NCBI RefSeq assembly: GCF_003367195.1 | Contig: NZ_QRGO01000002.1 | Span: forward strand, 310,001-374,000 | Direction of reading: 5' to 3' | Origin: Undibacter mobilis | Lineage (GTDB): Bacteria; Pseudomonadota; Alphaproteobacteria; Rhizobiales; Xanthobacteraceae | DNA: 64,000 bases | In this document: piece by piece, positions 1 through 64,000 of the stretch | Layout of the letters: each line of letters starts with the position of its first letter | How positions within the stretch are numbered: position 1 is the first letter of the stretch | Program-made: the position numbers and the translations under genes | Notes under the pieces: model-generated | Database searches by the model: none | Told to the model about the DNA's origin: nothing | What the model saw: the letters and a program-made list of their open reading frames with translations, nothing else

Positions 1-479
1 CGCTGCGCTTCGGCCGCCGTCAGCGGCAACAACTTCTCGCCGCGCGCATCGAGGCGTTCGCTGACCTCGATACGGTCAGTCTCGGCGATAAGGGGCTTGG
101 GCAGTTCGATCTCGAGATCGTAGATGTCGTAGCGCCACTCCCGCCCGATATCGAGCACGTCACGCATTCCGCTGGTCGTAACGAGGGCTGATCGGGCCCC
201 TTTTCGCTCGATCAACGTATTCGTGATGAGTGTCGTCCCGTGCACGACCTCCGCGAGAGGCGGTGAACTGGACTCGGCGTCGGCATAGGAAGCGGCAACC
301 TGCCTCAGCAAGTCCCGGATTACCGTGGAGACGGCCTCGCCTGGGTCGTCCGGCGTGGTCGGTGATTTGGCCACCCAAATTCGACCTGCCGGCAGAAGCC
401 CGGCCACCCCGTCTGTAAATGTCCCGCCGATGTCGACCGCGACACGCAGGATGTTCTCGACTTTAACTTGCTTATTCAT
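1..479 (-). CDS. Hydantoinase A / 5-oxoprolinase family protein, N-terminal part
   Basis: The first 159 residues of a HyuA/HydA-type ATP-dependent cyclic-amide hydrolase are visible; the rest lies beyond the window start. The N-terminus has the glycine-rich nucleotide-binding signature VDIGGTFTD near residue 14 and the following HGTTLITNTLIERKGA segment typical of hydantoinase/oxoprolinase A subunits. Family members open hydantoin, 5-oxoproline or acetophenone-type substrates using ATP, usually with a HyuB partner, which would lie outside the window. The start is ATG at 479, 25 bp after the aldehyde dehydrogenase stop, so it is probably the last visible gene of that operon. The substrate cannot be assigned; N-methylhydantoinase is one alternative. 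Confidence 0.85.
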   Translation of the reverse strand, partial: MNKQVKVENILRVAVDIGGTFTDGVAGLLPAGRIWVAKSPTTPDDPGEAVSTVIRDLLRQVAASYADAESSSPPLAEVVHGTTLITNTLIERKGARSALVTTSGMRDVLDIGREWRYDIYDLEIELPKPLIAETDRIEVSERLDARGEKLLPLTAAEAQ

Positions 480-504
480 AGGCTTTGATGGTCCGGCTTC
501 GGGT

Positions 505-1917
505 TCAGTAGGAGACGGTGATCAGCCGCTCTTCGGTCATCTCACGCACCGCATAAGCTGGTCCCTCTCGGCCGAAGCCACTTTCCTTGACGCCACCGAA
601 CGGCATCACATCAACGCGTGCGCTGGATGCTTCGTTGATATGAACACCGCCGAAACGAAGTGCTGGCGCCGTCCGTAGGGCCGTACTGATATTCGAGGTG
701 AAGAGTCCGGCTGCCAGCCCGAATGGAGTCGCATTTGCCTGTGCCACGGCCTCCGACAGTTGGTCGAATTCGATGATACAGACCACGGGGGCGAATATCT
801 CTTCGCAAACGACACGCATATCAGCGCTAACACGGTCAAGAACCGTGGGCATAAAGAGCGCACCGTCATGAGTGCCCCCGACGAGAACGCGAGCACCAGC
901 AGACACCGCTTCGTCGACCCACCGGGCGGCGCGCTCGGCGCTCGCTTGGGAAATCATAGGCCCGATGACCACGGAAGGATCAGCCGGATCGCCTACTTTA
1001 AGGGAACGAACGGCATCCACAAACGCCGGCGTGAATTTTGCCGCAATACGACGATCCACGAAAAGCTTCTGGACCGACGTGCAGACCTGGCCGGCCTTAC
1101 GGAAAGCCGCATTCATAATCTTGGGAATTGCGCGTCCGATATCCGCGTCGCTGCAAACGATCGTGCTCGCTATACTCCCAAGTTCGAGCTGGGTTCCTCG
1201 CAAACCCGCCGCCGATTGAATCTCGCGGCCAACGCGCGTACTGCCGGTGAAGGCATAGAATGCGATCCGCTGGTCCGCGAGCAGACGCTTTCCGATTGCC
1301 TGTCCAGGCCCGTGCACAAGGGCCAGCATTTCCGGCGGCAAGCCGGCGTCGATCAAGAGCTTGCACAGTTCAACCGCAGACAGCGGCGTATGCTCGGACG
1401 GCTTCACGACGACCGAGTTCCCTCCCGCGAGGGCCGGCGCAACCTTGTGGGCCACAACGTTGAGGGGCGAATTGAATGGAGTGATCGCACACACGACGCC
1501 GCGCGGCTTGCGAATGGTGTACCCAATCCTGTCAGCGCTGCCTGCCGCAGCGGTCATCGGAATAAGCTCGCCATTGAGACGCTTGGCTTCCTCCGCCGAT
1601 AACTCAAGCGTTTGAATGCAACGGCGCACCTCGTTCTCGCCGTCCGCCCGTGTGAAACCGACCTCGTCGCGCATCAGCGAGATCAGCCTATCGAAGCGGT
1701 TCTCGAGCAACCTCGCCGCTTCTGACAGGACCCGGTAACGTTCGTATGGGCCCAGTTTCGACGAGGCCACTGCAGCATGCGTTCCGGCGACCGCTTCATC
1801 GACTTGTTCCAGGGAAGCCACGGCCATTTCCCCGAAAGAACGACCTCCGAACTTATCGAACAATCGATCAGTCGACTCTCCGTCTACCCAGCGACCGCCA
1901 ATGAGCAACTTTGACAC
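505..1917 (-). CDS. NAD(P)-dependent aldehyde dehydrogenase
   Basis: 470 residues, full length for the ALDH superfamily. It oxidises an aldehyde to an acid with NAD(P). Visible features are the cofactor region TPFNSPLN and KPSEHTP, the FTGSTRVG turn, the general-base region LELGS, the nucleophile segment GQVCTS, and PFGGVKESGFGREG near the end. The general-base motif reads LELGS where most relatives have LELGG; the catalytic Glu and Cys are both kept. It follows the split TPP decarboxylase with a 12 bp gap, so it may oxidise the aldehyde that enzyme releases. That pathway link is inferred from gene order only. Confidence 0.88.
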   Translation of the reverse strand: MSKLLIGGRWVDGESTDRLFDKFGGRSFGEMAVASLEQVDEAVAGTHAAVASSKLGPYERYRVLSEAARLLENRFDRLISLMRDEVGFTRADGENEVRRCIQTLELSAEEAKRLNGELIPMTAAAGSADRIGYTIRKPRGVVCAITPFNSPLNVVAHKVAPALAGGNSVVVKPSEHTPLSAVELCKLLIDAGLPPEMLALVHGPGQAIGKRLLADQRIAFYAFTGSTRVGREIQSAAGLRGTQLELGSIASTIVCSDADIGRAIPKIMNAAFRKAGQVCTSVQKLFVDRRIAAKFTPAFVDAVRSLKVGDPADPSVVIGPMISQASAERAARWVDEAVSAGARVLVGGTHDGALFMPTVLDRVSADMRVVCEEIFAPVVCIIEFDQLSEAVAQANATPFGLAAGLFTSNISTALRTAPALRFGGVHINEASSARVDVMPFGGVKESGFGREGPAYAVREMTEERLITVSY

Positions 1918-1929
1918 GGCTAGCCTCTG

Positions 1930-2541
1930 CTAAGCTTTTGCGGCAATGCCGTTCATGAAATTGATTCGGATCTTCACCGGGTCTCTTTCGGTAACGCCGG
2001 TCGGCCTCTCCTTGTCGATCTTGGCGACAATCAACCAAGGCCCATCTCCGCTTAGAGTCCGCTCGACCAACGCCTCGAAATGTTCGGCGTCAGCTGCCCA
2101 GAAGGCCTGCTTTATGCCCGCCCCCTTGGCGATGGCCACCAGGTCAGACCCTTTCTCGGTGAGCGTCTTCTGCGCGCCAGTGATGTGGTAAGCGCCGTTG
2201 TCCCAGATGATGATCGCCAGATTCTTGGGAGCAACTGCCGCTACGGTGCCAAAGGAACCGAGCTGCATGAGAATCGACCCATCGCCATCCAGTGCGAATA
2301 CCTTGCGATCAGGCTGCGCGACCGCCACGCCAAGAGCAATGGCTGTCGCCAACCCCATGCTCCCGAGCATATAGAAGTTCTGCTGGCGCTGGCCGCTTGC
2401 CCAAAGATCGAAATTGGAAAATCCGATGCCGCCAATAACGGCTTCCTGGGAATCGAGCTTTTCGACAAGCCTGCGAGTGAGGTCGCTTCGATTAAGGAGG
2501 GACGCGGTCTCTCGCGTAATATCGGGTTCACTGTTCGACAT
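1930..2541 (-). CDS. TPP-dependent decarboxylase, beta (cofactor-binding) subunit, ComE-like
   Basis: 203 residues forming one TPP-binding (PP) domain. The thiamine diphosphate/Mg2+ motif starts at GDGSILMQLGS and ends about 28 residues later at IIWDN. Relatives are the beta subunits of sulfopyruvate decarboxylase (ComE) and the C-terminal half of phosphonopyruvate decarboxylase, which turn a 2-oxo acid into an aldehyde. The separate gene just upstream supplies the pyrimidine-binding half. The 2-oxo acid substrate is unknown; no sulfonate or phosphonate gene nearby settles it. Confidence 0.82.
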   Translation of the reverse strand: MSNSEPDITRETASLLNRSDLTRRLVEKLDSQEAVIGGIGFSNFDLWASGQRQQNFYMLGSMGLATAIALGVAVAQPDRKVFALDGDGSILMQLGSFGTVAAVAPKNLAIIIWDNGAYHITGAQKTLTEKGSDLVAIAKGAGIKQAFWAADAEHFEALVERTLSGDGPWLIVAKIDKERPTGVTERDPVKIRINFMNGIAAKA

Positions 2542-2553
2542 GAGCCACCTCCT

Positions 2554-3078
2554 CTAGACTTTTCGCTTCGTAAGAAGCGGGGAGAGAATGATGGTCGCCG
2601 GCGATTGGGTGGTGAACGCTTGCGAGATCATCCCATCGGCTACGAATTCGACCTGATCGATATCCTGGATTGCAAAGTGCTCCATTCCCAAACTCACCAG
2701 AACCGGGCGCATTGTGCGGCAAACAATCGATTGGCCCAGTTGAAACTCGCCAAGAGTGCCCCGTTCGGACACCATCATAACGATCGGGATTTGATAGGGG
2801 CACGCCAACGACGCCAGCGCGTTGACAACGGTCGCAAAACCGCTGGTCTGCATCAGCACAATACCGCGCGTGCCAGCCATGTAGGCGCCAGCCACGATGC
2901 CGATCGCCTCCTCTTCCCGCGCCGGCGAAATCACCGTGAAGTATGGATCTTCCTCAATGAGCCGGATGAGGCGAGACAGAACATTATCCGGCACATGGCT
3001 AACGAGCCTAACTTCATTCTTTTTGAGAACGCGGATGACGATTTCTTCCCACGGTTCCCGCTTTTTATTTTCCGACAT
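2554..3078 (-). CDS. TPP-dependent decarboxylase, alpha (PYR) subunit, ComD-like
   Basis: 174 residues matching the pyrimidine-binding domain of TPP enzymes. The segment ISPAREEEAIGIVAGAYMAG carries the catalytic Glu that activates the cofactor, and VLMQTSG follows as in ComD-type sulfopyruvate decarboxylase alpha subunits. It lies 12 bp before the beta subunit and should form an alpha/beta enzyme with it. A 146 bp gap with a promoter-like sequence precedes it, so it may begin its own transcript feeding the aldehyde dehydrogenase and hydantoinase genes. Confidence 0.82.
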   Translation of the reverse strand: MSENKKREPWEEIVIRVLKKNEVRLVSHVPDNVLSRLIRLIEEDPYFTVISPAREEEAIGIVAGAYMAGTRGIVLMQTSGFATVVNALASLACPYQIPIVMMVSERGTLGEFQLGQSIVCRTMRPVLVSLGMEHFAIQDIDQVEFVADGMISQAFTTQSPATIILSPLLTKRKV

Positions 3079-3142
3079 GCTCGCCTCGGCCCAGCATTAC
3101 CCGCAGCCACCCATCGACCGTTTAGTTTGCTACTACAAGAGG

Positions 3143-3170
3143 ACAATAAGGAGCGTCGCTTGAGTCACAA
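3143..3170 (-). promoter_or_regulatory. Candidate sigma-70 promoter for the TPP decarboxylase/ALDH/hydantoinase genes
   Basis: On the minus strand TTGTGA (3165-3170) and TATTGT (3143-3148) are separated by 16 bp, in the AT-rich gap between the thioesterase stop and the alpha subunit start. Spacing and sequence fit a -35/-10 pair. This is a pattern match only. Confidence 0.35.
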
Positions 3171-3224
3171 ACGATTAATTTTTGTCTATTTATCATCCTG
3201 CCGTATGAATGGCCGCCGTTCGGA

Positions 3225-3650
3225 TCAGGACGACGAAGCGGTAAGAAAAGTCCCGCGCCCACTGGCGATCAGGCGGCCTTCCAGATCGAACAGTTCCGCT
3301 TCACAGGTCGCCACCTGCTTGCCGAACTTGATCACGCTTCCCTTAGCGACGAGATCGCTGTTCTTGCTGGCCCGATGATAATCAGTTCGCAAGTCGACGG
3401 TAAAAGCTGGCCGTCCAATCTTGCTCATAAGGGAAAAACAAGCCGCGAAATCGATCAGCGCCGAGAGAATACCGCCCTGAGTCTGCCCAACGACTGGATT
3501 GGCAACCCATTCAGAACGCCAAGTGGCTCGCACCTCAATCGTGTCGCTTTCGAGGGCGATCACTTTTATTCCAAGCCAGGAGAGGAAGGCACTTCTGTCA
3601 ACGATCGCCTGCACATCGGCCACGGTTTTGCCGGAAGGATCTATGCTCAT
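3225..3650 (-). CDS. PaaI-type hotdog-fold thioesterase
   Basis: 141 residues with the hotdog thioesterase signature: GGILSALIDFAACFSL holds the helix with the catalytic acid, and FTVDLRTDYHRAS is the following strand, as in PaaI/YbgC-like acyl-CoA thioesterases. It would hydrolyse an acyl-CoA or aryl-CoA. Its ATG overlaps the stop codon of the acyl-CoA synthetase (TGATG), which indicates translational coupling and a shared substrate pool, for example release of a stalled CoA ester. Confidence 0.85.
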   Translation of the reverse strand: MSIDPSGKTVADVQAIVDRSAFLSWLGIKVIALESDTIEVRATWRSEWVANPVVGQTQGGILSALIDFAACFSLMSKIGRPAFTVDLRTDYHRASKNSDLVAKGSVIKFGKQVATCEAELFDLEGRLIASGRGTFLTASSS

Positions 3651-5179
3651 CAGGACACCTTTCCGACTTGCGTTGTCTCTGTAAGGCGTGCCGCTTCCGC
3701 CTCAAGCTTTCGGCGATCGATCTTGCCGACCGTATTCACTGGCAGTACGTCGACGAATACGATCCTCCGAGGATACTGATAGGGAGGCGCGTTCTTCAGC
3801 GCATGCTGCTTAACCTCTTCCTCGTTGAGTGCAGAACCAGCGCGCTTAACGATGAAGGCGTATGGAACAGTGTGCTTGATCTTGTCCGGCGCAGGAACGA
3901 CGACTGCCTGATCGACGTCAATATGCCGCTCGAGCATGAGTTCAACTTCAGCCGGGTAGATGTTGTGTCCACTTGACGTGAACATGTCGTCGGAACGGCC
4001 CACAAAATAAAACCAGCCCTTTTCATCCTTACGGAGGATGTCGCCGGTATTGTACCATCCATTTGCGTCAATACGCTTCTTCATCTGCTCTGGATTTTTG
4101 ACATAGCCGCTCATCATCCCGCGGCCGCGAACATGCAGGGTACCGAAGTTGCCGTCCTCGCCGCCAACCAGCCTGAACTCGTTACCCGCTATCGGCCACC
4201 CAACGGAGTGACGCGGCCGGGTCTCGCCCTGGGGATGCCGGCCGAACAGGGCCGCACTTGTCTCCGTAATGCCGAAGATGAGGTTGATCATTGCATTGGG
4301 AAATAGATCTGCCACCTGGTCCAGCAACTCGTCCGACGCTGGAGCACCGCCCAGCGTGGCCAGCCGCACAAACGAATAGTCGCGGCCTGCTAAGAGATCG
4401 CGCTGCTGAAGCATCATGGCGAACATCGTCGGCACGCCCGAAACGACGGTCGTTTGGAATTTGTTGATCGCTTCGATGTAGGCGCGAGCGTTGAATTTCG
4501 GCATCAAGACGACCGTAGAACCGCCGTAAAGGACGCACTTGATCGAGTTCATCCCGTGCTTGTGATACAGCGGCGCGGCCACGATCATCCGATCAGACGG
4601 AGAAAAATCGCGGTCACTTGAAATCTTCTCCGCGACCCAGCTGTGCGCCCGATGCGACAGCAGAACGCCCTTTGGGCGCCCGGTCGATCCTGACGTGTAC
4701 GGGATAAAGGCGAGCGAATCGTGCTCCGGCCTGAACGGCACCAGCGAGCCACCGTCTTTGAAGGCCTCCAGCCCATCGGTCCCGTCGGAATCAATAACGA
4801 CGATCGGCGTCCCCGATGGGAGTTTTTCACGCAACGCCGCCTCGCAGAAAACCAGCTCGACTTCAGAGTCCTGCATGATCCAGGCGAGCGTCTCCGGCGG
4901 CTGCAGGATGCCCATCATCACCGGGGCAACGCCAGCACGCATCGCGCCATAAAATATCTGCAAGAACTCTGCCCTGTTGGAACAGAGTACGCCGATCCGG
5001 CTCCCAGGCTTGAAACCGCGTTTAAGAAGCCCCCGCGCAATGGCGTCACAGGCGGAGTGATATGCTGGATAATCGATTACACGCGGATTCAGCGGATCGT
5101 ACAGATCAATAATGGCGGTGTGGCCTGCATCTCGGAAATTGCTGCCGAGGCTGCCGAGATTGCGAATCTCTTCGCTCAT
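3650..5179 (-). CDS. AMP-forming acyl-CoA synthetase / ligase
   Basis: 509 residues of the ANL adenylating family. Motifs in order: the P-loop-like YTSGSTGRPKGVLLSH near residue 160, IFGITETSA, YNTGDILRKDEKGW, the hinge VGRSDDMFTSSGHNIYPAEVE, and the C-terminal catalytic lysine in VNTVGKIDRRKLE. It activates a carboxylic acid to its CoA thioester through an acyl-AMP. It overlaps the oxidoreductase upstream by 4 bp and the thioesterase downstream by 1 bp, so these three genes form one transcript. The acid is unknown, probably aromatic or medium-chain. Confidence 0.9.
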   Translation of the reverse strand: MSEEIRNLGSLGSNFRDAGHTAIIDLYDPLNPRVIDYPAYHSACDAIARGLLKRGFKPGSRIGVLCSNRAEFLQIFYGAMRAGVAPVMMGILQPPETLAWIMQDSEVELVFCEAALREKLPSGTPIVVIDSDGTDGLEAFKDGGSLVPFRPEHDSLAFIPYTSGSTGRPKGVLLSHRAHSWVAEKISSDRDFSPSDRMIVAAPLYHKHGMNSIKCVLYGGSTVVLMPKFNARAYIEAINKFQTTVVSGVPTMFAMMLQQRDLLAGRDYSFVRLATLGGAPASDELLDQVADLFPNAMINLIFGITETSAALFGRHPQGETRPRHSVGWPIAGNEFRLVGGEDGNFGTLHVRGRGMMSGYVKNPEQMKKRIDANGWYNTGDILRKDEKGWFYFVGRSDDMFTSSGHNIYPAEVELMLERHIDVDQAVVVPAPDKIKHTVPYAFIVKRAGSALNEEEVKQHALKNAPPYQYPRRIVFVDVLPVNTVGKIDRRKLEAEAARLTETTQVGKVS

Positions 5180-6174
5180 GGGACTACGATGACCTTACCA
5201 AAGATTTGCCTGTCTTCGAGCAGAGCAACGCCTCGCGCCGCCTGCTCAAGCGGCAACCTGGTCTCAACCGCAGGTTTGAGCCGGCCAGAAGCGACATGTT
5301 CGAGACATGCGACTATGTCTTCCGGAACATATGCGCGGCTTCCAATGATTTCTGTCTCGCGATGCCAAAGAAAACGGACATCAATCATACTCATGTGGCC
5401 GGCGGTCGATCCGCAGGTAAGGATGCGACCACCCGTCGCCATGCATCGCTGTGTTTGGATCCAGGTATCACCACCGGTGAAGTTGACCGCTACGTCGACG
5501 CCCTTCTTGCCGCTCGCTGTCCACACCGCGCGCGAAAACTCGGGTTGCTCGACATAGTTGATGATGTGGTCGGCGCCCAATGCCTTGAGTTTGGCACCCT
5601 TCGCCTCGCTCGAAGTACACGCAAAGACCTCACATCCGGCCATTTTTGCGAACTGCAGACACGAAACACCAACGCCGCCGCTTGCTCCAAGAATGAGTAC
5701 CTTTTCGCCCGCCTTGATGTTGCCGCGCGTGAAAAGCATCCGATGCGACGTACCGTACGCAATCGGCAAAGCCGCCGCATCGTCGAAGCTGACGCCCGCA
5801 GGAATCTCGATGAGCTGGCGATGATCGGCCGCGATATACTCGCAAAGGCCACCATTTCCATTTTCGCCAAGAACACCACCGGTTGGAAAACGCGGGAACA
5901 GAACAACCGGTTTGCCGACCCAGGCCTTGTCTACGCCTTCGCCGACGGCCCTTACGATTCCTGCGATGTCGCCGCCGGGAATTCGCGGCATCTTCGTGGG
6001 CATGTCGGGCATGCCACGCATAACGAAGACGTCCATATAGTTCAGACCGCAGGCTTTCACTTCAATGAGCGCCTGCCCCATTTCAGCAACGGGTACGTCC
6101 CACGTCTCCAGCTTTAGTTGATCAATCCCGCCATGCGCACGTAACGCAATGGCTCTCATTGTCGCGCTCGTCAT
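5176..6174 (-). CDS. Zinc-less MDR/quinone oxidoreductase-type alcohol dehydrogenase family protein
   Basis: 332 residues of the medium-chain dehydrogenase superfamily. GGDIAGIVRAVGEG and the cofactor motif LGASGGVGVSCLQFAK are clear; no Cys cluster for a structural zinc is seen, which fits the NADPH:quinone reductase/enoyl reductase branch. It heads an operon divergent from the LysR regulator and overlaps the acyl-CoA synthetase by 4 bp. ATG at 6174 is used here; a second in-frame ATG at 6159 is possible. It is likely to reduce an unsaturated ketone or quinone intermediate. Confidence 0.85.
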   Translation of the reverse strand: MTSATMRAIALRAHGGIDQLKLETWDVPVAEMGQALIEVKACGLNYMDVFVMRGMPDMPTKMPRIPGGDIAGIVRAVGEGVDKAWVGKPVVLFPRFPTGGVLGENGNGGLCEYIAADHRQLIEIPAGVSFDDAAALPIAYGTSHRMLFTRGNIKAGEKVLILGASGGVGVSCLQFAKMAGCEVFACTSSEAKGAKLKALGADHIINYVEQPEFSRAVWTASGKKGVDVAVNFTGGDTWIQTQRCMATGGRILTCGSTAGHMSMIDVRFLWHRETEIIGSRAYVPEDIVACLEHVASGRLKPAVETRLPLEQAARGVALLEDRQIFGKVIVVP

Positions 6175-6254
6175 GAACCACTCGATCCGATACCGAACTA
6201 GGCTTGCGACCGAATATGGACATATCTAGCTGCGGGACAAATTATTAAAACTGC

Positions 6255-6269
6255 TTGATTGACAATCAA
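6255..6269. promoter_or_regulatory. Palindromic LysR-type operator between divergent genes
   Basis: TTGATTGACAATCAA is a perfect 7-bp inverted repeat around one base and contains a T-N11-A core as in LysR-family boxes. It lies between the oxidoreductase start (6174) and the LysR start (6322). A TTGACA hexamer (6259-6264) is embedded in it, and on the minus strand TTGATT is followed after 16 bp by TAATAA, so binding could control both directions. The assignment is by motif and position only. Confidence 0.55.
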
Positions 6270-6321
6270 CACAGATATACAAAAGATCTATACTGGATCA
6301 GTTCTTAAGCGGGTTGGCGTA

Positions 6322-7248
6322 ATGGGAGCAAGCATAAAGCTAAGGCATTTGCGGAGTTTTGTGGCAGTCGCTGAGACCGGCTCCTTCACGGTTGCTGCCA
6401 ACCGTCTGTTCCAAACGCAATCCTCCTTAACCGCGACAATCAAACAGCTTGAAGAGACGGCCGGCTTAAAGCTCTTTGATCGAACTACACGCCGCGTCGA
6501 GCTGACCAAAGACGCCATCTGGTTCAAAGCAGTTGCCGAACGCGTCCTGCTGGATTTCGACAACGCTATCGCTGATCTGCAGGCCGTCTCGAAGAGCCAG
6601 CGCGGCCACATCAAAATCGCAGTCGCGCCATCGATGATGCCCCACGTGCTGGCGCCGACGCTGAAATCGTTCCGCGCGCAATATCCTGAGATCAGTATCT
6701 CGGTATACGATCTCGGGTCGGACAAGATTGAAAGAGCAGTCCTCAATGGGGATATGGATTTCGGCCTGTCGACTCCCCTGAATCGGTTTGCGGATCTTGA
6801 TTATGTTCCAGTGTTGTCGGATCCGTTCGGAGTGATATTTCCGCCTGACCACCCCGTCGGGCGGAAGCCAGGCAAGGTGGCATGGTCGGAACTGCGGCAG
6901 TATGACTACGTTGGGTTGACGTCGGATACCGGCATCGGCGCATTGCTCACGCGCGAGAAGGAACTACTCGAAGGCATCGAGGTGCGCGACTATGCATCAA
7001 GCACCACGTCTCTCCTCGCGCTGCTCCAACTAGGGGGCAAGATTTCGGTGCTTCCATCGCTGGCTGCTCATACGGAGGAGCTATCGAAGTTCAAATTCCG
7101 CGAGCTGCACAAGCCGCAGGTGTTCCGCGAAATATGCCTTATTACGCGTCAACTTCGCTCTCATTCTCCGAGCACTCAGCGTATCCTGGATATTCTGCTG
7201 TCGACCATAAAGTCGTCGAAGCGGTTATTTGGATCCAAGATTTACTGA
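6322..7248 (+). CDS. LysR-family transcriptional regulator
   Basis: 308 residues. The N-terminal winged helix (KLRHLRSFVAVAETGSFTVAANRLFQTQSSL) is the standard LysR DNA-binding domain, followed by a periplasmic-binding-like effector domain. The frame is open back to a TTG at 6259, but that TTG lies inside the operator palindrome, and ATG at 6322 gives the usual distance to the helix. It is transcribed away from the oxidoreductase operon and runs convergently into the CoxG-like gene, 12 bp apart. It probably controls the flanking catabolic operons in response to a substrate or intermediate. Confidence 0.9.
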   Translation: MGASIKLRHLRSFVAVAETGSFTVAANRLFQTQSSLTATIKQLEETAGLKLFDRTTRRVELTKDAIWFKAVAERVLLDFDNAIADLQAVSKSQRGHIKIAVAPSMMPHVLAPTLKSFRAQYPEISISVYDLGSDKIERAVLNGDMDFGLSTPLNRFADLDYVPVLSDPFGVIFPPDHPVGRKPGKVAWSELRQYDYVGLTSDTGIGALLTREKELLEGIEVRDYASSTTSLLALLQLGGKISVLPSLAAHTEELSKFKFRELHKPQVFREICLITRQLRSHSPSTQRILDILLSTIKSSKRLFGSKIY

Positions 7249-7260
7249 GCCACCGCTCGA

Positions 7261-7824
7261 CTAGCGCGACCACAGGCTGCGAATATTTTGCCAGATTGCC
7301 GATAGGACGAGGGAAAATCCGCTGATCGGCTTTGCCGGCTCCACACCGCGCTCCGCGCCGGCTTGCGCAGACGGCTGGGTAATCATCGAACTTAAATTTA
7401 CAGCGAACTGACCGACGAGTTGCGTTGCGACGGCCTGAATAAGGCCAGCTCCTCTACCATATTGAGCAACCAAACCGGAGAGCGTAACGTCGGTCGAGAT
7501 ATCAACGTGAGAACCTTGTCCACTGGCCGACAGGCGAAACTCGATCACAGCGTGGGCGTCGCCTCTACCTTTCTGATCGGAGCCCTGCGCCTTGACCTTG
7601 GCAACCTTCGCCGTCTCATCGCGCTCGATAAAGTGCGCCACACCATTAAACGATAGCGCGACCGGGCCGAGCTTTACAGAAACCTTGCCGAGATAACCGC
7701 CGTCGGGCGTTTGCCCGGTCAATTCAGCACCCGGCATGCAGGGCGCGATTCGCGGGATGTCCATCAACACGGCCCAGGCCTGCTGCGGTGGAAGCGGTAT
7801 TTCAAAGCTGTTCTTAATTAACAT
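7261..7824 (-). CDS. CoxG-like SRPBCC family protein
   Basis: 187 residues with a SRPBCC (START-like) fold typical of carbon monoxide dehydrogenase subunit G: FEIPLPPQQAWAVLMDIPRI at the start, the CMPGAELTG turn, then a lower-complexity tail and a hydrophobic C-terminal segment (FSLVLSAIWQNIRSLW) that could bind the membrane. CoxG-like proteins accompany molybdenum hydroxylases and are thought to aid recruitment or maturation. ATG at 7824 with AGCAGG upstream is preferred over the in-frame TTG at 7839. It is last in the molybdenum hydroxylase operon. Confidence 0.82.
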   Translation of the reverse strand: MLIKNSFEIPLPPQQAWAVLMDIPRIAPCMPGAELTGQTPDGGYLGKVSVKLGPVALSFNGVAHFIERDETAKVAKVKAQGSDQKGRGDAHAVIEFRLSASGQGSHVDISTDVTLSGLVAQYGRGAGLIQAVATQLVGQFAVNLSSMITQPSAQAGAERGVEPAKPISGFSLVLSAIWQNIRSLWSR

Positions 7825-7842
7825 GTGCCTGCTCTTCAAAGA

Positions 7843-8829
7843 TCAAGTGCGGAACTTTCCGCGTTTGCGGCCCTGGGACACAGGAAGGAAAAGCTCATCG
7901 AGAGGAATCATCCGATCGATTAGTCCTTGCTGGTGCGAATAGCCGACGAGCGTATTGAAGTTGTGAGCGTTCCTCTCCCCCAAACCGTACTCCCAAGGAT
8001 CCGGACCCAAGAGCCTCTCTTGCTCCTCCCAAGCTTCCTGGTACCACGCAAGAGGGACGAGCCGCGGGTTTCGCATCCGCTTCATCGCCAAATTCTTGGA
8101 TTCTTCAAAGGCCTGGTAGAGATTTGGCACGATCCAGGGATGTTGTTCGACGAGTGCTTTCTTAATACCCAGCACATGCATGATCGGGAATATGCCAGTT
8201 TTAGCATAGTAACGCTCTTCCTCCGATTTATAGTCCGGGAAAAGGCGCCCAACACGCGGATCTTTATTGATGATCGGGTCGATGATGTCGGGATGCAGGA
8301 CGGCGTCCAGTTCGCCATCTGCCAGCATCTTTTCGACTGATTTGTCATCTGGAAGCCGCGTCAGCTTAAGCCCGGGCGGGGGTGTAAAGGCGACGTCTTC
8401 ATCGAGCTCGGCGAACCACTCGATCGATTTATGAGGAACGCCGTATTCATTCTCAAGAATGCCGCGCAGCCAGAGGATCGCGGACACCAGGTAGAATTTC
8501 ACACCTATTCTCTTGCCGATCAGATCGCTCGGCTTGGTGATGTTCTTCGACGTGTTCACGAAGATGAAGCCGTGGCGGAAACGGCGGTGAAGAAATACCG
8601 GAAGAGCGCGGAAAGGCAGGTCGCGCGCGCGGGCAGCAATATAGGAAGACGCGGAACACTCGGCGATGTCGTATTCCTCATTGCGCAAGAAACGCCAGTG
8701 ACGCGTGGCTGAGTCCGCACCGGTTAGAATGTTCAGTTCAATGCCATCGGGCCGAACAAGCCCCTCCTTCAAAGGACGAACGATCTCGTAATCGCCGCAA
8801 GCGAGGGTGAGTTCGAGTTTCTTTGTCAT
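7843..8829 (-). CDS. 4,5-dihydroxyphthalate decarboxylase-like / solute-binding-fold protein
   Basis: 328 residues resembling the family annotated as 4,5-dihydroxyphthalate decarboxylase (Pht5-like), which shares the type II periplasmic-binding fold. Landmarks are the N-terminal LELTLACGDYEIVRPLKEGLV, FRHGFIFVNT, the DLIGKRIGVKFY block and GLIDRMIPLDELF. There is no signal peptide, so it is cytoplasmic and not an ordinary transport receptor. ATG at 8829 is chosen over the TTG at 8859 that would overlap the preceding gene. It sits inside the molybdenum hydroxylase operon. Whether it decarboxylates, hydrolyses or only binds ligand cannot be read from sequence. Confidence 0.72.
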   Translation of the reverse strand: MTKKLELTLACGDYEIVRPLKEGLVRPDGIELNILTGADSATRHWRFLRNEEYDIAECSASSYIAARARDLPFRALPVFLHRRFRHGFIFVNTSKNITKPSDLIGKRIGVKFYLVSAILWLRGILENEYGVPHKSIEWFAELDEDVAFTPPPGLKLTRLPDDKSVEKMLADGELDAVLHPDIIDPIINKDPRVGRLFPDYKSEEERYYAKTGIFPIMHVLGIKKALVEQHPWIVPNLYQAFEESKNLAMKRMRNPRLVPLAWYQEAWEEQERLLGPDPWEYGLGERNAHNFNTLVGYSHQQGLIDRMIPLDELFLPVSQGRKRGKFRT

Positions 8830-8855
8830 GGTGGTCTTTCTGAAGAAGCAGTTCG

Positions 8856-11216
8856 TCAATTTGTCTTTGAAGATTCGACTAGCCTGAAGAGGGCCTCCGG
8901 CGTGATCGGCGTTTGTGAGATGCGCACTTTGAATGGCGCCAGAGCATGTTCCACGGCGGACACGATTGCGGCCGCCGCCGGAATCGTTCCTGCCTCACCA
9001 ACCCCCTTCGCGCCAATGGGATTGATGGGAGACGGAGTCTCCCGCAGAATCGTCTCCAGGAACGGCAACTCGGTCGCGGTCACCAATAGATACTCCTGGA
9101 AACTGGTCGTTACGGGCTGAGCCGAATCGTCATAGCCCATGAGTTCGTAGAGAGCATTGCCGATGCCATGGACGATGCCTCCCTCGACCTGACCTTTGAC
9201 GATCATCGGGTTAATCATTCGCCCTGAGTCGTTCAGTGCAACGTAGCGCTTGATCTCAACCTGTCCCAGTTCGGGCGTGACCTCCACTTCCGCAACGTGG
9301 CACGCATTCGCGTAGGCCAAGGAGTCCGAGCGCCAATGCATGGCCGATTCGAGCCCGGGCTCAGTGCCCGCAGGGAAGGCATAGCCCGGTGCTCCTCGCA
9401 GCGTGCGCGCTATTTCCGCAAGGCTGATAGCGCGATTGCTCGCGAGCACCCGCACGTGACCATCCTTCAGCTCCAAATCAGCCTGCGGAACATCAAGGAT
9501 CACGCTTGCGGCTGCCAATGCTTTGGCCGCCACCGATTTCGCCGCGAGGTGCACGGATGAGCCTGCAGTCACGAGTTGACGGCTGGCAAATCCACCGAGC
9601 CCAAGCGGAGTTCGGGCCGTATCTCCCGCGATCACCCGAACATCGTCAACGGGAAGCGACAAGCCGTCCGCGCAGATCTGAGCCAGGGCCGTCTCAATGC
9701 CCTGCCCCATCGCAGTGGCACCGGTATAGACGCTGACTTTGCCGTCTTGGCCGACCCGGACAATCCCGCTTTCGAACGGTCCACGGCCGGTACCTTTGAC
9801 GGCATTGGCTATTCCGATACCGATGTAGCGGCCTTCAGCCAGTGCTCGCGCCTGGCGATCCGGAAAATCCTTCCACCCCGCAGCCTCCAAGGCTTCTGCC
9901 TGCGAGGCGAGATAGTCGCCGCTGTCATACACCATCGCTGCGCCGGACCGGGCCTTCAGCTTCTTCGTGTACGGCATTTTCTCTGGCGGAATAAGATTGC
10001 GTCGTCGCACTTCGGCGCGATCCAGCCCGAGTTTGAAGGCGATCAGATCCATCGTCCGTTCCATCGCGAACGCCGCCTGCGGATATCCCGCGCCGCGCAC
10101 CGACGAAACCGGCACCTTGTTCGTGTGTACGATGACCACGTCCATGCTGTATGAAGGCAGCATGTAAGGGCCGCTCATCGCCGTGGCGGAGTTATATGGG
10201 AGGTTGACGGGCTTCGGCGCATATGCGCCCTGGTCATGCACCAACCTTCCTCGAATTCCGAGCAGACGCGCATTGGCGTCTACCGCGACTTCAACCGTCC
10301 AGTACTGGTCGCGCTCCTGGATCGACGAAATAAAGGTTTCGCGGCGGTCTTCGACCCATTTCAGGTTCCTGCCGAGCAGACGCGCGGCTGCCGGAACGGC
10401 GACTTCTTCCGGATAAAGGCAATATTTGGGACCAAAACCACCGCCGACGTCCGGCGTAATCACGCGCAGCCTGTCCTGGTCCAGGCCCAGCATGGACTGC
10501 AGCATGTAATAGAGGTCATGCGGCATTTGGGTTGACGACCATACGCAAAGCTCATCGCCGGGCCGCACCTCGGCGACGACGCCGCGCCCCTCCATCGAAT
10601 GTCCGCAACCGCGATGCTGCCAAAGATCGTCGGAGAAAACATGAGCAGCGTTGGCGAAAGCGCTCTCGACGTCGCCAAAGCCGACGTTGAAGGAATTGAG
10701 AACGTTGCTCTCGAGCTCGGTGCGGACGGTCGGAGCATCGGCGGACATTCCCGCCCTGGCGTCGGTAACCACCGGCAGCGGCGTGTAAGCCACCTTGACA
10801 CGCGCGGCTGCATCTTCGGCAAGATATCGCGTATCGGCGACCACCATCGCAATGGGCTCGCCGACATACGCGACTTCGCTGTTCGAGAGCACAAAGGGCG
10901 TGCTGTTGCTTTGTCCCCCGGTCGGGCTCGCGCCGAGCGGCATCCGACCTGACGTCAACTTCGGCATCAAATCGGCGAGAATCAAGACGGCGTGCACGCC
11001 GGGCATGGCCCGCGCTTCTTCAACGTCGAGATCATCAATTTTCGCGTGGGCGGCCGAGCTTCGAAGAAACGCACATTCCAGAAGACCCGGTAGCGCAATG
11101 TCGTCCAGGTACTGCCCCTGCCCGCGGAGCAGCTTCGGATCTTCCAACCGCGGAACGGCGCGGCCGACCGACAAGGCCGCGGGAACCGCCGGCTTCTGGC
11201 TGTCATGGCCGGTCAT
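8856..11216 (-). CDS. Molybdenum hydroxylase large subunit (xanthine dehydrogenase / CoxL-like)
   Basis: 786 residues, the molybdopterin-cytosine-dinucleotide-binding subunit of a three-subunit hydroxylase that inserts water-derived oxygen into an aromatic or aldehyde carbon. Visible are GGGFGPK near residue 275, the active-site loop VRGAGYPQA near residue 372, and the catalytic glutamate in GVGEAG near residue 740. The loop lacks the AYXCSFR cysteine of true CO dehydrogenase, so CO oxidation is unlikely; N-heterocycle or aldehyde hydroxylation fits better. It overlaps the iron-sulfur subunit by 4 bp (ATGA). Confidence 0.9.
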   Translation of the reverse strand: MTGHDSQKPAVPAALSVGRAVPRLEDPKLLRGQGQYLDDIALPGLLECAFLRSSAAHAKIDDLDVEEARAMPGVHAVLILADLMPKLTSGRMPLGASPTGGQSNSTPFVLSNSEVAYVGEPIAMVVADTRYLAEDAAARVKVAYTPLPVVTDARAGMSADAPTVRTELESNVLNSFNVGFGDVESAFANAAHVFSDDLWQHRGCGHSMEGRGVVAEVRPGDELCVWSSTQMPHDLYYMLQSMLGLDQDRLRVITPDVGGGFGPKYCLYPEEVAVPAAARLLGRNLKWVEDRRETFISSIQERDQYWTVEVAVDANARLLGIRGRLVHDQGAYAPKPVNLPYNSATAMSGPYMLPSYSMDVVIVHTNKVPVSSVRGAGYPQAAFAMERTMDLIAFKLGLDRAEVRRRNLIPPEKMPYTKKLKARSGAAMVYDSGDYLASQAEALEAAGWKDFPDRQARALAEGRYIGIGIANAVKGTGRGPFESGIVRVGQDGKVSVYTGATAMGQGIETALAQICADGLSLPVDDVRVIAGDTARTPLGLGGFASRQLVTAGSSVHLAAKSVAAKALAAASVILDVPQADLELKDGHVRVLASNRAISLAEIARTLRGAPGYAFPAGTEPGLESAMHWRSDSLAYANACHVAEVEVTPELGQVEIKRYVALNDSGRMINPMIVKGQVEGGIVHGIGNALYELMGYDDSAQPVTTSFQEYLLVTATELPFLETILRETPSPINPIGAKGVGEAGTIPAAAAIVSAVEHALAPFKVRISQTPITPEALFRLVESSKTN

Positions 11217-11698
11217 TCGCTCATCCTTCCGGCGCTCTTACCCCCGGTCGCCAGCAGAACCGCCTCGACGATGCTCTGATAGCCCGTGCAACGGCAAATG
11301 TTTCCCGAGATGGCGTCGCGTATCTGCGCTTCCGACGGTTGCGCGTTCTCCCGGAGCAACTCGACGATGGTCATGAGCATGCCGGGGGTGCAATAGCCAC
11401 ATTGCAGGCCGTGCGTATCCTGGAAGGCCTGCTGGAGCGGACTCAACTTTCCGTCGGTGGCCGCGAGTCCTTCGACGGTCTCCACAATAGCGCCCTTCGC
11501 CTGCACCGCCAGCATCAGGCAGCTTCGCACGCTCGCGCCGTCCACCAGAACGGTGCAGGCTCCGCACACACCGTGTTCACAACCCAAATGCGTCCCTGTC
11601 AGGCCGAGGCTGTGTCGCAAGAAATCAGCCAAGGTCATCCGGGCTTCGGCAAGGCCGCTATAACTGCGGCCATTGATCAGCATTTCGATCTCGTGCAT
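11213..11698 (-). CDS. (2Fe-2S)-binding subunit of molybdenum hydroxylase (CoxS-like)
   Basis: 161 residues carrying the two iron-sulfur clusters of the hydroxylase. The N-terminal plant-type cluster motif is CEHGVCGACTVLVDG with a distal Cys in RSCLML; the C-terminal all-helical cluster motif is CGYCTPGM followed by NICRCTGY. It passes electrons between the Mo centre and the FAD subunit. The ATG at 11698 overlaps the FAD-subunit stop by one base; an adjacent GTG at 11701 is also possible. Confidence 0.92.
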   Translation of the reverse strand: MHEIEMLINGRSYSGLAEARMTLADFLRHSLGLTGTHLGCEHGVCGACTVLVDGASVRSCLMLAVQAKGAIVETVEGLAATDGKLSPLQQAFQDTHGLQCGYCTPGMLMTIVELLRENAQPSEAQIRDAISGNICRCTGYQSIVEAVLLATGGKSAGRMSE

Positions 11699-12573
11699 CA
11701 CGCTGCCACCGGTCTGTTAGGTCCCGGCAGGGCCGAGTGCAAGCTTCGCCTGAGCATCGTTCGGGCAACGCTCAAACGATACTCCGGGCCTCCGTGAAAA
11801 TCGCCAATCACTTCCAATTGGTCGCAGGCCTCGACCACCGCGGCAATGGCGCCGGCATCGCCGCTCGTCCCTACGAGCAGTTTCTCTCCGGCGAAATGCC
11901 GCTGCGGGACCGAACCAATCCCGCCGATCGCAATTGCGGCGCGCTGGATCACCAGGGAACTATCACGTTCGATATGCACGGCGGATGATGCAATGGCAAA
12001 ATCGCCGTGCCGCCGTGCAAACTCGTTGAAGCCAAATGTGTGGGTATCTGCCCAAGGCGAAAATTCGATGGCCGTAACGATCTCATCGGCCGCTATTCCC
12101 GGCATCATGAATCCGGCGATAAAGTCCCGGGCCGGAATGCGCCGCCTGCCAGAAGGTCCTGCAGCTTCGACCACAGCGTCGAGGAGCAAGGCGAGTAGCG
12201 GCAGTTCCGAAGCGGGGTCGAGATGACAGAGACTTCCTCCGATCGTTCCCCGGTTTCGAGTCTGGCGGTGACCGACCAGTTTCAAGGCAGAACGGAAAAT
12301 AGGAGCGCGAGCGAAGAGAGCCGCATCGACTTCAATCTTCCGCTGCCGCGTCATCGCGCCAATGCGGATGCGCTCGGCGGTTACATCGATACTCGCAAGA
12401 TCATGGAGATTGTTGATATCCACCAGCACGTCGGGAAAGACATAGCGCAGATTGAGCATCGCCATGAGCGATTGCCCCCCCGCTAGAACTTTTGCGTTCT
12501 CCCTTTCACTGAGGAGCCCTATCGCCTCATCAAGCGTGGCAGGACAGAAGTATTCAAATGGAGGGGGTTTCAT
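11698..12573 (-). CDS. FAD-binding subunit of molybdenum hydroxylase (CoxM-like)
   Basis: 291 residues of the FAD-binding PCMH-type fold. The flavin motifs AGGQSLMAMLNLRY near residue 32 and TIGGSLCHLDPASELP near residue 110 are both intact. With the CoxS- and CoxL-like genes downstream it forms the usual M-S-L gene order. It is the first gene of this operon, preceded by a 268 bp non-coding stretch. Electrons leave through FAD to an acceptor that is not encoded nearby. Confidence 0.92.
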   Translation of the reverse strand: MKPPPFEYFCPATLDEAIGLLSERENAKVLAGGQSLMAMLNLRYVFPDVLVDINNLHDLASIDVTAERIRIGAMTRQRKIEVDAALFARAPIFRSALKLVGHRQTRNRGTIGGSLCHLDPASELPLLALLLDAVVEAAGPSGRRRIPARDFIAGFMMPGIAADEIVTAIEFSPWADTHTFGFNEFARRHGDFAIASSAVHIERDSSLVIQRAAIAIGGIGSVPQRHFAGEKLLVGTSGDAGAIAAVVEACDQLEVIGDFHGGPEYRLSVARTMLRRSLHSALPGPNRPVAA

Positions 12574-12841
12574 GCGCGGGGTCTCGGAGACGGTCAGACC
12601 TACTGGGAAATGGCGAGTGGATCATGCGATTCACCCACGCTACCGAGGTCGCTTGTGGAGCCCAGCAGTGCCGACCGCAACAGCGAGCCAGTTTCGGGTG
12701 CATCAGCCTCTATCACTCTTCCGCCCCACGCTCGCAGTCCGCTGCGGCCTTCGCCGCAGGCCGATTTTCGCCGATCACGGCATTACTACAAATAAATAAT
12801 TACGCTATATTATTCCATATTAACGATAAATCGGCTCAGCT
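12574..12841. promoter_or_regulatory. Non-coding gap with AT-rich tract upstream of the molybdenum hydroxylase operon
   Basis: No convincing gene is seen. A markedly AT-rich tract (about 12785-12832) contains several TAATAT/TATAAT-like hexamers on the minus strand and is the likely promoter area of the operon; no single -35/-10 pair stands out. A hairpin with a 7-bp stem (CTGCGGC-CTTC-GCCGCAG, 12742-12759) lies downstream of it, within the predicted leader. Confidence 0.4.
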
Positions 12842-13633
12842 TCAGCCAACATGTTCTTCAAGCACCGAGACTCGAACATCCTCTTCAATAAGCTTCCAGA
12901 TGTGATCGACATATTTCGCGAACTGGGGAGTGCGTTTGATGCTGAGCGGACGCGGGCGCGGCAGGTCGATCTCCACAATCTCGTTAATGCGACCGGGCCG
13001 CCGGGCGAAAACGAAAACTCGGTCCGAGAGATAGACAGCTTCGTCGATCTGATGGGTCACAAACAAGACGGTCTTGGCCCCCGCCTCCCAGATCCGAAGA
13101 AGCTCGGTCTGCATGATCTCACGCGTTTGGGCATCTAGCGCCGAAAATGGCTCATCCATCAGCAAGAGTTCCGGATCGACGGCCAGTGCGCGCGCCAAGT
13201 TGACGCGCTGACGCATACCGCCGGACAATTGACGCGGATAGTAGTCGGCAAAGCCCCTGAGCCCGACTAGGTTCAGCAGCTTCGCAGTCCGCTCCTTCTG
13301 CGCCCGATCAAGCCTGTTATTGATCTCAAGCCCGATGTTTACATTCGATTCGATCGTACGCCACGGCAGCAGATTATCCTGCTGAAAGACAAATCCGCGG
13401 TCCATGCCAGGACCCGTGATCGTCTTGCCATCAAGGGCGGCAGTGCCCGATGTCGCGTGTTCAAGCCCGCCGACGATCCGTAGGAACGTCGTCTTTCCGC
13501 AGCCGGAGGGCCCGACAATCGATATAAACTCACCGCGACCGACGTCTACGCTGACCGAGCTAAGCACATCGAGCGTGGCAAATTTCTTCGTCAGTCCCGA
13601 TACCGAAAGTTTCGTCGTCACTGCATCGCCCAT
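12842..13633 (-). CDS. ABC transporter ATP-binding protein (nitrate/sulfonate/taurine type, SsuB/TauB-like)
   Basis: 263 residues with Walker A GPSGCGKTT, signature LSGGMRQRVNLARAL, Walker B LLLMDEPFSALD and the switch histidine in VTHQIDEAV. This branch powers import of sulfonates, nitrate, pyrimidine precursors or aromatic acids with a single-domain permease. It begins one base after the permease stop. Its cognate receptor is probably the one encoded on the other strand at 20443-21435. Confidence 0.92.
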   Translation of the reverse strand: MGDAVTTKLSVSGLTKKFATLDVLSSVSVDVGRGEFISIVGPSGCGKTTFLRIVGGLEHATSGTAALDGKTITGPGMDRGFVFQQDNLLPWRTIESNVNIGLEINNRLDRAQKERTAKLLNLVGLRGFADYYPRQLSGGMRQRVNLARALAVDPELLLMDEPFSALDAQTREIMQTELLRIWEAGAKTVLFVTHQIDEAVYLSDRVFVFARRPGRINEIVEIDLPRPRPLSIKRTPQFAKYVDHIWKLIEEDVRVSVLEEHVG

Positions 13634-13634
13634 C

Positions 13635-14501
13635 TTAATCTTTCCATGAGATCAGACGCGTCTCAAGCCACTGAAAGCCGCTGGTGAGGAGGATGCCTGC
13701 CGCGGCCAATATCAGAACGCCCGCGAACAGCTCCGGCATATTGAACGTCTCTGCGGACTGGCTGATCAACTGGCCAAGACCGGCTCGGGCGCCGAACATT
13801 TCCGCGACGACTACACCAATCAGGCCGCGACCAATACCCAGTTTCAAACCGGCGAAAATGAACGGCAGCGCCGAGGGCAACGACACTTTGAGAAAGATCT
13901 GTCGAGATGATGCACCGAAGCTTCTGACCATCTCGACGAGCTGCCGGTCTGTCATACGCAAGCCCGCCTCGGTGTTTATGATCACCGGAAAAACGACCAG
14001 CAGGGCGACAACGATTGTCTTCGAGGTAATGCCGATGCCAAACCACAGAATGAATAGGGGGGCCAAGGCAACGGTGGGCGTTGCGTATAGTCCGGACACC
14101 CAGGGCTGCAGCGCTTGCTTGGCCGTGCGAAAACTCGCGATCAAAAGGCCAAGGGCAACGCCAATGATGCTCGCGCTAACATACCCGAGGACGAATTCGG
14201 TACCGCTGACCCAAATGTGTTTTTGTAGTTCGCCGGCTTCGTAGAGCCTGCCGACCGCCGCTGCGATCTGCGACGGCGGCGCCAGGAACAATTTCGATTC
14301 CACAATGAACCGTCCGGCAAGCTCCCACAAAAGGAGCCCTGTGATGACTGAGACCCAGCCCCACATACGCCTATTCAAGAAAGACACGATTTTCTTGAGT
14401 GCAGAGGGTTGCGGCTCCACTTCAACAACCTGCACCGGCTGTCCTTGGGCCTCCGTGAGCTTATCCTGCCCTAACGCGAAACCAGCTTGCTTTACCGACA
14501 T
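13635..14501 (-). CDS. ABC transporter permease (SsuC/TauC-like)
   Basis: 288 residues with about six membrane segments and the EAA-type loop MVRSFGASSRQIFLKVSLPSALP that docks on the ATPase. The frame is open for a further 73 codons upstream, but ATG at 14501 sits 4 bp after the preceding stop and the translated extension has no membrane or family features, so this start is chosen. It pairs with the adjacent SsuB-like ATPase. Confidence 0.9.
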   Translation of the reverse strand: MSVKQAGFALGQDKLTEAQGQPVQVVEVEPQPSALKKIVSFLNRRMWGWVSVITGLLLWELAGRFIVESKLFLAPPSQIAAAVGRLYEAGELQKHIWVSGTEFVLGYVSASIIGVALGLLIASFRTAKQALQPWVSGLYATPTVALAPLFILWFGIGITSKTIVVALLVVFPVIINTEAGLRMTDRQLVEMVRSFGASSRQIFLKVSLPSALPFIFAGLKLGIGRGLIGVVVAEMFGARAGLGQLISQSAETFNMPELFAGVLILAAAGILLTSGFQWLETRLISWKD

Positions 14502-14505
14502 TGGC

Positions 14506-15369
14506 TCAGAGATCCCTGGCGAAAGTAGCGATTTCAGAACCTGTCGCGAGCCACACTTTTTCGTGCCCGCACATGTATTCAAGGGCGCGGTCGAGCGCAT
14601 CGATACGATGGGCCGCACCGGACAAGTATGGATGTAGCGCAATGGGGAGAACGCGCGCCTGCGTCTCGCCTTCCCGGTACAAAACATCGAACTGGCGCCG
14701 TAGCATCCCGGCAAACTCATCGGGAGTGCAAGTATAAGCCTCGTACGCCATTTTATCGTTGAGCTCGAACGAGTAGGGAATACAGGCGAGTTTTTCGCCG
14801 TCGCCGATACTCATGTTGTATGGCTGGTCGTCATTGCACCAGTCCGCGACGTACTCAATTCCCGCCTTATGCAGAAGCGGCAACGTCCGCCAGGTCTCTT
14901 GCAGACCTGCACCAAGCCACCCCTTGGGCCGTTCTCCCGTCGCCCTCTCAATCGCTTCGACAGTTCGAACGATTATTCCGTCTTCTTCGCTCTCGGGCAC
15001 TTCATTGAGGCGGGTTACGTTCGTCTCGTTGTGCCCCATGAGTTCCCACTTGTGGGCGAGGCATGCCTCGACAATCTGCGGGTGGTGCGTGCATATGTCA
15101 CTATTGAGCGCCACGGTACCGCGAATGCCATAGCGGTTCAGGAGCTCAATGAGACGAAATACGCCGATTCGATTGCCGTAATCCCGCATGCCCCAACCGG
15201 GAACATCGGGGATCTTCCCGCTCGCGCCGGCTCTTGGAATCACCATGTTGAGCGGAAAGAACTCAATATTCGGGAAGACGCACACGGCGACTTTCGCGCC
15301 GTTCTTCATGCGATACGGTTCCCGGGCCGTTACGGGCGAGTATCGAAAAGGACCATAGACGGAAGACAT
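14506..15369 (-). CDS. Polysaccharide deacetylase-fold hydrolase, allantoinase/cyclic-imidase (PuuE)-like
   Basis: 287 residues of the NodB/polysaccharide deacetylase fold. The block GIRGTVALNSDICTHHP with MGHNETN about 27 residues later is typical of the PuuE allantoinase/cyclic imide hydrolase branch rather than of sugar deacetylases. The metal-binding Asp-Asp motif of true deacetylases is absent near the N-terminus (FPNIEFF). Family knowledge would suggest opening of a cyclic amide or ureide. It lies between the isochorismatase-fold gene and the importer permease, so its substrate may be what the importer brings in. Confidence 0.75.
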   Translation of the reverse strand: MSSVYGPFRYSPVTAREPYRMKNGAKVAVCVFPNIEFFPLNMVIPRAGASGKIPDVPGWGMRDYGNRIGVFRLIELLNRYGIRGTVALNSDICTHHPQIVEACLAHKWELMGHNETNVTRLNEVPESEEDGIIVRTVEAIERATGERPKGWLGAGLQETWRTLPLLHKAGIEYVADWCNDDQPYNMSIGDGEKLACIPYSFELNDKMAYEAYTCTPDEFAGMLRRQFDVLYREGETQARVLPIALHPYLSGAAHRIDALDRALEYMCGHEKVWLATGSEIATFARDL

Positions 15370-15376
15370 CGACGCC

Positions 15377-16054
15377 TCACGCCTTAGCGAGATGCGCGAG
15401 AACTGCCTCGATCTTCAAGACATCCGCGTATTTGTGATGCATGTCGAATAGATTCACCTTATGTGACAACTCGCTGCGGTCGAAGCAACATTCCTCGACG
15501 ACGGTGACGTGAAAACCGGACGAATATGCATCAACGACACTGGCTCTCACGCAACCCGATGTGGTCTCGCCTGCGACAATCAGGCTCTGGATGCCCAAGC
15601 GCGTAAGGTTTGTCGCAAGAAGCGTGCCGAAGAACGCGCTGGCCCGCTCCTTGGTAATGATGACGTCCCCCTCCTCGGGCGCGACGTCCGGCTGGATCAC
15701 GAAATCCGACTCGTCAGGTCGCCTGCCGCCGCGCTGAGTCGCCGCCATCGCTCCCTTCGATTTTGGAACGCAGCCGGTAGTGTAAAAGATCGGCAGTTGG
15801 GCGCGCCGCGCGGCGGCGAGGAGCTTCTGTGTCGGCGGCAGAGCATTCCAGGCCGCGATACCGCAGGACGAAGGAAACATCTTGCTGACGTCGCTGATCG
15901 GCTTTGGGCCACCGGCATACGCGAGTTGGTACAAGTCGATCAGGAGAACCGCGGGCCTGGGCCCCACGTACAGCGGTCGACGGTATGGTCTGTAGAGTTC
16001 CAAAACGTCTGCTGAATAAACGTCCTGCCAGCAGTGATCCTCAAAATCGTCCAT
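15377..16054 (-). CDS. Isochorismatase-family cysteine amidohydrolase
   Basis: 225 residues with the full catalytic triad of this fold: Asp40 in LLIDLYQ, Lys135 in ITKERASAFFGT and nucleophile Cys168 in TTSGCVRASVVDAYSSGF. The family includes N-carbamoylsarcosine amidase, ureidoacrylate amidase (RutB) and maleamate amidase (NicF), all of which release ammonia or carbamate from open-chain amides. ATG at 16054 is preferred over TTG at 16069. It heads the operon with the PuuE-like hydrolase and the importer. The exact amide is unknown. Confidence 0.85.
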   Translation of the reverse strand: MDDFEDHCWQDVYSADVLELYRPYRRPLYVGPRPAVLLIDLYQLAYAGGPKPISDVSKMFPSSCGIAAWNALPPTQKLLAAARRAQLPIFYTTGCVPKSKGAMAATQRGGRRPDESDFVIQPDVAPEEGDVIITKERASAFFGTLLATNLTRLGIQSLIVAGETTSGCVRASVVDAYSSGFHVTVVEECCFDRSELSHKVNLFDMHHKYADVLKIEAVLAHLAKA

Positions 16055-16406
16055 TTCGACAGACCTCAAGACGAACGCCTCTGTGACGGTTGCTCCCGGA
16101 TTCCGGCGCTAGACCACGACGACCGCAGATCGAGGCTTGCCGCCCCGCGCCATGGACACCGCACCAGATTCCAGTTGCCGACGGCCCTTTCTGGGACCGG
16201 TAGTTACCGCAGAGTGCCTGAACAGCCCGGCCATCCTAGATAACTAACCGGAACACCAAGGCACAAATTGATAAATTAAGGCAATTGATTACTTGCAGCG
16301 AAGAATGACGTCGCGGTTCTGGGCTCCCGGCCGTATGCCGCGCGCCACCAGACGCCGGGCGAATGGCGTCGTCACAGCCCCGCAACCTTAATGATCGATA
16401 GCAACG
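16055..16406. promoter_or_regulatory. 352 bp intergenic region upstream of the isochorismatase/importer operon
   Basis: No supported gene. AT-rich sequence around 16230-16300 is the likely promoter area. It contains two near-identical boxes, AATTGATAA (16266-16274) and AATTGATTA (16283-16291), and the string AATTAAGGCAAT (16275-16286), which resembles AATTAGGCAAT at 20395-20405 in front of the importer receptor gene. Confidence 0.4.
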
Positions 16407-17639
16407 TTATTGTTTACCGATGCGTGCAATCCTTTCCCTGAAGTCGAAGCTGCTGTCGCCCGCTTCGTCCGGGGATATGCTTTCCCCTGCATTCAGCAAC
16501 CGGCGGCCGAAGATGTGGTCACCACCGCTGTTCACAGACTCGACGCCGATCAGTGTTTCGCCTGTGAAGCAGAATACCGAGAAGGCCCGCTTCTCGATCG
16601 AGCCACGCACCACGCACCGTTCCGCCCCTGCGGTTAGCCCAACCATCTGCAACTTCAAATCTCGCTGGTCACTCCAGAACCACGGCACAGGCGAGTATGG
16701 CTCTGAACGTCCCACGATACGTCGAGCGACGCAGCGGGCCTGATCGACCGCATTTTGAACTGACTCCAAACGCATATACCGCTGACCGAGCGGAAAGGAA
16801 GCGCAGTCGCCGATCGCAGAAATACGCGGGTCGGCAGTCGAGAGGTTTGCGTCTACGACGATGCCGTTGTCGACCGCCACACCGGCCTGCATCGCAAGCT
16901 CGATCGCCGGAGCAACGCCAATACCAACCAGAACGAGATCGGCAGGAATGCGCCGTCCGTCGGACAGTACAACCTTGCTGACCTTGCCGTCGCTTGCATC
17001 CAGTGCCCCGACGCCGGCGTCGCATATCAGGTCAACGCCCCACCTGCGGTGCTCACCGGCATAGAAATCCGAGACGATCGGCGTCACAGCGCGGCTCATC
17101 ACGCGAGGCAGAGCTTCCACGACTGTCACTGTTTTTCGAACCTTCGACGCAACGGCCGCCAGCTCAAGGCCGATGAAGCCTGCGCCGATAACGACGATAT
17201 CTTGCGCCCGCTCGAAACGCTCGCGAATGGCATGCGAGTCCGCGAGCGTGCGCAAATACATCACACCGTCCGAGTCCGCTCCCGGCACAGGCAGCGCCCG
17301 GTTTCTAGCACCCGTCGCCAGCACAAGATGATCGTAACCGAGAGCCGCGCCAGTCTGCAGCTCGACCCGCCTCGCGATCGGGTCGATCGTCATCGCCCGC
17401 GCGCCGGTGATCAACTCGATATTCTGCTTTTCATAGAAGTCAGGCGACCGGAATGCCAGCCGCTCCGCGGCCATCTCTCCGAGCAGAAAGGCCTTGGACA
17501 AGGGCGGGCGTTGATAGGGCTGCTCGGTCTCCTCACCGATCAGGACTATCGGCTCGGCATAGCCGAATTCCCGAAGTGAAGCCGCGAGCTGGTATCCGCC
17601 CTGACCGGCGCCAACGATCACGGTGCCAGGTTTCGACAT
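16407..17639 (-). CDS. FAD-dependent ferredoxin reductase (rhodocoxin/putidaredoxin reductase-like)
   Basis: 410 residues. Two dinucleotide-binding motifs are seen, FAD-binding VIVGAGQGGYQLAASLRE at the N-terminus and NAD-binding VVIGAGFIGLELAA near residue 148, plus the FAD-contact ISAIGDCASFP near residue 275. Members move electrons from NADH to a [2Fe-2S] ferredoxin for an oxygenase. It is the last gene of the minus-strand set headed by the Rieske oxygenase and is its likely reductase. No ferredoxin gene is found next to it. Confidence 0.9.
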   Translation of the reverse strand: MSKPGTVIVGAGQGGYQLAASLREFGYAEPIVLIGEETEQPYQRPPLSKAFLLGEMAAERLAFRSPDFYEKQNIELITGARAMTIDPIARRVELQTGAALGYDHLVLATGARNRALPVPGADSDGVMYLRTLADSHAIRERFERAQDIVVIGAGFIGLELAAVASKVRKTVTVVEALPRVMSRAVTPIVSDFYAGEHRRWGVDLICDAGVGALDASDGKVSKVVLSDGRRIPADLVLVGIGVAPAIELAMQAGVAVDNGIVVDANLSTADPRISAIGDCASFPLGQRYMRLESVQNAVDQARCVARRIVGRSEPYSPVPWFWSDQRDLKLQMVGLTAGAERCVVRGSIEKRAFSVFCFTGETLIGVESVNSGGDHIFGRRLLNAGESISPDEAGDSSFDFRERIARIGKQ

Positions 17640-17682
17640 TCACCGCCTCGCGTCGCGCATTACTGGAAATGTGGCAGCAGTT

Positions 17683-18495
17683 TCACCACGCGGCGGACGA
17701 GCCCGCCTTCCTGGCCGCCTCATCAGGATTGAGAGCGACGTCCCACACATTCGCGATAAAACGTTGTCCACTTATATCCGCACCCGCCTGATTGATCAGC
17801 CACGCACACGGCGGCCCCATAATTTCGGGCCGCAACAGCTTTTCGCGGTCGACGCCGTCGCTCGCCGGAATTTGCTTGGTGTCGGCGGCACCGCCGGGAA
17901 GCAACGCATTGACGGTCACGCCCGTGCCGTCGAGATCCTTGGCCCAGATGACAGTCGCGGCCTCGAGCGCCGCCTTCGAAGGACCGTAAGGCGAAAATCC
18001 CGCCATCAGCATCGTTGGGTAGCTGGTCGTGATGTTGACGATCCTGCCGAAGTGCCGCTCGACAAGATGCGGCGTAACCGCCCGCGCCATGTTGAACGAG
18101 CCGTTCACGTTGACGTTGATGACCTCTCTCCACCGCTCGATCGGAACCTCGAAAAAGCGCTTGCGCTGTCCCCCGAGCACATGCCCGATGAACTGCATCC
18201 CGATCGCGGCGTTGTTGACCAGTCCATGGATGGCGCCGAAGCGCTGCAATGTCGCCTCGACGAACGAGACGCACTCGCCGTCCTGTGTGACGTCGCCAAA
18301 AATGCCGAACAACTGGTCGCCCGGGATCCCTCGCTCCTTCGCGGAGGCCAGGGTTTCGTTCATCTCATCGCGGCAGGCCGGCAAATCGACGCATGCGACC
18401 CGATTGCCTATCGTTGCCATATGAAGCGCAATCGCCCGCCCAATGCCCTGAGCGGCGCCCGTAACGATAACCACTCGGTCAGTACTTTCGCCCAT
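17683..18495 (-). CDS. SDR-family NAD(P)-dependent oxidoreductase
   Basis: 270 residues of the short-chain dehydrogenase family. Cofactor motif TGAAQGIGRAIA at the N-terminus, NNAAIG in the middle, catalytic Tyr and Lys in YGPSKAALE near residue 163. It lies 28 bp after another SDR gene and 43 bp before the ferredoxin reductase, all on one strand. It probably oxidises or reduces an alcohol, dihydrodiol or ketone made by the Rieske oxygenase. Confidence 0.88.
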   Translation of the reverse strand: MGESTDRVVIVTGAAQGIGRAIALHMATIGNRVACVDLPACRDEMNETLASAKERGIPGDQLFGIFGDVTQDGECVSFVEATLQRFGAIHGLVNNAAIGMQFIGHVLGGQRKRFFEVPIERWREVINVNVNGSFNMARAVTPHLVERHFGRIVNITTSYPTMLMAGFSPYGPSKAALEAATVIWAKDLDGTGVTVNALLPGGAADTKQIPASDGVDREKLLRPEIMGPPCAWLINQAGADISGQRFIANVWDVALNPDEAARKAGSSAAW

Positions 18496-18523
18496 TCAAA
18501 CCGTCCTCGGAAATCCAGCGCGG

Positions 18524-19282
18524 TCAGATGCAGGTATACCCACCATCGATGACCAGATCAGCGCCCGTCATAAAAGACGCTTCGTCGCTCGCCAAATACA
18601 ATGCGCCGTTTGCGATGTCTCCCGGCTGCCCAAGACGACCGATTGGATGCAGCGGGATCAAGGCCTTGCGTGCGGCGTCCATATCAGCGAAGCGCGTTTC
18701 AACACGAACAGTCTCAATGGCACCAGGAGAGAGCGAATTAACCCGAATTCGGTCTTTTGCGTGGTCCAACGCCAGGGAGCGCGCGAACTGGATCAGCGCT
18801 GCCTTGGTCGTCACATAGGCCGGACGACGCGGAACGACGACCTGTCCCAGCTGCGACGCCAGGATGACGACACTTCCGCCGCCACTTTCGACAAGCTTCG
18901 GAATCCCGTACTTTGTAATCAGAAAAACACTGGTCAGATTGACGGCAAGCGCTTTGTTCCAGTCGGCCTCATCGAGGTCCACAACCGTCGCCACAGGATC
19001 GTTGCTGGCAGCCGTGGTGACAAGAATATCGAGACGACCGAACGCCTTGAAGCCGTAATCGATCGCGTATTTGACGTCGCCTGCATTCGATGAATCGCAG
19101 TACGTCGAAACCGCGCGCCCACCGGCCGCAATGATATCCTTAACGGTTCTGGCGGCGCTATCGTTCGCAATATCGGTGCAGACGACCGACGCCCCCTCTT
19201 CAGCATAACGGCGGCTTATGGCCGAACCGATGGCACCACCGGCCCCCGTTACGAACGCCACCTTACCTTCGAGTCGCTTCAT
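18524..19282 (-). CDS. SDR-family oxidoreductase
   Basis: 252 residues, classical SDR. Cofactor motif TGAGGAIGSAIS, the TTAASND variant of the NNAG motif, catalytic YVTTK, and SPGAIETVR after the active site. The first base of NNAG is altered (AAS), which is tolerated in the family. The ATG overlaps the Rieske oxygenase stop by 4 bp (ATGA), so it is translationally coupled to it and likely acts on the oxygenase product. Confidence 0.88.
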   Translation of the reverse strand: MKRLEGKVAFVTGAGGAIGSAISRRYAEEGASVVCTDIANDSAARTVKDIIAAGGRAVSTYCDSSNAGDVKYAIDYGFKAFGRLDILVTTAASNDPVATVVDLDEADWNKALAVNLTSVFLITKYGIPKLVESGGGSVVILASQLGQVVVPRRPAYVTTKAALIQFARSLALDHAKDRIRVNSLSPGAIETVRVETRFADMDAARKALIPLHPIGRLGQPGDIANGALYLASDEASFMTGADLVIDGGYTCI

Positions 19283-20322
19283 TGCGACGCTCTGCTTTCG
19301 GACGCAGCAGCCATCTCTCGCTCGCGCATCCGCCTGAGCAGTCTCCGCGCCTGAATTGTCGGTGCATCAGAACTGATGTCCACCATCTTCGCGCCCGGGA
19401 ACGCGGCGATCGTGGCGTGTTGCGCTTCGCATATCGCGACGTCCTCGAGAAAGGTGTTCCGAATACCGCTCAGCGTCTTCGTGAGACCTTCATCTTCAAG
19501 GCGGAAATCCCGCGAGCACGTCCAAAAATGGTGGGTGGTGTCGTCGGTCTCCGGCGTAATGCCGTGATCGGTGTATACCGTGATGCCCTTGCTTCGGTTG
19601 CCTTCGAACGCTCCCGTTCCCGGCTCAGCAATTCCAACGTCAAATGTGATCACTGTCGGCGCGTGATAGATCCAGGTGAGCCAATAGTCAGCCCTCTCAA
19701 GCTTGTAATCCGCCGCCTTGCGCCAGATCGGCGGCGGATCGCTCGCGGCCATATGCCGCGACCCATGAATCTTGTCGCCAACGAGCTTCACCCGCGGGGG
19801 CGTCGCGACAGCGCCGTCGTTTCCCAGCGAGCCTGGGTGAACATACTTGGAGTGGGTGTTGTCCAGCTGGACGTCGATCAATTCCTGATAATGGCACTTA
19901 ACATGGAAGTAATCACCGAGCATCTTCCACTTCGGGTGGTCATGCCAGTACAAATCGGGGATCAGCGCCTCATCGGCCAATTCCGGCTCGCCCATCCATA
20001 TCCACACCCACCGGTGTTTAACGGCGACCGGATAGCTGCGAACGAAGGCCGTTGCGGGAACCGTCTCTTGGCTCGGCACGCAAACGCATTTGCCCGCCGC
20101 GTTGAAGACCATTCCATGATAACCGCACTCGATCAAACCATCGACTACGCGCCCTACCGACAACGGAGCAGCGCGATGGCAGCAGCGATCTTCAAGAGCA
20201 GCAACCGACTTATCAGCAGCACGAAAGAAGACGATCTTCTGATTAAGCAACGTGCGCGCCAGTGGTCCATCGCCAATCTCGTGATCCCACGCGGCGACGT
20301 ACCAGGCGTTCTGCAGATACAT
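19279..20322 (-). CDS. Rieske non-heme iron oxygenase, oxygenase component (vanillate demethylase-like)
   Basis: 347 residues. Rieske cluster ligands are Cys47-X-His49 and Cys66-X2-His69; mononuclear iron ligands are seen in DNTHSKYVH (Asp154, His157, His162). Size and layout fit the single-component-type O- or N-demethylases and carboxylate hydroxylases (VanA, CadA-like) more than two-subunit ring dioxygenases. It is the first gene of an operon with two SDRs and a reductase. The GTG/ATG choice is clear: ATG at 20322 with GGGAG upstream. Substrate unknown. Confidence 0.9.
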   Translation of the reverse strand: MYLQNAWYVAAWDHEIGDGPLARTLLNQKIVFFRAADKSVAALEDRCCHRAAPLSVGRVVDGLIECGYHGMVFNAAGKCVCVPSQETVPATAFVRSYPVAVKHRWVWIWMGEPELADEALIPDLYWHDHPKWKMLGDYFHVKCHYQELIDVQLDNTHSKYVHPGSLGNDGAVATPPRVKLVGDKIHGSRHMAASDPPPIWRKAADYKLERADYWLTWIYHAPTVITFDVGIAEPGTGAFEGNRSKGITVYTDHGITPETDDTTHHFWTCSRDFRLEDEGLTKTLSGIRNTFLEDVAICEAQHATIAAFPGAKMVDISSDAPTIQARRLLRRMREREMAAASESRASQ

Positions 20323-20387
20323 TCAGTTCGACTCCCAATTCGCTTGAGAATTTATTTACACCAGCGTTAAGGTACACGGCACGCCGG

Positions 20388-20411
20388 ATAACTCAATTAG
20401 GCAATAGTTAT
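20388..20411. promoter_or_regulatory. Inverted repeat in the divergent Rieske/receptor promoter region
   Basis: ATAACT (20388-20393) and AGTTAT (20406-20411) form a perfect inverted repeat with 12 bp between them, in the gap between the Rieske oxygenase and the importer receptor. The centre contains AATTAGGCAAT, close to a string at 16275-16286. Candidate operator. Confidence 0.4.
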
Positions 20412-20442
20412 GGACAAACAACTAAACACGATAGGTGGTCAA

Positions 20443-21435
20443 ATGACGTCTTACGCATCTCGCTTGATGAAAAGCGCTACCGCCGCGGTCTTCATATTTG
20501 CCGCGAGCGTCATCGTTCTTGGCACTCAGCATGCGAATGCACAGACAAAGGTCGTCTTCGGCTACGTCTCGGACGGCGCATTGCAGTGGCCTGAGTACGT
20601 TGCGATCGAAAAAGGCTGGTTCAAGGAAAACAACATCGACATCGAGATGCTGGCAGTCGGCGGCGGCGCCGCGCAGCAACTGGCAGCGGGTGCACTCAAT
20701 CTTTCAGCAAGCGGCTTTCCCGACTACGTGCGCGCGACTGAGCAGGGTGCGGCGATCAAAATCGTGCTGAACGGCGTCAACATGCCTCCCTACGACGTAT
20801 ACGCAAAGCCCACCATCAAATCGCTGCCGGAACTGAAGGGCAAACTTGTCTCAATCGGCGGCAACAAGGATATCACCCTCACCTACGTAACAGCCGCCAT
20901 GGCCGCCGTGGGCATGAAGCCGACTGACGTCGATTACATCTATGCCAAGTCCACCACGGCGCGCTTTGCTGCGTTGATGTCTGGCGGCGTCGATGCGGCA
21001 ATCCTGTACCCGCCGACGAACTTCAAGGCCGCCGCTGCCGGATTCAACAAGGTCGCCACAATCAGCGATCACGTCAAAGACATTCCCTTCATCGTCTATG
21101 GAGCGAATCTGGACTGGGCCAAGAAGAACGGCGAGGCTCTTCGCAACTATATGAAGACCTACAGCCGCGCGCTGACTTGGCTGTACGACAAGAAAAACAA
21201 GGACGAAGCGGTCAAGATCCTGATGAAGCACGGTAAGGTGACCCAGCAGGATGCCAACGACACCTACGACTACTTCATCGGCATCGCCGCCTACAGCAAG
21301 GACGGCCTGATCAACGATGCCAGCTGGAAGAAGATGGCCGACACCTTGATCGAGTTCGGCGACTTGCCGTCACCGGCGCCGGCGATTACGAAGTTTGTCG
21401 ACGATAGCTATGTTAAAGCCGGTTGGGGCAAATAA
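20443..21435 (+). CDS. ABC transporter substrate-binding protein (SsuA/NMT1/THI5-like)
   Basis: 330 residues with a Sec signal peptide (basic start, hydrophobic AAVFIFAASVIVLG, cleavage probably after HANA). The mature part begins TKVVFGYVSDGALQWPEYVAIEKGWF, the usual start of NMT1/THI5-like receptors. ATG at 20443 with AGGTGG upstream is preferred; the earlier ATG at 20410 lies inside the inverted repeat and lacks a ribosome site. It is probably the receptor for the SsuBC-like permease and ATPase encoded 6 kb away on the opposite strand. Confidence 0.88.
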   Translation: MTSYASRLMKSATAAVFIFAASVIVLGTQHANAQTKVVFGYVSDGALQWPEYVAIEKGWFKENNIDIEMLAVGGGAAQQLAAGALNLSASGFPDYVRATEQGAAIKIVLNGVNMPPYDVYAKPTIKSLPELKGKLVSIGGNKDITLTYVTAAMAAVGMKPTDVDYIYAKSTTARFAALMSGGVDAAILYPPTNFKAAAAGFNKVATISDHVKDIPFIVYGANLDWAKKNGEALRNYMKTYSRALTWLYDKKNKDEAVKILMKHGKVTQQDANDTYDYFIGIAAYSKDGLINDASWKKMADTLIEFGDLPSPAPAITKFVDDSYVKAGWGK

Positions 21436-21451
21436 CCAAGCCACTCGGTTA

Positions 21452-21480
21452 CGAGGGAGCAAAACGTTTTTGCTCCCTCG
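21452..21480 (+). terminator. Hairpin terminator after the receptor gene
   Basis: A perfect 13-bp stem (arm CGAGGGAGCAAAA, loop of 3) starts 17 bp after the receptor stop. It lacks a following T-run but has A/T pairs at the loop end; it lies between convergent genes and could act in both directions. Confidence 0.65.
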
Positions 21481-21527
21481 CAATCCCCTAGGGCTTCGCT
21501 GCGTCCTTGGCGCAGGCAATAACGCCA

Positions 21528-21935
21528 CTAAATCGCCGCGGTGGCTTTGACTTCCAGCAGATACTTCGGGCTCGCAAGTCCGCTCACAATGAGGAGCGTC
21601 GATGGCGGATAGGCGCCATTGGCGAACATGTCTGGAAAGACACGTGTACGATAATCTCTGAACGGCGCAATATCCTCTCGGCGCACGAGATAGCTGGTAA
21701 ATTCCACGACATTCTGCCATCCGGCCCCGGCGGCGTGCAGAGCCAGCTCGATATTGGCGAATACGCGCTCACACTGAGCCTCAATGTTGCCGTCTCCTAC
21801 AAGATTTCCAGACCCGTCCACGGCGACCTGTCCGGCGATGAACACATATTCGCTGCCCCGGACTTGGGCGATTTGCTCGTAAGGCGAGCCTGGAGGACAC
21901 ATCGTATCCGGCGTATAAATTTTGACGGTCGCCAT
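21528..21935 (-). CDS. Rid/YjgF family protein without the canonical arginine
   Basis: 135 residues with the Rid fold: YVFIAGQVAVDGSGNLVG in the first half and SPKYLLEVKATA at the end. In RidA the reactive imine is held by an Arg in the motif P-A-R-S; here the segment reads YPPSTLL, so that Arg is missing, as in Rid4-7-type subfamilies that often serve catabolic pathways. It is followed after 101 bp upstream by the racemase-fold gene on the same strand. The function is likely binding or hydrolysis of an enamine, imine or related unstable intermediate, but is not proven. Confidence 0.8.
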   Translation of the reverse strand: MATVKIYTPDTMCPPGSPYEQIAQVRGSEYVFIAGQVAVDGSGNLVGDGNIEAQCERVFANIELALHAAGAGWQNVVEFTSYLVRREDIAPFRDYRTRVFPDMFANGAYPPSTLLIVSGLASPKYLLEVKATAAI

Positions 21936-22036
21936 GAATTCACCTCAACCGCTCAAGGAGACAGGGATCACAATCGCTGCGCTGACAGACGCACCAGGGC
22001 GCGAACGAACTCAAGCCCGGTAGTAATGCCCAGTGC

Positions 22037-22813
22037 TTACCTCTCCAGCCCAGGATCAGCCTTTGCGCGATGACTAGCTATCGCCGGGTTTTTGGGAAGC
22101 TCCGTGAGAAGTCTGCCGTACCCGCTCGCCACCTGCCGGACGCGGAGCCGCGTATGAATCTCCCAGGCCTGGCAAATAGTCGCATGCACAACCGGCATTT
22201 GCAGATCGTCCTCGAGCATCTGAACGACCCGGGCCGTTTGCCACCCGCCGCCCTGAATATAGATGCCATCTGCGCCCGGATGCCGGACGCATTGACGCTT
22301 CACATGAGAGTATAGCCTCTCTGCGGAAATTTGAGATACCTGATCGAAGGGAACATCAATCGGCTCCATCGACAGGGACTGAAAGCCGGCCTCAGCCATG
22401 TATTTCAGCACGATCTCATTCTGGATCGCGGAGTAGCTCGCGCCAACGAACGACTTGATGCCTAATGCGCGCAAGCTCGCGACCTGCATTTGCGGGTCTG
22501 TAACGATCGGCGTTCCATATTTTGCTTCCCACGCCTCGATCAATGCACGCTCGCCTTCGTAGCCGAGCAACATAAAAGGCGGGGCGCCGGAGAGAATAAT
22601 GAAGTCAACGCCCTGTTCCGCTAGTTCGGCAACGAATGCCTCATACTGCGGCAACGACTCGAGAAACTCAGAATTGGAACCGGCTTTAAAATTCAAAAGC
22701 AAGGGCACAATGCCTATGCCCTCCGGCAGAATTCGTATCAGCTCCTCCAGAGTCCCTGGCCGCCGCGTCGGGCGTACCATTCCGACCACACCACGCCAAA
22801 GCGAAAAGCTCAT
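22037..22813 (-). CDS. Asp/Glu racemase-superfamily protein (maleate isomerase/arylmalonate decarboxylase-like)
   Basis: 258 residues resembling maleate cis-trans isomerase and arylmalonate decarboxylase: MVRPTRRPGTLEELIRILPEG at the start, ALGIKSFVGASY in the middle and DDLQMPVVHATICQAWEIH near the end. The two cysteines that usually do acid-base chemistry appear replaced: the first site reads LSGAPPF and the second IQGGGW. Other Cys residues exist but not at these sites. It may be a decarboxylase, isomerase or binding variant. It is encoded upstream of the Rid-like gene. Confidence 0.75.
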   Translation of the reverse strand: MSFSLWRGVVGMVRPTRRPGTLEELIRILPEGIGIVPLLLNFKAGSNSEFLESLPQYEAFVAELAEQGVDFIILSGAPPFMLLGYEGERALIEAWEAKYGTPIVTDPQMQVASLRALGIKSFVGASYSAIQNEIVLKYMAEAGFQSLSMEPIDVPFDQVSQISAERLYSHVKRQCVRHPGADGIYIQGGGWQTARVVQMLEDDLQMPVVHATICQAWEIHTRLRVRQVASGYGRLLTELPKNPAIASHRAKADPGLER

Positions 22814-22968
22814 TTGCGATCTCGCGATTCCAGAGCGCGCGATGTGTATTGCGACACCGCACTAACGATAGCGAATGGAAGCCCCGAAACCCTCACCGGA
22901 TCTGCCACTTCCGCGCGACTTCGGGGGGCCGACACAACCACCCGCGATGTGCGTGGGGATGGTATAGA

Positions 22969-23946
22969 CTACTGATTAACGGTCGTGCCGGTCGCCTTAA
23001 TGACATCGCGCCATTTCTCAGAAGTCTTCTCCATCGTCGTTCGCATTTCTTCCGGAGAGCTGGCAACAATCTCCATGCCCTGCGGTTCAAGAGCCGCAAT
23101 GAATCGGGGATCACTCGCCGCCTTCTTGAGCTCGTCCGAAAGACGCATGACAATCTCTCTCGGCATTTTCGCAGGGGCAAGCAGCACAAAATAGGACGTT
23201 ACCTCATATCCATCCAGCCCGGCCTCGCTGATCGGCGGCACGTTCGGCAGCAGCGCTGACCTATTGAGCGCGGCTATGCCGAGCAATTTGAGTTGTGGAA
23301 CTTCCGCCTGGGCTTTCGCCGACGATTGCCCCACCATCACCATGTCGATCCTGCCGCCCATAACATCGGTCATGGCGCTCGTCGTGGTCCGATATGGCAC
23401 GTGGAGCAGATCAATGCCGGCCCTCAATTTCAAAAGCTCCATCCCTATGTGCAGCTGCGTGCCAATGCCGGTCGACGCATAAGTCAATTTTCCCGGAGCC
23501 GCTTTGGCCAGACCGATGACGCCACGAACATCATCCGCCTTCAATTCGCGATTAGCGACGAGAACCAGCGGGAGCTTGCTGATTATACCGATCGGCTCGA
23601 AGTCCTTGGACGGATCATAGGACAGATTCTTATATAGATGAGGATTGCTGGTCAGGGTGCTGTCGACCATGACTGACAGCGTATACCCATCGGGCGTTGC
23701 TTTCGCGAGCTGCCCCGCCATGACGCCGCCATTCGCCGACGGATTGTTTTCGACGGTTACAGGCTGCCCCATGCTTTGGGAAAACCGCTCCGCAATAGCT
23801 CGCGCAACCAGGTCTCCAGCGCCGCCCGCTCCTGTGGTCACCAACATTCGTATCGGGCGCGACGGATAATCGTTCGCAACTGCGACCTCAGAACACAAGG
23901 CGGCAAGTAGCGCGGCTACTACCGTAGTCAGCACATGATTTCGCAA
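22969..23946 (-). CDS. Tripartite tricarboxylate transporter substrate-binding protein (Bug family)
   Basis: 325 residues with a signal peptide (hydrophobic TTVVAALLAALC, cleavage near VAVA-ND) and the Bug hallmark YPSRPIRMLVTTGAGGAGDLVAR. Bug receptors bind carboxylates and small aromatics in the periplasm. No TctA/TctB membrane partners are in the window; orphan Bug genes are common in this lineage. It is divergent from the AbrB-type permease gene and 155 bp upstream of the racemase-fold gene. Confidence 0.9.
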   Translation of the reverse strand: MRNHVLTTVVAALLAALCSEVAVANDYPSRPIRMLVTTGAGGAGDLVARAIAERFSQSMGQPVTVENNPSANGGVMAGQLAKATPDGYTLSVMVDSTLTSNPHLYKNLSYDPSKDFEPIGIISKLPLVLVANRELKADDVRGVIGLAKAAPGKLTYASTGIGTQLHIGMELLKLRAGIDLLHVPYRTTTSAMTDVMGGRIDMVMVGQSSAKAQAEVPQLKLLGIAALNRSALLPNVPPISEAGLDGYEVTSYFVLLAPAKMPREIVMRLSDELKKAASDPRFIAALEPQGMEIVASSPEEMRTTMEKTSEKWRDVIKATGTTVNQ

Positions 23947-24092
23947 GGTTCAACTCCGATTGAGATCTCTGGCGGCAGCTTCGATAGACACTATCCCGGC
24001 ATCATATCTGAAATTGCAATACATCGATTCTTGAGGCGCATAGCTACGGCTGATGACGCTTCTGTGCCGAAGGGTATTATGAAAATAGCGAC

Positions 24093-24116
24093 CGTTCGCA
24101 TTGTAAAAAACGAACG
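24093..24116. promoter_or_regulatory. Inverted repeat between Bug receptor and AbrB-type permease
   Basis: CGTTCG (24093-24098) and CGAACG (24111-24116) are separated by 12 bp within the 214 bp AT-rich divergent region. Candidate operator for one or both genes. No regulator gene adjoins it. Confidence 0.35.
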
Positions 24117-24160
24117 ATAATTCTTCTCAGACGAATAATCGCGCACTCGAGAAAGCACGA

Positions 24161-25219
24161 ATGATATCGGCATTCCGTCCGCCTCCGCGTTCATGTCGCA
24201 ACATCGCGGAGACATTGACACTTGCTGGCGCTGGCGGGATCGCTTTCACTCTTCTAGGTGTTCCAGCGGGCTACCTGTCGGGTTCGATCGCCTTTGTGGC
24301 AAGTGCCGCGCTGGCGGGCCGGCCTATGTATGTTCCTACGCCGGCGGTCCGCATTTTATTTGTGCTCATCGGCATATCTTTGGGAAGCGTCGTCACTCCG
24401 GCGACGATCAACGGGTTGAGCGACTATCCGCTTAGCCTGACGATGCTACTTGCATCGACAATAGCGATGAGTGTTGCTGGCACCAGTTATCTGAAATTCG
24501 TCCACAAATTCGACGGTACGACGGCCTACTTGTCGGCAGTGCCCGGGGGAATGGCGCAGGTAATGGTGCTAGCTTTTGAATGTAAGGCAGATGCACGCGC
24601 GGTGGCTATTGTGCAAACGGTACGCGTCATCGTCCTGTCAATCGCGTTGCCCGCGACATTCGCAATTTTGGGACTCGCCGACGGTACGCCGATCTCAACG
24701 CGCAACGCATTTCAGCTGTCGCAGCCCGGTGAGCTGGCAATCCTCACTTTGGTCTCGACCCTCACCGCCGCACTTGCTCATCGCGCAAGATTCCCGGGCG
24801 GGCTTCTTTTCGGCGCAATGCTCGCCTCCGCGGCCCTGCATGGAAGCGGCTTGATTGATGTCACCCTGCCATCTGGAGTGCAATACGTTGTGATGATCGC
24901 CTTTGGCGCCGTCGCCGGCGCTCGATTCTCGAACACATCCTGGTCGCAGCTCAAATGCTATTTTGGTGCGGCAATTGGCACATTGCTTCTCACCACTATC
25001 ATCGCCGCCAGCTTCGCCGGCGCGCTTCTGCCCATACTCGCCGTCCCCACCGCTCAAATGATGGTGGCTTTCGCCCCCGGCGCCTCTGACGGCATGATGC
25101 TGCTCGCCTTGGCGTTGCACCTTGATCCCATATACGTCGGCGCGCATCACCTAGTACGGGTCTTCTTCGTGATGGGTGTCACGCCCCTTATATTGCGCTT
25201 TTTGCGGCGCGGACGGTAG
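24161..25219 (+). CDS. AbrB-family membrane protein (putative permease, Pfam AbrB type)
   Basis: 352 residues with about ten hydrophobic segments arranged as two similar halves. The repeats VPAGYLSGSIAFVASAALAGRP and FPGGLLFGAMLASAALHG are the recurring motif of AbrB-type (formerly ammonia monooxygenase-like) membrane proteins, and VPGGMAQVMVLA and APGASDGMMLLA are the matching loops. Transport substrate unknown. It is placed divergent from the Bug receptor. There is no known link to the AbrB DNA-binding protein beyond the name. Confidence 0.85.
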   Translation: MISAFRPPPRSCRNIAETLTLAGAGGIAFTLLGVPAGYLSGSIAFVASAALAGRPMYVPTPAVRILFVLIGISLGSVVTPATINGLSDYPLSLTMLLASTIAMSVAGTSYLKFVHKFDGTTAYLSAVPGGMAQVMVLAFECKADARAVAIVQTVRVIVLSIALPATFAILGLADGTPISTRNAFQLSQPGELAILTLVSTLTAALAHRARFPGGLLFGAMLASAALHGSGLIDVTLPSGVQYVVMIAFGAVAGARFSNTSWSQLKCYFGAAIGTLLLTTIIAASFAGALLPILAVPTAQMMVAFAPGASDGMMLLALALHLDPIYVGAHHLVRVFFVMGVTPLILRFLRRGR

Positions 25220-25310
25220 ATACCCATCCCGGAAAGGTTCGACAAATTGCTTGCGTCAAAACCAAAAGCAATACGACGCCATTAGAGTCATGCCGGCGGT
25301 CGACCAACCG

Positions 25311-25604
25311 TCATTGCGCCTTCGTGCCCGGGTCTACGACGGTTTTCGAAGATCCTTCAGGAGCCGCCTGCATGCCAGGAGGGGTTTGGCCCTGCGGGCT
25401 TTCAGCGGGGGCACCGCCTTCAGATTTCGTATTGATCGGACCTGTCCAGCCCTGCGGCTGTAGCTGTCCCTTCGTTTCTGGCGTGACCGTACGGCCCGTG
25501 CTTTGTTCCGAGGCCGGAGCATTCTCCGTCGCCGGAGGCTGCGTCTGAGCTGACGCCAGCCCGGCTGAGGTAACCAAACAGAGCAGAACGAGGGCGGCGC
25601 GCAT
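25311..25604 (-). CDS. Small secreted proline/glutamine-rich protein of unknown function
   Basis: 97 residues. A signal peptide (MRAALVLLCLVTSAGLASAQ) is followed by a low-complexity region rich in Pro, Gln, Thr and Gly with no cysteine and no recognisable domain, probably disordered in the periplasm. ATG at 25604 is chosen; an in-frame ATG four codons earlier lacks a better ribosome site. Not recognised beyond being a hypothetical secreted protein. Confidence 0.65.
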   Translation of the reverse strand: MRAALVLLCLVTSAGLASAQTQPPATENAPASEQSTGRTVTPETKGQLQPQGWTGPINTKSEGGAPAESPQGQTPPGMQAAPEGSSKTVVDPGTKAQ

Positions 25605-25787
25605 GGGACACTCCATAGTGAGATTCCCGGTTCAACCCTTGGGTAAGCTCCGGGTTCCGCACTGCGCGCATTTGGCGCCTTTCCCCGACGCACGGCCGCC
25701 GCGACAGGCCGCCGCAAACTTGCGTCTCCTCACCGCTGGCTATTTCTGCTATAGTTTAAAATAACGACTTATTCGGAGGGTTCATCC

Positions 25788-25916
25788 ATGAAAAGCTTCA
25801 TCATTGCTTGCCTCGCAGCCGTTTTGATCGCTGTCGTCGGCGGCGTTGTTCTCAGTGGTATCAACGAGCCTGCGGACAAGGCCTTCAGCACCGGCGGCGT
25901 ACGCCTCGGCGCCTAA
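25788..25916 (+). CDS. 42-residue single-pass membrane small protein
   Basis: A short frame with an excellent ribosome site (GGAGGG, 7 bp before ATG). The product starts MKSFIIACLAAVLIAVVGGVV, one hydrophobic membrane segment, and ends ADKAFSTGGVRLGA. From memory, near-identical short proteins recur in Bradyrhizobium and relatives, and this one has conserved-looking ends. Function unknown. It stands alone between the secreted protein gene and the formate dehydrogenase operon. Confidence 0.7.
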   Translation: MKSFIIACLAAVLIAVVGGVVLSGINEPADKAFSTGGVRLGA

Positions 25917-26031
25917 GCGGTACCAGGGACGGCTCTACACCGATCGCAGCAAGGCAGCCTTCCGATTCAGTCCGAAACGACGAGGGTCGAGCCGCTACGA
26001 TTGATCGCAAACCGTTCGAATCGCCAAAAGA

Positions 26032-26062
26032 AAAGCGCCCGGCTTCGCAAGCCGGGCGCTTT
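26032..26062 (-). terminator. Strong bidirectional terminator of the formate dehydrogenase operon
   Basis: A perfect 14-bp stem (AAAGCGCCCGGCTT with its complement) around a 3-base loop, 23 bp past the gamma subunit stop. On the minus strand it is followed by TTTTCTTTT; on the plus strand by TTTCTTGTTG after the small protein gene. This is a classic Rho-independent terminator. Confidence 0.9.
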
Positions 26063-26084
26063 CTTGTTGTTGTAGACCTGATGG

Positions 26085-27122
26085 CTACTCGGCGGGGCCT
26101 GCAGCCGTCGCCCGGCGTTGTGCGTCAGCCGCACCGGCCGCACCCGCACGAGCCCTTTCCTGATCCAGCCACAGGCTGTGGTGCTCCTTCGCCCAATTGA
26201 CGTCGACGGTGCCCTCGCCCATCGCCTCAAAGGCGCCCTGCATGCCGACCGTGCCAATGTAGATGTGGCCAAGCATAGCGGCGATGAACAGCACCGCGAC
26301 GACAGAGTGAATCACCTGGGCCAATTGCATGTCGGCGATTCCCGTGCCGTAAAACGGGAACAGCAGCAGATAACCAGTGACGGCCGAGGCGCCGCCGCCG
26401 AGCACAACGATCCAATAGATCATCTTCTGGCCGGCGTTGAAGTGACCGGCCGGCGGATGGTCATGGCCGATGATGCCGCCGCCACGCTTCACCCACTCGA
26501 CGTCGGTCCGGTTCGGAATATTGCTGCCGAGCCACATCAGGAAAATCAGCACCACGCCGATCGTGAACGGGAAGCTGAGGAAGTTGTGTGAGTATTTCGC
26601 CAGCTCCGACCAGGTGGAGAACGCCGACGGGCCGATCAGCGGCAGCAGCAGCGCCTTGCCAAAGGTCACATTAAGTCCGGAAACCGCCAGAACAACAAAA
26701 CATGTCGCCGTCAGCCAATGCACGAAGCGCTCGACCGCGCTGAAACGTACGATCTTGCGCCCGGAAAACCCGCTTTCCAGTTTGACTTGGCCGCGCACCA
26801 GATAAAAGACGACCAGCAGCGCCAGCATTCCGAGAATGGCGATGGCGCCGATCCAGCGCAGCGTCACCTGGTGCCACTGCCGCCATTCGCGGCCGGCCGG
26901 CTGTTCCAGCACATCGGATTTGGTATCCGGGATCGAAACCCGGCCCTGGATCCGGTTGAGTTCCTGGAGAAGCTGCCGCTCCTGAACCGCACTTGCCGTC
27001 GGGTTGACCGAGGATGGCTGCTGCGCCGAGACCGGCGCAGCGATGGCGATAACGAAAGCAAGCGCGAGAGCGCCGGCGATGTAGCGACCCTGCATCATGA
27101 GTTTCGCCAAAATGCGCAACAT
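26085..27122 (-). CDS. Formate dehydrogenase gamma subunit (membrane cytochrome b556)
   Basis: 345 residues. A signal-like N-terminus (GALALAFVIAIAAPVSAQ) is followed by a periplasmic stretch and four to five membrane segments; His residues in VERFVHWLT, KYSHNFLSF, QVIHSVVAV and MLGHIYIG fit the two b-haem sites. It anchors the alpha-beta enzyme and passes electrons to quinone. ATG at 27122 is chosen because GGAGGGG lies 6 bp before it; the frame is open further upstream. It is the last gene of the operon before the terminator. Confidence 0.9.
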   Translation of the reverse strand: MLRILAKLMMQGRYIAGALALAFVIAIAAPVSAQQPSSVNPTASAVQERQLLQELNRIQGRVSIPDTKSDVLEQPAGREWRQWHQVTLRWIGAIAILGMLALLVVFYLVRGQVKLESGFSGRKIVRFSAVERFVHWLTATCFVVLAVSGLNVTFGKALLLPLIGPSAFSTWSELAKYSHNFLSFPFTIGVVLIFLMWLGSNIPNRTDVEWVKRGGGIIGHDHPPAGHFNAGQKMIYWIVVLGGGASAVTGYLLLFPFYGTGIADMQLAQVIHSVVAVLFIAAMLGHIYIGTVGMQGAFEAMGEGTVDVNWAKEHHSLWLDQERARAGAAGAADAQRRATAAGPAE

Positions 27123-27221
27123 CGGCATCCCCTCCCCTTGTCGTCTCAATATCTTCTCAATGTCTCGTTGTCGGAAACGGCGGCGCGAGCGTTTCACGCC
27201 GCCGACATCGGTTTGCCCCGT

Positions 27222-27818
27222 TCAGGTCGCGATCGTTTCGCGGTAGGCCGTCTGCCAGCCCCAGGCACCGGAGCCGTAGCCGCGACGGGACACGCGTTCC
27301 TTGTAGATCTGGGCAATCACATCGCCGTCGCCGGCCAGCAGCGATTTGGTCGAGCACATTTCGGCGCAGAGCGGCAGCTTGCCTTCGGCCAACCGGTTGG
27401 CGCCGTATTTTTCATACTCCGCCTTGCTGCCGTCCGCTTCCGGACCGCCGGCGCAGAACGTGCACTTGTCCATCTTGCCGCGCGAACCGAAGTTGCCGAC
27501 TTTAGGGTACTGCGGCGCGCCGAAGGGACAGGCGTAGAAGCAATACCCGCAGCCGATGCAGAGGTCCTTGGAGTGCAGAACCACCGCGTCCGCGGTCGTG
27601 TAGAAGCAGTCCACCGGGCATACCGAAGCGCAGGGCGCATCGGTGCAGTGCATACAAGCCATCGACACCGAACGCTCACCCGGCTTGCCGTCATTGATAG
27701 TGACGACACGCCGACGATTGATGCCCCAGGGGACATCGTTCTCGTTCTTGCAGGCCGTGACGCAAGCGTTGCATTCGATGCAACGGTCGGCGTCGCAGAG
27801 GAATTTCATACGTGCCAT
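27222..27818 (-). CDS. fdhB: Formate dehydrogenase beta subunit, four [4Fe-4S] clusters (FDH3 type)
   Basis: 198 residues with four cysteine clusters: CIECNACVTAC, CMHCTDAPCASVCP, CIGCGYCFYACP and CTFC with CAEMCSTK. It carries electrons from the molybdenum subunit to the membrane cytochrome. The ribosome site AAAGGAGC is 7 bp before ATG. No C-terminal membrane helix is present, unlike FdnH, which fits the FDH3-type beta subunits. It starts 13 bp after the alpha subunit stop. Confidence 0.93.
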   Translation of the reverse strand: MARMKFLCDADRCIECNACVTACKNENDVPWGINRRRVVTINDGKPGERSVSMACMHCTDAPCASVCPVDCFYTTADAVVLHSKDLCIGCGYCFYACPFGAPQYPKVGNFGSRGKMDKCTFCAGGPEADGSKAEYEKYGANRLAEGKLPLCAEMCSTKSLLAGDGDVIAQIYKERVSRRGYGSGAWGWQTAYRETIAT

Positions 27819-27831
27819 GATCGTTGCTCCT

Positions 27832-30780
27832 TTAAGCCGCTCTGACCTGACAGAGGGTGGCCTTGGGTTCCTGCATACCGGTGACCGGGTCGTAGCCGTA
27901 GGTGGTCAGCGTGTTGACGCTTTCGCCCAGCACGATCGGATCGGTACCCTTCGGATAGTTGCCGCGCTGATCGACGCCTTCGAACCAGCCGGCGAAGTGG
28001 AACGGACACCAGGTCACGCCCTTGCCGACACGTTCGGTGACCAGCGCCTTCATCCTGGCCTTGGAGTTGTTTTCTGCACCGGTCAGCCAAACCCAGCTGC
28101 CGTCCTTGATGCCGCGTTCGGCGGCATCAGCCGGATTGATTTCGACGAACATGTCCTGCTGGAGTTCTGCCAGCCATTTGTTCGAACGCGTTTCTTCACC
28201 ACCGCCCTCGTATTCAACCAGGCGGCCGGAGGTGAGGATGAGCGGGAACTGCTTGGCAACGCCCTTGTCGACCGCGGCTTTCTGAACGTCGAAGCCGATA
28301 TTGGGCAAGCGGAACTGCACGGCGTTCGGCAGCGTCGGATACTTCGCCACGAGTTCGGGACGCGGTGTGTAGATCGGCTCACGGTGCACCGGGATCGGAT
28401 CCGGCAGACCGAATGCATTGGCACGCGCCTTGCCGTTCCCATAAGGGGTGCAGCCATGTTCGATGGCAACACGTTGGATGCCGCCTGACAGATCGATGGC
28501 CCAGGACACCGAATCCGGCGTGGTCGGATTGATCTTGTTGATCACCGCCAATTCGGCTTCGGTCAAATCCTTATCCCAGCCGAGCTTCTTCAGGACGCCC
28601 AGGGTGAATTCGGGATAGCCGTCCTTGATCTCGGAGTCCTTGGAGTAATAGCCGTTGCCAAGCAGGCTCACCATACGCTTGGTGCCGTCCGGCAGCGTTT
28701 CCTCGCGCTCGATGCCGAAGCGCGGACGGAATGTGCCGCCGCCTTCCTTGATCGAGAGGTTGGTATTGTACAGCAGCGGCGTGCCCGGATGCTTGAACTC
28801 GGGCGTGCCCCAGCAAGGCCACGGCAGGCCGTAATAATCGCCTTTGTTCGGACCGGTGGTGGCCTTCTGCGTCAGCATGTCGAAGTCTTTTTGGTTCGCC
28901 ATGTGCGACTTGAGCCGCTCCGGCGACTGGCCGCAGTAGCCGGTCGAGAAGCCGCCGCGGTTGATCTCGCGGAGAATATCCTCAGGCGACGGCAGGTTGT
29001 TCTCGACCTTGATGTTCTTGAACATCGCATCGGCGAAGCCGAGCTTCTTGGCCAGGAGGTACATGACCTCAAGGTCGTCCTTCGATTCGAAAATCGGCTT
29101 GACGATCTGCTCGCCCCACTGGATCGCCCGGTTGGACGCCGTGCGCGAGCCGTTGGTTTCGTAGCTGGTCGCGATCGGCAGCAGATAGGTGCCATTCTTG
29201 CGCGCCGGTGCCAGCGCCGCCCAGGTGGTCGGATGCGGGTCGCAGACCACCAGAAGATCGAGCTTCTCGATACCCTTCTGCGCTTCGGCCATGCGGGTCA
29301 CGGTGTTGCCGCCGTGGCCCATGATGAACATCGCCTTGATCGGATCCTTCTGCCGCACGTCCTTCTTGTCGAAAAGCGTCGCGTCGAACCACCGTGTCGA
29401 CGGAATACCCGGCGTGTTCATCGTGTTGGTGACTTTGCCGTCCGCGGCGGTGCTCTTGTCGAACCGGTCGACGAACCAGTTGTAGTCGACTTCCCAGACG
29501 CGCGACCAATGCCGCCACGCGCCCTCGACCAGGCCGTAATACAGCGGCAACGTCACGATATCGAGGCCGAGATCGGTCGCGCCCTGCACGTTGGTGTGGC
29601 CGCGGAAGATGTTGGCGCCGGTGCCCGGGGCGCCGACATTGCCGGTGGCCAGCAGCGCGATACAGAGCGCGCGCACGTTGGCGGTTCCGACCGTGTGCTG
29701 GGTCGCGCCCATGCACCAGATCAGCGTCGACGGCTTCTCGGTCGCGAACATCTTGGCGACACGCTCGAGCTGCGCGCCCGGCACACCGGTCACGCGCTCC
29801 ACCTCCTCGGGCGTCCACTTGGCGACTTCCTTGCGGATGTCGTCCATGCCGTAGACGCGCTGTTCGATGAACTGCTTGTCTTCCCAGCCGTTCTTAAAGA
29901 TATGCCACAGCATGCCGTAGATCACCGGAATGTCGGTACCGGAGCGGATGCGGACATATTCAGTGGCGTGTGCCGCGGTACGCGTCATACGCGGATCGAT
30001 CACGATCATGTTGGCGCGGCGGGCTTCCTTGCCTTCCAGCACATGCTGCAGAGACACCGGATGCGCCTCGGCCGGATTGCCGCCCATGATGATCATGGTC
30101 TTGGCGTTGCGGATGTCCGTGTACGAGTTCGTCATCGCGCCGTAGCCCCAGGTGTTGGCTACGCCGGCAACGGTCGTCGAATGGCAGATACGCGCTTGGT
30201 GGTCGACGTTGTTCGTTCCCCAGAAGGCGGCGAGCTTGCGATTGAGGAAGGCGCCTTCGTTCGTGAACTTCGCCGAACCCAGCCAATAAACTGAATCGGC
30301 GCCCGACTTCGCCCTGATTTCCATCAGTTTGTCGCCGATCTCGTTGATCGCGACGTCCCACGAAATGCGGGTCCACTCCCCGTTCACCATCTTCATCGGG
30401 TAGCGCAGGCGGCGATCGCCATGCACCAGTTCGCGGGTCGCCGCGCCCTTGGCGCAATGCGAGCCGCGATTGATCGGCGAATCCCAGCCGGGCTCCTGCC
30501 CAACCCAGACGCCGTTCGACACTTCAGCGATCAATGTGCAACCGACCGAACAGTGCGTGCAGATGTTCTTGCGAAGGGTTGCGCCAGCAACCTGCGTACC
30601 GGCGGCTTCTGCCTTGCGGACGCTGGCCAGCGGCAGTGCGCCGAGCGCCGCGAGACCACCGGCTGCCAGACCGGATCGGCGCAGGAAGGTACGGCGGTCG
30701 AAGCCGCCCGTCGCCTGAGTATCAATGGCCGCTGCGAGATTGCCGCGACGTGCCTGTCGTTCCGATTTTTTTATTAACAC
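27832..30780 (-). CDS. fdhA: Formate dehydrogenase alpha subunit, molybdopterin, Cys type, Tat-exported
   Basis: 982 residues. Tat signal DRRTFLRRSG at residues 28-37; [4Fe-4S] ligands Cys74, Cys77, Cys81 and Cys109; active-site ligand Cys199 in ARICHSTTVAG at the position where FdnG has selenocysteine. No in-frame TGA is present, so it is a selenium-independent enzyme. It oxidises formate to CO2 on the periplasmic side. The start is GTG at 30780 with GGGAGG 8 bp upstream. No fdhD, fdhE or molybdenum cofactor genes are in the window. Confidence 0.94.
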   Translation of the reverse strand: MLIKKSERQARRGNLAAAIDTQATGGFDRRTFLRRSGLAAGGLAALGALPLASVRKAEAAGTQVAGATLRKNICTHCSVGCTLIAEVSNGVWVGQEPGWDSPINRGSHCAKGAATRELVHGDRRLRYPMKMVNGEWTRISWDVAINEIGDKLMEIRAKSGADSVYWLGSAKFTNEGAFLNRKLAAFWGTNNVDHQARICHSTTVAGVANTWGYGAMTNSYTDIRNAKTMIIMGGNPAEAHPVSLQHVLEGKEARRANMIVIDPRMTRTAAHATEYVRIRSGTDIPVIYGMLWHIFKNGWEDKQFIEQRVYGMDDIRKEVAKWTPEEVERVTGVPGAQLERVAKMFATEKPSTLIWCMGATQHTVGTANVRALCIALLATGNVGAPGTGANIFRGHTNVQGATDLGLDIVTLPLYYGLVEGAWRHWSRVWEVDYNWFVDRFDKSTAADGKVTNTMNTPGIPSTRWFDATLFDKKDVRQKDPIKAMFIMGHGGNTVTRMAEAQKGIEKLDLLVVCDPHPTTWAALAPARKNGTYLLPIATSYETNGSRTASNRAIQWGEQIVKPIFESKDDLEVMYLLAKKLGFADAMFKNIKVENNLPSPEDILREINRGGFSTGYCGQSPERLKSHMANQKDFDMLTQKATTGPNKGDYYGLPWPCWGTPEFKHPGTPLLYNTNLSIKEGGGTFRPRFGIEREETLPDGTKRMVSLLGNGYYSKDSEIKDGYPEFTLGVLKKLGWDKDLTEAELAVINKINPTTPDSVSWAIDLSGGIQRVAIEHGCTPYGNGKARANAFGLPDPIPVHREPIYTPRPELVAKYPTLPNAVQFRLPNIGFDVQKAAVDKGVAKQFPLILTSGRLVEYEGGGEETRSNKWLAELQQDMFVEINPADAAERGIKDGSWVWLTGAENNSKARMKALVTERVGKGVTWCPFHFAGWFEGVDQRGNYPKGTDPIVLGESVNTLTTYGYDPVTGMQEPKATLCQVRAA

Positions 30781-30793
30781 GGCTCAGCCTCCC

Positions 30794-31003
30794 TCAGCTC
30801 GGATAGCGGTTGACGCGATAGTAGGTCTGCACTTCGGCCGAATCCGCTTTGTAGCGCGCCTTGCGCTTCTCATCGTTGGTCTCAGAGTCCGCCACGGCCG
30901 AAGTGGCAAGCGGCGCGGCGGTCGTCACGGCGACGCCCGCGCCAGCGCCGAGCGCGCGCAGGAAATCACGTCGTCCTAGTTTGGATTTGGGTTCCGACTT
31001 CAT
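30794..31003 (-). CDS. Small Tat-signal protein of formate dehydrogenase loci
   Basis: 69 residues. A twin-arginine signal (GRRDFLRALGAGAGVAV) is followed by a short hydrophilic tail ending YYRVNRYPS. This matches the small 'formate dehydrogenase region Tat target' family found directly upstream of alpha subunits. ATG at 31003 has a perfect AAGGAGG 6 bp upstream. It may help assemble or dock the exported enzyme; its role is not established. Confidence 0.85.
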   Translation of the reverse strand: MKSEPKSKLGRRDFLRALGAGAGVAVTTAAPLATSAVADSETNDEKRKARYKADSAEVQTYYRVNRYPS

Positions 31004-31051
31004 CGCCATCCTCCTTGATCCCTATATGTCGTCGCGCGCCGTACGTTTTGC

Positions 31052-31828
31052 TTACGCATTCAGCGCGAAAGCTTCCGTCTCGATGTCCATCAGCAGACGT
31101 CCAATCGTTCCGACCGGGCGATAGAATTTCGCGGATTCCGCCGTTTCAAGGTCTCTGAAAAATTGCCCCATCCACGACGTCACATGTTTCTCAAAAATTT
31201 CCTGGTCGCTGCCGGGAGGCGCATCGAACTGGCCGCCGATCAATCCGGCCATGATCTCGCAGAGCGTGGCCGCATGATCTTCCGGTTCGACATTGCCCTC
31301 GACGCGCTCGATGCCGAGCTTGCCGAGATCGTCGCGCAACCGCGCCAGCGGTCGCTCGTGCAGGAAGCCAGTGAGATAGTAAGAAGCGTAAGGCATCAAC
31401 TCGCTGCGGCCGACGCCGATGAAGAGCGCAAAGAATTCGCGCTCGACCTGCTGGAGGGTCGCGCGCTCGGCTGCTTCCGCCAGCGCAATGTGCGCCATGC
31501 CGAGCGGGCTGCTGTCGCCGCGCAACCCGGCAAGGCGCTTGAGCAATGCCGCGTCCGGCGCGCGCATGAGCAACGCCGCCAGCAACGCATATTCCTGCGC
31601 CCGCGCCGTATCGATCTCATCGACATTGCCGGTCATTCTTGCCTCGCCGAACAGATCGGGCCGCAGCACGACACGACTGACGCCGGTCAGGCTCTCCACC
31701 GACACCACCCGCTCCGCCGGAACGCGGGTCCAATTTGAAACTGCGGGTTGTGAAATCCCAAGCTGCCGCGCGAGCTCGCTGACACTGCCCGCAGCACGAA
31801 TTGCTTGTCTGAGGCCGGGGTCACGCAT
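31052..31828 (-). CDS. TorD-family chaperone with N-terminal Cro/YdaS-type HTH
   Basis: 258 residues in two parts. Residues 1-60 form a helix-turn-helix like YdaS/Cro (SVSELARQLGISQPAVSNW, then VPAERVVSVESLTGVSR). Residues 75-255 match the all-helical TorD/DmsD chaperone fold, including MPYASYYLTGFLHERPLARLR and EPEDHAATLCEIM, which bind Tat signals of molybdoenzymes. It is the gene before the small Tat protein and the alpha subunit. The chaperone role is expected from the family; DNA binding by the N-terminus is inferred. Confidence 0.85.
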   Translation of the reverse strand: MRDPGLRQAIRAAGSVSELARQLGISQPAVSNWTRVPAERVVSVESLTGVSRVVLRPDLFGEARMTGNVDEIDTARAQEYALLAALLMRAPDAALLKRLAGLRGDSSPLGMAHIALAEAAERATLQQVEREFFALFIGVGRSELMPYASYYLTGFLHERPLARLRDDLGKLGIERVEGNVEPEDHAATLCEIMAGLIGGQFDAPPGSDQEIFEKHVTSWMGQFFRDLETAESAKFYRPVGTIGRLLMDIETEAFALNA

Positions 31829-31910
31829 TCGCGTTCTTTCAAATGGTTACAATGTGAGAGTAATGCCCCGCGCGAGCGCCGGTCAATAGCCGGAGGTTAT
31901 AGGCTGACCA

Positions 31911-32600
31911 TTATTGCGGTAGCGCACCGCCCTGACGCCGCTTTTGCGTCGGAAGTGACGTATCCTGCATCTGTTCGTCATCAGCGTGCATTGCGGTGTC
32001 ATTATTGCGACGCACAATTTGCTCATCGCTCGCGACGTTCTTCTCCTGCGAAGGAACTTCGCTGGCCTGAAACGCCACGCGATTCGCCGGTGCATTCAAT
32101 TCAAGGGGCGCAGGCGTCGGCTCTTCAGTCGCGTGTGGCGCCTCGGCTACGGCAGGCTCGGTGCGCGGCGTGTCGCCAAAAACGTCGGCCAGCATTTTTT
32201 TCATGTCGAGGCCGGGATCGATTTCGCCAAATCCCATTGTCTCGTTAGGAACCGTAAAGTCCCAATCGTTCTCCGCGAGACCTTTGAAATCACGAATTGC
32301 CGGATCGGCCACCCACGCGCGGCGAAGCGCCGCAAGGCGCAGATCGCCCGGAACCCCCGCTTTCAAGAACACCGAGACGTCGGTTTCCGCGCCAATTGAA
32401 TCCAGCGATGGCAGGCTGGCGACGTCGAAGGCCGGGACCGCGTCCGACGTTTCATTTGTCGTAGTGGGTCGCTTCTCGACATCCTCCCCGTCCACCGTCG
32501 GCTTTTGCGGGACAACTTCCGCCGCCGGCTGCGCAACCGTTTCCCCCGCGTCCAGCTTGCGGCGCGACCATCGCTGGAGGAAATTTTCCGGCTCGGTCAT
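31911..32600 (-). CDS. DUF3306 protein of formate dehydrogenase loci
   Basis: 229 residues. It starts with FLQRWSRRKLDAGE, the DUF3306 hallmark, has a conserved middle (LPSLDSIGAETDVSVFLKAGVPGDLRLAALRRAWVADP is the family core, residues about 75-110) and a disordered, acidic and Gln-rich tail. No enzyme motif. The ATG overlaps the DUF3305 stop by 4 bp. The family occurs next to Tat-exported formate dehydrogenases; the molecular role is unknown. Confidence 0.8.
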   Translation of the reverse strand: MTEPENFLQRWSRRKLDAGETVAQPAAEVVPQKPTVDGEDVEKRPTTTNETSDAVPAFDVASLPSLDSIGAETDVSVFLKAGVPGDLRLAALRRAWVADPAIRDFKGLAENDWDFTVPNETMGFGEIDPGLDMKKMLADVFGDTPRTEPAVAEAPHATEEPTPAPLELNAPANRVAFQASEVPSQEKNVASDEQIVRRNNDTAMHADDEQMQDTSLPTQKRRQGGALPQ

Positions 32601-33109
32601 TCCACATCGTCTCCGGAAGCTCTGCCGCGCCGCGCCATGGCTTCAGGGTCGGCGCGGTCACGTTTGCGCTTAACAAACGGACGCTCGACATGAAACTCGG
32701 CGACGAATGCGGCGATCGTTTGCTGGATCGGCGCCGGCATCGGTACCTGTTCGATCAGATCGGTGCCCGCTTCGGTGAAGCTCTCGCCTTCCGCCGGATC
32801 GGCGGTCACCGCGGCGATCTTGTAAGGTGGCTCCCCCTCGGTGGCGCGCAATGCAACCCACAGCGCAGGCGCGCCGGAATTGAGGTTGTCTCGATAAAAT
32901 CCGGTGTCGCTGCTGTACAGCGCGACGTCAGCCGTACCGGCATAAAAGGTGACCCGCTGCCCGTCGTCGCTCAATATCGTCCAGGCCGGCGTTTCCGGCT
33001 GGCCGGCAAGAACGCCGGCGGCCCGCCAGTAAAATTCGGCCCACGGATTCGAGCTTCTGATGCGCTCTACAATAACGCCGACCGGAATGACAAAATTCGG
33101 CGCGCTCAT
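32597..33109 (-). CDS. DUF3305 protein of formate dehydrogenase loci
   Basis: 170 residues. The N-terminal FVIPVGVIVERIRSSNPWAEFYWR and the central DVALYSSDTGFYRDNL are family-like DUF3305 features. The C-terminus is basic. The frame extends 138 codons further upstream, but ATG at 33109 overlaps the upstream stop (ATGA) and starts the conserved domain. Cytoplasmic, no cofactor motif. Role unknown; always considered together with DUF3306. Confidence 0.8.
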   Translation of the reverse strand: MSAPNFVIPVGVIVERIRSSNPWAEFYWRAAGVLAGQPETPAWTILSDDGQRVTFYAGTADVALYSSDTGFYRDNLNSGAPALWVALRATEGEPPYKIAAVTADPAEGESFTEAGTDLIEQVPMPAPIQQTIAAFVAEFHVERPFVKRKRDRADPEAMARRGRASGDDVE

Positions 33110-34113
33110 CCAACCACCTCCAGATGCCGGATCGGCAACCCGGTCGCCAAATTCTGCGGTTTCATACGGATGATTTTTTCCGGCGACATCGCCAGGATCA
33201 GATAGACAGGCTCGCCCTTCACTTTGTCGAGAACGATCGATGGGTCGCGGAAGGTCAGCGCGAACAGCCCAACGACCCGAGACATTGTCGCCTCGTCGAT
33301 CGCCTCGCCGTTCCACATCATGTCGCCGATTTTGGTGGCCTCGGCGTCGAGGCCGACATACCAGGCGAGATTGACCTCGCGCAATTCGGAGAGCGGCTCG
33401 ATGGTCACCTCGACGCCGAGCACATGAGCAATCCAGCGTCGCATTGCTTCGGCAAGCGCAACGAGACCGGAACGTCCCGTGGTCAGATCGATGGCCATGT
33501 CGAACTGATCGCTGCGGTCCCAATAGCCAGATGCAGTCTCTTCGTTGAGAACATGGATATGAGCGTCCGCCGGAATCCCCAGCATCGAGACCAGCGGCGA
33601 TTGCGGCGCCGGATTGATTCCGCCAATGACCTCCTCGTCTGCGGCCAGCAGCGCTCCGTCATGCAAGGTGACGCGCTGGGTGCGGAAGAACAATTCGGCG
33701 GCGCGTATGACCTGCGGGTCTTCGACACCCTCCAACGCGTTGCGCATGATCACATGCACCAGCTGGTTGACGAACAGCAGCGGCGTTTTTCCCGGTCCCT
33801 TGCGCATCAACTCGGCATAGGCGCCTTCCAGCGTGCGGTGCCGCAGCAGCAGATCCCTGAAGGCGATCAGCACCTGCCAGTTCTCGGAGGCGTCGGCATC
33901 GGCAATGGCGGCGATGTCCGAAGCGGAAACCGGCAGACGCGGATCGGCGAGCAAAGCGTTGTAGAGCGTTTTCTCCACGACGCAGGCCTCCGGCGGCGGA
34001 ATGAGCTCCGGCCGCGCCAGATACACCTTCAAAAAATCGTCGGTCAGCAACAGACCGTTGCCGGGCTCGCGATCGAGCAGATGATGACCGCAGGAAATCC
34101 AGAAATCTTTCAT
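33106..34113 (-). CDS. DUF6352-like protein of the formate dehydrogenase accessory cluster
   Basis: 335 residues starting MKDFWISCGHHLLDREPGNGL. A helical first half (ALLADPRLPVSASDIAAIAD, RKGPGKTPLLFVNQLVHVIM) is followed by a second half with LREVNLAWYVGLDAEAT and an ending of VYLILAMSPEKIIRMKPQNLA. No known catalytic motif is recognised; DUF6352 is my family recollection. ATG at 34113 overlaps the upstream stop by 4 bp. The chain of 4-bp overlaps on both sides suggests one translational unit. Confidence 0.7.
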   Translation of the reverse strand: MKDFWISCGHHLLDREPGNGLLLTDDFLKVYLARPELIPPPEACVVEKTLYNALLADPRLPVSASDIAAIADADASENWQVLIAFRDLLLRHRTLEGAYAELMRKGPGKTPLLFVNQLVHVIMRNALEGVEDPQVIRAAELFFRTQRVTLHDGALLAADEEVIGGINPAPQSPLVSMLGIPADAHIHVLNEETASGYWDRSDQFDMAIDLTTGRSGLVALAEAMRRWIAHVLGVEVTIEPLSELREVNLAWYVGLDAEATKIGDMMWNGEAIDEATMSRVVGLFALTFRDPSIVLDKVKGEPVYLILAMSPEKIIRMKPQNLATGLPIRHLEVVG

Positions 34114-34652
34114 TTTTGTTCTCTGCCGGCCATCGCGATGAGGTCGACCTGATCCGCGGGCTGCTCTTCGTCCGCGCCCTCGACTTCGAGAAAGGCGAAC
34201 ACGCGGTTGGGTTTTGCCCCCTCGCGCGGCCGAAGTGTGCGAAACGTCTCGCGCACCGCGCCATCCTCGAAACTGCGATGCACGCCGACGAGAATGTCCT
34301 TCGGCTGGTTGCACAGCGACTCGGCGAACGCGACCTCTTCCGCCGCCGCCGCGCGCGCCGCATCCATGTCGGGCGCACCAAAATGCGCGACCAGTTTTTC
34401 GGCCAGCAGATGCACGACGCGCGCGCGGTCGTCGTCGCTGACTTCAACGATCTGCACCAAAGTCGACCAGCCGAGCGTTTCCACACCGAGGAAGCCGCTG
34501 CGGAATGCCGACCGCGCTTTGCCCTGCAGCGTCGACGGATCGACGGTCCAGAACACGAAAGCGCCGGAAACGGCCCACTCGCCAGGCTCCGCCGCTTTCT
34601 CGAAAACGAACGTATCGGACGTATCGAGCCGGATGGTGCGCAAAAGCTTCAC
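34110..34652 (-). CDS. DUF6505-like protein of the formate dehydrogenase accessory cluster
   Basis: 180 residues. KLLRTIRLDTSDTFVFEKAAEPGEWAV is the N-terminus, with FLGVETLGWSTLVQIVEVS in the middle and a tail rich in acidic residues. No motif for catalysis. A GTG at 34652 overlaps the ligase-like gene stop (GTGA), the same coupling as its neighbours, so it is preferred to the ATG at 34685 inside that gene. Family name from recollection; function unknown. Confidence 0.68.
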   Translation of the reverse strand: MKLLRTIRLDTSDTFVFEKAAEPGEWAVSGAFVFWTVDPSTLQGKARSAFRSGFLGVETLGWSTLVQIVEVSDDDRARVVHLLAEKLVAHFGAPDMDAARAAAAEEVAFAESLCNQPKDILVGVHRSFEDGAVRETFRTLRPREGAKPNRVFAFLEVEGADEEQPADQVDLIAMAGREQK

Positions 34653-35410
34653 GCGCGCGGCCCCTTCGTGACAGGATCGCGCCATGCCGGTTCGGCAAGC
34701 TGCGGCAGCAGGACCGCGCGTTCGACCTCCGCCTTACCCATGCGGCGCAGCAGCAGATCGCCGTTGACGTCAATATCGCGCCGCAACCCTTTTTCGATCG
34801 GCAATCGCGCGAGATAATTATTCGCGACGGCACCGAAACCGCTCTCCTGCCAGGCATCGAGGGCGACCATGAAATGACGCGAAAAGCTCTCCACCACGCG
34901 GTTGGACAGCCCGTCGCTGAAACCTTCCTCTTCCAGCGCGGTGACCAGCGGATTGAGGCCCGGATCCGCTTCGGTCATCGTCACCGTGCGGATCATGGCG
35001 CCGAACACCAGCCACTCCGGCACGTCGTTTTCAGCGGTGCCCTGCGGCCAACCGAGTCGCCCGCCGCCAACCAGCCCTTGATTGACCAGAACGGAACCCG
35101 GCCACGCAAAGCCAATGGCGGTGTCGGGCTGCGCATAGGAGGAAAGCGCGTCGGCCAGCGCGACCATGCCGGCATAGAAGACGCGCCGCGCCTCAATGAG
35201 CGGTTCGTCCGGCTCCACCACCACAGCGAATTCCGCGAGGTCGAAGCGCCCGACATAGACTAATGTGCCGGCGCCCTGTTCCGGCGCGATCGCCATGGCG
35301 TGCGCGTAGGCATCGCCGAGTTCGCGCAGACGCACCGCCGTGAATGGCGGTGGCAGCAGCAACTCCGACCCTGAGGCATTGCGGGTGCTGGCCCGGTTCT
35401 CCAGCGGCAT
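34649..35410 (-). CDS. Biotin/lipoate protein ligase-fold protein with degenerate active site
   Basis: 253 residues of the BPL/LplA catalytic fold plus a DUF4444-like tail. The strand-turn that reads KWPND in biotin ligases is AWPGS here (near residue 102), and the following catalytic Lys is absent (LVNQGLVGGGRLGW). So the fold is kept while the residues for biotinyl- or lipoyl-AMP chemistry appear lost. It is the first gene of the accessory operon, divergent from the polyferredoxin. No biotin- or lipoyl-carrying protein is encoded near it. Confidence 0.72.
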   Translation of the reverse strand: MPLENRASTRNASGSELLLPPPFTAVRLRELGDAYAHAMAIAPEQGAGTLVYVGRFDLAEFAVVVEPDEPLIEARRVFYAGMVALADALSSYAQPDTAIGFAWPGSVLVNQGLVGGGRLGWPQGTAENDVPEWLVFGAMIRTVTMTEADPGLNPLVTALEEEGFSDGLSNRVVESFSRHFMVALDAWQESGFGAVANNYLARLPIEKGLRRDIDVNGDLLLRRMGKAEVERAVLLPQLAEPAWRDPVTKGPRA

Positions 35411-35494
35411 TCGTCCTCGCTATTACATTTTCATTCGAATAACTATAGTAACGCGTCATAAGGCTTTAAAGCCAGTCCCGCGCAACCGGCGCAC

Positions 35495-35524
35495 GGGTGA
35501 CGTCCGATACAGCAGGCGTCACCC
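35495..35524. repeat. Inverted repeat in the ligase-like/polyferredoxin divergent region
   Basis: GGGTGACG (35495-35502) and CGTCACCC (35517-35524) form a perfect 8-bp inverted repeat around 14 bp, ending 21 bp before the polyferredoxin start. It could be an operator or a leader hairpin. Confidence 0.4.
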
Positions 35525-35545
35525 CGCGAAAAAGGCGACGAACCG

Positions 35546-37576
35546 ATGGCCGACAGGGCGCATCACGTTCTGATCTGTTCCTGCGAAGGCACCATGCCTC
35601 TCGACGGCGCGGCTGTACGCTCGGTCTGCCGCGACAGCGTGGTGCTCGAGGGTCGCCAGCTCTGCCGCGCGGAACTCGACCGCTTCCGCAAGGTGGCTGC
35701 AGCCGGCACGGACATGCTGGTCGCCTGCACGCAGGAGGCGCCGGTCTTCACCGAGGTGGCGGGCGAGTTTGACGATGCCGGCGCGCTGTCTTTCGTCAAT
35801 ATCCGCGAGAACGCCGGCTGGTCGTCGGAGGCTGCGGCGAGTGGGCCGAAGATGGCGGCGCTGATTGCCGCAGCGGCGGCCGAACCGGTGCCCGACTATC
35901 CGTCGGTCAGCCTGTCCAGCGACGGCGTCACATTACTCTATGGCAACGATGAACGCGTCATCGAAGCCGCTCAATTGCTCAAGGATCATCTTGATGTCAC
36001 GGTTCTGATCAAGCGGCCCGAAGGTATAGCGCCCGCTAGCGTCACCGACTTCCCCGTCGTCAAGGGCTCGATCCGTTCGGCTAAAGGTTATCTTGGCGCT
36101 TTCGAACTGGCGGTCGATGACTATGCCGCACCGCATCCGTCGTCGCGTCGCGAACTTACCTTCGGCGCTGCGCGCAATGGCGCCGTCTCGCGCTGCGATA
36201 TTCTGATCGACCTGTCGGGCGGCGCACCGCTGTTTCCTGCGTCCGATTTGCGCGACGGCTATCTGCGCGCCGATCCGGCCGATCCGGCGGCCGTGCTGCG
36301 CGCCGTGCTCAAGGCACGCGATCTGACCGGTAGCTTCGACAAGCCACGCTACATCACATTCAATGAGAATATCTGCGCGCATTCGCGCTCGAAGATCGTC
36401 GGCTGCCGCCGCTGTCTCGATTTGTGCCCGACCGGTGCGATCGTGCCGGACGGCAATCACGTCAGCATCGATCCCCACATTTGCGCCGGTTGCGGTCAAT
36501 GCGCGGCCGCCTGCCCGACGGGGGCGGCGGCCTATGCGGTGCCGCCGGTCGATGCCAGCTTGCGTCAGCTGCGGGCCCTGCTCGGCGCCTACCGCCTCGC
36601 CGGCGGCAAGCGCGCGGTGGTGCTGTTTCACGATGCCGAGCACGGCGGCGCATTGATCGACGCGCTGGCACGGCACGGCGATGGCTTGCCGGCCAATGTA
36701 TTGCCGGTCAAGGTCAACGAGGTAACGCAACTCGGGTTGGAAGCAATCGCCGCCGCCTTTGCCTATGGCGCCGCCGCCGTGCGCTTTCTCCTGCGCGCCA
36801 AACCGCGCCACGACGTTGCCGGCCTCGCCAGGACCATTGCATTGGCGGAGCCGATCCTTGCCGGTCTTGGTTTTGCTGGCGCGCGCGTTGGCACCGTCGA
36901 AACCGACGATCCCGACATTCTCGGCAGCACATTGCGCGCCATCGCGGCGATGGACGGCGTGGCCAAGCCCGCCACCTTCTCCGTCGTCGGCGGCAAGCGC
37001 GAAGTGATGCGGCTCGCGCTGCGCGAGATGCATGCGGTGGCGCCAACGCCGGTCGATGTCGTGCCGCTGCCGGAAGGCGCGCCCTTCGGCACCATTGAAG
37101 TGAAGGTCGAAGGCTGCACGCTCTGCCTGTCCTGTGTCTCCGCCTGCCCTACCGGCGCGCTGTCGGACGATCCTGAGCGGCCACTGCTACGGTTTGCCGA
37201 AGATGCCTGCGTGCAATGCGGACTGTGCAAGGCGACCTGCCCGGAGAAGGTGATCAGCCTGACGCCGCAGATCAACTTCCTCGCCCCAACGGCGATGAAC
37301 CGCGTTATCAAGCAGGAAGAACCGTTCCACTGCATCGCCTGCGACGCGCCGTTCGGCGTGAAGAGCACCGTCGAGCGCGTCGTCGCCAAGCTGGAAGGCC
37401 AGCATTGGATGTTCAAGAACTCCAAGGAGCGGCTCGATGTCATCCGCATGTGCGCGGATTGCCGCGTCAACGCGATGGCGAAGGAGAATTTCGATCCCTT
37501 CGCCGCAACGCCGCGTCCGCTGACGCGCACCACGGAAGACTATCTGCGCGAACGCGAGCAAAAAGACGAAAGCTAG
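35546..37576 (+). CDS. Polyferredoxin-like multi-[4Fe-4S] protein of the formate dehydrogenase locus
   Basis: 676 residues. An N-terminal CSCEGTM region is followed by four ferredoxin-type cysteine clusters: CRRCLDLCP (about residue 290), CAGCGQCAAACP (about 313), CTLCLSCVSACP (about 525) and CVQCGLCKATCP (about 555). A C-terminal pair CIAC and CADC may bind another metal. A long stretch without cysteine lies between the second and third clusters. No signal peptide, so cytoplasmic. It may supply or collect electrons for formate dehydrogenase or its maturation. It converges on the WD40-cytochrome gene. Confidence 0.82.
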   Translation: MADRAHHVLICSCEGTMPLDGAAVRSVCRDSVVLEGRQLCRAELDRFRKVAAAGTDMLVACTQEAPVFTEVAGEFDDAGALSFVNIRENAGWSSEAAASGPKMAALIAAAAAEPVPDYPSVSLSSDGVTLLYGNDERVIEAAQLLKDHLDVTVLIKRPEGIAPASVTDFPVVKGSIRSAKGYLGAFELAVDDYAAPHPSSRRELTFGAARNGAVSRCDILIDLSGGAPLFPASDLRDGYLRADPADPAAVLRAVLKARDLTGSFDKPRYITFNENICAHSRSKIVGCRRCLDLCPTGAIVPDGNHVSIDPHICAGCGQCAAACPTGAAAYAVPPVDASLRQLRALLGAYRLAGGKRAVVLFHDAEHGGALIDALARHGDGLPANVLPVKVNEVTQLGLEAIAAAFAYGAAAVRFLLRAKPRHDVAGLARTIALAEPILAGLGFAGARVGTVETDDPDILGSTLRAIAAMDGVAKPATFSVVGGKREVMRLALREMHAVAPTPVDVVPLPEGAPFGTIEVKVEGCTLCLSCVSACPTGALSDDPERPLLRFAEDACVQCGLCKATCPEKVISLTPQINFLAPTAMNRVIKQEEPFHCIACDAPFGVKSTVERVVAKLEGQHWMFKNSKERLDVIRMCADCRVNAMAKENFDPFAATPRPLTRTTEDYLREREQKDES

Positions 37577-37583
37577 TGCGGCC

Positions 37584-38930
37584 TCACTTCGTGACGGTCG
37601 CTCTTGCGATAAAGTCGACCAGCGCCTTGCGGTCCTCCGCGGAGCCGATGGTTTGCTCCGGCATCTTGGTGCCCGGCGTATAAGTGGCTGGCCCGACTTC
37701 GAACATCTTCGCCACCGTCTCCGGCGTCCAGACGATGTCCATTTTGGTCAGCGCATCCGAATAACGATAGCCAGGCTGCGTCGCGATCTTGCGGCCAAAC
37801 ACGCCTGCGAGGCTTGGCCCGGCCTTGTTGCCATCATCCGGCATCAAGGCATGGCAGGCGATGCAGGCGCGATACACCTCGGCGCCGCGGTCGCCGGCAT
37901 AGGCGGCCAATGGATCGTCCGGCGCGCCAGCCAGCACGATGTCGACCGGTTCGCCGCTGATGGCGTTCCAGCGCCGTAGCATCCGGTCGGCACCGCCGGT
38001 CAATAGAGTGCGGCCGTCGGGAAAGAACGCCACCGACCACACCGGCAGGCCGGGTCCGACCAGAGACTTCTGAACGTGGCGCGTCTTGCGCTCGACCACG
38101 GTCACCGTGCCGCGGATGCCGGCCGCAGCCACCAGCGCACCATCCTTCGCCGCCGCGAGCGCAATGATCGGCGTCGCGGAGGCCTGCACGTCAGCGCGCA
38201 TCTCGCCTTCGGGCGAGAGAAAGTAGACTTTGCCATCGGCACCGCCGACGACGATCTCGCCATCGGGTGTCACAGCGACAGCATTCAGCGGCGTCGGCAG
38301 TTGCCGCACGATCGGACTGCCGTCGCCCGCGACCGGCCAGATACGCACCGCCGCGTCGTAGCCGACACTGATGACGGCGCGGCCGTCCGGCGAGAACGCG
38401 ACGCCATTGACGTTCTGGCTGTGCCCTTCAAGGACGCGCGGCGTACCGCCGTTGAGTGGCCAAAGCCGAACCGTGTGATCCCACGACGCCGATGCCAGCC
38501 ACGCGCCATCCGGTGACACCGCAAGACTGGCGACTGGCGCGGTGTGACCTTCGAACACCGCATTGGGTTGCGATTTCCCGGCCGACCAGACCGCGATGCG
38601 CGCATCGGCGCCAGCGGTGACCATGCGGCCGTCCTGGAGAAAGGCGACAGCGTTCACCGCATTCTCGTGGAAACGCATCACCTGCTCGGCGGCGTTGCGT
38701 GAAATCGACCAGCGGATCGCCGACGTATCGAAACTGCCCGACAGCACCTGCGTGCCGTCGGACGAAATCGCCAGCGCCCGCACCGGCCCGCCATGGCCGC
38801 GCAACTGCGCCTGCGCGCCGCCGGGTATCAGCAGCCACAGCAACAGCAACACCCAGGAACGTCGAACCCGCACGCGCGCCAGCGCAACAAGATCGACTTG
38901 TGGCTTTTGGGCCGGACGCTCGCTTATCAT
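37584..38930 (-). CDS. WD40 beta-propeller fused to cytochrome c
   Basis: 448 residues. A signal-anchor (RRSWVLLLLWLLIPGGAQA) precedes about seven WD40 repeats (GHGGPVRALAISSDGT, GHTAPVASLAVSPDG, GHSQNVNGVAFSPDG and others). From about residue 345 a class I cytochrome c domain follows with haem motif CIACH, PSLAGVFGRK and the Met ligand in PGTKMPEQT. The protein should be periplasmic or membrane-bound. ATG at 38930 is preferred to one five codons earlier. It may be an electron carrier or sensor for the exported formate dehydrogenase; this is inferred from position. Confidence 0.85.
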   Translation of the reverse strand: MISERPAQKPQVDLVALARVRVRRSWVLLLLWLLIPGGAQAQLRGHGGPVRALAISSDGTQVLSGSFDTSAIRWSISRNAAEQVMRFHENAVNAVAFLQDGRMVTAGADARIAVWSAGKSQPNAVFEGHTAPVASLAVSPDGAWLASASWDHTVRLWPLNGGTPRVLEGHSQNVNGVAFSPDGRAVISVGYDAAVRIWPVAGDGSPIVRQLPTPLNAVAVTPDGEIVVGGADGKVYFLSPEGEMRADVQASATPIIALAAAKDGALVAAAGIRGTVTVVERKTRHVQKSLVGPGLPVWSVAFFPDGRTLLTGGADRMLRRWNAISGEPVDIVLAGAPDDPLAAYAGDRGAEVYRACIACHALMPDDGNKAGPSLAGVFGRKIATQPGYRYSDALTKMDIVWTPETVAKMFEVGPATYTPGTKMPEQTIGSAEDRKALVDFIARATVTK

Positions 38931-39228
38931 TGAATTCTCACGCATGGTCTCGCGCCCGCGACCTTACCAGAGCTCTGAATCGACGAAAAAGCACTCATTA
39001 AGACTCGACGGAGCCGAATTCTCGGCGCCTACCCTTGCTTCGCTTCCGCTTGCGGCCGATTTCGGCTCATTTCGCCGGTACCCTGCGGTGCCCCTTCGAG
39101 CCGCCCGCCCCTTTACGCCGGTCGCCTAAAAGAATAGACGGCAGGCAGTATTTCCGACGTTTTTGACAGGACCGCGGGCTTCGACCCGCCGCGTTCCCGT
39201 TTTTGCGAACTTCAAGGCCTGCCCGTTC
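38931..39228. other. 298 bp intergenic region between WD40-cytochrome and helicase genes
   Basis: Holds the divergent promoters and a probable long helicase leader, as is common for DEAD-box genes. No clear promoter pair, hairpin or small gene could be singled out. Confidence 0.4.
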
Positions 39229-41142
39229 ATGACGTTTATGCCCGACTCTCCCCAGATCGCCCGCGCTCTGGCGGAACGCAATTACACCCAGCCGACGCCG
39301 GTGCAGAAGGCGGTGCTGGCCGACGACGCCGTCGGGCGCGATTTGCTGGTCTCGGCGCAGACCGGCTCGGGCAAAACCGTCGCTTATGGTCTGGCCTTCG
39401 CCACCGATCTTCTGGGCGGCGCCGAGCGCTTCGGCCGCAGCGGCAAACCTTTGGCGCTGATCGTCGCGCCGACACGCGAACTGGCGATCCAGGTGCAGCG
39501 CGAGCTGACCTGGTTTTATCAATATTGCGGCGCACGCGTCGTGTCCTGCGTCGGTGGCATGGACCCGCGCCGCGAACAGCGCGAACTGGCCGATGGCGCG
39601 CACATCGTCGTCGGCACGCCCGGCCGCCTGTGCGATCACTTGCGGCGCAATCGTCTCGATTTGTCCGAGTTGAAAGCCATCGTGCTCGACGAGGCCGACG
39701 AGATGCTCAATCTCGGCTTTCGCGAGGACATGGAATTTCTTCTTGAAGCCACGCCTCAGGAGCGGCGCACGCTTCTGTTTTCGGCGACCTTGCCGCGCGG
39801 CATTGTCGCCTTGGCCAAGCAATACCAGAAGGACGCATTTCGCGTCGAAGTCCTCGGTGACGAGTCAGGTCACGCCGATATCGAGTATCGGGCCATTCGC
39901 GTTGCCGCCCACGATTCCGAGCACGCCGTGGTCAACATCCTGCGCTTCTATGAAGCGCCGAGCACCATTGTGTTCTGCAACACACGTCACGCCGTGCGGC
40001 ATTTGCAGGCCGCCCTGCTGGAGCGAGGCTTCCTTGTGGTCGCTTTGTCCGGTGAACTGACGCAGAACGAACGCACGACGGCGCTGCAGTCGCTGCGCGA
40101 TGGCCGCGCCCGTGTTTGCGTCGCGACCGACGTCGCCGCGCGCGGCATCGATCTGCCCAATCTCGGCCTCGTCATTCACGCCGAGCTGCCGAATGACCCG
40201 GAAGTGATGCAGCATCGCTCCGGCCGCACCGGCCGCGCCGGCAGGAAAGGTATCAGCGTTCTGCTCGTGCCGAATTCGCGGCGCCGCCGGGTCGAGATGT
40301 TTTTCAAGCAAGCCGGCGTCAACGCGGTCTGGGCCGCCGCACCGCAGGCCGACGAAATTCGCAAGCTCGATCAGCAGCGCATGATGCAGGACGAGTTGTT
40401 CACCGACGCGCCGACCGACGAGGACCTGGCATTGGCGCGCACCTTGCTCGCCGAAAAATCCGCCGAGGCGATTGCAGCGGCGCTGGCGCGGCTTTATCGC
40501 GCGCGCCTGCCCTCGCCCGAAGACATCATCGATCCGGGTTCGGATCGCGGCGTCCGCTTCCGCGACGAACGCAATGACAGGCCTTACGCGCGCGACCGTG
40601 AATCTCCTGCCGGCGATGACACGGCGCCGCGCGAAACGGGAAAACGCGCCAGCTTCCGCCGGCCGATGGAAGGCGGCAGCGTCTGGTTCAAGGCCAGCGT
40701 CGGACGGCGCAAGAATGCCGAAGCCCGCTGGCTGTTGCCGATGATCTGCCGGCGCGGCGGCATTGCCAAAGGCGATATCGGCGCCATCAAGATTTACGAC
40801 ACCGTCACCGAATTCGAGATTTCCGGCAAGGTCGCCGACACATTTGCAACGAAGGTTCAGGCGCCCGACGCGGAAGAAAACATTCGCATCGAGCCGCTGC
40901 CGCAAGGCCCGCAAGGCGGCAGCGCGCCATCAACCCGGGACGAGCGGAGCGCACCCGCCAAAAGGCCGGACAAGAAGGCCGACAAGCCGCATTTCAAAAA
41001 GCGGCAGCAGGAGCACAAGGCCGCCGTCGAAAGCCGGGAGCGCGACGACAAGCCGAACAAAAAGCCGGACTTCAAGAAAGGCGATTTCAAGCGGCAGAAA
41101 TTCAAAAAGTCGAAGAAAGAAAAACATCGTCACCAGCCCTGA
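39229..41142 (+). CDS. DEAD-box RNA helicase with DbpA-type RNA-binding domain
   Basis: 637 residues. Helicase motifs in order: TPVQKAV, AQTGSGKT, PTRELA, TPGRL, VLDEADEM, SAT, then RGIDLPNLG and HRSGRTGRAG. Residues about 470-545 form a DbpA-like RRM (RRKNAEARWLLPMICRRGG), and the last 80 residues are a lysine-rich basic tail. It unwinds RNA in ribosome assembly or cold adaptation. An open frame continues upstream to a TTG; ATG at 39229 is chosen, and ATG at 39238 is also possible. A gap of about 300 bp precedes it. Confidence 0.92.
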   Translation: MTFMPDSPQIARALAERNYTQPTPVQKAVLADDAVGRDLLVSAQTGSGKTVAYGLAFATDLLGGAERFGRSGKPLALIVAPTRELAIQVQRELTWFYQYCGARVVSCVGGMDPRREQRELADGAHIVVGTPGRLCDHLRRNRLDLSELKAIVLDEADEMLNLGFREDMEFLLEATPQERRTLLFSATLPRGIVALAKQYQKDAFRVEVLGDESGHADIEYRAIRVAAHDSEHAVVNILRFYEAPSTIVFCNTRHAVRHLQAALLERGFLVVALSGELTQNERTTALQSLRDGRARVCVATDVAARGIDLPNLGLVIHAELPNDPEVMQHRSGRTGRAGRKGISVLLVPNSRRRRVEMFFKQAGVNAVWAAAPQADEIRKLDQQRMMQDELFTDAPTDEDLALARTLLAEKSAEAIAAALARLYRARLPSPEDIIDPGSDRGVRFRDERNDRPYARDRESPAGDDTAPRETGKRASFRRPMEGGSVWFKASVGRRKNAEARWLLPMICRRGGIAKGDIGAIKIYDTVTEFEISGKVADTFATKVQAPDAEENIRIEPLPQGPQGGSAPSTRDERSAPAKRPDKKADKPHFKKRQQEHKAAVESRERDDKPNKKPDFKKGDFKRQKFKKSKKEKHRHQP

Positions 41143-41212
41143 ACAACCGGCGTCGAAGCCGGCTGCCCCGGCCTTGAGGCCCAGCCGGGCGACCATGTCG
41201 ACCACCGCTCCC

Positions 41213-42175
41213 TTAGAGCGCGTGGCAGGCCGCCAGCCTGAGCCCCTCTGCCACGGGTTTTAGCGCCGGCACTTCGGCATGGCAGCGGCTGTGCACCAGC
41301 GGGCAACGCGCCGCATAGGCGCAGCCGGTCGGCCGTTTGAACTGGCTCGGCGGCTCCCCGGTCTCGACGGCCCCGACGATGCGCTGCGACGGATCCGGCT
41401 TGGGCACGGCCGCCATCAGCGCCTGCGTATAAGGATGCAGGGCGCGGTCGAGAATACCGCGCGTATCCGCCAGTTCGACGACGCGGCCCATATACATCAC
41501 GGCAACGCGATCGCTGATCTGGCCGATCACGCCGATATCGTGCGAGATGAACAGCATCGACAATCCGAGCTGCTCGCGCAGGTCCATCATCAAATTGAGC
41601 ACCTGCGCCTGCACCGAAACATCGAGCGCCGACACCGGCTCGTCGGCGATGATCACCGCCGGCGCCGGCAATATGGCGCGGGCGATGCCGGCGCGCTGGC
41701 GCTGACCGCCGCTGAGTTCGTGCGGATAGCGCGTGGCAAAAGACGGGTTGAGGCCGACCGCGCTCAAGGTCTCGGCAATCCGCGCGGCGCGGTCGGCGCG
41801 GCTCTTGAACACCTTGTTGATGTCGCCGGCCTCGGCCACCGAGTCGCCGATCGACCGGCGCGGGTTCAGCGAAGCATACGGGTCCTGGAACACCATCCGC
41901 AGATTGAGCCGCATGTCGCGCAGCGCCTGGCCGCTGGCGCCGATAACGTCCGCGCCCCTGAACTGGATGAGGCCGCTGTCGGGCTTCACCAGCCGGACGA
42001 TAGAGCGGCCGACCGTGGTCTTGCCGCAACCGGATTCCCCGACAATGCCCAGCACCTCGCCGGCGACAAGCGACAGCGACACGCCATCGACCGCCTGGAC
42101 GCGATATTTGCGGCCCGAACGCTTGACGTTGAACGACGTGCGGAGATCGTCGACCTGAAGAATGGTCTGACTCAC
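41213..42175 (-). CDS. Dipeptide/oligopeptide ABC transporter ATP-binding protein (DppF/OppF-like)
   Basis: 320 residues. Walker A GESGCGKTT, signature [14 protein letters not shown], Walker B VIIADEPVSALD and the C-terminal oligopeptide domain with three cysteines (GCAYAARCPLVHSRC). The GTG start at 42175 overlaps the DppD-like stop (GTGA). It is last in the operon. Confidence 0.92.
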   Translation of the reverse strand: MSQTILQVDDLRTSFNVKRSGRKYRVQAVDGVSLSLVAGEVLGIVGESGCGKTTVGRSIVRLVKPDSGLIQFRGADVIGASGQALRDMRLNLRMVFQDPYASLNPRRSIGDSVAEAGDINKVFKSRADRAARIAETLSAVGLNPSFATRYPHELSGGQRQRAGIARAILPAPAVIIADEPVSALDVSVQAQVLNLMMDLREQLGLSMLFISHDIGVIGQISDRVAVMYMGRVVELADTRGILDRALHPYTQALMAAVPKPDPSQRIVGAVETGEPPSQFKRPTGCAYAARCPLVHSRCHAEVPALKPVAEGLRLAACHAL

Positions 42176-43146
42176 AGCGGCCTCCCCCCTTGCAGCGGGA
42201 AAGCGCACAGCGCCTCGTGCCCTTGGCCAACAACGAGCCGCGGCGGCGCGGCGGTCTGGCAGACATCCTGCACGGCCGCGCAGCGCGGCGCAAAAACGCA
42301 GCCGATCCTGATCGCGCCCGGCCGCGGCGCCTGCCCGGGAATCGTCGGCAGACGACGAACGCCGAGATTGCGCGCCGGCATGCAGTCCATCAGGCCGCGC
42401 GTATAATGGTGACGCGGCTCATTGAACAGCGCGCCCACATCGGCGGTTTCGACGATGCGGCCGCCATACATGACGGCAACGCGGTCAGCCAGTTGCGCAA
42501 TCACACCCATGTCGTGGGTGATGAACAGGATCGACATGTCGAGGCGGTTACACAGGTCGCGCAGCAGCCCGAGGATTTGGATCTGGATGGTGACGTCGAG
42601 CGCCGTGGTCGGCTCGTCGGCGATCAGCACCTGCGGCCGGCAGGCCAGCGCAATGGCGATCATGATGCGCTGGCGCTGGCCGCCCGACAGCTGATGCGGA
42701 TAGGCCGAGAGCTGCAAGGCGGCGTCCGGGATGCGCACCAGTTCGAGGAGTTCGCGCGCGCGCGCCAGCGCCGCCGTGCCGGAAACGCCGTCATGCACGC
42801 GCACCGCCTCTGCAATCTGGTCGCCGATGCGGCGCACCGGATTGAGCGAGGTCATCGGTTCCTGGAAGATCATGGCGATGCGGCCATGCCCGGCCTCGAC
42901 GCGCTGCCACGGCTGCAGCGCCGTCACATCGGCGCCGGCAAGTTCGATACGGCCGCCGCGGACGCGCGGGCCCGGTTGCGGCAGCAGCCCCATCACCGCC
43001 AGCGAGGTCATGCTCTTGCCGCAGCCGCTCTCGCCGACCAGACCGAGAATCTCGCCTTTGCCGATGTCGAACGATATGCCGGAGACGATATCGACCGGCG
43101 CCGCCTCCGCACCAATGGACACTGTGAGGTCGCGAACCGACAGCAC
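42172..43146 (-). CDS. Dipeptide/oligopeptide ABC transporter ATP-binding protein (DppD/OppD-like)
   Basis: 324 residues. Walker A GESGCGKS, signature [14 protein letters not shown], Walker [13 protein letters not shown], and the C-terminal oligopeptide-binding-protein domain ([15 protein letters not shown]). Both ATPases form the heterodimer that drives import. It follows the DppC-like permease by 3 bp. Confidence 0.92.
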
Positions 43147-43149
43147 CGC

Positions 43150-44010
43150 TCAGCCCTCGCCGCTAAAGACGTCACGGAAGCGCGGATCGAGCCGGTCGCG
43201 CAGCGCATCGCCAACAAGATTGAGCGAGAACGCGGTCAGAACGATCAGCGAGCCCGGAAAGAACAACAGCCACGACGCCCGGGTGATGAAGGTGCGCGAT
43301 TCCGCCAGCATGTTGCCCCAGCTTGGAATGTCCGGCGGCGCGCCGAGACCGAGGAAGTCAAGCGAGGCCGCGCCAAGCTGGGCGAAGGCGAACACGAAGC
43401 TCGCCTGCACCAGCAGCGGCGAGATCAGGTTCGGCAGGATGTGCTTGAACACCAGCCATCCCGTCCCCGAGCCCATGCTGCGCGCGGCCTCGACATAGGT
43501 CTCCGCGCGCAGGCGCAAGGTCAGGCCGTAGATGATGCGCGTCGTGGTCGTCATGTAGCCGGCGCCGATGGCGATAATGGAATTGGCGACGCTCGGGCCG
43601 AGGATGACGATCAGGCCGAGCGCCAGCAGCAGCGATGGAAACGCCATCAGCACATCGACAATGCGCATCAGCACATGGCCGAGCCGCGGAAACAGCGCCG
43701 ACAACACGCCGACCGGAATGCCCGTGGCCAGCGCGAAGAACACGACGCCGGCACCGATCAGCAGCGCCATGCGCGCCGAGTAGATGGCACGCGACAGCGT
43801 ATCGCGGCCGAACTGGTCGGTGCCGAACCAGTGCGTGGCGTCGGGCGGCATCAAACGGGCCATCGGCTCGATGGCGTAAGGGTCGTAAGGCGCCAGCCAC
43901 GGCGCGAAAGCCGCGGCGAACACCATCGCCAGCAGCACGCCGAGCCCGATCAAGGCAATGGGCCGCGCGAGGAACGGCGTAAGCCACAAGGTGATGCTGG
44001 CGCGGCTCAT
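43150..44010 (-). CDS. Dipeptide-type ABC transporter permease (DppC-like)
   Basis: 286 residues with about six membrane segments, the N-terminal signature PYDPYAIEPMARLMPPDATHWFGTD near residue 40, and the coupling loop YVEAARSMGSGTGWLVFKHILPN. It overlaps the DppB-like gene by 4 bp. Together they form the channel of a peptide-type importer. Confidence 0.92.
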   Translation of the reverse strand: MSRASITLWLTPFLARPIALIGLGVLLAMVFAAAFAPWLAPYDPYAIEPMARLMPPDATHWFGTDQFGRDTLSRAIYSARMALLIGAGVVFFALATGIPVGVLSALFPRLGHVLMRIVDVLMAFPSLLLALGLIVILGPSVANSIIAIGAGYMTTTTRIIYGLTLRLRAETYVEAARSMGSGTGWLVFKHILPNLISPLLVQASFVFAFAQLGAASLDFLGLGAPPDIPSWGNMLAESRTFITRASWLLFFPGSLIVLTAFSLNLVGDALRDRLDPRFRDVFSGEG

Positions 44011-44951
44011 TGCAGCTCAACCCGCGGATCGAGAAAACGGTAGGCCAGATCGACGAGCAGATTGATGACGAGGTACAGCACCACGATGACCAGGATGATG
44101 CCCTGGATGACCGGATAATCGCGGCGCAAGATCGACTGCACCACCAGCCGGCCGATGCCCGGCAGCGCGAACACGGTTTCGGTGACGACCGCTTCCGACA
44201 TCAGCGCGGCGAAGGTAAAGCCGAAGGCCGACACGACGGTGAGCAGCGCGTTGCGCAGAATGTGCCGGGTCACCACCTGCCAGGGCCGGATGCCCTTGGC
44301 GCGCGCGGTGCGCACATAGTCCTCACGCGCCACGTCGAGCATGCTGGCGCGCGTCAGGCGCAGGATCAGCGCCGCATTCGGCGCCGCCAGGGTCAGGCTC
44401 GGCAGCAGCAGATAGCGCAGATTGCCAAGGCCGCCCTCGAAGATCGACGGATAGCCCGAACTCGGCAGCCAGCCGAGCGTCGCCGCGAAAATCAAGATCA
44501 GGTAGAGCCCGACCCAGAAGGTCGGCACCGAAGCCATCAGCATGGCGACGCCGGACAGGCCCTGGTCCAGCCAGGTGCCGTGACGCATCGCCGCGACGGT
44601 GCCGATCGGCACGCCGATCAGCACCACCCACACCATCGTCATGGTCGCGAGCAGAATGCTGGTCTCGGCGCCGTCGGCGATCACCGCGGCGACCGGCGCC
44701 TGGAAGAAGATCGAGCGGCCGAGGTCGCCGCTCAGCGCGCGGCCGGCCCATTGCAAATACTGCAGGACGATCGGCTCATCGAGGCCGAGTTCGGTGCGCA
44801 ATCGGTCGGCCTGGTCCGCCGTCGCGGTATCGCCGAGCAGCACATAGATCGGATCGCCGGGGATGACATGAATGAAGGCGAAGATGATCACCGACGCCGC
44901 CCAGAGCGTCACCAACGTCGCCCCTGCCCGCTTCAGTGCAAATGCCCACAT
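44007..44951 (-). CDS. Dipeptide-type ABC transporter permease (DppB-like)
   Basis: 314 residues, six membrane segments. IPGDPIYVLLGDTA near residue 30 and the coupling loop YVRTARAKGIRPWQVVTRHILRN are typical of DppB/OppB. It is separated from the receptor gene by a 92 bp gap holding a strong hairpin, so the receptor may be made in excess. Confidence 0.93.
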   Translation of the reverse strand: MWAFALKRAGATLVTLWAASVIIFAFIHVIPGDPIYVLLGDTATADQADRLRTELGLDEPIVLQYLQWAGRALSGDLGRSIFFQAPVAAVIADGAETSILLATMTMVWVVLIGVPIGTVAAMRHGTWLDQGLSGVAMLMASVPTFWVGLYLILIFAATLGWLPSSGYPSIFEGGLGNLRYLLLPSLTLAAPNAALILRLTRASMLDVAREDYVRTARAKGIRPWQVVTRHILRNALLTVVSAFGFTFAALMSEAVVTETVFALPGIGRLVVQSILRRDYPVIQGIILVIVVLYLVINLLVDLAYRFLDPRVELQ

Positions 44952-44988
44952 TCAAACCTGCCGGGTGATCCGCGACGAATGGTCATGC

Positions 44989-45029
44989 CGCGGCGGTTCA
45001 GGCGCCGTGAAAGCCTCTGAACCGCCGCG
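44989..45029 (-). other. Intercistronic hairpin between receptor and permease genes
   Basis: A 13-bp perfect inverted repeat (arm CGCGGCGGTTCAG, 44989-45001; partner 45017-45029) around a 15-base loop, in the 92 bp gap. No T-run follows. Such hairpins after receptor genes usually protect the receptor mRNA or attenuate read-through into the permease genes. Confidence 0.65.
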
Positions 45030-45043
45030 ATCACATGGACGGC

Positions 45044-46585
45044 CTACTTGTTGGAGACATTCCAGAACGCGGGGCCGTTCGGGTTCAGTCCCTTCAGCTT
45101 CGGCGAAGCGATGTCGTAGGTGTAAGCGTCGCCCACCTTCATTACCGGCACCTGCTCGTAGATCAGGGCCTGGATCTTGTCCCAAGTGGCCTTGCGCGCG
45201 GCCTGATCGGACGAATTCACCAGTTCGGCCCGCAGCGCCTTGATCTCGGCCGTATCCCACCAGCCGGCATAGCTGGCATTAAGGAAGGTGAACAGAATTG
45301 GGTCGGGGAAGAACGAATGGTGCGTGACGAAGATGTCCCACTGTTCGGGCTGGCCGCGCATCTTGATGAGCGTCGCCCAGTCAACGACGTTCATCTGCAC
45401 GTTGATGCCGGCATCCGCCAGTTGGCGCGTGAACACGGCCGCCTGGTCGTAATGCGCCTGATAGTTGGTCGAGACCAGCAGCCGGATAGGCTGACCTGTG
45501 TAGCCGGCTTCCTTGGCCATTTCCTTGGCCTTCTTGGGATCATGCGGGCTGTAACCGTCGATGCCCGCGGTCGAGTACCACGGCGTGTCCTTGGGGACGA
45601 TCGAGCCTTCTGCCTTCCACAGATCCTTCGAACCGAAGGAGACGCGCAGTGCCTGCGATTTGTCGAGCGCGGTCTGGATGGCGCGGCGCAGCTTGTAATT
45701 GTCCTTCAGGATGCCTTCCTTCGAATTCATGAAGAACAGGCCAAAGATAGGCGCATTGGTCCGCTGCACCTGGACCGACTTGTCCTTGCTCAGCGTGTCG
45801 TAAAGATCGCCCGAGATCATCTCGGCGTAATCGTAGTCGCCGGCCTGCACGCCGCTGACGCGGGTGCCGACATCCGGCACCGGGATGAAGCGGATCGCAT
45901 CGAAGTTCGCGACACGCGCGCCGGCAAAGCCGTCCCCTTTTTCTTTGCGCGGCTTGTAGCCGGCGAACTTTTCGAGTTCGACATAGCGGTTCGGCCGCCA
46001 TTCCTTGAACTTGTAGGGCCCGGTGCCGACGTAGTCCTTCTGCTCGATCGGCTGACCGGTGGCTTTCGAGGCTATTTCCTCCGGATAGATTGCAAGTCCG
46101 CCGTTGACGTCCGACACCAGGTTCTTCCAGGCGCCGTTTGGCGATGACAGCTTGAGCGTTACTTCATATTTCCCGGTCGCCTCGACCGAAGTGGCACTCG
46201 CCATCAGCAGCTTTCCGCGGGCGCCAAACTTGCCCCAGCGCTCCATCGACGCAACGACGTCCTTTGCGGTCATTTCCTTGCCGTTATGGAATTGAACGCC
46301 TTCGCGCAGCTTGATGACGATGGTTTTGCCGCCGTCCTCGAGACGCTCGCTGTCGGCCAGCAGCGGCTGCGATTTATAGGACGAATCCCAAGCATAAAGC
46401 GTTTCGAACATGTGGCGCCCGATCGCCGTGGCGACGTCGGCGGTCGTTACCATGACGTCCAGCGGCGGCGGCTCGCCGATCGTGGCTTCCCGAAGCGTCC
46501 CGGCCGCGTTGGCCTGGGCATTCAGAAACAATGTCGTGACGATGGCAGCGGCGCCGCGCGCCAAAAGCCCGATTGCGGATTTCAT
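45044..46585 (-). CDS. Dipeptide-type ABC transporter substrate-binding protein
   Basis: 513 residues, SBP family 5. A signal peptide (basic MKSAIGLLARGAAAIVTTLFLNAQANA) precedes GTLREATIGEPPPLDVMVTTAD; family landmarks are TIVIKLREGVQFHNGKEMTAKDVVASM and YVGTGPYKFKEW. GGAGG lies 6 bp before ATG at 46585; a frame open further upstream reaches into the promoter region and is rejected. It is the first gene of the importer operon, divergent from an RpiR regulator that probably controls it. Confidence 0.92.
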   Translation of the reverse strand: MKSAIGLLARGAAAIVTTLFLNAQANAAGTLREATIGEPPPLDVMVTTADVATAIGRHMFETLYAWDSSYKSQPLLADSERLEDGGKTIVIKLREGVQFHNGKEMTAKDVVASMERWGKFGARGKLLMASATSVEATGKYEVTLKLSSPNGAWKNLVSDVNGGLAIYPEEIASKATGQPIEQKDYVGTGPYKFKEWRPNRYVELEKFAGYKPRKEKGDGFAGARVANFDAIRFIPVPDVGTRVSGVQAGDYDYAEMISGDLYDTLSKDKSVQVQRTNAPIFGLFFMNSKEGILKDNYKLRRAIQTALDKSQALRVSFGSKDLWKAEGSIVPKDTPWYSTAGIDGYSPHDPKKAKEMAKEAGYTGQPIRLLVSTNYQAHYDQAAVFTRQLADAGINVQMNVVDWATLIKMRGQPEQWDIFVTHHSFFPDPILFTFLNASYAGWWDTAEIKALRAELVNSSDQAARKATWDKIQALIYEQVPVMKVGDAYTYDIASPKLKGLNPNGPAFWNVSNK

Positions 46586-46693
46586 GGTCATCCTCCCCTT
46601 TTGCGGAACGCTACAAGCCGGCTTCGCAAGTCCAGTCTCAGGTCGTGGCGTGGGTCCACCAACGGTGGTTTCCACCATCTTTTTGATCCTTTG

Positions 46694-46742
46694 TTTGAAA
46701 GTTACATACACTGTGTGCTAAAGTTCAAGTTCAAAGTTGCAT
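46694..46742. promoter_or_regulatory. AAAGTT repeats in the receptor/RpiR divergent promoter
   Basis: AAAGTT occurs three times (46698-46703, 46720-46725, 46733-46738). The outer two lie in longer copies, TTTGAAAGTTACAT (46694-46707) and GTTCAAAGTTGCAT (46729-46742), that agree at 11 of 14 positions. Their placement between the two divergent genes makes them candidate RpiR binding sites. Confidence 0.45.
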
Positions 46743-46852
46743 CTAATAACGACTTTTGCAGTGCATCCGGTCACGCTCGTAACTTTATTACCAAACTGCA
46801 GATCCCTCCCGGGAAGGACAAAGCGGTGGCTCGACAGGCGAAAAGGCAACCC

Positions 46853-47815
46853 ATGACACGTCCGGCAAAGCGGCTTCAGCGGGCCACCGGCAAAGCCAAA
46901 GGGCCTGCCACGACGCCGTCCGCCAGCGACGGTTTTGGCGCCGGCGATATTGTGTCGGTGATCCGGCAGATCGGGCCGACGCTCAGCCCTTCCGAACAAC
47001 GGGTCGCCACCGCCCTGCTTGTCGACGTGGATTTCGCCGTTCATTCGAGCAACGCCGAACTTGCCCGCCGCGCCGGCGTCAGCGAGCCGACGGTCACGCG
47101 CTTCAGCCGGTCGGTTGGCTGTCGCGGCGTGCGCGAACTCAAGGTGAAGCTGGCTCAGGCGATGGCGGTCGGCCGCATCTATCTTGAACTCCCGCCGCAT
47201 GTCGGCACCGATCTGGCACGCCCGGCGCTCTGGCGGTCGGTGTTTCAGGAAATCCGCAACGCCATCAACGCCGTCGAGCAGCAATTGCAGAGAGACGACG
47301 TCGAAAAGGCGGCCGAGGCCATCGCCCGATGTTCGAAGCTGGCCGCCTTCGGCGTCGGCGGCGGCTCGACCGTCGCGGTGAGCGAAGTCGAGAACCGCTT
47401 CTTCCGCCTCGGCATTGCCGTCAACCATTCGTCCGATCCGCGCCTGATGCGCATGATCGCGGCGACGCTCGGCCGCGGCGACGTCGTCCTCGCGATTTCG
47501 ACCAGCGGCAACATGACCGAAGTGATCGAGGCCGCCAAAGTCGCCAAGCAATATGGCGCGACGGTCATTGCGATCACCAAGCCGCAAAGCCGGCTCGCCG
47601 CCATCGCCGATATCGCGCTCGGCTTCCATGTGCCGGAGGCGCCCGACGCGCTCAAACCGACTGCATCGCGCTTTGCCCTGCTGGCGATCATCGACCTGCT
47701 CGCAACCTCGACCGCCTATCTCAAGCCGCGCGAGGCGCAGGAGCGCATGCGGCGCATCAAATTCGAGTTGATGAAGGCGACCAACGAGGGAGCCGACGGC
47801 CCTCTCGGTGACTAG
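46853..47815 (+). CDS. RpiR/MurR-family transcriptional regulator with SIS domain
   Basis: 320 residues. N-terminal RpiR helix-turn-helix (SNAELARRAGVSEPTVTRFSRSVGCRG, about residues 65-90) and a C-terminal SIS sugar-phosphate isomerase-fold domain (FGVGGGSTVAVSEVENRFFRLG, ISTSGNMTEVIEAAKVAKQYG). The start is ATG at 46853; GTG at 46826 is a fair alternative. It is divergent from the peptide importer and upstream of deacetylase and D-amino-acid enzyme genes on its own strand, so it probably responds to an intermediate of that pathway. Confidence 0.88.
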   Translation: MTRPAKRLQRATGKAKGPATTPSASDGFGAGDIVSVIRQIGPTLSPSEQRVATALLVDVDFAVHSSNAELARRAGVSEPTVTRFSRSVGCRGVRELKVKLAQAMAVGRIYLELPPHVGTDLARPALWRSVFQEIRNAINAVEQQLQRDDVEKAAEAIARCSKLAAFGVGGGSTVAVSEVENRFFRLGIAVNHSSDPRLMRMIAATLGRGDVVLAISTSGNMTEVIEAAKVAKQYGATVIAITKPQSRLAAIADIALGFHVPEAPDALKPTASRFALLAIIDLLATSTAYLKPREAQERMRRIKFELMKATNEGADGPLGD

Positions 47816-47862
47816 AGCCGCCCTTCGCGCCGCGCAAACCACGACAACAGGACGACAGTGAC

Positions 47863-49011
47863 ATGAGCTACGATCTCATTCTCAAGGGCGGTCGCGTCCT
47901 CGATCCGGCCCAGGGGCTGGATGGCGTCGCCGACGTGGCTTTCGCCGGCGGCAAGGTCGCAGCGATCGAACCCAGAATCGCCGCGGCCAATGGCGCCGAT
48001 GTCCGCGATGTCAGCGGACGGATCGTGACGCCCGGCTTCATCGATCTCCACACGCATGTCTACTGGGGCGGCACGTCATTGGGGGTCGATGCGACCGACT
48101 TCGCCCGGCGCAGCGGCGTGACGACGCTGATCGACGCCGGCAGCGCCGGCCCCGGCAATTTCAAGGGGTTCCTCAAACACGTCATCGAGCCGAGCGAGCC
48201 GCGCATCCTCGCTTATATCCACGTGTCCTTCGCCGGCATCTATGCCTTCTCCAAACGCATCATGGTCGGCGAGAGCAGCGACATGCGTCTGATGAGCCCG
48301 GCCGACGCGGTCGAGGTCGCTAACGCGAACCGGGACACCATCGTCGGCATCAAGGTCCGCGTTGGCCGCAACGCCAGCGGCACCTCCGGCATTGCGCCGC
48401 TCGATATCGCGCTGCAGGTCGCCGAAGAAGTGTCGATGCCGCTGATGGTGCATATCGACGAGCCGCCGCCGAACTACGAAGACGTTCTGGCGCGGTTGCG
48501 TCCCGGCGACACGCTGACGCACTGCTTCCGCCCCTTCCCCAATTCGCCGATCACCGGCCAAGGCGCGATCAAGACCGCCGTGCTCGAAGCGCGCAAGCGC
48601 GGCGTGCTGTTCGACGTCGGCCACGGCATGGGCTCGTTCTCGTTCAAGGTTGCCCGCGCCATGCTCGACGCCGGATTCATGCCGGACACGATCTCGTCCG
48701 ACGTTCACAGCCTCAACCTCGAAGGCCCGGTGTTCGACCAGGCCACCACCTTGTCGAAGTTCCTGTGCCTCGGCACATCGCTGACCGACGTCATTCGCGC
48801 CACCACCGCGAACGCCGCCGCCGCCATCCGCCGGCCCGAACTCGGCACCTTGCGGCCGGGCTCGGCCGGCGACGCCACCATCTTCACCGTTGGCGACGGC
48901 AGCTTCCCTTACACCGATTCAACCGGCGAACGGATGAACGGCAACAAGCGAATCCTGATCGAAGGCATGGCGCTCGGCGGCCACTGGTGGCACCCCGCCG
49001 GCAATCTGTAG
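47863..49011 (+). CDS. Amidohydrolase/deacetylase-family metallohydrolase
   Basis: 382 residues of the amidohydrolase superfamily, closest to the deacetylase group related to dihydroorotase. Metal ligands are all present: His63 and His65 (DLHTH), Lys164 (GIKVRV, carbamylated bridge), His197 (VHID), His220 (THCF) and Asp280 (SSDVH). It would hydrolyse an N-acyl or N-carbamoyl amino compound. It is 47 bp after the RpiR gene and 31 bp before the PLP enzyme, in one operon. Confidence 0.87.
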   Translation: MSYDLILKGGRVLDPAQGLDGVADVAFAGGKVAAIEPRIAAANGADVRDVSGRIVTPGFIDLHTHVYWGGTSLGVDATDFARRSGVTTLIDAGSAGPGNFKGFLKHVIEPSEPRILAYIHVSFAGIYAFSKRIMVGESSDMRLMSPADAVEVANANRDTIVGIKVRVGRNASGTSGIAPLDIALQVAEEVSMPLMVHIDEPPPNYEDVLARLRPGDTLTHCFRPFPNSPITGQGAIKTAVLEARKRGVLFDVGHGMGSFSFKVARAMLDAGFMPDTISSDVHSLNLEGPVFDQATTLSKFLCLGTSLTDVIRATTANAAAAIRRPELGTLRPGSAGDATIFTVGDGSFPYTDSTGERMNGNKRILIEGMALGGHWWHPAGNL

Positions 49012-49042
49012 GATCGCGCATCGCTCGGCCTGGGAGGCGGAT

Positions 49043-50137
49043 GTGGACAATAAAACACAGACACGGGCGCAACTGACGACGCCGGCGGTCCTGATTGACC
49101 TCGCCAAGGTTGAGCGCAACATCAGGCGCCATCAGGACTATGCCAACCGCCATGGCCTGAAGCTGCGCCCGCACATCAAGACCCACAAGCTGCCGCAGAT
49201 CGCCGCGATGCAGCTGCGCGCCGGCGCCATCGGCGTGACCTGCCAGAAGGTCTCGGAAGCCGAGGCCATGGTCGCCGGCACGCCGGACATTCAGGACGTC
49301 CTGATCACCTACAACATCGTCGGCGCGGAGAAGCTCGACCGGCTGGCGGCGCTGGCGCGAAAAGTGAAACTCAGCGTCGTTGCCGACAACAAGACAGTTG
49401 TCGCCGGCCTCAGCCAGCGGTTCGCCGCGGAAGCAAGCCCGCTTGCCGTACTCGTCGAATGCGACACCGGCGCCCATCGCTGCGGCGTGGCGACGCCGGA
49501 TGACGCCGCGGCGCTTGCCGACGTCATTGCCCATTCGCCAGGTCTGAGCTTCGGCGGTCTGATGACCTATCCGCCGCCGGATGGCGCGGCCAATGTGCAG
49601 AGCTTTATGTCTCGCGCCAAAGCCTTGATTGAGGCCAAAGGCATTACGGTGCCGGTCATCACCTCGGGCGGCACGCCGTCAATGGCGAAGGCCGGCGATG
49701 CGCCGGTAACAACCGAATATCGCGCCGGAACTTATGTCTACAACGACCGCTCGCTGGTCGCGCGCGGTGCATGCGGCTGGGACGACTGCGCCCTCACCGT
49801 ATTGGCAACCGTGGTGTCGGTGCCAGCGGACAATCGCGCCATCATCGATGCCGGCAGCAAGACGCTGACATCGGACCTGCTCGGCCTGCCGGACTACGGC
49901 CATGTCCTCGGCCGCGACGACATCCGGATCGATCAGTTGTCCGAAGAACACGGCCGGCTGGTGAGCGATGGGCCGATCGGTCTCAAGGTCGGCGACCGCA
50001 TCCGGATCGTGCCCAATCACGCCTGCGTTGTCAGCAACCTGGTCGATCAGGTGTATGTGACATCGGCGGACGATGCGAATGCAGGCGGCACAATGTGGGA
50101 TGTTTGGCCCGTCGCCGCCCGCGGCCGCATTACATAA
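49043..50137 (+). CDS. D-threonine aldolase / D-serine dehydratase-fold PLP enzyme
   Basis: 364 residues of the alanine-racemase fold type III PLP family. The cofactor lysine is Lys46 in RPHIKTHK; the C-terminal metal pair His-X-Cys is seen in NHACVVSNL, the site that binds Mn2+ or Zn2+ in D-threonine aldolase and D-serine dehydratase. Acting after the deacetylase, it could cleave or dehydrate a beta-hydroxy-D-amino acid. The GTG/ATG choice is ATG-like at 49043 by frame. Which reaction it performs cannot be told. Confidence 0.85.
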   Translation: MDNKTQTRAQLTTPAVLIDLAKVERNIRRHQDYANRHGLKLRPHIKTHKLPQIAAMQLRAGAIGVTCQKVSEAEAMVAGTPDIQDVLITYNIVGAEKLDRLAALARKVKLSVVADNKTVVAGLSQRFAAEASPLAVLVECDTGAHRCGVATPDDAAALADVIAHSPGLSFGGLMTYPPPDGAANVQSFMSRAKALIEAKGITVPVITSGGTPSMAKAGDAPVTTEYRAGTYVYNDRSLVARGACGWDDCALTVLATVVSVPADNRAIIDAGSKTLTSDLLGLPDYGHVLGRDDIRIDQLSEEHGRLVSDGPIGLKVGDRIRIVPNHACVVSNLVDQVYVTSADDANAGGTMWDVWPVAARGRIT

Positions 50138-50146
50138 CCGCTCGCA

Positions 50147-50536
50147 TCACATCTTGTCGGCCCGGAAGGCCACGCAATCGATTTCAACCTTGCAATCGAC
50201 CATCATGCTCGACTGCACACAGGCGCGCGCCGGCGGGTGATCCTTGAAATACTCGGCGTAGACGCCGTTGAAGCTCCAGAAGTCGCGCGGGTCGTCCAGC
50301 CAGACGCCGACGCGCACGACGTCCTCAAGTCCGTAGCCGGCCTCTTTCAGGATCGCGATCACGTTCTCAATCGTTTTGCGGGTCTCGGCGACAATGCCGC
50401 CCCGCACGATCTCGCCGTTTTCCATCGCGACCTGACCCGATACATAGAGCCAGCCATTGGCCTGCACGGCACGGGCGAAAGGCAGCGGCTGACCGCCCGC
50501 CCCTTTGCTGCCGGTCCCGAAGCGCTTGATGGTCAT
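50147..50536 (-). CDS. RidA-family enamine/imine deaminase
   Basis: 129 residues with the full RidA core: ANGWLYVSGQVAMENGEIV, ETRKTIENVIAILKEAGY and HPPARACVQ, where the substrate-binding Arg is kept (unlike the Rid protein at 21528). RidA hydrolyses reactive enamines released by PLP dehydratases, which fits the enzyme next to it, but the two genes are convergent (9 bp apart), so they are not co-transcribed. It may share a transcript with the LysR gene 81 bp upstream. Confidence 0.88.
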   Translation of the reverse strand: MTIKRFGTGSKGAGGQPLPFARAVQANGWLYVSGQVAMENGEIVRGGIVAETRKTIENVIAILKEAGYGLEDVVRVGVWLDDPRDFWSFNGVYAEYFKDHPPARACVQSSMMVDCKVEIDCVAFRADKM

Positions 50537-50617
50537 GGTGCGTCACCTTGCATGCGTTGCGGCGTCACCATGCCAAAGTTGAAACCGGCCGTATAGACAT
50601 TTCCCAGCCCGGTGCGA

Positions 50618-51502
50618 TCAGCGCATACGCTCGACCAGGAAATCGATGAACAGCCGCACCTTCACCGACAGATGCCGCGTCGGTGCGTAGATGGCGTAGA
50701 GCGTCAATTGCGGCGGCTTGTAATCGTCGAGCGCCGTGACCAGCGCGCCGCTCTTGAGTTCACGCTCGGCGAGAAACACCGGCAGCACGGCAATGCCCCT
50801 GCCCTTGATCGCGGCGTCGCGCAATACCTCGGCATTGTTGACACAGAGCGACCACTTCGGCGCGATCCAGTGATCGGCGCCATCGGGCCCGGTGAACTTC
50901 CACTGGTTGCCGGTGGATAGAAAGCCATAAGTGAGGCATTCGTGCTGGCGCAGATCGGCCGGCTGCTTCGGCTGGCCGTGCTTCTTGAAATAGCCGGGCG
51001 ACGCGCAAACCACGCGATCGATGTCGACGAGCTTGCGCGCGATAAGCGACGACGGCTCGAGTTCGGCGATGCGCAAGGTGACGTCGAGACCTTCCTGCAC
51101 CGGATCGACCTGCTCGTCGGTGAGCACGAGCTGGATTTGCAGATCGGGGTAGCGCTCCATGAAGTCGGCCAGCACCGGGCCGAGCTTGATGGTGCCGAAC
51201 GACATCGGCGCGTTGACGCGCAGCAGCCCGCGCGGCGTCGATTGCAGCTGCGTCGCCGCCTGGTCGGCGGCGTCGAGGTCGGCGAGCACCGCGACGGCGC
51301 GTTCGTAATAAGTCTGGCCGGTCTCGGTCGGGCTCGCCTGCCGCGTGGTGCGGTTGAGAAGCTGGACGCCGAGGTCGCGCTCCAGTTCGCCGACATATTT
51401 GCTGACCGCCGAGCGCGACAGCCGCAGCTTGCGGCCGGCCTCAGCGAAGGATCTCAGTTCGACGACGTTGACGAAGGCCCTGAGGCTGGCGAGCTTGTCC
51501 AT
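50618..51502 (-). CDS. LysR-family transcriptional regulator
   Basis: 294 residues. DNA-binding domain LASLRAFVNVVELRSFAEAGRKLRLSRSAVSKYVGELE at the N-terminus, effector domain after residue 90. ATG at 51502 is chosen over a TTG ten codons earlier. It is divergent from the ring-cleaving dioxygenase and esterase, which it probably regulates in the way of MhqR/other quinone-responsive units, though those use different regulator families in Gram-positive bacteria. Confidence 0.9.
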   Translation of the reverse strand: MDKLASLRAFVNVVELRSFAEAGRKLRLSRSAVSKYVGELERDLGVQLLNRTTRQASPTETGQTYYERAVAVLADLDAADQAATQLQSTPRGLLRVNAPMSFGTIKLGPVLADFMERYPDLQIQLVLTDEQVDPVQEGLDVTLRIAELEPSSLIARKLVDIDRVVCASPGYFKKHGQPKQPADLRQHECLTYGFLSTGNQWKFTGPDGADHWIAPKWSLCVNNAEVLRDAAIKGRGIAVLPVFLAERELKSGALVTALDDYKPPQLTLYAIYAPTRHLSVKVRLFIDFLVERMR

Positions 51503-51521
51503 GGCGGTACTGGCGTCTCCA

Positions 51522-51568
51522 ATTGTCGCCAATTCATAGACAATGCTGCCACGAATTGCCAGATTGTC
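51522..51568. promoter_or_regulatory. Three LysR-type half-sites between LysR and dioxygenase
   Basis: ATTGTC (51522-51527), GACAAT (51539-51544) and ATTGTC (51563-51568). The first two form an inverted repeat with 11 bp between, a usual LysR recognition-site geometry; the third could be the activation site near the dioxygenase promoter. Confidence 0.55.
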
Positions 51569-51644
51569 GTTTCATGGAGGACGGGCCACGTTAGCGGCAC
51601 GAATTCAACGGGGCGAGCGATGCCCCTCAGGAAAGGAGCCTGCC

Positions 51645-52583
51645 ATGTCCGGCATCCACCACGTGACCGCGATCGCTGGCAACGCCCAGCGCAATTTCGA
51701 CTTCTATACCCGCGACCTCGGCCTGCGCTTCGTCAAGCGCACGGTCAATTTCGACGATCCGGGCACCTATCACTTCTATTACGGCGACGAGGCCGGCCAG
51801 CCCGGCACCATCCTCACCTTCTTCCCGTGGGAGCATGCCGCCCCCGGCCGCAGCGGCGTCGGCCAGACGCACCAGACCGCGTTCCGCGTGCCGGCGTCGT
51901 CGCTCGGCTGGTGGACGCATCGCCTCACCGAAAAGGGCGTCGCCTATCAGCCGCTGGAAAAGCGCTTCGGCGAACCGGTGCTCGCCTTCAGCGATCCGGA
52001 CGGGATGAGTCTGGCGCTCGTCGGCGTCACCGGTGCGGAGAATGAGAAGGCCTGGGCCGCCGGCGGCATTCCGGCGGAGCATGCCATCCGTGGCTTCCAC
52101 GGCGTCACCTTGCTGCTGGAGAAGGCTACCAGGACCGGCGCGATCCTCACCGACGTGCTCGGCTACGCGGAAGTCGCGCGTGAAGGCGCGATCATCCGCT
52201 ATCAGGCGAGCGCAACGCCAGGTGCTTATGTCGATATCTACGAAGCCGGCGGCTTCCTGCCGGGCCGCATGGGCCGCGGCTCGGTGCATCACATCGCCTT
52301 CCGCGCGGCTGACGACGCCGAGCAGAACGAAATGGCGAGGAAGCTGATCGAGAAGCACGGCATGCATCCGACCGAGCAGAAGGATCGCAATTACTTCCGC
52401 TCGATCTACTTCCGCGAACCCGGCGGCGTGCTGTTCGAGATCGCGACCGACGTTCCCGGTTTCGCCGTCGATGAGCCGGTCGAGACGCTCGGCAAGGATC
52501 TGAAGCTGCCGGCCTTCCTCGAAGGCCACCGCGCCGAGATCGAGAAGGTGCTGCCGGTGCTCGAAGAGGAGAATGCGTCGTGA
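51645..52583 (+). CDS. Ring-cleaving dioxygenase, VOC fold (MhqO/PcpA-like)
   Basis: 312 residues of two vicinal-oxygen-chelate modules. Iron ligands expected for PcpA-type enzymes are seen: His in GIHHVTAIAGN, His in GSVHHIAFRA and Glu in VLFEIATD. Such enzymes cleave hydroquinones between C1 and C2 and aid quinone detoxification. ATG at 51645 has AGGAAAGGAG upstream; the open frame before it is rejected. It overlaps the esterase by 4 bp. Confidence 0.88.
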   Translation: MSGIHHVTAIAGNAQRNFDFYTRDLGLRFVKRTVNFDDPGTYHFYYGDEAGQPGTILTFFPWEHAAPGRSGVGQTHQTAFRVPASSLGWWTHRLTEKGVAYQPLEKRFGEPVLAFSDPDGMSLALVGVTGAENEKAWAAGGIPAEHAIRGFHGVTLLLEKATRTGAILTDVLGYAEVAREGAIIRYQASATPGAYVDIYEAGGFLPGRMGRGSVHHIAFRAADDAEQNEMARKLIEKHGMHPTEQKDRNYFRSIYFREPGGVLFEIATDVPGFAVDEPVETLGKDLKLPAFLEGHRAEIEKVLPVLEEENAS

Positions 52584-53212
52584 CCGACTTCATTCATCGC
52601 TTTGAAAAGGGGTCGGCGGCGAGTTCGCCGCCGGTCCTCCTGCTGCACGGCACCGGCGCCGACGAGAACGATCTGATCGATCTCGGCCGCGCCGTGGCGC
52701 CCGGCTCCGCTTTGCTGTCGCCGCGCGGCAAAGTGCTGGAGAACGGCATGCCGCGCTTCTTCCGCCGTCTCGCCGAAGGCGTGTTCGACGAGGCCGATGT
52801 GAAGCGTCGCGCCGATGAGCTGGCGGATTTCGTTGTCGCAGCGCGCGAGCGCTACGGCATCGCGGCGCCGGTCGCGCTCGGCTTCTCCAACGGCGCCAAC
52901 ATCGCCGCCGCGATGTTGCTGCAACGGCCGGAGGTTCTGTCCGGTGCGGTGCTGCTGCGCGCGATGGTGCCGCTCACCGATCCGCCGAAGCTGCCGATCC
53001 CCGGCACGCCGGTGCTCATTCTGTCCGGCGCGCAGGACCCGCTGGCATCGCCGGACAATCCGGCGCGGCTGGCGGCGCAACTCAACGAACGCGGCGCAAA
53101 GGCCGAACAACGCATCGTGCCCGGTGGCCATGGTTTGACGCAGATAGATGTTACGCTGGCGGCGGCATTCATGAAGGCGGCGGCGCGTCACGCGGCGGCC
53201 GCGCCCGCGTGA
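52580..53212 (+). CDS. Alpha/beta hydrolase, carboxylesterase (MhqD/YpfH-like)
   Basis: 210 residues. Oxyanion region LLLHGTGADENDL, nucleophile elbow GFSNGAN, acid in SGAQDPLAS and His in GGHGLTQID complete a serine hydrolase triad. The GTG start overlaps the dioxygenase stop (GTGA). The dioxygenase-esterase pairing is seen in quinone/hydroquinone response operons, where the esterase may hydrolyse a conjugate or cleavage product. Confidence 0.88.
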   Translation: MTDFIHRFEKGSAASSPPVLLLHGTGADENDLIDLGRAVAPGSALLSPRGKVLENGMPRFFRRLAEGVFDEADVKRRADELADFVVAARERYGIAAPVALGFSNGANIAAAMLLQRPEVLSGAVLLRAMVPLTDPPKLPIPGTPVLILSGAQDPLASPDNPARLAAQLNERGAKAEQRIVPGGHGLTQIDVTLAAAFMKAAARHAAAAPA

Positions 53213-53246
53213 CGGAATTGTGACTGATCTAGCGCAAAGTCCGTGA

Positions 53247-53283
53247 CACGGGCCCGTGCGGTAATGCCCGCGATTAACGGGCA
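53247..53283 (+). repeat. Palindrome and hairpin in the leader of the unknown-function/PPDK-like operon
   Basis: CACGGGCCCGTG (53247-53258) is a perfect 12-bp palindrome. A second hairpin TGCCCG-N7-CGGGCA (53265-53283) ends 5 bp before the ATG at 53289 and could limit ribosome access. Confidence 0.45.
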
Positions 53284-53288
53284 CGGTC

Positions 53289-55217
53289 ATGAAGTCGCAA
53301 ATCGTCGAACATCTTGGACAAGGCGAGATCCTCTTGCCGTCCCGCATCGCGGAAGGGCTTGCCGCCAACGACCGGGTCAAGGTGCGCTTGAGCGTGCTGC
53401 AGGCGGCGGTACGGCACGCCTGCGACCCGCAAAGCGCGGCCTTCAACCTGGGCGAAGAATGCCGCTGCGTTAATCTCGATGTCCTGCCGCTGGAAGCGCT
53501 GGTGAACGGCGCCACGCTGACCGCGCGCGACATTCTCGTTGCACCGGGCCTGAGCGTCCTGCGCGACGCCATCTGGGGCGATGTCGATGCCATGATCGAC
53601 GCGGTCGCCGCAGGCGATCCGGATGAAGCCGCTCGTGCCCGCGAACGCGCAACCGCCTTGCGTGCCGACGGCACGGCGCAAGCGGCGGACACGATCGAAC
53701 TTGGCGAAGTAACCCGTCTCGCCAGCGTCTCGAGCGGCAATGGCGGCAGCCTGCATCGGCTGGTCATGGAACTGCACAAGGCCCTCAACCGGCTCGCCGC
53801 CGCGCACGCCGAGGAAGACTTCGCCGGCGCCCATGTTCACGGTCTTCATGCCGACGACCGTACGGCCGTCGCCGCCTTCATGCGCGGCCTCGATGCCACC
53901 CGCAAATTGAAGTTCGATCATCCAGGCCTGTCGACCACCGCCGCGCGGACCGGCAATCGCCTCGTGATCCAGAACGACATCGGCGAGACCGACGCGCACG
54001 TCGTCGTAATCGCCGTCGAGGATCGCGCCGTGACCGTCACCTATACCGACGTGCACCTGCCGCGGGCCAAATTCTTCACCGCTCTGCTGCGCGATTTCCC
54101 GGTCGAGTGGAGCGGGCTGGACCGCAAGAGCGCCGAAGGCCTTGGCGACGATGGCGTGTTCTATCTCGTCAGTGGGCGTCTCGCCGCCGACGGCGCCGGG
54201 CTGCGCGACTCCTTCCTCGAGGCGCTCGGCGCCTCGCTGGTGTTCCTCATCGACTGGAACAAGGCCCGCAAGGTGCTGCGCAACTGGGTGTCCAAAAGCG
54301 ACGCCATCGGCATTCTCGATTGGGGCGCTCGCAACAGATTCGGCCACCGCGGCTTTCTGGCGCTTGGCGGCGACGAACTGGTCGCCTCCGCCGTGCATCA
54401 TGCCGCCCCAAACCGTATCGGCTTCGGCGAAAGACTCGATCGCGCGCTCGGGCGCGAAGCCGCCGTGGAATTCCTGCGGGGCGTACTGCGTGTATCGGCG
54501 GAAGCGTTGCTCGAAGGCGGCTCGGTCCGGCTCGCACGCGATCGCATCGAGGCCGAGCTGGTTCGGCATTTGCAGCGCGCCGATCGGATTCTGCTGTCCA
54601 TCGTTGTTCGCCAATTGGGGCTGGCGCACGATATCGCCGCCGGAATCGCACTGTTCATTGCGGAGCGACAGGCCGGACGGCCCTTCGACAGCGCGGCCTT
54701 TGCGGCCCGGGCACGGCATATTGAAGAGAAGGCCGACCGGATCGCGCACGAAGCGCGACAGGAAATCGATCGCTTCGAAGCCGAAGGCACGATCAAGCGC
54801 CTTGTCGATATCGCCGAGCAAACCATCGACGATCTCGAACAGGCGGCGTTCATCGCCTCGCTGGCGCCCGAGACGATAGACCGCGACCTCCTGAGCCCCC
54901 TCGCCGATCTAGCCGATGCGGCGATCGCAGGCGCCGAAGCCGCGACTCGGGGCGCCGTCGCGGCGTCAGACGTGCCGGACGGACGCCGCATCGACTCCGA
55001 GGACGCCTTCGCCGCCGTGGCCCGGCTCATCGAGGCCGAGCACGACGGCGACCGCGCCGAGCGCGCGCTCACCACCGGCGTGCTGCGCGGGGAAACCGAT
55101 CTGAAGACCGCCCTGTCGGTCCTCGAACTGGCGCGCGCCATCGAGCGGGCGACCGACGGCCTGGCCGCTTTCGGCCATGTCTTGCGCGAGCGCGTGCTCG
55201 CCGAACTCGCCACCTGA
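53289..55217 (+). CDS. Large protein of unknown function with C-terminal PhoU/DUF47-like helical region
   Basis: 642 residues, not recognised as a whole. Residues 1-430 have no motif I can name; there are hydrophobic patches (GASLVFLIDWNKA) but no signal or membrane segment. Residues about 470-640 look like PhoU_div/DUF47: the pattern ARHIEEKADRIAHEARQEI with KRLVDIAEQTIDDLEQAAF and a second AIERATDGLAAFGHVLRERVL resembles its three-helix repeat. It is followed after 16 bp by the PPDK-like gene with GGAG upstream, so they are made together and may interact. Confidence 0.6.
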   Translation: MKSQIVEHLGQGEILLPSRIAEGLAANDRVKVRLSVLQAAVRHACDPQSAAFNLGEECRCVNLDVLPLEALVNGATLTARDILVAPGLSVLRDAIWGDVDAMIDAVAAGDPDEAARARERATALRADGTAQAADTIELGEVTRLASVSSGNGGSLHRLVMELHKALNRLAAAHAEEDFAGAHVHGLHADDRTAVAAFMRGLDATRKLKFDHPGLSTTAARTGNRLVIQNDIGETDAHVVVIAVEDRAVTVTYTDVHLPRAKFFTALLRDFPVEWSGLDRKSAEGLGDDGVFYLVSGRLAADGAGLRDSFLEALGASLVFLIDWNKARKVLRNWVSKSDAIGILDWGARNRFGHRGFLALGGDELVASAVHHAAPNRIGFGERLDRALGREAAVEFLRGVLRVSAEALLEGGSVRLARDRIEAELVRHLQRADRILLSIVVRQLGLAHDIAAGIALFIAERQAGRPFDSAAFAARARHIEEKADRIAHEARQEIDRFEAEGTIKRLVDIAEQTIDDLEQAAFIASLAPETIDRDLLSPLADLADAAIAGAEAATRGAVAASDVPDGRRIDSEDAFAAVARLIEAEHDGDRAERALTTGVLRGETDLKTALSVLELARAIERATDGLAAFGHVLRERVLAELAT

Positions 55218-55233
55218 GACCGGAGAAGCGCCC

Positions 55234-56814
55234 ATGCACATTGCCCGTATCGGCGGCGGCTCGGTCGAACAGCCCGCCGCAGACATGATCGGCAGCAAGG
55301 CCGCCAATCTCGCGCGCATGGCAGCGCTCGGCCTGCCCGTTCCGCCCGCTTTCGTGCTGCCGATCGACTTGTGCGCGGCCATTGTGGCCGGCGAATCCGA
55401 AGCGCGGGCCGCGGTCGGCGAATCCTTGCGCGACGGCATCGCCTTTCTGGAGCAGGCGACGGGACGGAAATTCGGCGACAAGCGCAATCCTTTGCTCGTC
55501 TCGGTGCGTTCCGGCGCGGCACACTCGATGCCCGGCATGCTCGACACCGTTCTGAATGTCGGCTGCGCGCCGGCCGTCGTCGATGGGCTGATCCGCATGA
55601 GCGGTCATGCGCACTTTGCCTGGGATTGCCGGCGTCGTTTCATCGAAAGCTTCGCCCAAGTCGTGCTCCGGCTTGATCCCGCGCCTTTCGCCAGAAAGCT
55701 CGATGAACTCGTTGCCGCCGAGCGTGCCGGCGGTGAGCATGGTCTCGACAGCGAGGCGCTTGAGCGTCTTGCGGCGGAGTACAGGCAGATCGTCGAAAGC
55801 GAAGACGACGTGCTGCCCGACGATCCAATGCAACAACTCGAAGCCGCAGCCCACGCCGTCTATCGCTCCTGGATGAGTCCGCGTGCGGTGACCTATCGCA
55901 GACTTCAGGGCCTCGACGATCTCAAGGGCACCGCCGTAACCGTACAGGCGATGGTCTACGGCAACCGTAATTTCCGGTCGGGCTCGGGTGTCGCCTTTTC
56001 GCGCGACCCTTCGACCGGCGCCGCCGAGCCGGTGATTGACGTACTGTTTGCCGCGCAAGGTGAAGACGTCGTTTCCGGTCAGCGTACACCCGATAATGAA
56101 GCGGCACTGGGACGGCGTTTGACCGATGTGGCGCGGCAATTGCGCGAGGTACTCGGCCTGCTCGAGCGCGATTTCGCCGATGTGCAGGACGTCGAATTCA
56201 CCATCGAGGACGGCAAGCTGTGGATCTTGCAGACGCGGGCCGCCAAACGTACGCCCCGCGCCGCGTTACGAATTGCCATCGATCTCGTTCATGAAGGCCT
56301 GATCGACAGGGAAGAAGCCTTGCGACGCCTCGAAGGCGTGCCGTTCGAACGCCTGGCGCGCCAGCACCTCAACGACGTCGGCGTACCGGCTGCGTGCGGC
56401 ATTTCGGCTTCGCCCGGCATCGCCGTCGGTCGCGCGGCGTTCAATGCCGAGCGAGCCGTCGCCCTCGCCGAATCCGGAACACCCGTCATCCTGCTGCGGC
56501 CCGACACCAGCACGGCCGATGTCGCCGGCTTTTCCGCCGCCGCCGGTATCGTCACGGCTGTCGGCGGCCGCACGGCGCATGCAGCGCTGGTCGCCAGGCA
56601 GATGGGCAAGCCGTGCGTCGTCGGCTGCGCGGCGCTGACCGTCGACACCAACGGACAAGCCGCCAGACTTGGCGAAACGTTGATTAAGGAAGGCGACTGG
56701 CTATCGATCGAAGGCGAGACCGGTGCGATCTACCTTGGCTGCGGCACGGTGATCACCGAACACGCCGAAGCCGAACTTGCCGAAATCGAAAGCTGGCGCA
56801 GCAAGGTCGCCTGA
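55234..56814 (+). CDS. Truncated pyruvate-phosphate-dikinase-like phosphotransferase (ATP-grasp plus His domain only)
   Basis: 526 residues. The N-terminus matches PPDK: GSKAANLARMAALGLPVPP, SVRSGAAHSMPGMLDTVLN near residue 90 and DVEFTIEDGKLWILQTRAAKRT near 325. The phospho-carrier domain holds His449 in GGRTAHAALVARQMG, with the Thr two residues before it that is phosphorylated by PPDK regulatory proteins. Full-length PPDK has about 870 residues; the PEP/pyruvate TIM barrel is absent, and the protein ends soon after the mobile domain. An ATP-driven phospho-His carrier with an unknown acceptor is inferred. ATG at 55234. Confidence 0.82.
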   Translation: MHIARIGGGSVEQPAADMIGSKAANLARMAALGLPVPPAFVLPIDLCAAIVAGESEARAAVGESLRDGIAFLEQATGRKFGDKRNPLLVSVRSGAAHSMPGMLDTVLNVGCAPAVVDGLIRMSGHAHFAWDCRRRFIESFAQVVLRLDPAPFARKLDELVAAERAGGEHGLDSEALERLAAEYRQIVESEDDVLPDDPMQQLEAAAHAVYRSWMSPRAVTYRRLQGLDDLKGTAVTVQAMVYGNRNFRSGSGVAFSRDPSTGAAEPVIDVLFAAQGEDVVSGQRTPDNEAALGRRLTDVARQLREVLGLLERDFADVQDVEFTIEDGKLWILQTRAAKRTPRAALRIAIDLVHEGLIDREEALRRLEGVPFERLARQHLNDVGVPAACGISASPGIAVGRAAFNAERAVALAESGTPVILLRPDTSTADVAGFSAAAGIVTAVGGRTAHAALVARQMGKPCVVGCAALTVDTNGQAARLGETLIKEGDWLSIEGETGAIYLGCGTVITEHAEAELAEIESWRSKVA

Positions 56815-56989
56815 CAGGCGTCGGTCTTGATACCCTCCCGGACACGTCGAGGTCGGCGGCCGCACGCGCAACCGCAGTCTGAAAGTTCCCTCGATTGGGG
56901 CAATTGACGGCCTTGAGGCGATCTTTGTTCCTTTCGGGCCCTTCTGCGCCTATAAGTAACGACGCAGCCGGTCCTGAAAGGACTCTGTT
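56815..56989 (+). promoter_or_regulatory. 175 bp gap upstream of the histidine kinase with a ribosome-site hairpin
   Basis: GTCCT-GAA-AGGAC (56971-56983) places the AAGGAC ribosome site of the following TTG start in a small hairpin. No other clear element was seen. Confidence 0.3.
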
Positions 56990-57985
56990 TTGAGTGATCA
57001 GCCTCAGTCCGTCGTCTGGTCTGAAAACGACCTGCGCCGGGCGACCGTCGCGGCCGGGGTTTCCTTGTGGTCGTGGAACGTCGATACCGACAAGCTGACG
57101 ATGGACGAGCGTGCCTACGAGTTGTGGGGCTTGCCGCCGGCTCCTTCGGTGTCATTCGAGGATTTGTCCAGCCATATTTATCCGGCGGATCTGGACCGGG
57201 TGCGCGCGGCGTTCGCTGCGACGCGTGCGGTCGTCGGGCCCTATGAGATCGATTTCCGCATCCTGATTGGCGATGAAATTCGCTGGATATCGGCGCGCGG
57301 TCAGGGCGACGACGCCGACATCAAGAACCGTGTCATGTTCGGGGTTTTCCTCGATGTGACCGGCCGCAAGCAGGCCGAGGAAGGCCACGAACTGCTGGCC
57401 GGTGAAATGAGCCACCGCGTCAAAAACCTGCTCGCGATTGCATCGGGCCTCACGCATATCACCTCGCGATCCACGAAGACGACGCAGGATATGGCGCGCG
57501 AGCTGACGCAGCGCCTCACCGCGCTGGGCCGCGCGCATGATTGCGTGCGCCCCATTCCGAATAAACAAGGCAAAGCAGCGCTGCTCGGCGACCTCATCTC
57601 GGTGCTGCTCGCGCCGTATGACGATCTCGGCGCTTTCAGTGGACGAATCCGCGTCTCCGTTCCACGCATGGGCGTCGGTGAAGGCGCTGCCAATACCCTC
57701 GCCCTCGTGCTGCATGAACTGGCGACGAATTCCCTGAAATACGGCGCGCTATCGTCCGCGAGCGGAATGCTGGACGTGTCCTGCACCTCGGAAGACGATA
57801 TGGTTCTGGTCTGGACTGAACGGGGCGGGCCGCCGGTGGCCGGCCCTATTGGCGAGCCGGGCTATGGTACCAAGCTCGTGACGCGGGTCATGGAAGATCA
57901 GTTGGGTGGATCGATCGAGCGTGACTGGTCGCCCGAGGGCGCGATCATCACGCTCCGTCTCGACAAGAAACGGCTCAGCTCCTGA
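56990..57985 (+). CDS. HWE-family sensor histidine kinase with PAS domain
   Basis: 331 residues. A PAS domain (about residues 18-130; SLWSWNVDTDKLTMDERAYELWG, VFLDVTGRKQAEE) precedes the HWE dimerisation/phosphoacceptor segment with His142 in EMSHRVKNLLAIASGL. The ATPase domain has LVLHELATNSLKYGAL and the WTERGG motif (the W-X-E of HWE kinases). No membrane segment, so cytoplasmic. The start is TTG at 56990 with GAAAGGAC upstream, the only fitting start. It has no adjacent response regulator. It is convergent with the TetR gene, 4 bp apart. Confidence 0.88.
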   Translation: MSDQPQSVVWSENDLRRATVAAGVSLWSWNVDTDKLTMDERAYELWGLPPAPSVSFEDLSSHIYPADLDRVRAAFAATRAVVGPYEIDFRILIGDEIRWISARGQGDDADIKNRVMFGVFLDVTGRKQAEEGHELLAGEMSHRVKNLLAIASGLTHITSRSTKTTQDMARELTQRLTALGRAHDCVRPIPNKQGKAALLGDLISVLLAPYDDLGAFSGRIRVSVPRMGVGEGAANTLALVLHELATNSLKYGALSSASGMLDVSCTSEDDMVLVWTERGGPPVAGPIGEPGYGTKLVTRVMEDQLGGSIERDWSPEGAIITLRLDKKRLSS

Positions 57986-57989
57986 TTTT

Positions 57990-58577
57990 CTAGGGAGACG
58001 GCCAGCCGCGCATCGCCAGGTTCGCCACCTTGTGCAATTCCTCGCGGCCGGCGCCGGCGGCAGCGCGCACTGACAGACCATCCAGCACCGTCATGAAATA
58101 CCCGGCGAGATCCGCCGGCTCGATGTCGCCCGGCAACTCGCCCTCGGTCTTGGCCTGGCTGAAACGATCGATCAGCATCGTTTCGGCCTCGGCACGCTTG
58201 GCGCAGAGCTGCTCGGCCAACACTTTATCGGATTCGGCGGTGGACAGCTTCACCAGCATGCAGCAGTTCGGATTACCTTCATCGGCGTAGAACTCGATGA
58301 CGCGATCAAACAAGCGCTCCATCATCGCCCGCGCGGTAGGCTCCTTCATCAACTCGGCCCAGATCTGCTTGCGAACTTCGGCATACCGGTCGAGCGCGGA
58401 GTGGAACAGCTTCTCCTTGTTGCCGAAAGCGGCATAAAGACTCGGTGGGCTGATACCCATGGCATGGGTCAATTCGGAGATCGAAGCGCCCTCGTAGCCA
58501 TGGCGCCAGAACACGTCCAAGGCTTTGTCCAACGCCTTTCCCGTGTCGAATTCCCGCGGTCTTCCCATTGTAGCCAT
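57990..58577 (-). CDS. TetR/AcrR-family transcriptional regulator
   Basis: 195 residues. N-terminal helix-turn-helix (MGRPREFDTGKALDKALDVFWRHGYEGASISELTHAMGISPPSLYAAFGNKE) is typical of TetR; the C-terminal ligand domain is helical. It is divergent from the RND efflux pair and very likely represses it, releasing on binding a pump substrate. ATG at 58577; an in-frame ATG three codons later is also possible. Confidence 0.92.
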   Translation of the reverse strand: MATMGRPREFDTGKALDKALDVFWRHGYEGASISELTHAMGISPPSLYAAFGNKEKLFHSALDRYAEVRKQIWAELMKEPTARAMMERLFDRVIEFYADEGNPNCCMLVKLSTAESDKVLAEQLCAKRAEAETMLIDRFSQAKTEGELPGDIEPADLAGYFMTVLDGLSVRAAAGAGREELHKVANLAMRGWPSP

Positions 58578-58650
58578 TAAAGAATTTCCCTCTCAGCCGT
58601 TCCCCGCCGAACGTTCGCTTTATTTTTGTAACAGGAGCTATATAAGTGCC

Positions 58651-58693
58651 TTGACAGTCTGATCCAGCCGGTACATCTGTAACGTCCGTTACA
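58651..58693. promoter_or_regulatory. TetR-type operator and promoter in the divergent efflux region
   Basis: TGTAACGTCCGTTACA (58678-58693) is a perfect 7-bp inverted repeat with a 2-bp centre, 34 bp before the efflux ATG at 58727. TTGACA (58651-58656) upstream fits a -35 whose -10 would overlap the operator. A half-copy TGTAACA lies at 58627-58633. Confidence 0.65.
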
Positions 58694-58726
58694 GAACATA
58701 CATACGTGCCGTCTGGAGACATTGCA

Positions 58727-59926
58727 ATGAAAAAGGGACCGAACCGTGCGCGCCTCTGGGGCGCTGGCCTGGTTGCCATCACGGTCGTCGCGGCGGCAGG
58801 CGTCTACCTGCTGATGCCGGCGACGAACACGCCGAACAAGGCCCTGGCTGCGGCGGGACCGCAGGCCGTGCCGGTATCCGTCGCGATCGTCGAACCGAAA
58901 TCCGTCAAGCTCTGGGATGAGTTCTCCGGCCGCCTCGAAGCGGTCGAGCGCGTCGATATCCGCTCGCGCGTCGCGGGCGCCATCGAGTCGGTGAACTTCC
59001 GCGAAGGCGCGCTGGTCAACAAGGGTGATGTCCTCATCACCATCGACCCGGCCCCCTACAAGGCCGAAGTCATGCGCGCGCAAGCTCAGCTCGCCGCGAC
59101 GCAAGCGCGCTCGGCGCTGACGCAGACCGACCTCGAGCGCGGCAAGCAGCTCATCGATTCACGCACCCTGTCGCAACGCGATCTCGATCAGCGCGAAAAC
59201 GCGGCGCGCGAAGCCGACGCCAATGTGCGGGCGGCGCAGGCCAACCTCGAGGCGTCGCAGCTCAATCTTGACTACACCCAGATCCGCGCGCCGGTTGCCG
59301 GCCGTGTCGGCCGCCTCAATGTCACCGTCGGCAATCTCGTCGCCGCCGGCTCGAGCGGTCCGGTCCTGACCACGCTGGTTTCGGTCAATCCGATGTACGC
59401 CAGCTTCGATGCCGACGAAGCCTCCCTGCTCCGCGCCCTCGGCTCGCTGCCGACGCAAGCCGCACGCAATGAGATCGACCGCATTCCGGTGCAAATGATC
59501 CTCGGCGACAGCGAAACGCCCCGGCAGGGCAAGCTGCAGCTCATCGACAACCAGATCGCCACCACGACCGGTACGGTGCGCGTTCGCGCCGTGTTCGACA
59601 ACAGCGATGGCGCCCTGATCCCGGGCCAGTTCGCCCGCCTCTTTCTCGGTCGCGCCGATAACAAGCCGGTGCTGCTGGTGAACGAACGCGCCATCGGCAC
59701 GGACCAGGACAAGCGTTATGTCCTCACCGTCGACAAGGACAAGAAGGCCGCTTACCGCGCCGTCAGTCTGGGTTCGCCTGTCGATGGCCTGCGCGTCATC
59801 ACCGACGGCCTGACCGCCGGCGACCAGGTCATCGTTTCGGGCCTGATGCGCGTGCGTCCCGGCGCACCGGTCGAGCCCAAGCTCGTGCCGATGCTCGCCT
59901 CCAACGACCAGACGAACCGCCAGTAA
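58727..59926 (+). CDS. RND efflux periplasmic adaptor (AcrA/MexE-like membrane fusion protein)
   Basis: 399 residues. One N-terminal membrane anchor (WGAGLVAITVVAAAGVYLLM) without a lipobox Cys, then the split biotinyl-lipoyl domain (VDIRSRVAGAIESVNFREGALVNKGDVLITIDP and TQIRAPVAGRVGRLN), an alpha-hairpin between them (residues about 100-170) and beta-barrel. ATG at 58727 has GGAG upstream; the earlier GTG frame is rejected. It links the RND pump to an outer-membrane channel, which is not encoded here. Confidence 0.93.
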   Translation: MKKGPNRARLWGAGLVAITVVAAAGVYLLMPATNTPNKALAAAGPQAVPVSVAIVEPKSVKLWDEFSGRLEAVERVDIRSRVAGAIESVNFREGALVNKGDVLITIDPAPYKAEVMRAQAQLAATQARSALTQTDLERGKQLIDSRTLSQRDLDQRENAAREADANVRAAQANLEASQLNLDYTQIRAPVAGRVGRLNVTVGNLVAAGSSGPVLTTLVSVNPMYASFDADEASLLRALGSLPTQAARNEIDRIPVQMILGDSETPRQGKLQLIDNQIATTTGTVRVRAVFDNSDGALIPGQFARLFLGRADNKPVLLVNERAIGTDQDKRYVLTVDKDKKAAYRAVSLGSPVDGLRVITDGLTAGDQVIVSGLMRVRPGAPVEPKLVPMLASNDQTNRQ

Positions 59927-59980
59927 CGGCGGTTCGATTCCCTTTCTTTTCCCGATCGCTGCCGAACAGCTGGTACTGTC

Positions 59981-62900
59981 ATGAATTTCTCACGTTTCTT
60001 TATCGACCGGCCGATTTTCGCCGGCGTGCTGTCGGTGTTGATTTTCCTCGCCGGCCTCCTGGCCATGCGAGCAATGCCGATCTCGGAATATCCGGAAGTG
60101 GTGCCGCCCTCTGTCGTGGTGCGCGCGCAGTATCCGGGCGCCAACCCGCGCGTCATCGCGGAGACGGTGGCGACGCCGATCGAAGAATCCGTCAACGGCG
60201 TCGAAGGCATGCTCTATATGAACAGCCAGGCGACGACCGACGGCGTGATGAATCTCACCGTGACCTTCGCGCTCGGCACCGATCCCGACAAGGCGACGCA
60301 GCTCGTGCAGAACCGCGTGTCGCAGGCCGAAGCCCGCCTGCCCGAGGAAGTGCGCCAGCTCGGCATTACCACGACGAAAAGCTCGCCCGACCTGACCATG
60401 GTCGTGCATCTTCTGTCGCCGAACGGTCGCTACGACATGACCTATCTGCGCAACTACGGCATCCTCAACGTGAAGGATCGCCTGTCGCGCATCCCGGGCA
60501 TCGGCTCGGTGCAGTTGTTCGGCGCGGGCGACTACGCCATGCGCGTCTGGCTCGATCCGCAGAAGGTTGCCGCGCGCAGCCTGTCGGCCGGCGACATTGT
60601 CCGGGAAATCCGGGCGCAGAATGTTCAGGCCGCCGCCGGCATCGTCGGCGCCGCGCCGAGCGTTCCCGGCCTCGATCTTCAGCTTTCATTGAACGCGCAA
60701 GGCCGCCTCGACAGCATCGATGACTTCGGCGAAATCATCGTCCGCACCGGCGCCGACGGCCAAGTGACGCGACTGAAGGATGTCGCACGCCTGGAACTCG
60801 GATCGGCCGATTACTCGCTGCGGTCCCTGCTCGACAACAAGGACGCCGTCGCCATCGGCATCATGCAGGCGCCCGGCTCCAACGCCCTCGATATCTCCCA
60901 GAATGTCCGCAAGGTGATGGCCGACCTGAAGCACGCCATGCCGGACGGCGTCGACTACGCCATCGTCTATGACCCGACGCAGTTCATAAGCGCGTCGATC
61001 GAGGCCGTGGTGCATACCCTGCTCGAAGCCATCGTGCTGGTCGTGCTCGTGGTCATCCTGTTCCTGCAGACCTGGCGCGCCTCGATCATTCCCCTGCTCG
61101 CCGTGCCCGTGTCCATCGTCGGCACTTTCGCGGTGATGTACGCTCTCGGCTTCTCGATCAACGCTCTGACGCTGTTCGGCCTGGTGCTGGCCATCGGTAT
61201 CGTGGTCGACGACGCCATCGTCGTCGTCGAAAACGTCGAACGCAACATCGAGAACGGGTTGTCGGCGCGGGCCGCGACCTACCAGGCCATGAGCGAAGTG
61301 TCGGGGCCGATCGTCGCCATCGCGCTGGTGCTGGTCGCCGTGTTCGTGCCGCTCGCCTTCATCAGCGGTCTGTCCGGCCAGTTCTACAATCAGTTCGCAC
61401 TGACCATCGCCATCTCGACGGTGATTTCGGCGATCAACTCGCTGACCTTGTCGCCGGCGCTCGCCGCCATGCTGCTCAAGGGCCATGATGCGCCGAAGGA
61501 CAGGCTGACCCGCGCCATGGACAAGGTGCTCGGGCCGTTCTTCCGGCTGTTCAACAAGGTCTTCACGCGCGGCACGCAGGGTTATACCGGCGGCGTCAAG
61601 AGCCTGCTCGGCCGCAAGGCGGCGGTCATGGGCGTCTACGCCGTGCTGGTCGGCGTCACGGTCGGCCTGTTCCAGATCGTGCCCGGCGGCTTCGTGCCGG
61701 CGCAGGACAAGCAGTATCTCGTCGGCTTCGCGCAGTTGCCCGACGGCGCCACGCTCGACCGCACCGAAGATGTCATCCGCCGCATGAGCGACATCGCGCT
61801 CAAGGAGCCGGGCGTCGAAAGCGCGGTCGCCTTCCCCGGCCTGTCGATCGCCGGCTTCACCAACTCATCGAATGCCGGCATCGTCTTCGTGACGCTCAAG
61901 CCGTTCGCCGAGCGCAAGACGCCGAACCTGTCGGGCGGCGCCATCGCCATGGCGCTGAACCAGAAGTTCTTCGGCATCGACGAAGCCTTCATCGCCATGT
62001 TCCCGCCGCCGCCCGTGATGGGCCTCGGCACCATCGGCGGCTTCAAGCTGCAGATCGAGGACCGCGCCGGTCTCGGCTACAAGGCCCTCGACGATGCCAC
62101 CAAGGCGTTTCTCGGCAAGGCGATGGCCGCGCCCGAGCTCGCCGGCCTGTTCACCAGCTATCGCGTGAACGTGCCGCAGCTTTACGCCGACATCGACCGC
62201 ACCGCCGCGCGTCAGCTCTCGGTGGCCGTGCCGGACATCTTCGAGACCCTGCAGGCCTATCTCGGCTCGGTCTATGTCAACGACTTCAACAAGTTCGGCC
62301 GCACTTATTCGGTGCGCGTGCAGGCGGATGCCAAATATCGCGCCCACGCCGAAGATATCAGCCGGCTTCAGGTGCGTTCGACCACCGGGCGGATGGTGCC
62401 GCTCGGCGCCGTGCTGAAGATGAAGACCACCGCCGGCCCCGAACGCGCGCAGCGCTACAACGGCTTCCTCGCCGCCGATATCTCGGGCGGCCCTGCCCCC
62501 GGCTATTCGTCGGGTCAGGCGCAGGAGGTGATCGAGCGCATCGCCAAGGAGACGTTGCCCGCCGGCATCAGCTACGAATGGACCGAGCTGACCTATCAGC
62601 AGATCCTCGCCGGCAACTCCGCGGTGCTGATCTATCCGATCGCGATCCTGCTCGTCTTCCTGGTGCTGGCCGCGCTCTATGAAAGCCTCGTCCTGCCGGT
62701 GGCGATCATGCTGATCGTGCCGATGGGCCTGATGGCCGCCATGGCCGGCGTGTGGCTGACCGGCGGCGACAACAACATCTTCACCCAGATCGGCCTGTTC
62801 GTGCTGGTCGGCCTCTCCGCCAAGAACGCCATCCTGATCGTCGAGTTCGCGCGCGAGCTGGAATTCGCCGGCCGCAAACCGTTCGAAGCGGCGCTCGAGG

Positions 62901-63169
62901 CCAGCCGGCTGCGGCTGCGGCCGATCCTCATGACCTCGATGGCCTTCATCATGGGCGTGGTGCCGCTCGTCACGTCGGAAGGCGCCGGCGCCGAGATGCG
63001 TCACGCCATGGGCGTTGCGGTGTTCGCCGGCATGATCGGCGTCACCTTCTTCGGCATTTTCCTCACGCCGGTCTTCTATCTCTTGGTGCGAGCGCTGTCC
63101 GGCTTCAAACCGCTGCGCAATCACAATGCCGCGCCTGAGGAAATACCGGCCGCCGCTCACGCCCCCTGA
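59981..63169 (+). CDS. RND efflux permease, HAE1 family (AcrB/MexF-like)
   Basis: 1062 residues, full length. N-terminal FIDRPIFAGVLSVLIFLAG, proton-relay Asp pair in GIVVDDAIVVVENVERN near residue 410, and GLSAKNAILIVEFAREL near 950; twelve membrane segments in two halves with large periplasmic loops. It exports hydrophobic drugs, dyes or aromatic compounds with the adaptor 54 bp upstream. No outer-membrane factor follows, so it must share one from elsewhere. Confidence 0.95.
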   Translation: MNFSRFFIDRPIFAGVLSVLIFLAGLLAMRAMPISEYPEVVPPSVVVRAQYPGANPRVIAETVATPIEESVNGVEGMLYMNSQATTDGVMNLTVTFALGTDPDKATQLVQNRVSQAEARLPEEVRQLGITTTKSSPDLTMVVHLLSPNGRYDMTYLRNYGILNVKDRLSRIPGIGSVQLFGAGDYAMRVWLDPQKVAARSLSAGDIVREIRAQNVQAAAGIVGAAPSVPGLDLQLSLNAQGRLDSIDDFGEIIVRTGADGQVTRLKDVARLELGSADYSLRSLLDNKDAVAIGIMQAPGSNALDISQNVRKVMADLKHAMPDGVDYAIVYDPTQFISASIEAVVHTLLEAIVLVVLVVILFLQTWRASIIPLLAVPVSIVGTFAVMYALGFSINALTLFGLVLAIGIVVDDAIVVVENVERNIENGLSARAATYQAMSEVSGPIVAIALVLVAVFVPLAFISGLSGQFYNQFALTIAISTVISAINSLTLSPALAAMLLKGHDAPKDRLTRAMDKVLGPFFRLFNKVFTRGTQGYTGGVKSLLGRKAAVMGVYAVLVGVTVGLFQIVPGGFVPAQDKQYLVGFAQLPDGATLDRTEDVIRRMSDIALKEPGVESAVAFPGLSIAGFTNSSNAGIVFVTLKPFAERKTPNLSGGAIAMALNQKFFGIDEAFIAMFPPPPVMGLGTIGGFKLQIEDRAGLGYKALDDATKAFLGKAMAAPELAGLFTSYRVNVPQLYADIDRTAARQLSVAVPDIFETLQAYLGSVYVNDFNKFGRTYSVRVQADAKYRAHAEDISRLQVRSTTGRMVPLGAVLKMKTTAGPERAQRYNGFLAADISGGPAPGYSSGQAQEVIERIAKETLPAGISYEWTELTYQQILAGNSAVLIYPIAILLVFLVLAALYESLVLPVAIMLIVPMGLMAAMAGVWLTGGDNNIFTQIGLFVLVGLSAKNAILIVEFARELEFAGRKPFEAALEASRLRLRPILMTSMAFIMGVVPLVTSEGAGAEMRHAMGVAVFAGMIGVTFFGIFLTPVFYLLVRALSGFKPLRNHNAAPEEIPAAAHAP

Positions 63170-63183
63170 GCGGACGACCAACG

Positions 63184-63217
63184 TGCGATGCCGCCTTTCC
63201 CCGAAGGCGGCATCGCA
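63184..63217 (+). terminator. Rho-independent terminator of the RND operon
   Basis: A perfect 14-bp stem (arm TGCGATGCCGCCTT) with a 6-base loop, 14 bp after the permease stop, followed by TCGTTTTATT. It lies between convergent genes. Confidence 0.88.
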
Positions 63218-63237
63218 TCGTTTTATTGGCAGCGCGC

Positions 63238-64000
63238 CTAGCGCCAGCCCATCCCCGGCGCGACGTGCTTGAGGATCGCCTCGATGACATGGGCGTTGTA
63301 GTCGACGCCGAGCTGGTTCGGCACCGTCAGCAATAATGTATCGGCTTCGGCGATGGCCTCGTCGCCTTTGAGTTGCTCGATCAGCTTGTCCGGCTCCGCC
63401 GCATAAGAGCGGCCGAAAATCGCGCGCTCCTTGTCGCTGAGGAAACCGATCTGGTCCTCGCTCTCGTCGCGATCGAAGTACATGCGGTCCTGGTCGCTCA
63501 CCAGCGCGAAGATCGAGCGCGACACCGAGACGCGCGGTGTCCCTGCATGGCCCGCTTCTTTCCACGCGTCGCGATAGAGCCGGATTTGCTCGGCCTGCTG
63601 CACATGGAACGGCTTGCCGCTCTCGTCGATCTTCAAGGTCGACGACTGCAGATGCATGCCGAGCTTGGCCGCCCACGCCGCCGTGGCATTGGTGCCGGCG
63701 CCCCACCAGATGCGCTGGCGCAGGCCTTCGGAAAACGGCTCGAGCCGCAGCAGGCCCGGCGGGTTCGGAAACATCGGCCGCGGGTTCGGCTTGGCGAAGC
63801 CCTCGCCCTTCAGGAGTTCGAGAAACACTTCGGTGTGCTTGCGCGCCATGTCGGCATCGGTCATCCCCTCGGGCGGCACGTAGCCGAAGTAACGGAAGCC
63901 GTCGATCACCTGCTCCGGCGAGCCGCGCGAAATGCCGAGCTGCAGCCGCCCGCCGGCGATGAGGTCGGCGCTGCCGGCATCCTCCGCCATGTAGAACGGG
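63238..64000 (-). CDS. LLM-class flavin-dependent oxidoreductase, partial (5' end outside window)
   Basis: About 254 C-terminal residues of a bacterial luciferase-like (F420/FMN) monooxygenase are visible; the frame stays open to the window end, where PFYMAEDAGSADLIAGGRLQLGISRGSP is read. This block is a hallmark of the LLM family. The protein ends GMGWR. The first part, with the substrate-facing strands, lies beyond base 64000. Its substrate is unknown; it converges on the RND operon terminator. Confidence 0.87.
   Translation of the reverse strand, partial: PFYMAEDAGSADLIAGGRLQLGISRGSPEQVIDGFRYFGYVPPEGMTDADMARKHTEVFLELLKGEGFAKPNPRPMFPNPPGLLRLEPFSEGLRQRIWWGAGTNATAAWAAKLGMHLQSSTLKIDESGKPFHVQQAEQIRLYRDAWKEAGHAGTPRVSVSRSIFALVSDQDRMYFDRDESEDQIGFLSDKERAIFGRSYAAEPDKLIEQLKGDEAIAEADTLLLTVPNQLGVDYNAHVIEAILKHVAPGMGWR

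Follow-up and report, generated by a model that had tools for sequence, protein, structure and literature searches.

UP and DN, as we call the two proteins encoded next to each other here, make up a genuine two-gene unit that is old, widespread and tightly linked. The charging half, DN, is a barrel-less PPDK of a known kind, with a recent precedent in VadK. What is new is its constant partner, UP, and a conserved promoter element ahead of the pair. The window, which is the whole stretch of DNA analysed, is 64,000 nucleotides long. UP comes first and DN second, both on the plus strand with 16 bp between them, and a Shine-Dalgarno-like GGAGAAG lies 5 nt ahead of the DN ATG. The ORFs and domain matches confirm the initial annotation, which had described a two-gene unit of a 642-residue protein and a PPDK-like enzyme. 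The features are as follows.

53210..53237, plus strand, promoter element with the consensus TGACanTTTnATGAATGATCTRGCGCAA (motif counts across loci)
53289..55217, plus strand, UP, the 642-aa partner protein (ORF)
53289..54524, plus strand, UP residues 1-412, unrecognised domain(s) (Pfam, NCBIfam, AF2, fold search)
54561..55214, plus strand, UP residues 425-642, PhoU/DUF47 tail (fold and acidic motifs)
55222..55228, plus strand, Shine-Dalgarno-like GGAGAAG of DN (sequence)
55234..56814, plus strand, DN, barrel-less PPDK, 526 aa (PF01326, PF00391, NF004531)
55234..56250, plus strand, ATP-grasp part of DN, residues about 1-339 (conserved residues in paired and full-length rows)
56482..56724, plus strand, phosphohistidine (swivel) domain of DN, residues 417-497 (PF00391 at 417-497)
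56578..56580, plus strand, His449, predicted phospho-acceptor, with Thr447 two residues before it (alignment of paired and full-length rows)

One genome from each of 84,980 species was scanned with two peptide patterns. This gave 515 stretches encoding a UP relative (possibly fewer genes), and the best 80 loci were kept. DN follows UP on the same strand in 78 of these best 80 of the 515, with a gap mostly within about 20 bp and up to about 180; at the other two, L076 and L116, the contig stops immediately behind UP. At one locus, L143, the frames of both genes are broken. A separate genome survey found the pair at 14 of 14 UP loci, several of them from the same genomes as in the 80-locus set, and the pairing was also seen at L067, L157 and L159. 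Among 289 genomes of the class, UP occurs in nine, the source genome counted, and exactly those nine encode a DN-type protein, scoring 701.5-858 bits with a profile of paired DNs. The next best score, 624 bits, belongs to a full-length PPDK. Sequences from six of the nine positive genomes had gone into this profile; G072, G201 and G221, which gave none, scored 748, 751 and 701.5 bits. A lack of conserved pairing, which would have spoken against a functional unit, was thus not found.

The presence of the pair is patchy across taxa. Of 8000 proteins scored, 1867 are UP relatives at E ≤ 0.001. Within the genus, UP was found in 8 of 24 genomes (source counted, some incomplete), in none of 16 other genomes of the order, and in 4 of the 398 genomes of a phylum sample. 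The UP of G011, a genome of the same genus, includes the whole Pseudolabrys taiwanensis UP without a difference, which makes Pseudolabrys the probable genus. Two plasmids carry the pair, one in Methylocella tundrae and one in the betaproteobacterium Aquabacterium olei; among the proteins closest to the A. olei UP, several have names from Burkholderiales. Across 31 loci, UP and DN are the only genes common to all, shadow ORFs aside, and the next non-shadow-ORF neighbour cluster is present at 6 of 31.

The ATP-grasp domain of DN is matched by PF01326 (2.6e-44). NF004531, a curated PPDK model, fits DN with 474.6 bits against a cut-off of 456; at 534 positions it is too short to include the barrel. 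TIGR01828, the model for full-length PPDK, aligns with residues 15-524 at 536.1 bits, under its cut-off of 843. The C-terminal PEP/pyruvate barrel is absent from DN, which ends at 526 aa. It was likewise found at none of 37 paired loci when the barrel of the genome's own PPDK was used as the query against ORFs of at least 250 aa; the DNs at paired loci are 519-646 aa long as called, N-terminal overrun included. The same 4.1-Mb genome also has a full-length PPDK. It is a 933-aa ORF, lies on this contig at a distance of about 250 kb, and is 41% identical to DN over nearly the whole length of DN.

K22, R92, D319, E321, Q333 and R335 of DN, which we take to be the ATP-site residues after C. symbiosum PPDK, are conserved in paired and full-length rows alike. 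The same is true of T447 and H449, with H449 present in 38 of 38 paired DNs. The residues beside His449 differ, as a different docking partner would predict: position 446 is R in 37 of 38 paired DNs and M in 21 of 27 full-length PPDKs; position 456 is Q in 36 of 38 and G in 27 of 27, respectively; and position 465 is C in 38 of 38 and A in 23 of 27. The domain matches and the alignment of the 38 paired DNs therefore agree with the initial reading of DN as a protein that keeps the ATP-grasp domain, the histidine and the threonine two residues before it, and that lacks the barrel.

A maximum-likelihood tree was made from 71 rows: the 38 paired DNs, 27 full-length PPDKs and 6 others. The paired DNs form one group (100/100, in all of 200 bootstrap trees) on a branch of 0.92 changes per column, apart from full-length PPDK (TIGR01828), which has the barrel that DN lacks. 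L059, one of the 6 other rows, is a full-length PPDK truncated where its contig stops. Barrel-less PPDKs from Rhodococcus and Streptomyces, included as stand-ins for VadK, which is not itself in the tree, lie outside the paired group on long branches. The distances of UP and DN correlate with r 0.96 over 38 loci, species descent not being corrected for. Judged from these sequences, DN is not a broken PPDK; the recent truncation that the initial annotation had named as a possible refutation is contradicted by the separate group and by the 37 paired loci with no barrel.

UP has no match in Pfam or NCBIfam. The AF2 model of residues 1-412 has a pLDDT of 87.2 and a pTM of 0.78, and no confident fold match was found for it; YbjN, a type III chaperone, an Arp2/3 subunit and the MotA C-domain came up weakly, and none of them is a kinase. 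Conservation is concentrated in the middle of the protein. Eighty-nine columns vary in no more than one of 38 UPs, and 51 of these fall at residues 156-330. The 89 include six histidines (H156, H163, H211, H237, H256 and H353), with K, N, D, R, Q and W residues as well. In six distant relatives, identity is 43-50% over residues 150-430, compared with 23-27% over 430-642.

UP residues 425-642 are predicted to adopt the PhoU fold, with invariant acidic pairs at E479/D483, D514/E517, E584/D588 and E619/D623. Three of these (E479/D483, E584/D588 and E619/D623) are near-invariant in the 38 UPs and align to the acidic motifs of 3l39. PhoU binds metal at acidic ExxxD motifs. UP shares the fold and these motifs with PhoU/DUF47 (PF01895, PF01865), but has a 412-residue N-terminal part besides. 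Both halves of the original description of UP, an unrecognised N-terminal part and a PhoU/DUF47-like end, have thus held.

The first bases of the promoter element overlap the stop codon of the gene upstream. A core NTGA-N6-[GT]CAA is found in 69 of the 80 loci, 64-88 nt ahead of the UP start. The stricter [AT]TGA form is present in 63 of 84 loci, a count without the window, whose base at that position is C; among 4764 control segments the share is 1.8%; [AT]TGA-N6-[GT]CAA was not found at L053, L054, L056 and L058, which are distant loci outside the 80 counted. Allowing at most 3 mismatches, the long pattern is found in 5 of 9 genomes, with a single site per genome, the one at the UP promoter. 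It misses the copy in the window, where the mismatches exceed 3. A 17-base part of the element is less specific than the long pattern: with 2 mismatches it gives 26 sites in 9 genomes, and the reversed control gives 4. These 26 sites count against a dedicated switch, as does the lack of the element at the betaproteobacterial plasmid, Xanthobacter, Beijerinckia, Rhodoplanes and others. A conserved switch probably exists in much of the UP-DN group. At L183, a shorter version of the element stands about 90 bp ahead of an ORF that looks to us like a PHA synthase.

Two known regulators were considered, using the Pho and FixK consensus strings. A Pho-box-like repeat (at least 13 of 18 matches within 200 bp, either strand) is present at 42 of the 55 loci scored out of the 84, compared with 1.9% of 1650 random segments; these loci are related, and the counts are not independent. 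The repeat is on the minus strand in 38 of the 42 cases, and 34 of those 38 lie 77-100 nt ahead of the UP start. In pstS promoters of related genomes, the best Pho site scores at least 13 in 7 of 8, always on the coding strand, and at least 14 in 6 of 8, compared with 6.0% of 551 control segments, each 500 bp long; this set leaves out L201, the second piece of one gene, and L202, at 75 bits. The ccoN promoters, a negative control for the Pho box, score 10-12. We do not claim PhoB control of the pair, as its repeat is on the opposite strand from the pstS boxes. Part of the element also resembles an FNR/FixK site. In related genomes, 9 of 11 ccoN promoters have TTG[AC]-N6-TCAA, not counting the fragment L216 and the weakly matching L217; 12.9% of controls have a slightly looser pattern. 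FixK/FNR control is not claimed either, because at the position of an expected T the element carries A or C.

The link to phosphate status raised in the initial annotation is accordingly only suggestive. The PhoU tail and the Pho-box-like repeat speak for it, though the repeat is on the other strand from the pstS boxes. No general pst or pit context of the pair was seen in the 31 loci, and none of the neighbours named one by one, in the window and on the two plasmids, is pst or pit.

How do UP and DN compare with systems already described? VadK (Rv1127c) of M. tuberculosis is a barrel-less PPDK that autophosphorylates a histidine with ATP and Mg2+ and interacts with methylcitrate enzymes (PMC13400623). 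VadK and DN both combine PPDK ATP-grasp and phosphohistidine domains without a PEP/pyruvate barrel. Histidine loading is shown for VadK and predicted for DN, and the setting described for VadK is one of methylcitrate-cycle genes and enzymes, whereas DN is tied to UP. HpeHI, CreHI and PpsAB are a described class of two-component small-molecule dikinases, and HpeHI works through two proteins between which no stable complex was detected (PMC12167813). In these, as in UP-DN, two proteins share the ATP-grasp, swivel-histidine and substrate-binding domains. Their split falls between the ATP-grasp domain and the swivel plus substrate domain, whereas that of UP-DN falls after the swivel domain; both ATP-grasp and swivel are in the one protein DN, which is therefore not an HpeHI/PpsAB-type split. 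Their ATP-grasp motif is nearer to PEP synthase, whereas that of DN is PPDK-like, and a partner with a PhoU end is seen in UP, unlike in that class. Rifampin phosphotransferase (PMC4844700) likewise uses an ATP-grasp domain and a swivel histidine for a non-pyruvate acceptor, but it is a single chain with a C-terminal histidine domain and a rifampin-binding domain. The sequence matches that the UP profile gives in the PDB include no RPH chain, and the fold matches of UP 1-412, considered for a substrate-binding domain of the RPH type, are all weak. Given VadK, the fit of the short model NF004531 and the known two-component dikinases, to have called the phosphotransfer unit "undescribed" was too strong.

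We suggest, at about even odds, that UP and DN are a split dikinase in which phospho-His449 of DN serves an acceptor site in UP. The ATP-grasp domain would bind ATP, and phosphate would be loaded onto His449 of the swivel domain, as homology to VadK and PPDK leads us to expect; AMP and PPi would probably be released by DN, judging from the PPDK type. The swivel domain would then dock on UP in place of a covalently attached barrel. As the constant companion of DN, UP replaces the missing barrel, and the second half-reaction would most naturally take place there. Residues of about 150-360 would form the acceptor site, with phosphate taken by a small molecule or by a UP residue; we prefer the small molecule, given how closely invariant polar residues are packed along this stretch. 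The PhoU tail may serve in dimerisation or regulation, perhaps through metal or phosphate. The initial proposal of UP as the acceptor or target remains likely, in view of the conserved two-gene unit, the pairing and the common DN group.

The split dikinase is favoured by the pairing, the single group of paired DNs, the correlated distances, the lack of other common genes, the residues beside His449, and the VadK and HpeHI precedents. Against it stands the N-terminal part of UP, with no confident fold match and weak matches that are not kinases. In the 31 loci, no substrate, pathway or common neighbour points to a small-molecule acceptor. The pair may be a third way to split a dikinase, though we hold this fuller picture somewhat less firmly: a PPDK-derived ATP-grasp/swivel protein and a separate PhoU-tailed acceptor subunit of new fold would phosphorylate a metabolite or target under their own conserved promoter switch, probably in hundreds of alpha- and betaproteobacterial species.

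The conserved adjacency fits a kinase with a dedicated regulator as well. DN could be a regulatory kinase of the VadK type acting on a metabolic enzyme or regulator, with UP as a PhoU-like adaptor or sensor that has no acceptor site and controls DN or links it to phosphate status. We consider this unlikely, but the best of the alternatives. It would account for the PhoU fold of the tail and for the Pho-box-like repeat upstream of UP, and VadK itself is a barrel-less, autophosphorylating protein that interacts with methylcitrate enzymes (PMC13400623). However, the PhoU tail is not the most conserved part of UP in the six distant relatives, the actinobacterial stand-ins fall outside the paired group, and no target gene is common to the neighbourhoods of the 31 loci.

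A phosphorelay, in which DN phosphorylates one of the six invariant histidines of UP (H156, H163, H211, H237, H256 or H353) and UP-P is the output protein, is a little less probable again. Histidine-to-histidine phosphate transfer is known from the PTS and is a precedent for it, and the six histidines are among the 89 columns kept in nearly all UPs. Nevertheless, the invariants of UP are broad, with K, N, D, R, Q and W too, and resemble an active site more closely. Nor did UP show a phosphocarrier-like family or fold, although the fold search of its N-terminal part was weak throughout.

The reaction could also run in reverse. His449 would then receive its phosphate by way of UP from some phosphorylated compound, and DN would use AMP and PPi to form ATP, as a substrate-level step when oxygen is low or PPi abundant. 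PPDK chemistry is reversible (PMC13400623), and one stretch of the promoter element is similar to an FNR/FixK site. The element departs, however, from the TTG[AC] half-site of the ccoN promoters, and nothing found points to a donor, so we regard this direction as improbable. Recent truncation or a chance neighbourhood with no joint function has nothing found in its favour and is very hard to reconcile with pairing at 78 of the 80 best loci and at 14 of 14 in the separate survey, no barrel at 37 of 37, one DN group and co-occurrence in the same 9 of 289 genomes.

If the split dikinase is correct, the PPDK/RPH dikinase family would gain a new acceptor module in UP. PPDK's charging half would then be in use as a general phosphohistidine donor, with VadK as one case. 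The PhoU fold would also gain an enzymatic partner. Since DN has no pyruvate domain, the public names of the pair are probably misleading: UP is listed as 'phosphate transport regulator' or 'DUF47 family protein', and DN as 'PEP/pyruvate-binding domain-containing protein'.

Barrel-less PPDKs, lacking the C-terminal PEP/pyruvate domain of the full-length enzyme, were found without UP, the 642-residue partner protein, at five loci:

Skermanella mucosa pSM-2 (L155), 3442-6596: barrel-less PPDK locus
Azospirillum ramasamyi plasmid (L154), 1660-6611: barrel-less PPDK locus
L057, in genome G090: barrel-less PPDK locus
Rhodococcus opacus pROB02 (L152), 4839-6551: barrel-less PPDK
Streptomyces atratus plasmid (L153), 4959-6605: barrel-less PPDK

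The tree shows that the barrel-less PPDKs of L057 and Azospirillum form one group, with support of 100/100, and the Skermanella protein is not placed with them. The Skermanella locus is a gcl-hyi-glxR-pyk cluster, in which the last base of the pyruvate kinase gene is the start of the barrel-less PPDK; the Azospirillum gene has pyk close by, on the opposite strand. These loci would be candidates for a pyk-linked split PPDK. Both actinobacterial proteins are annotated as 'pyruvate, phosphate dikinase'. In the alignment, V replaces the Thr ahead of the His in the Rhodococcus protein, the gene of which is flanked by a P450 gene and a ferredoxin gene.

One pair of UP and barrel-less PPDK, L122, comes from a record entitled 'Terriglobia bacterium' and is of alphaproteobacterial type. 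It clusters in the tree with a Hyphomicrobiales MAG, and the record is probably a binning error.

The genes on either side of the pair in the window are the following:

50618-51532, strand opposite to the next two genes: LysR-looking ORF, recognized by eye
51543-53212: glyoxalase-family protein (PF00903), then alpha/beta hydrolase (PF00561/PF02230), by Pfam
56990-57985, same strand as the barrel-less PPDK and directly 3' of it: PAS and HWE-type histidine kinase (PF07536), by Pfam
57990-63169: TetR regulator (PF00440, by Pfam), divergent from membrane-fusion-like protein and RND-type efflux pump ORFs

The histidine kinase is absent from the gene clusters common to several of the 31 loci compared. 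We take the ORFs divergent from the TetR regulator to encode a membrane-fusion-like protein and a 1062-residue RND-type efflux pump, and the glyoxalase-family and hydrolase genes with the LysR-looking ORF resemble quinone-detoxification gene pairs. The conserved UP promoter element lies at 53210-53237 of the window, and a shorter form of it lies within 1501-1593 of L183 (genome G012), 5' of an ORF for a probable PHA synthase.
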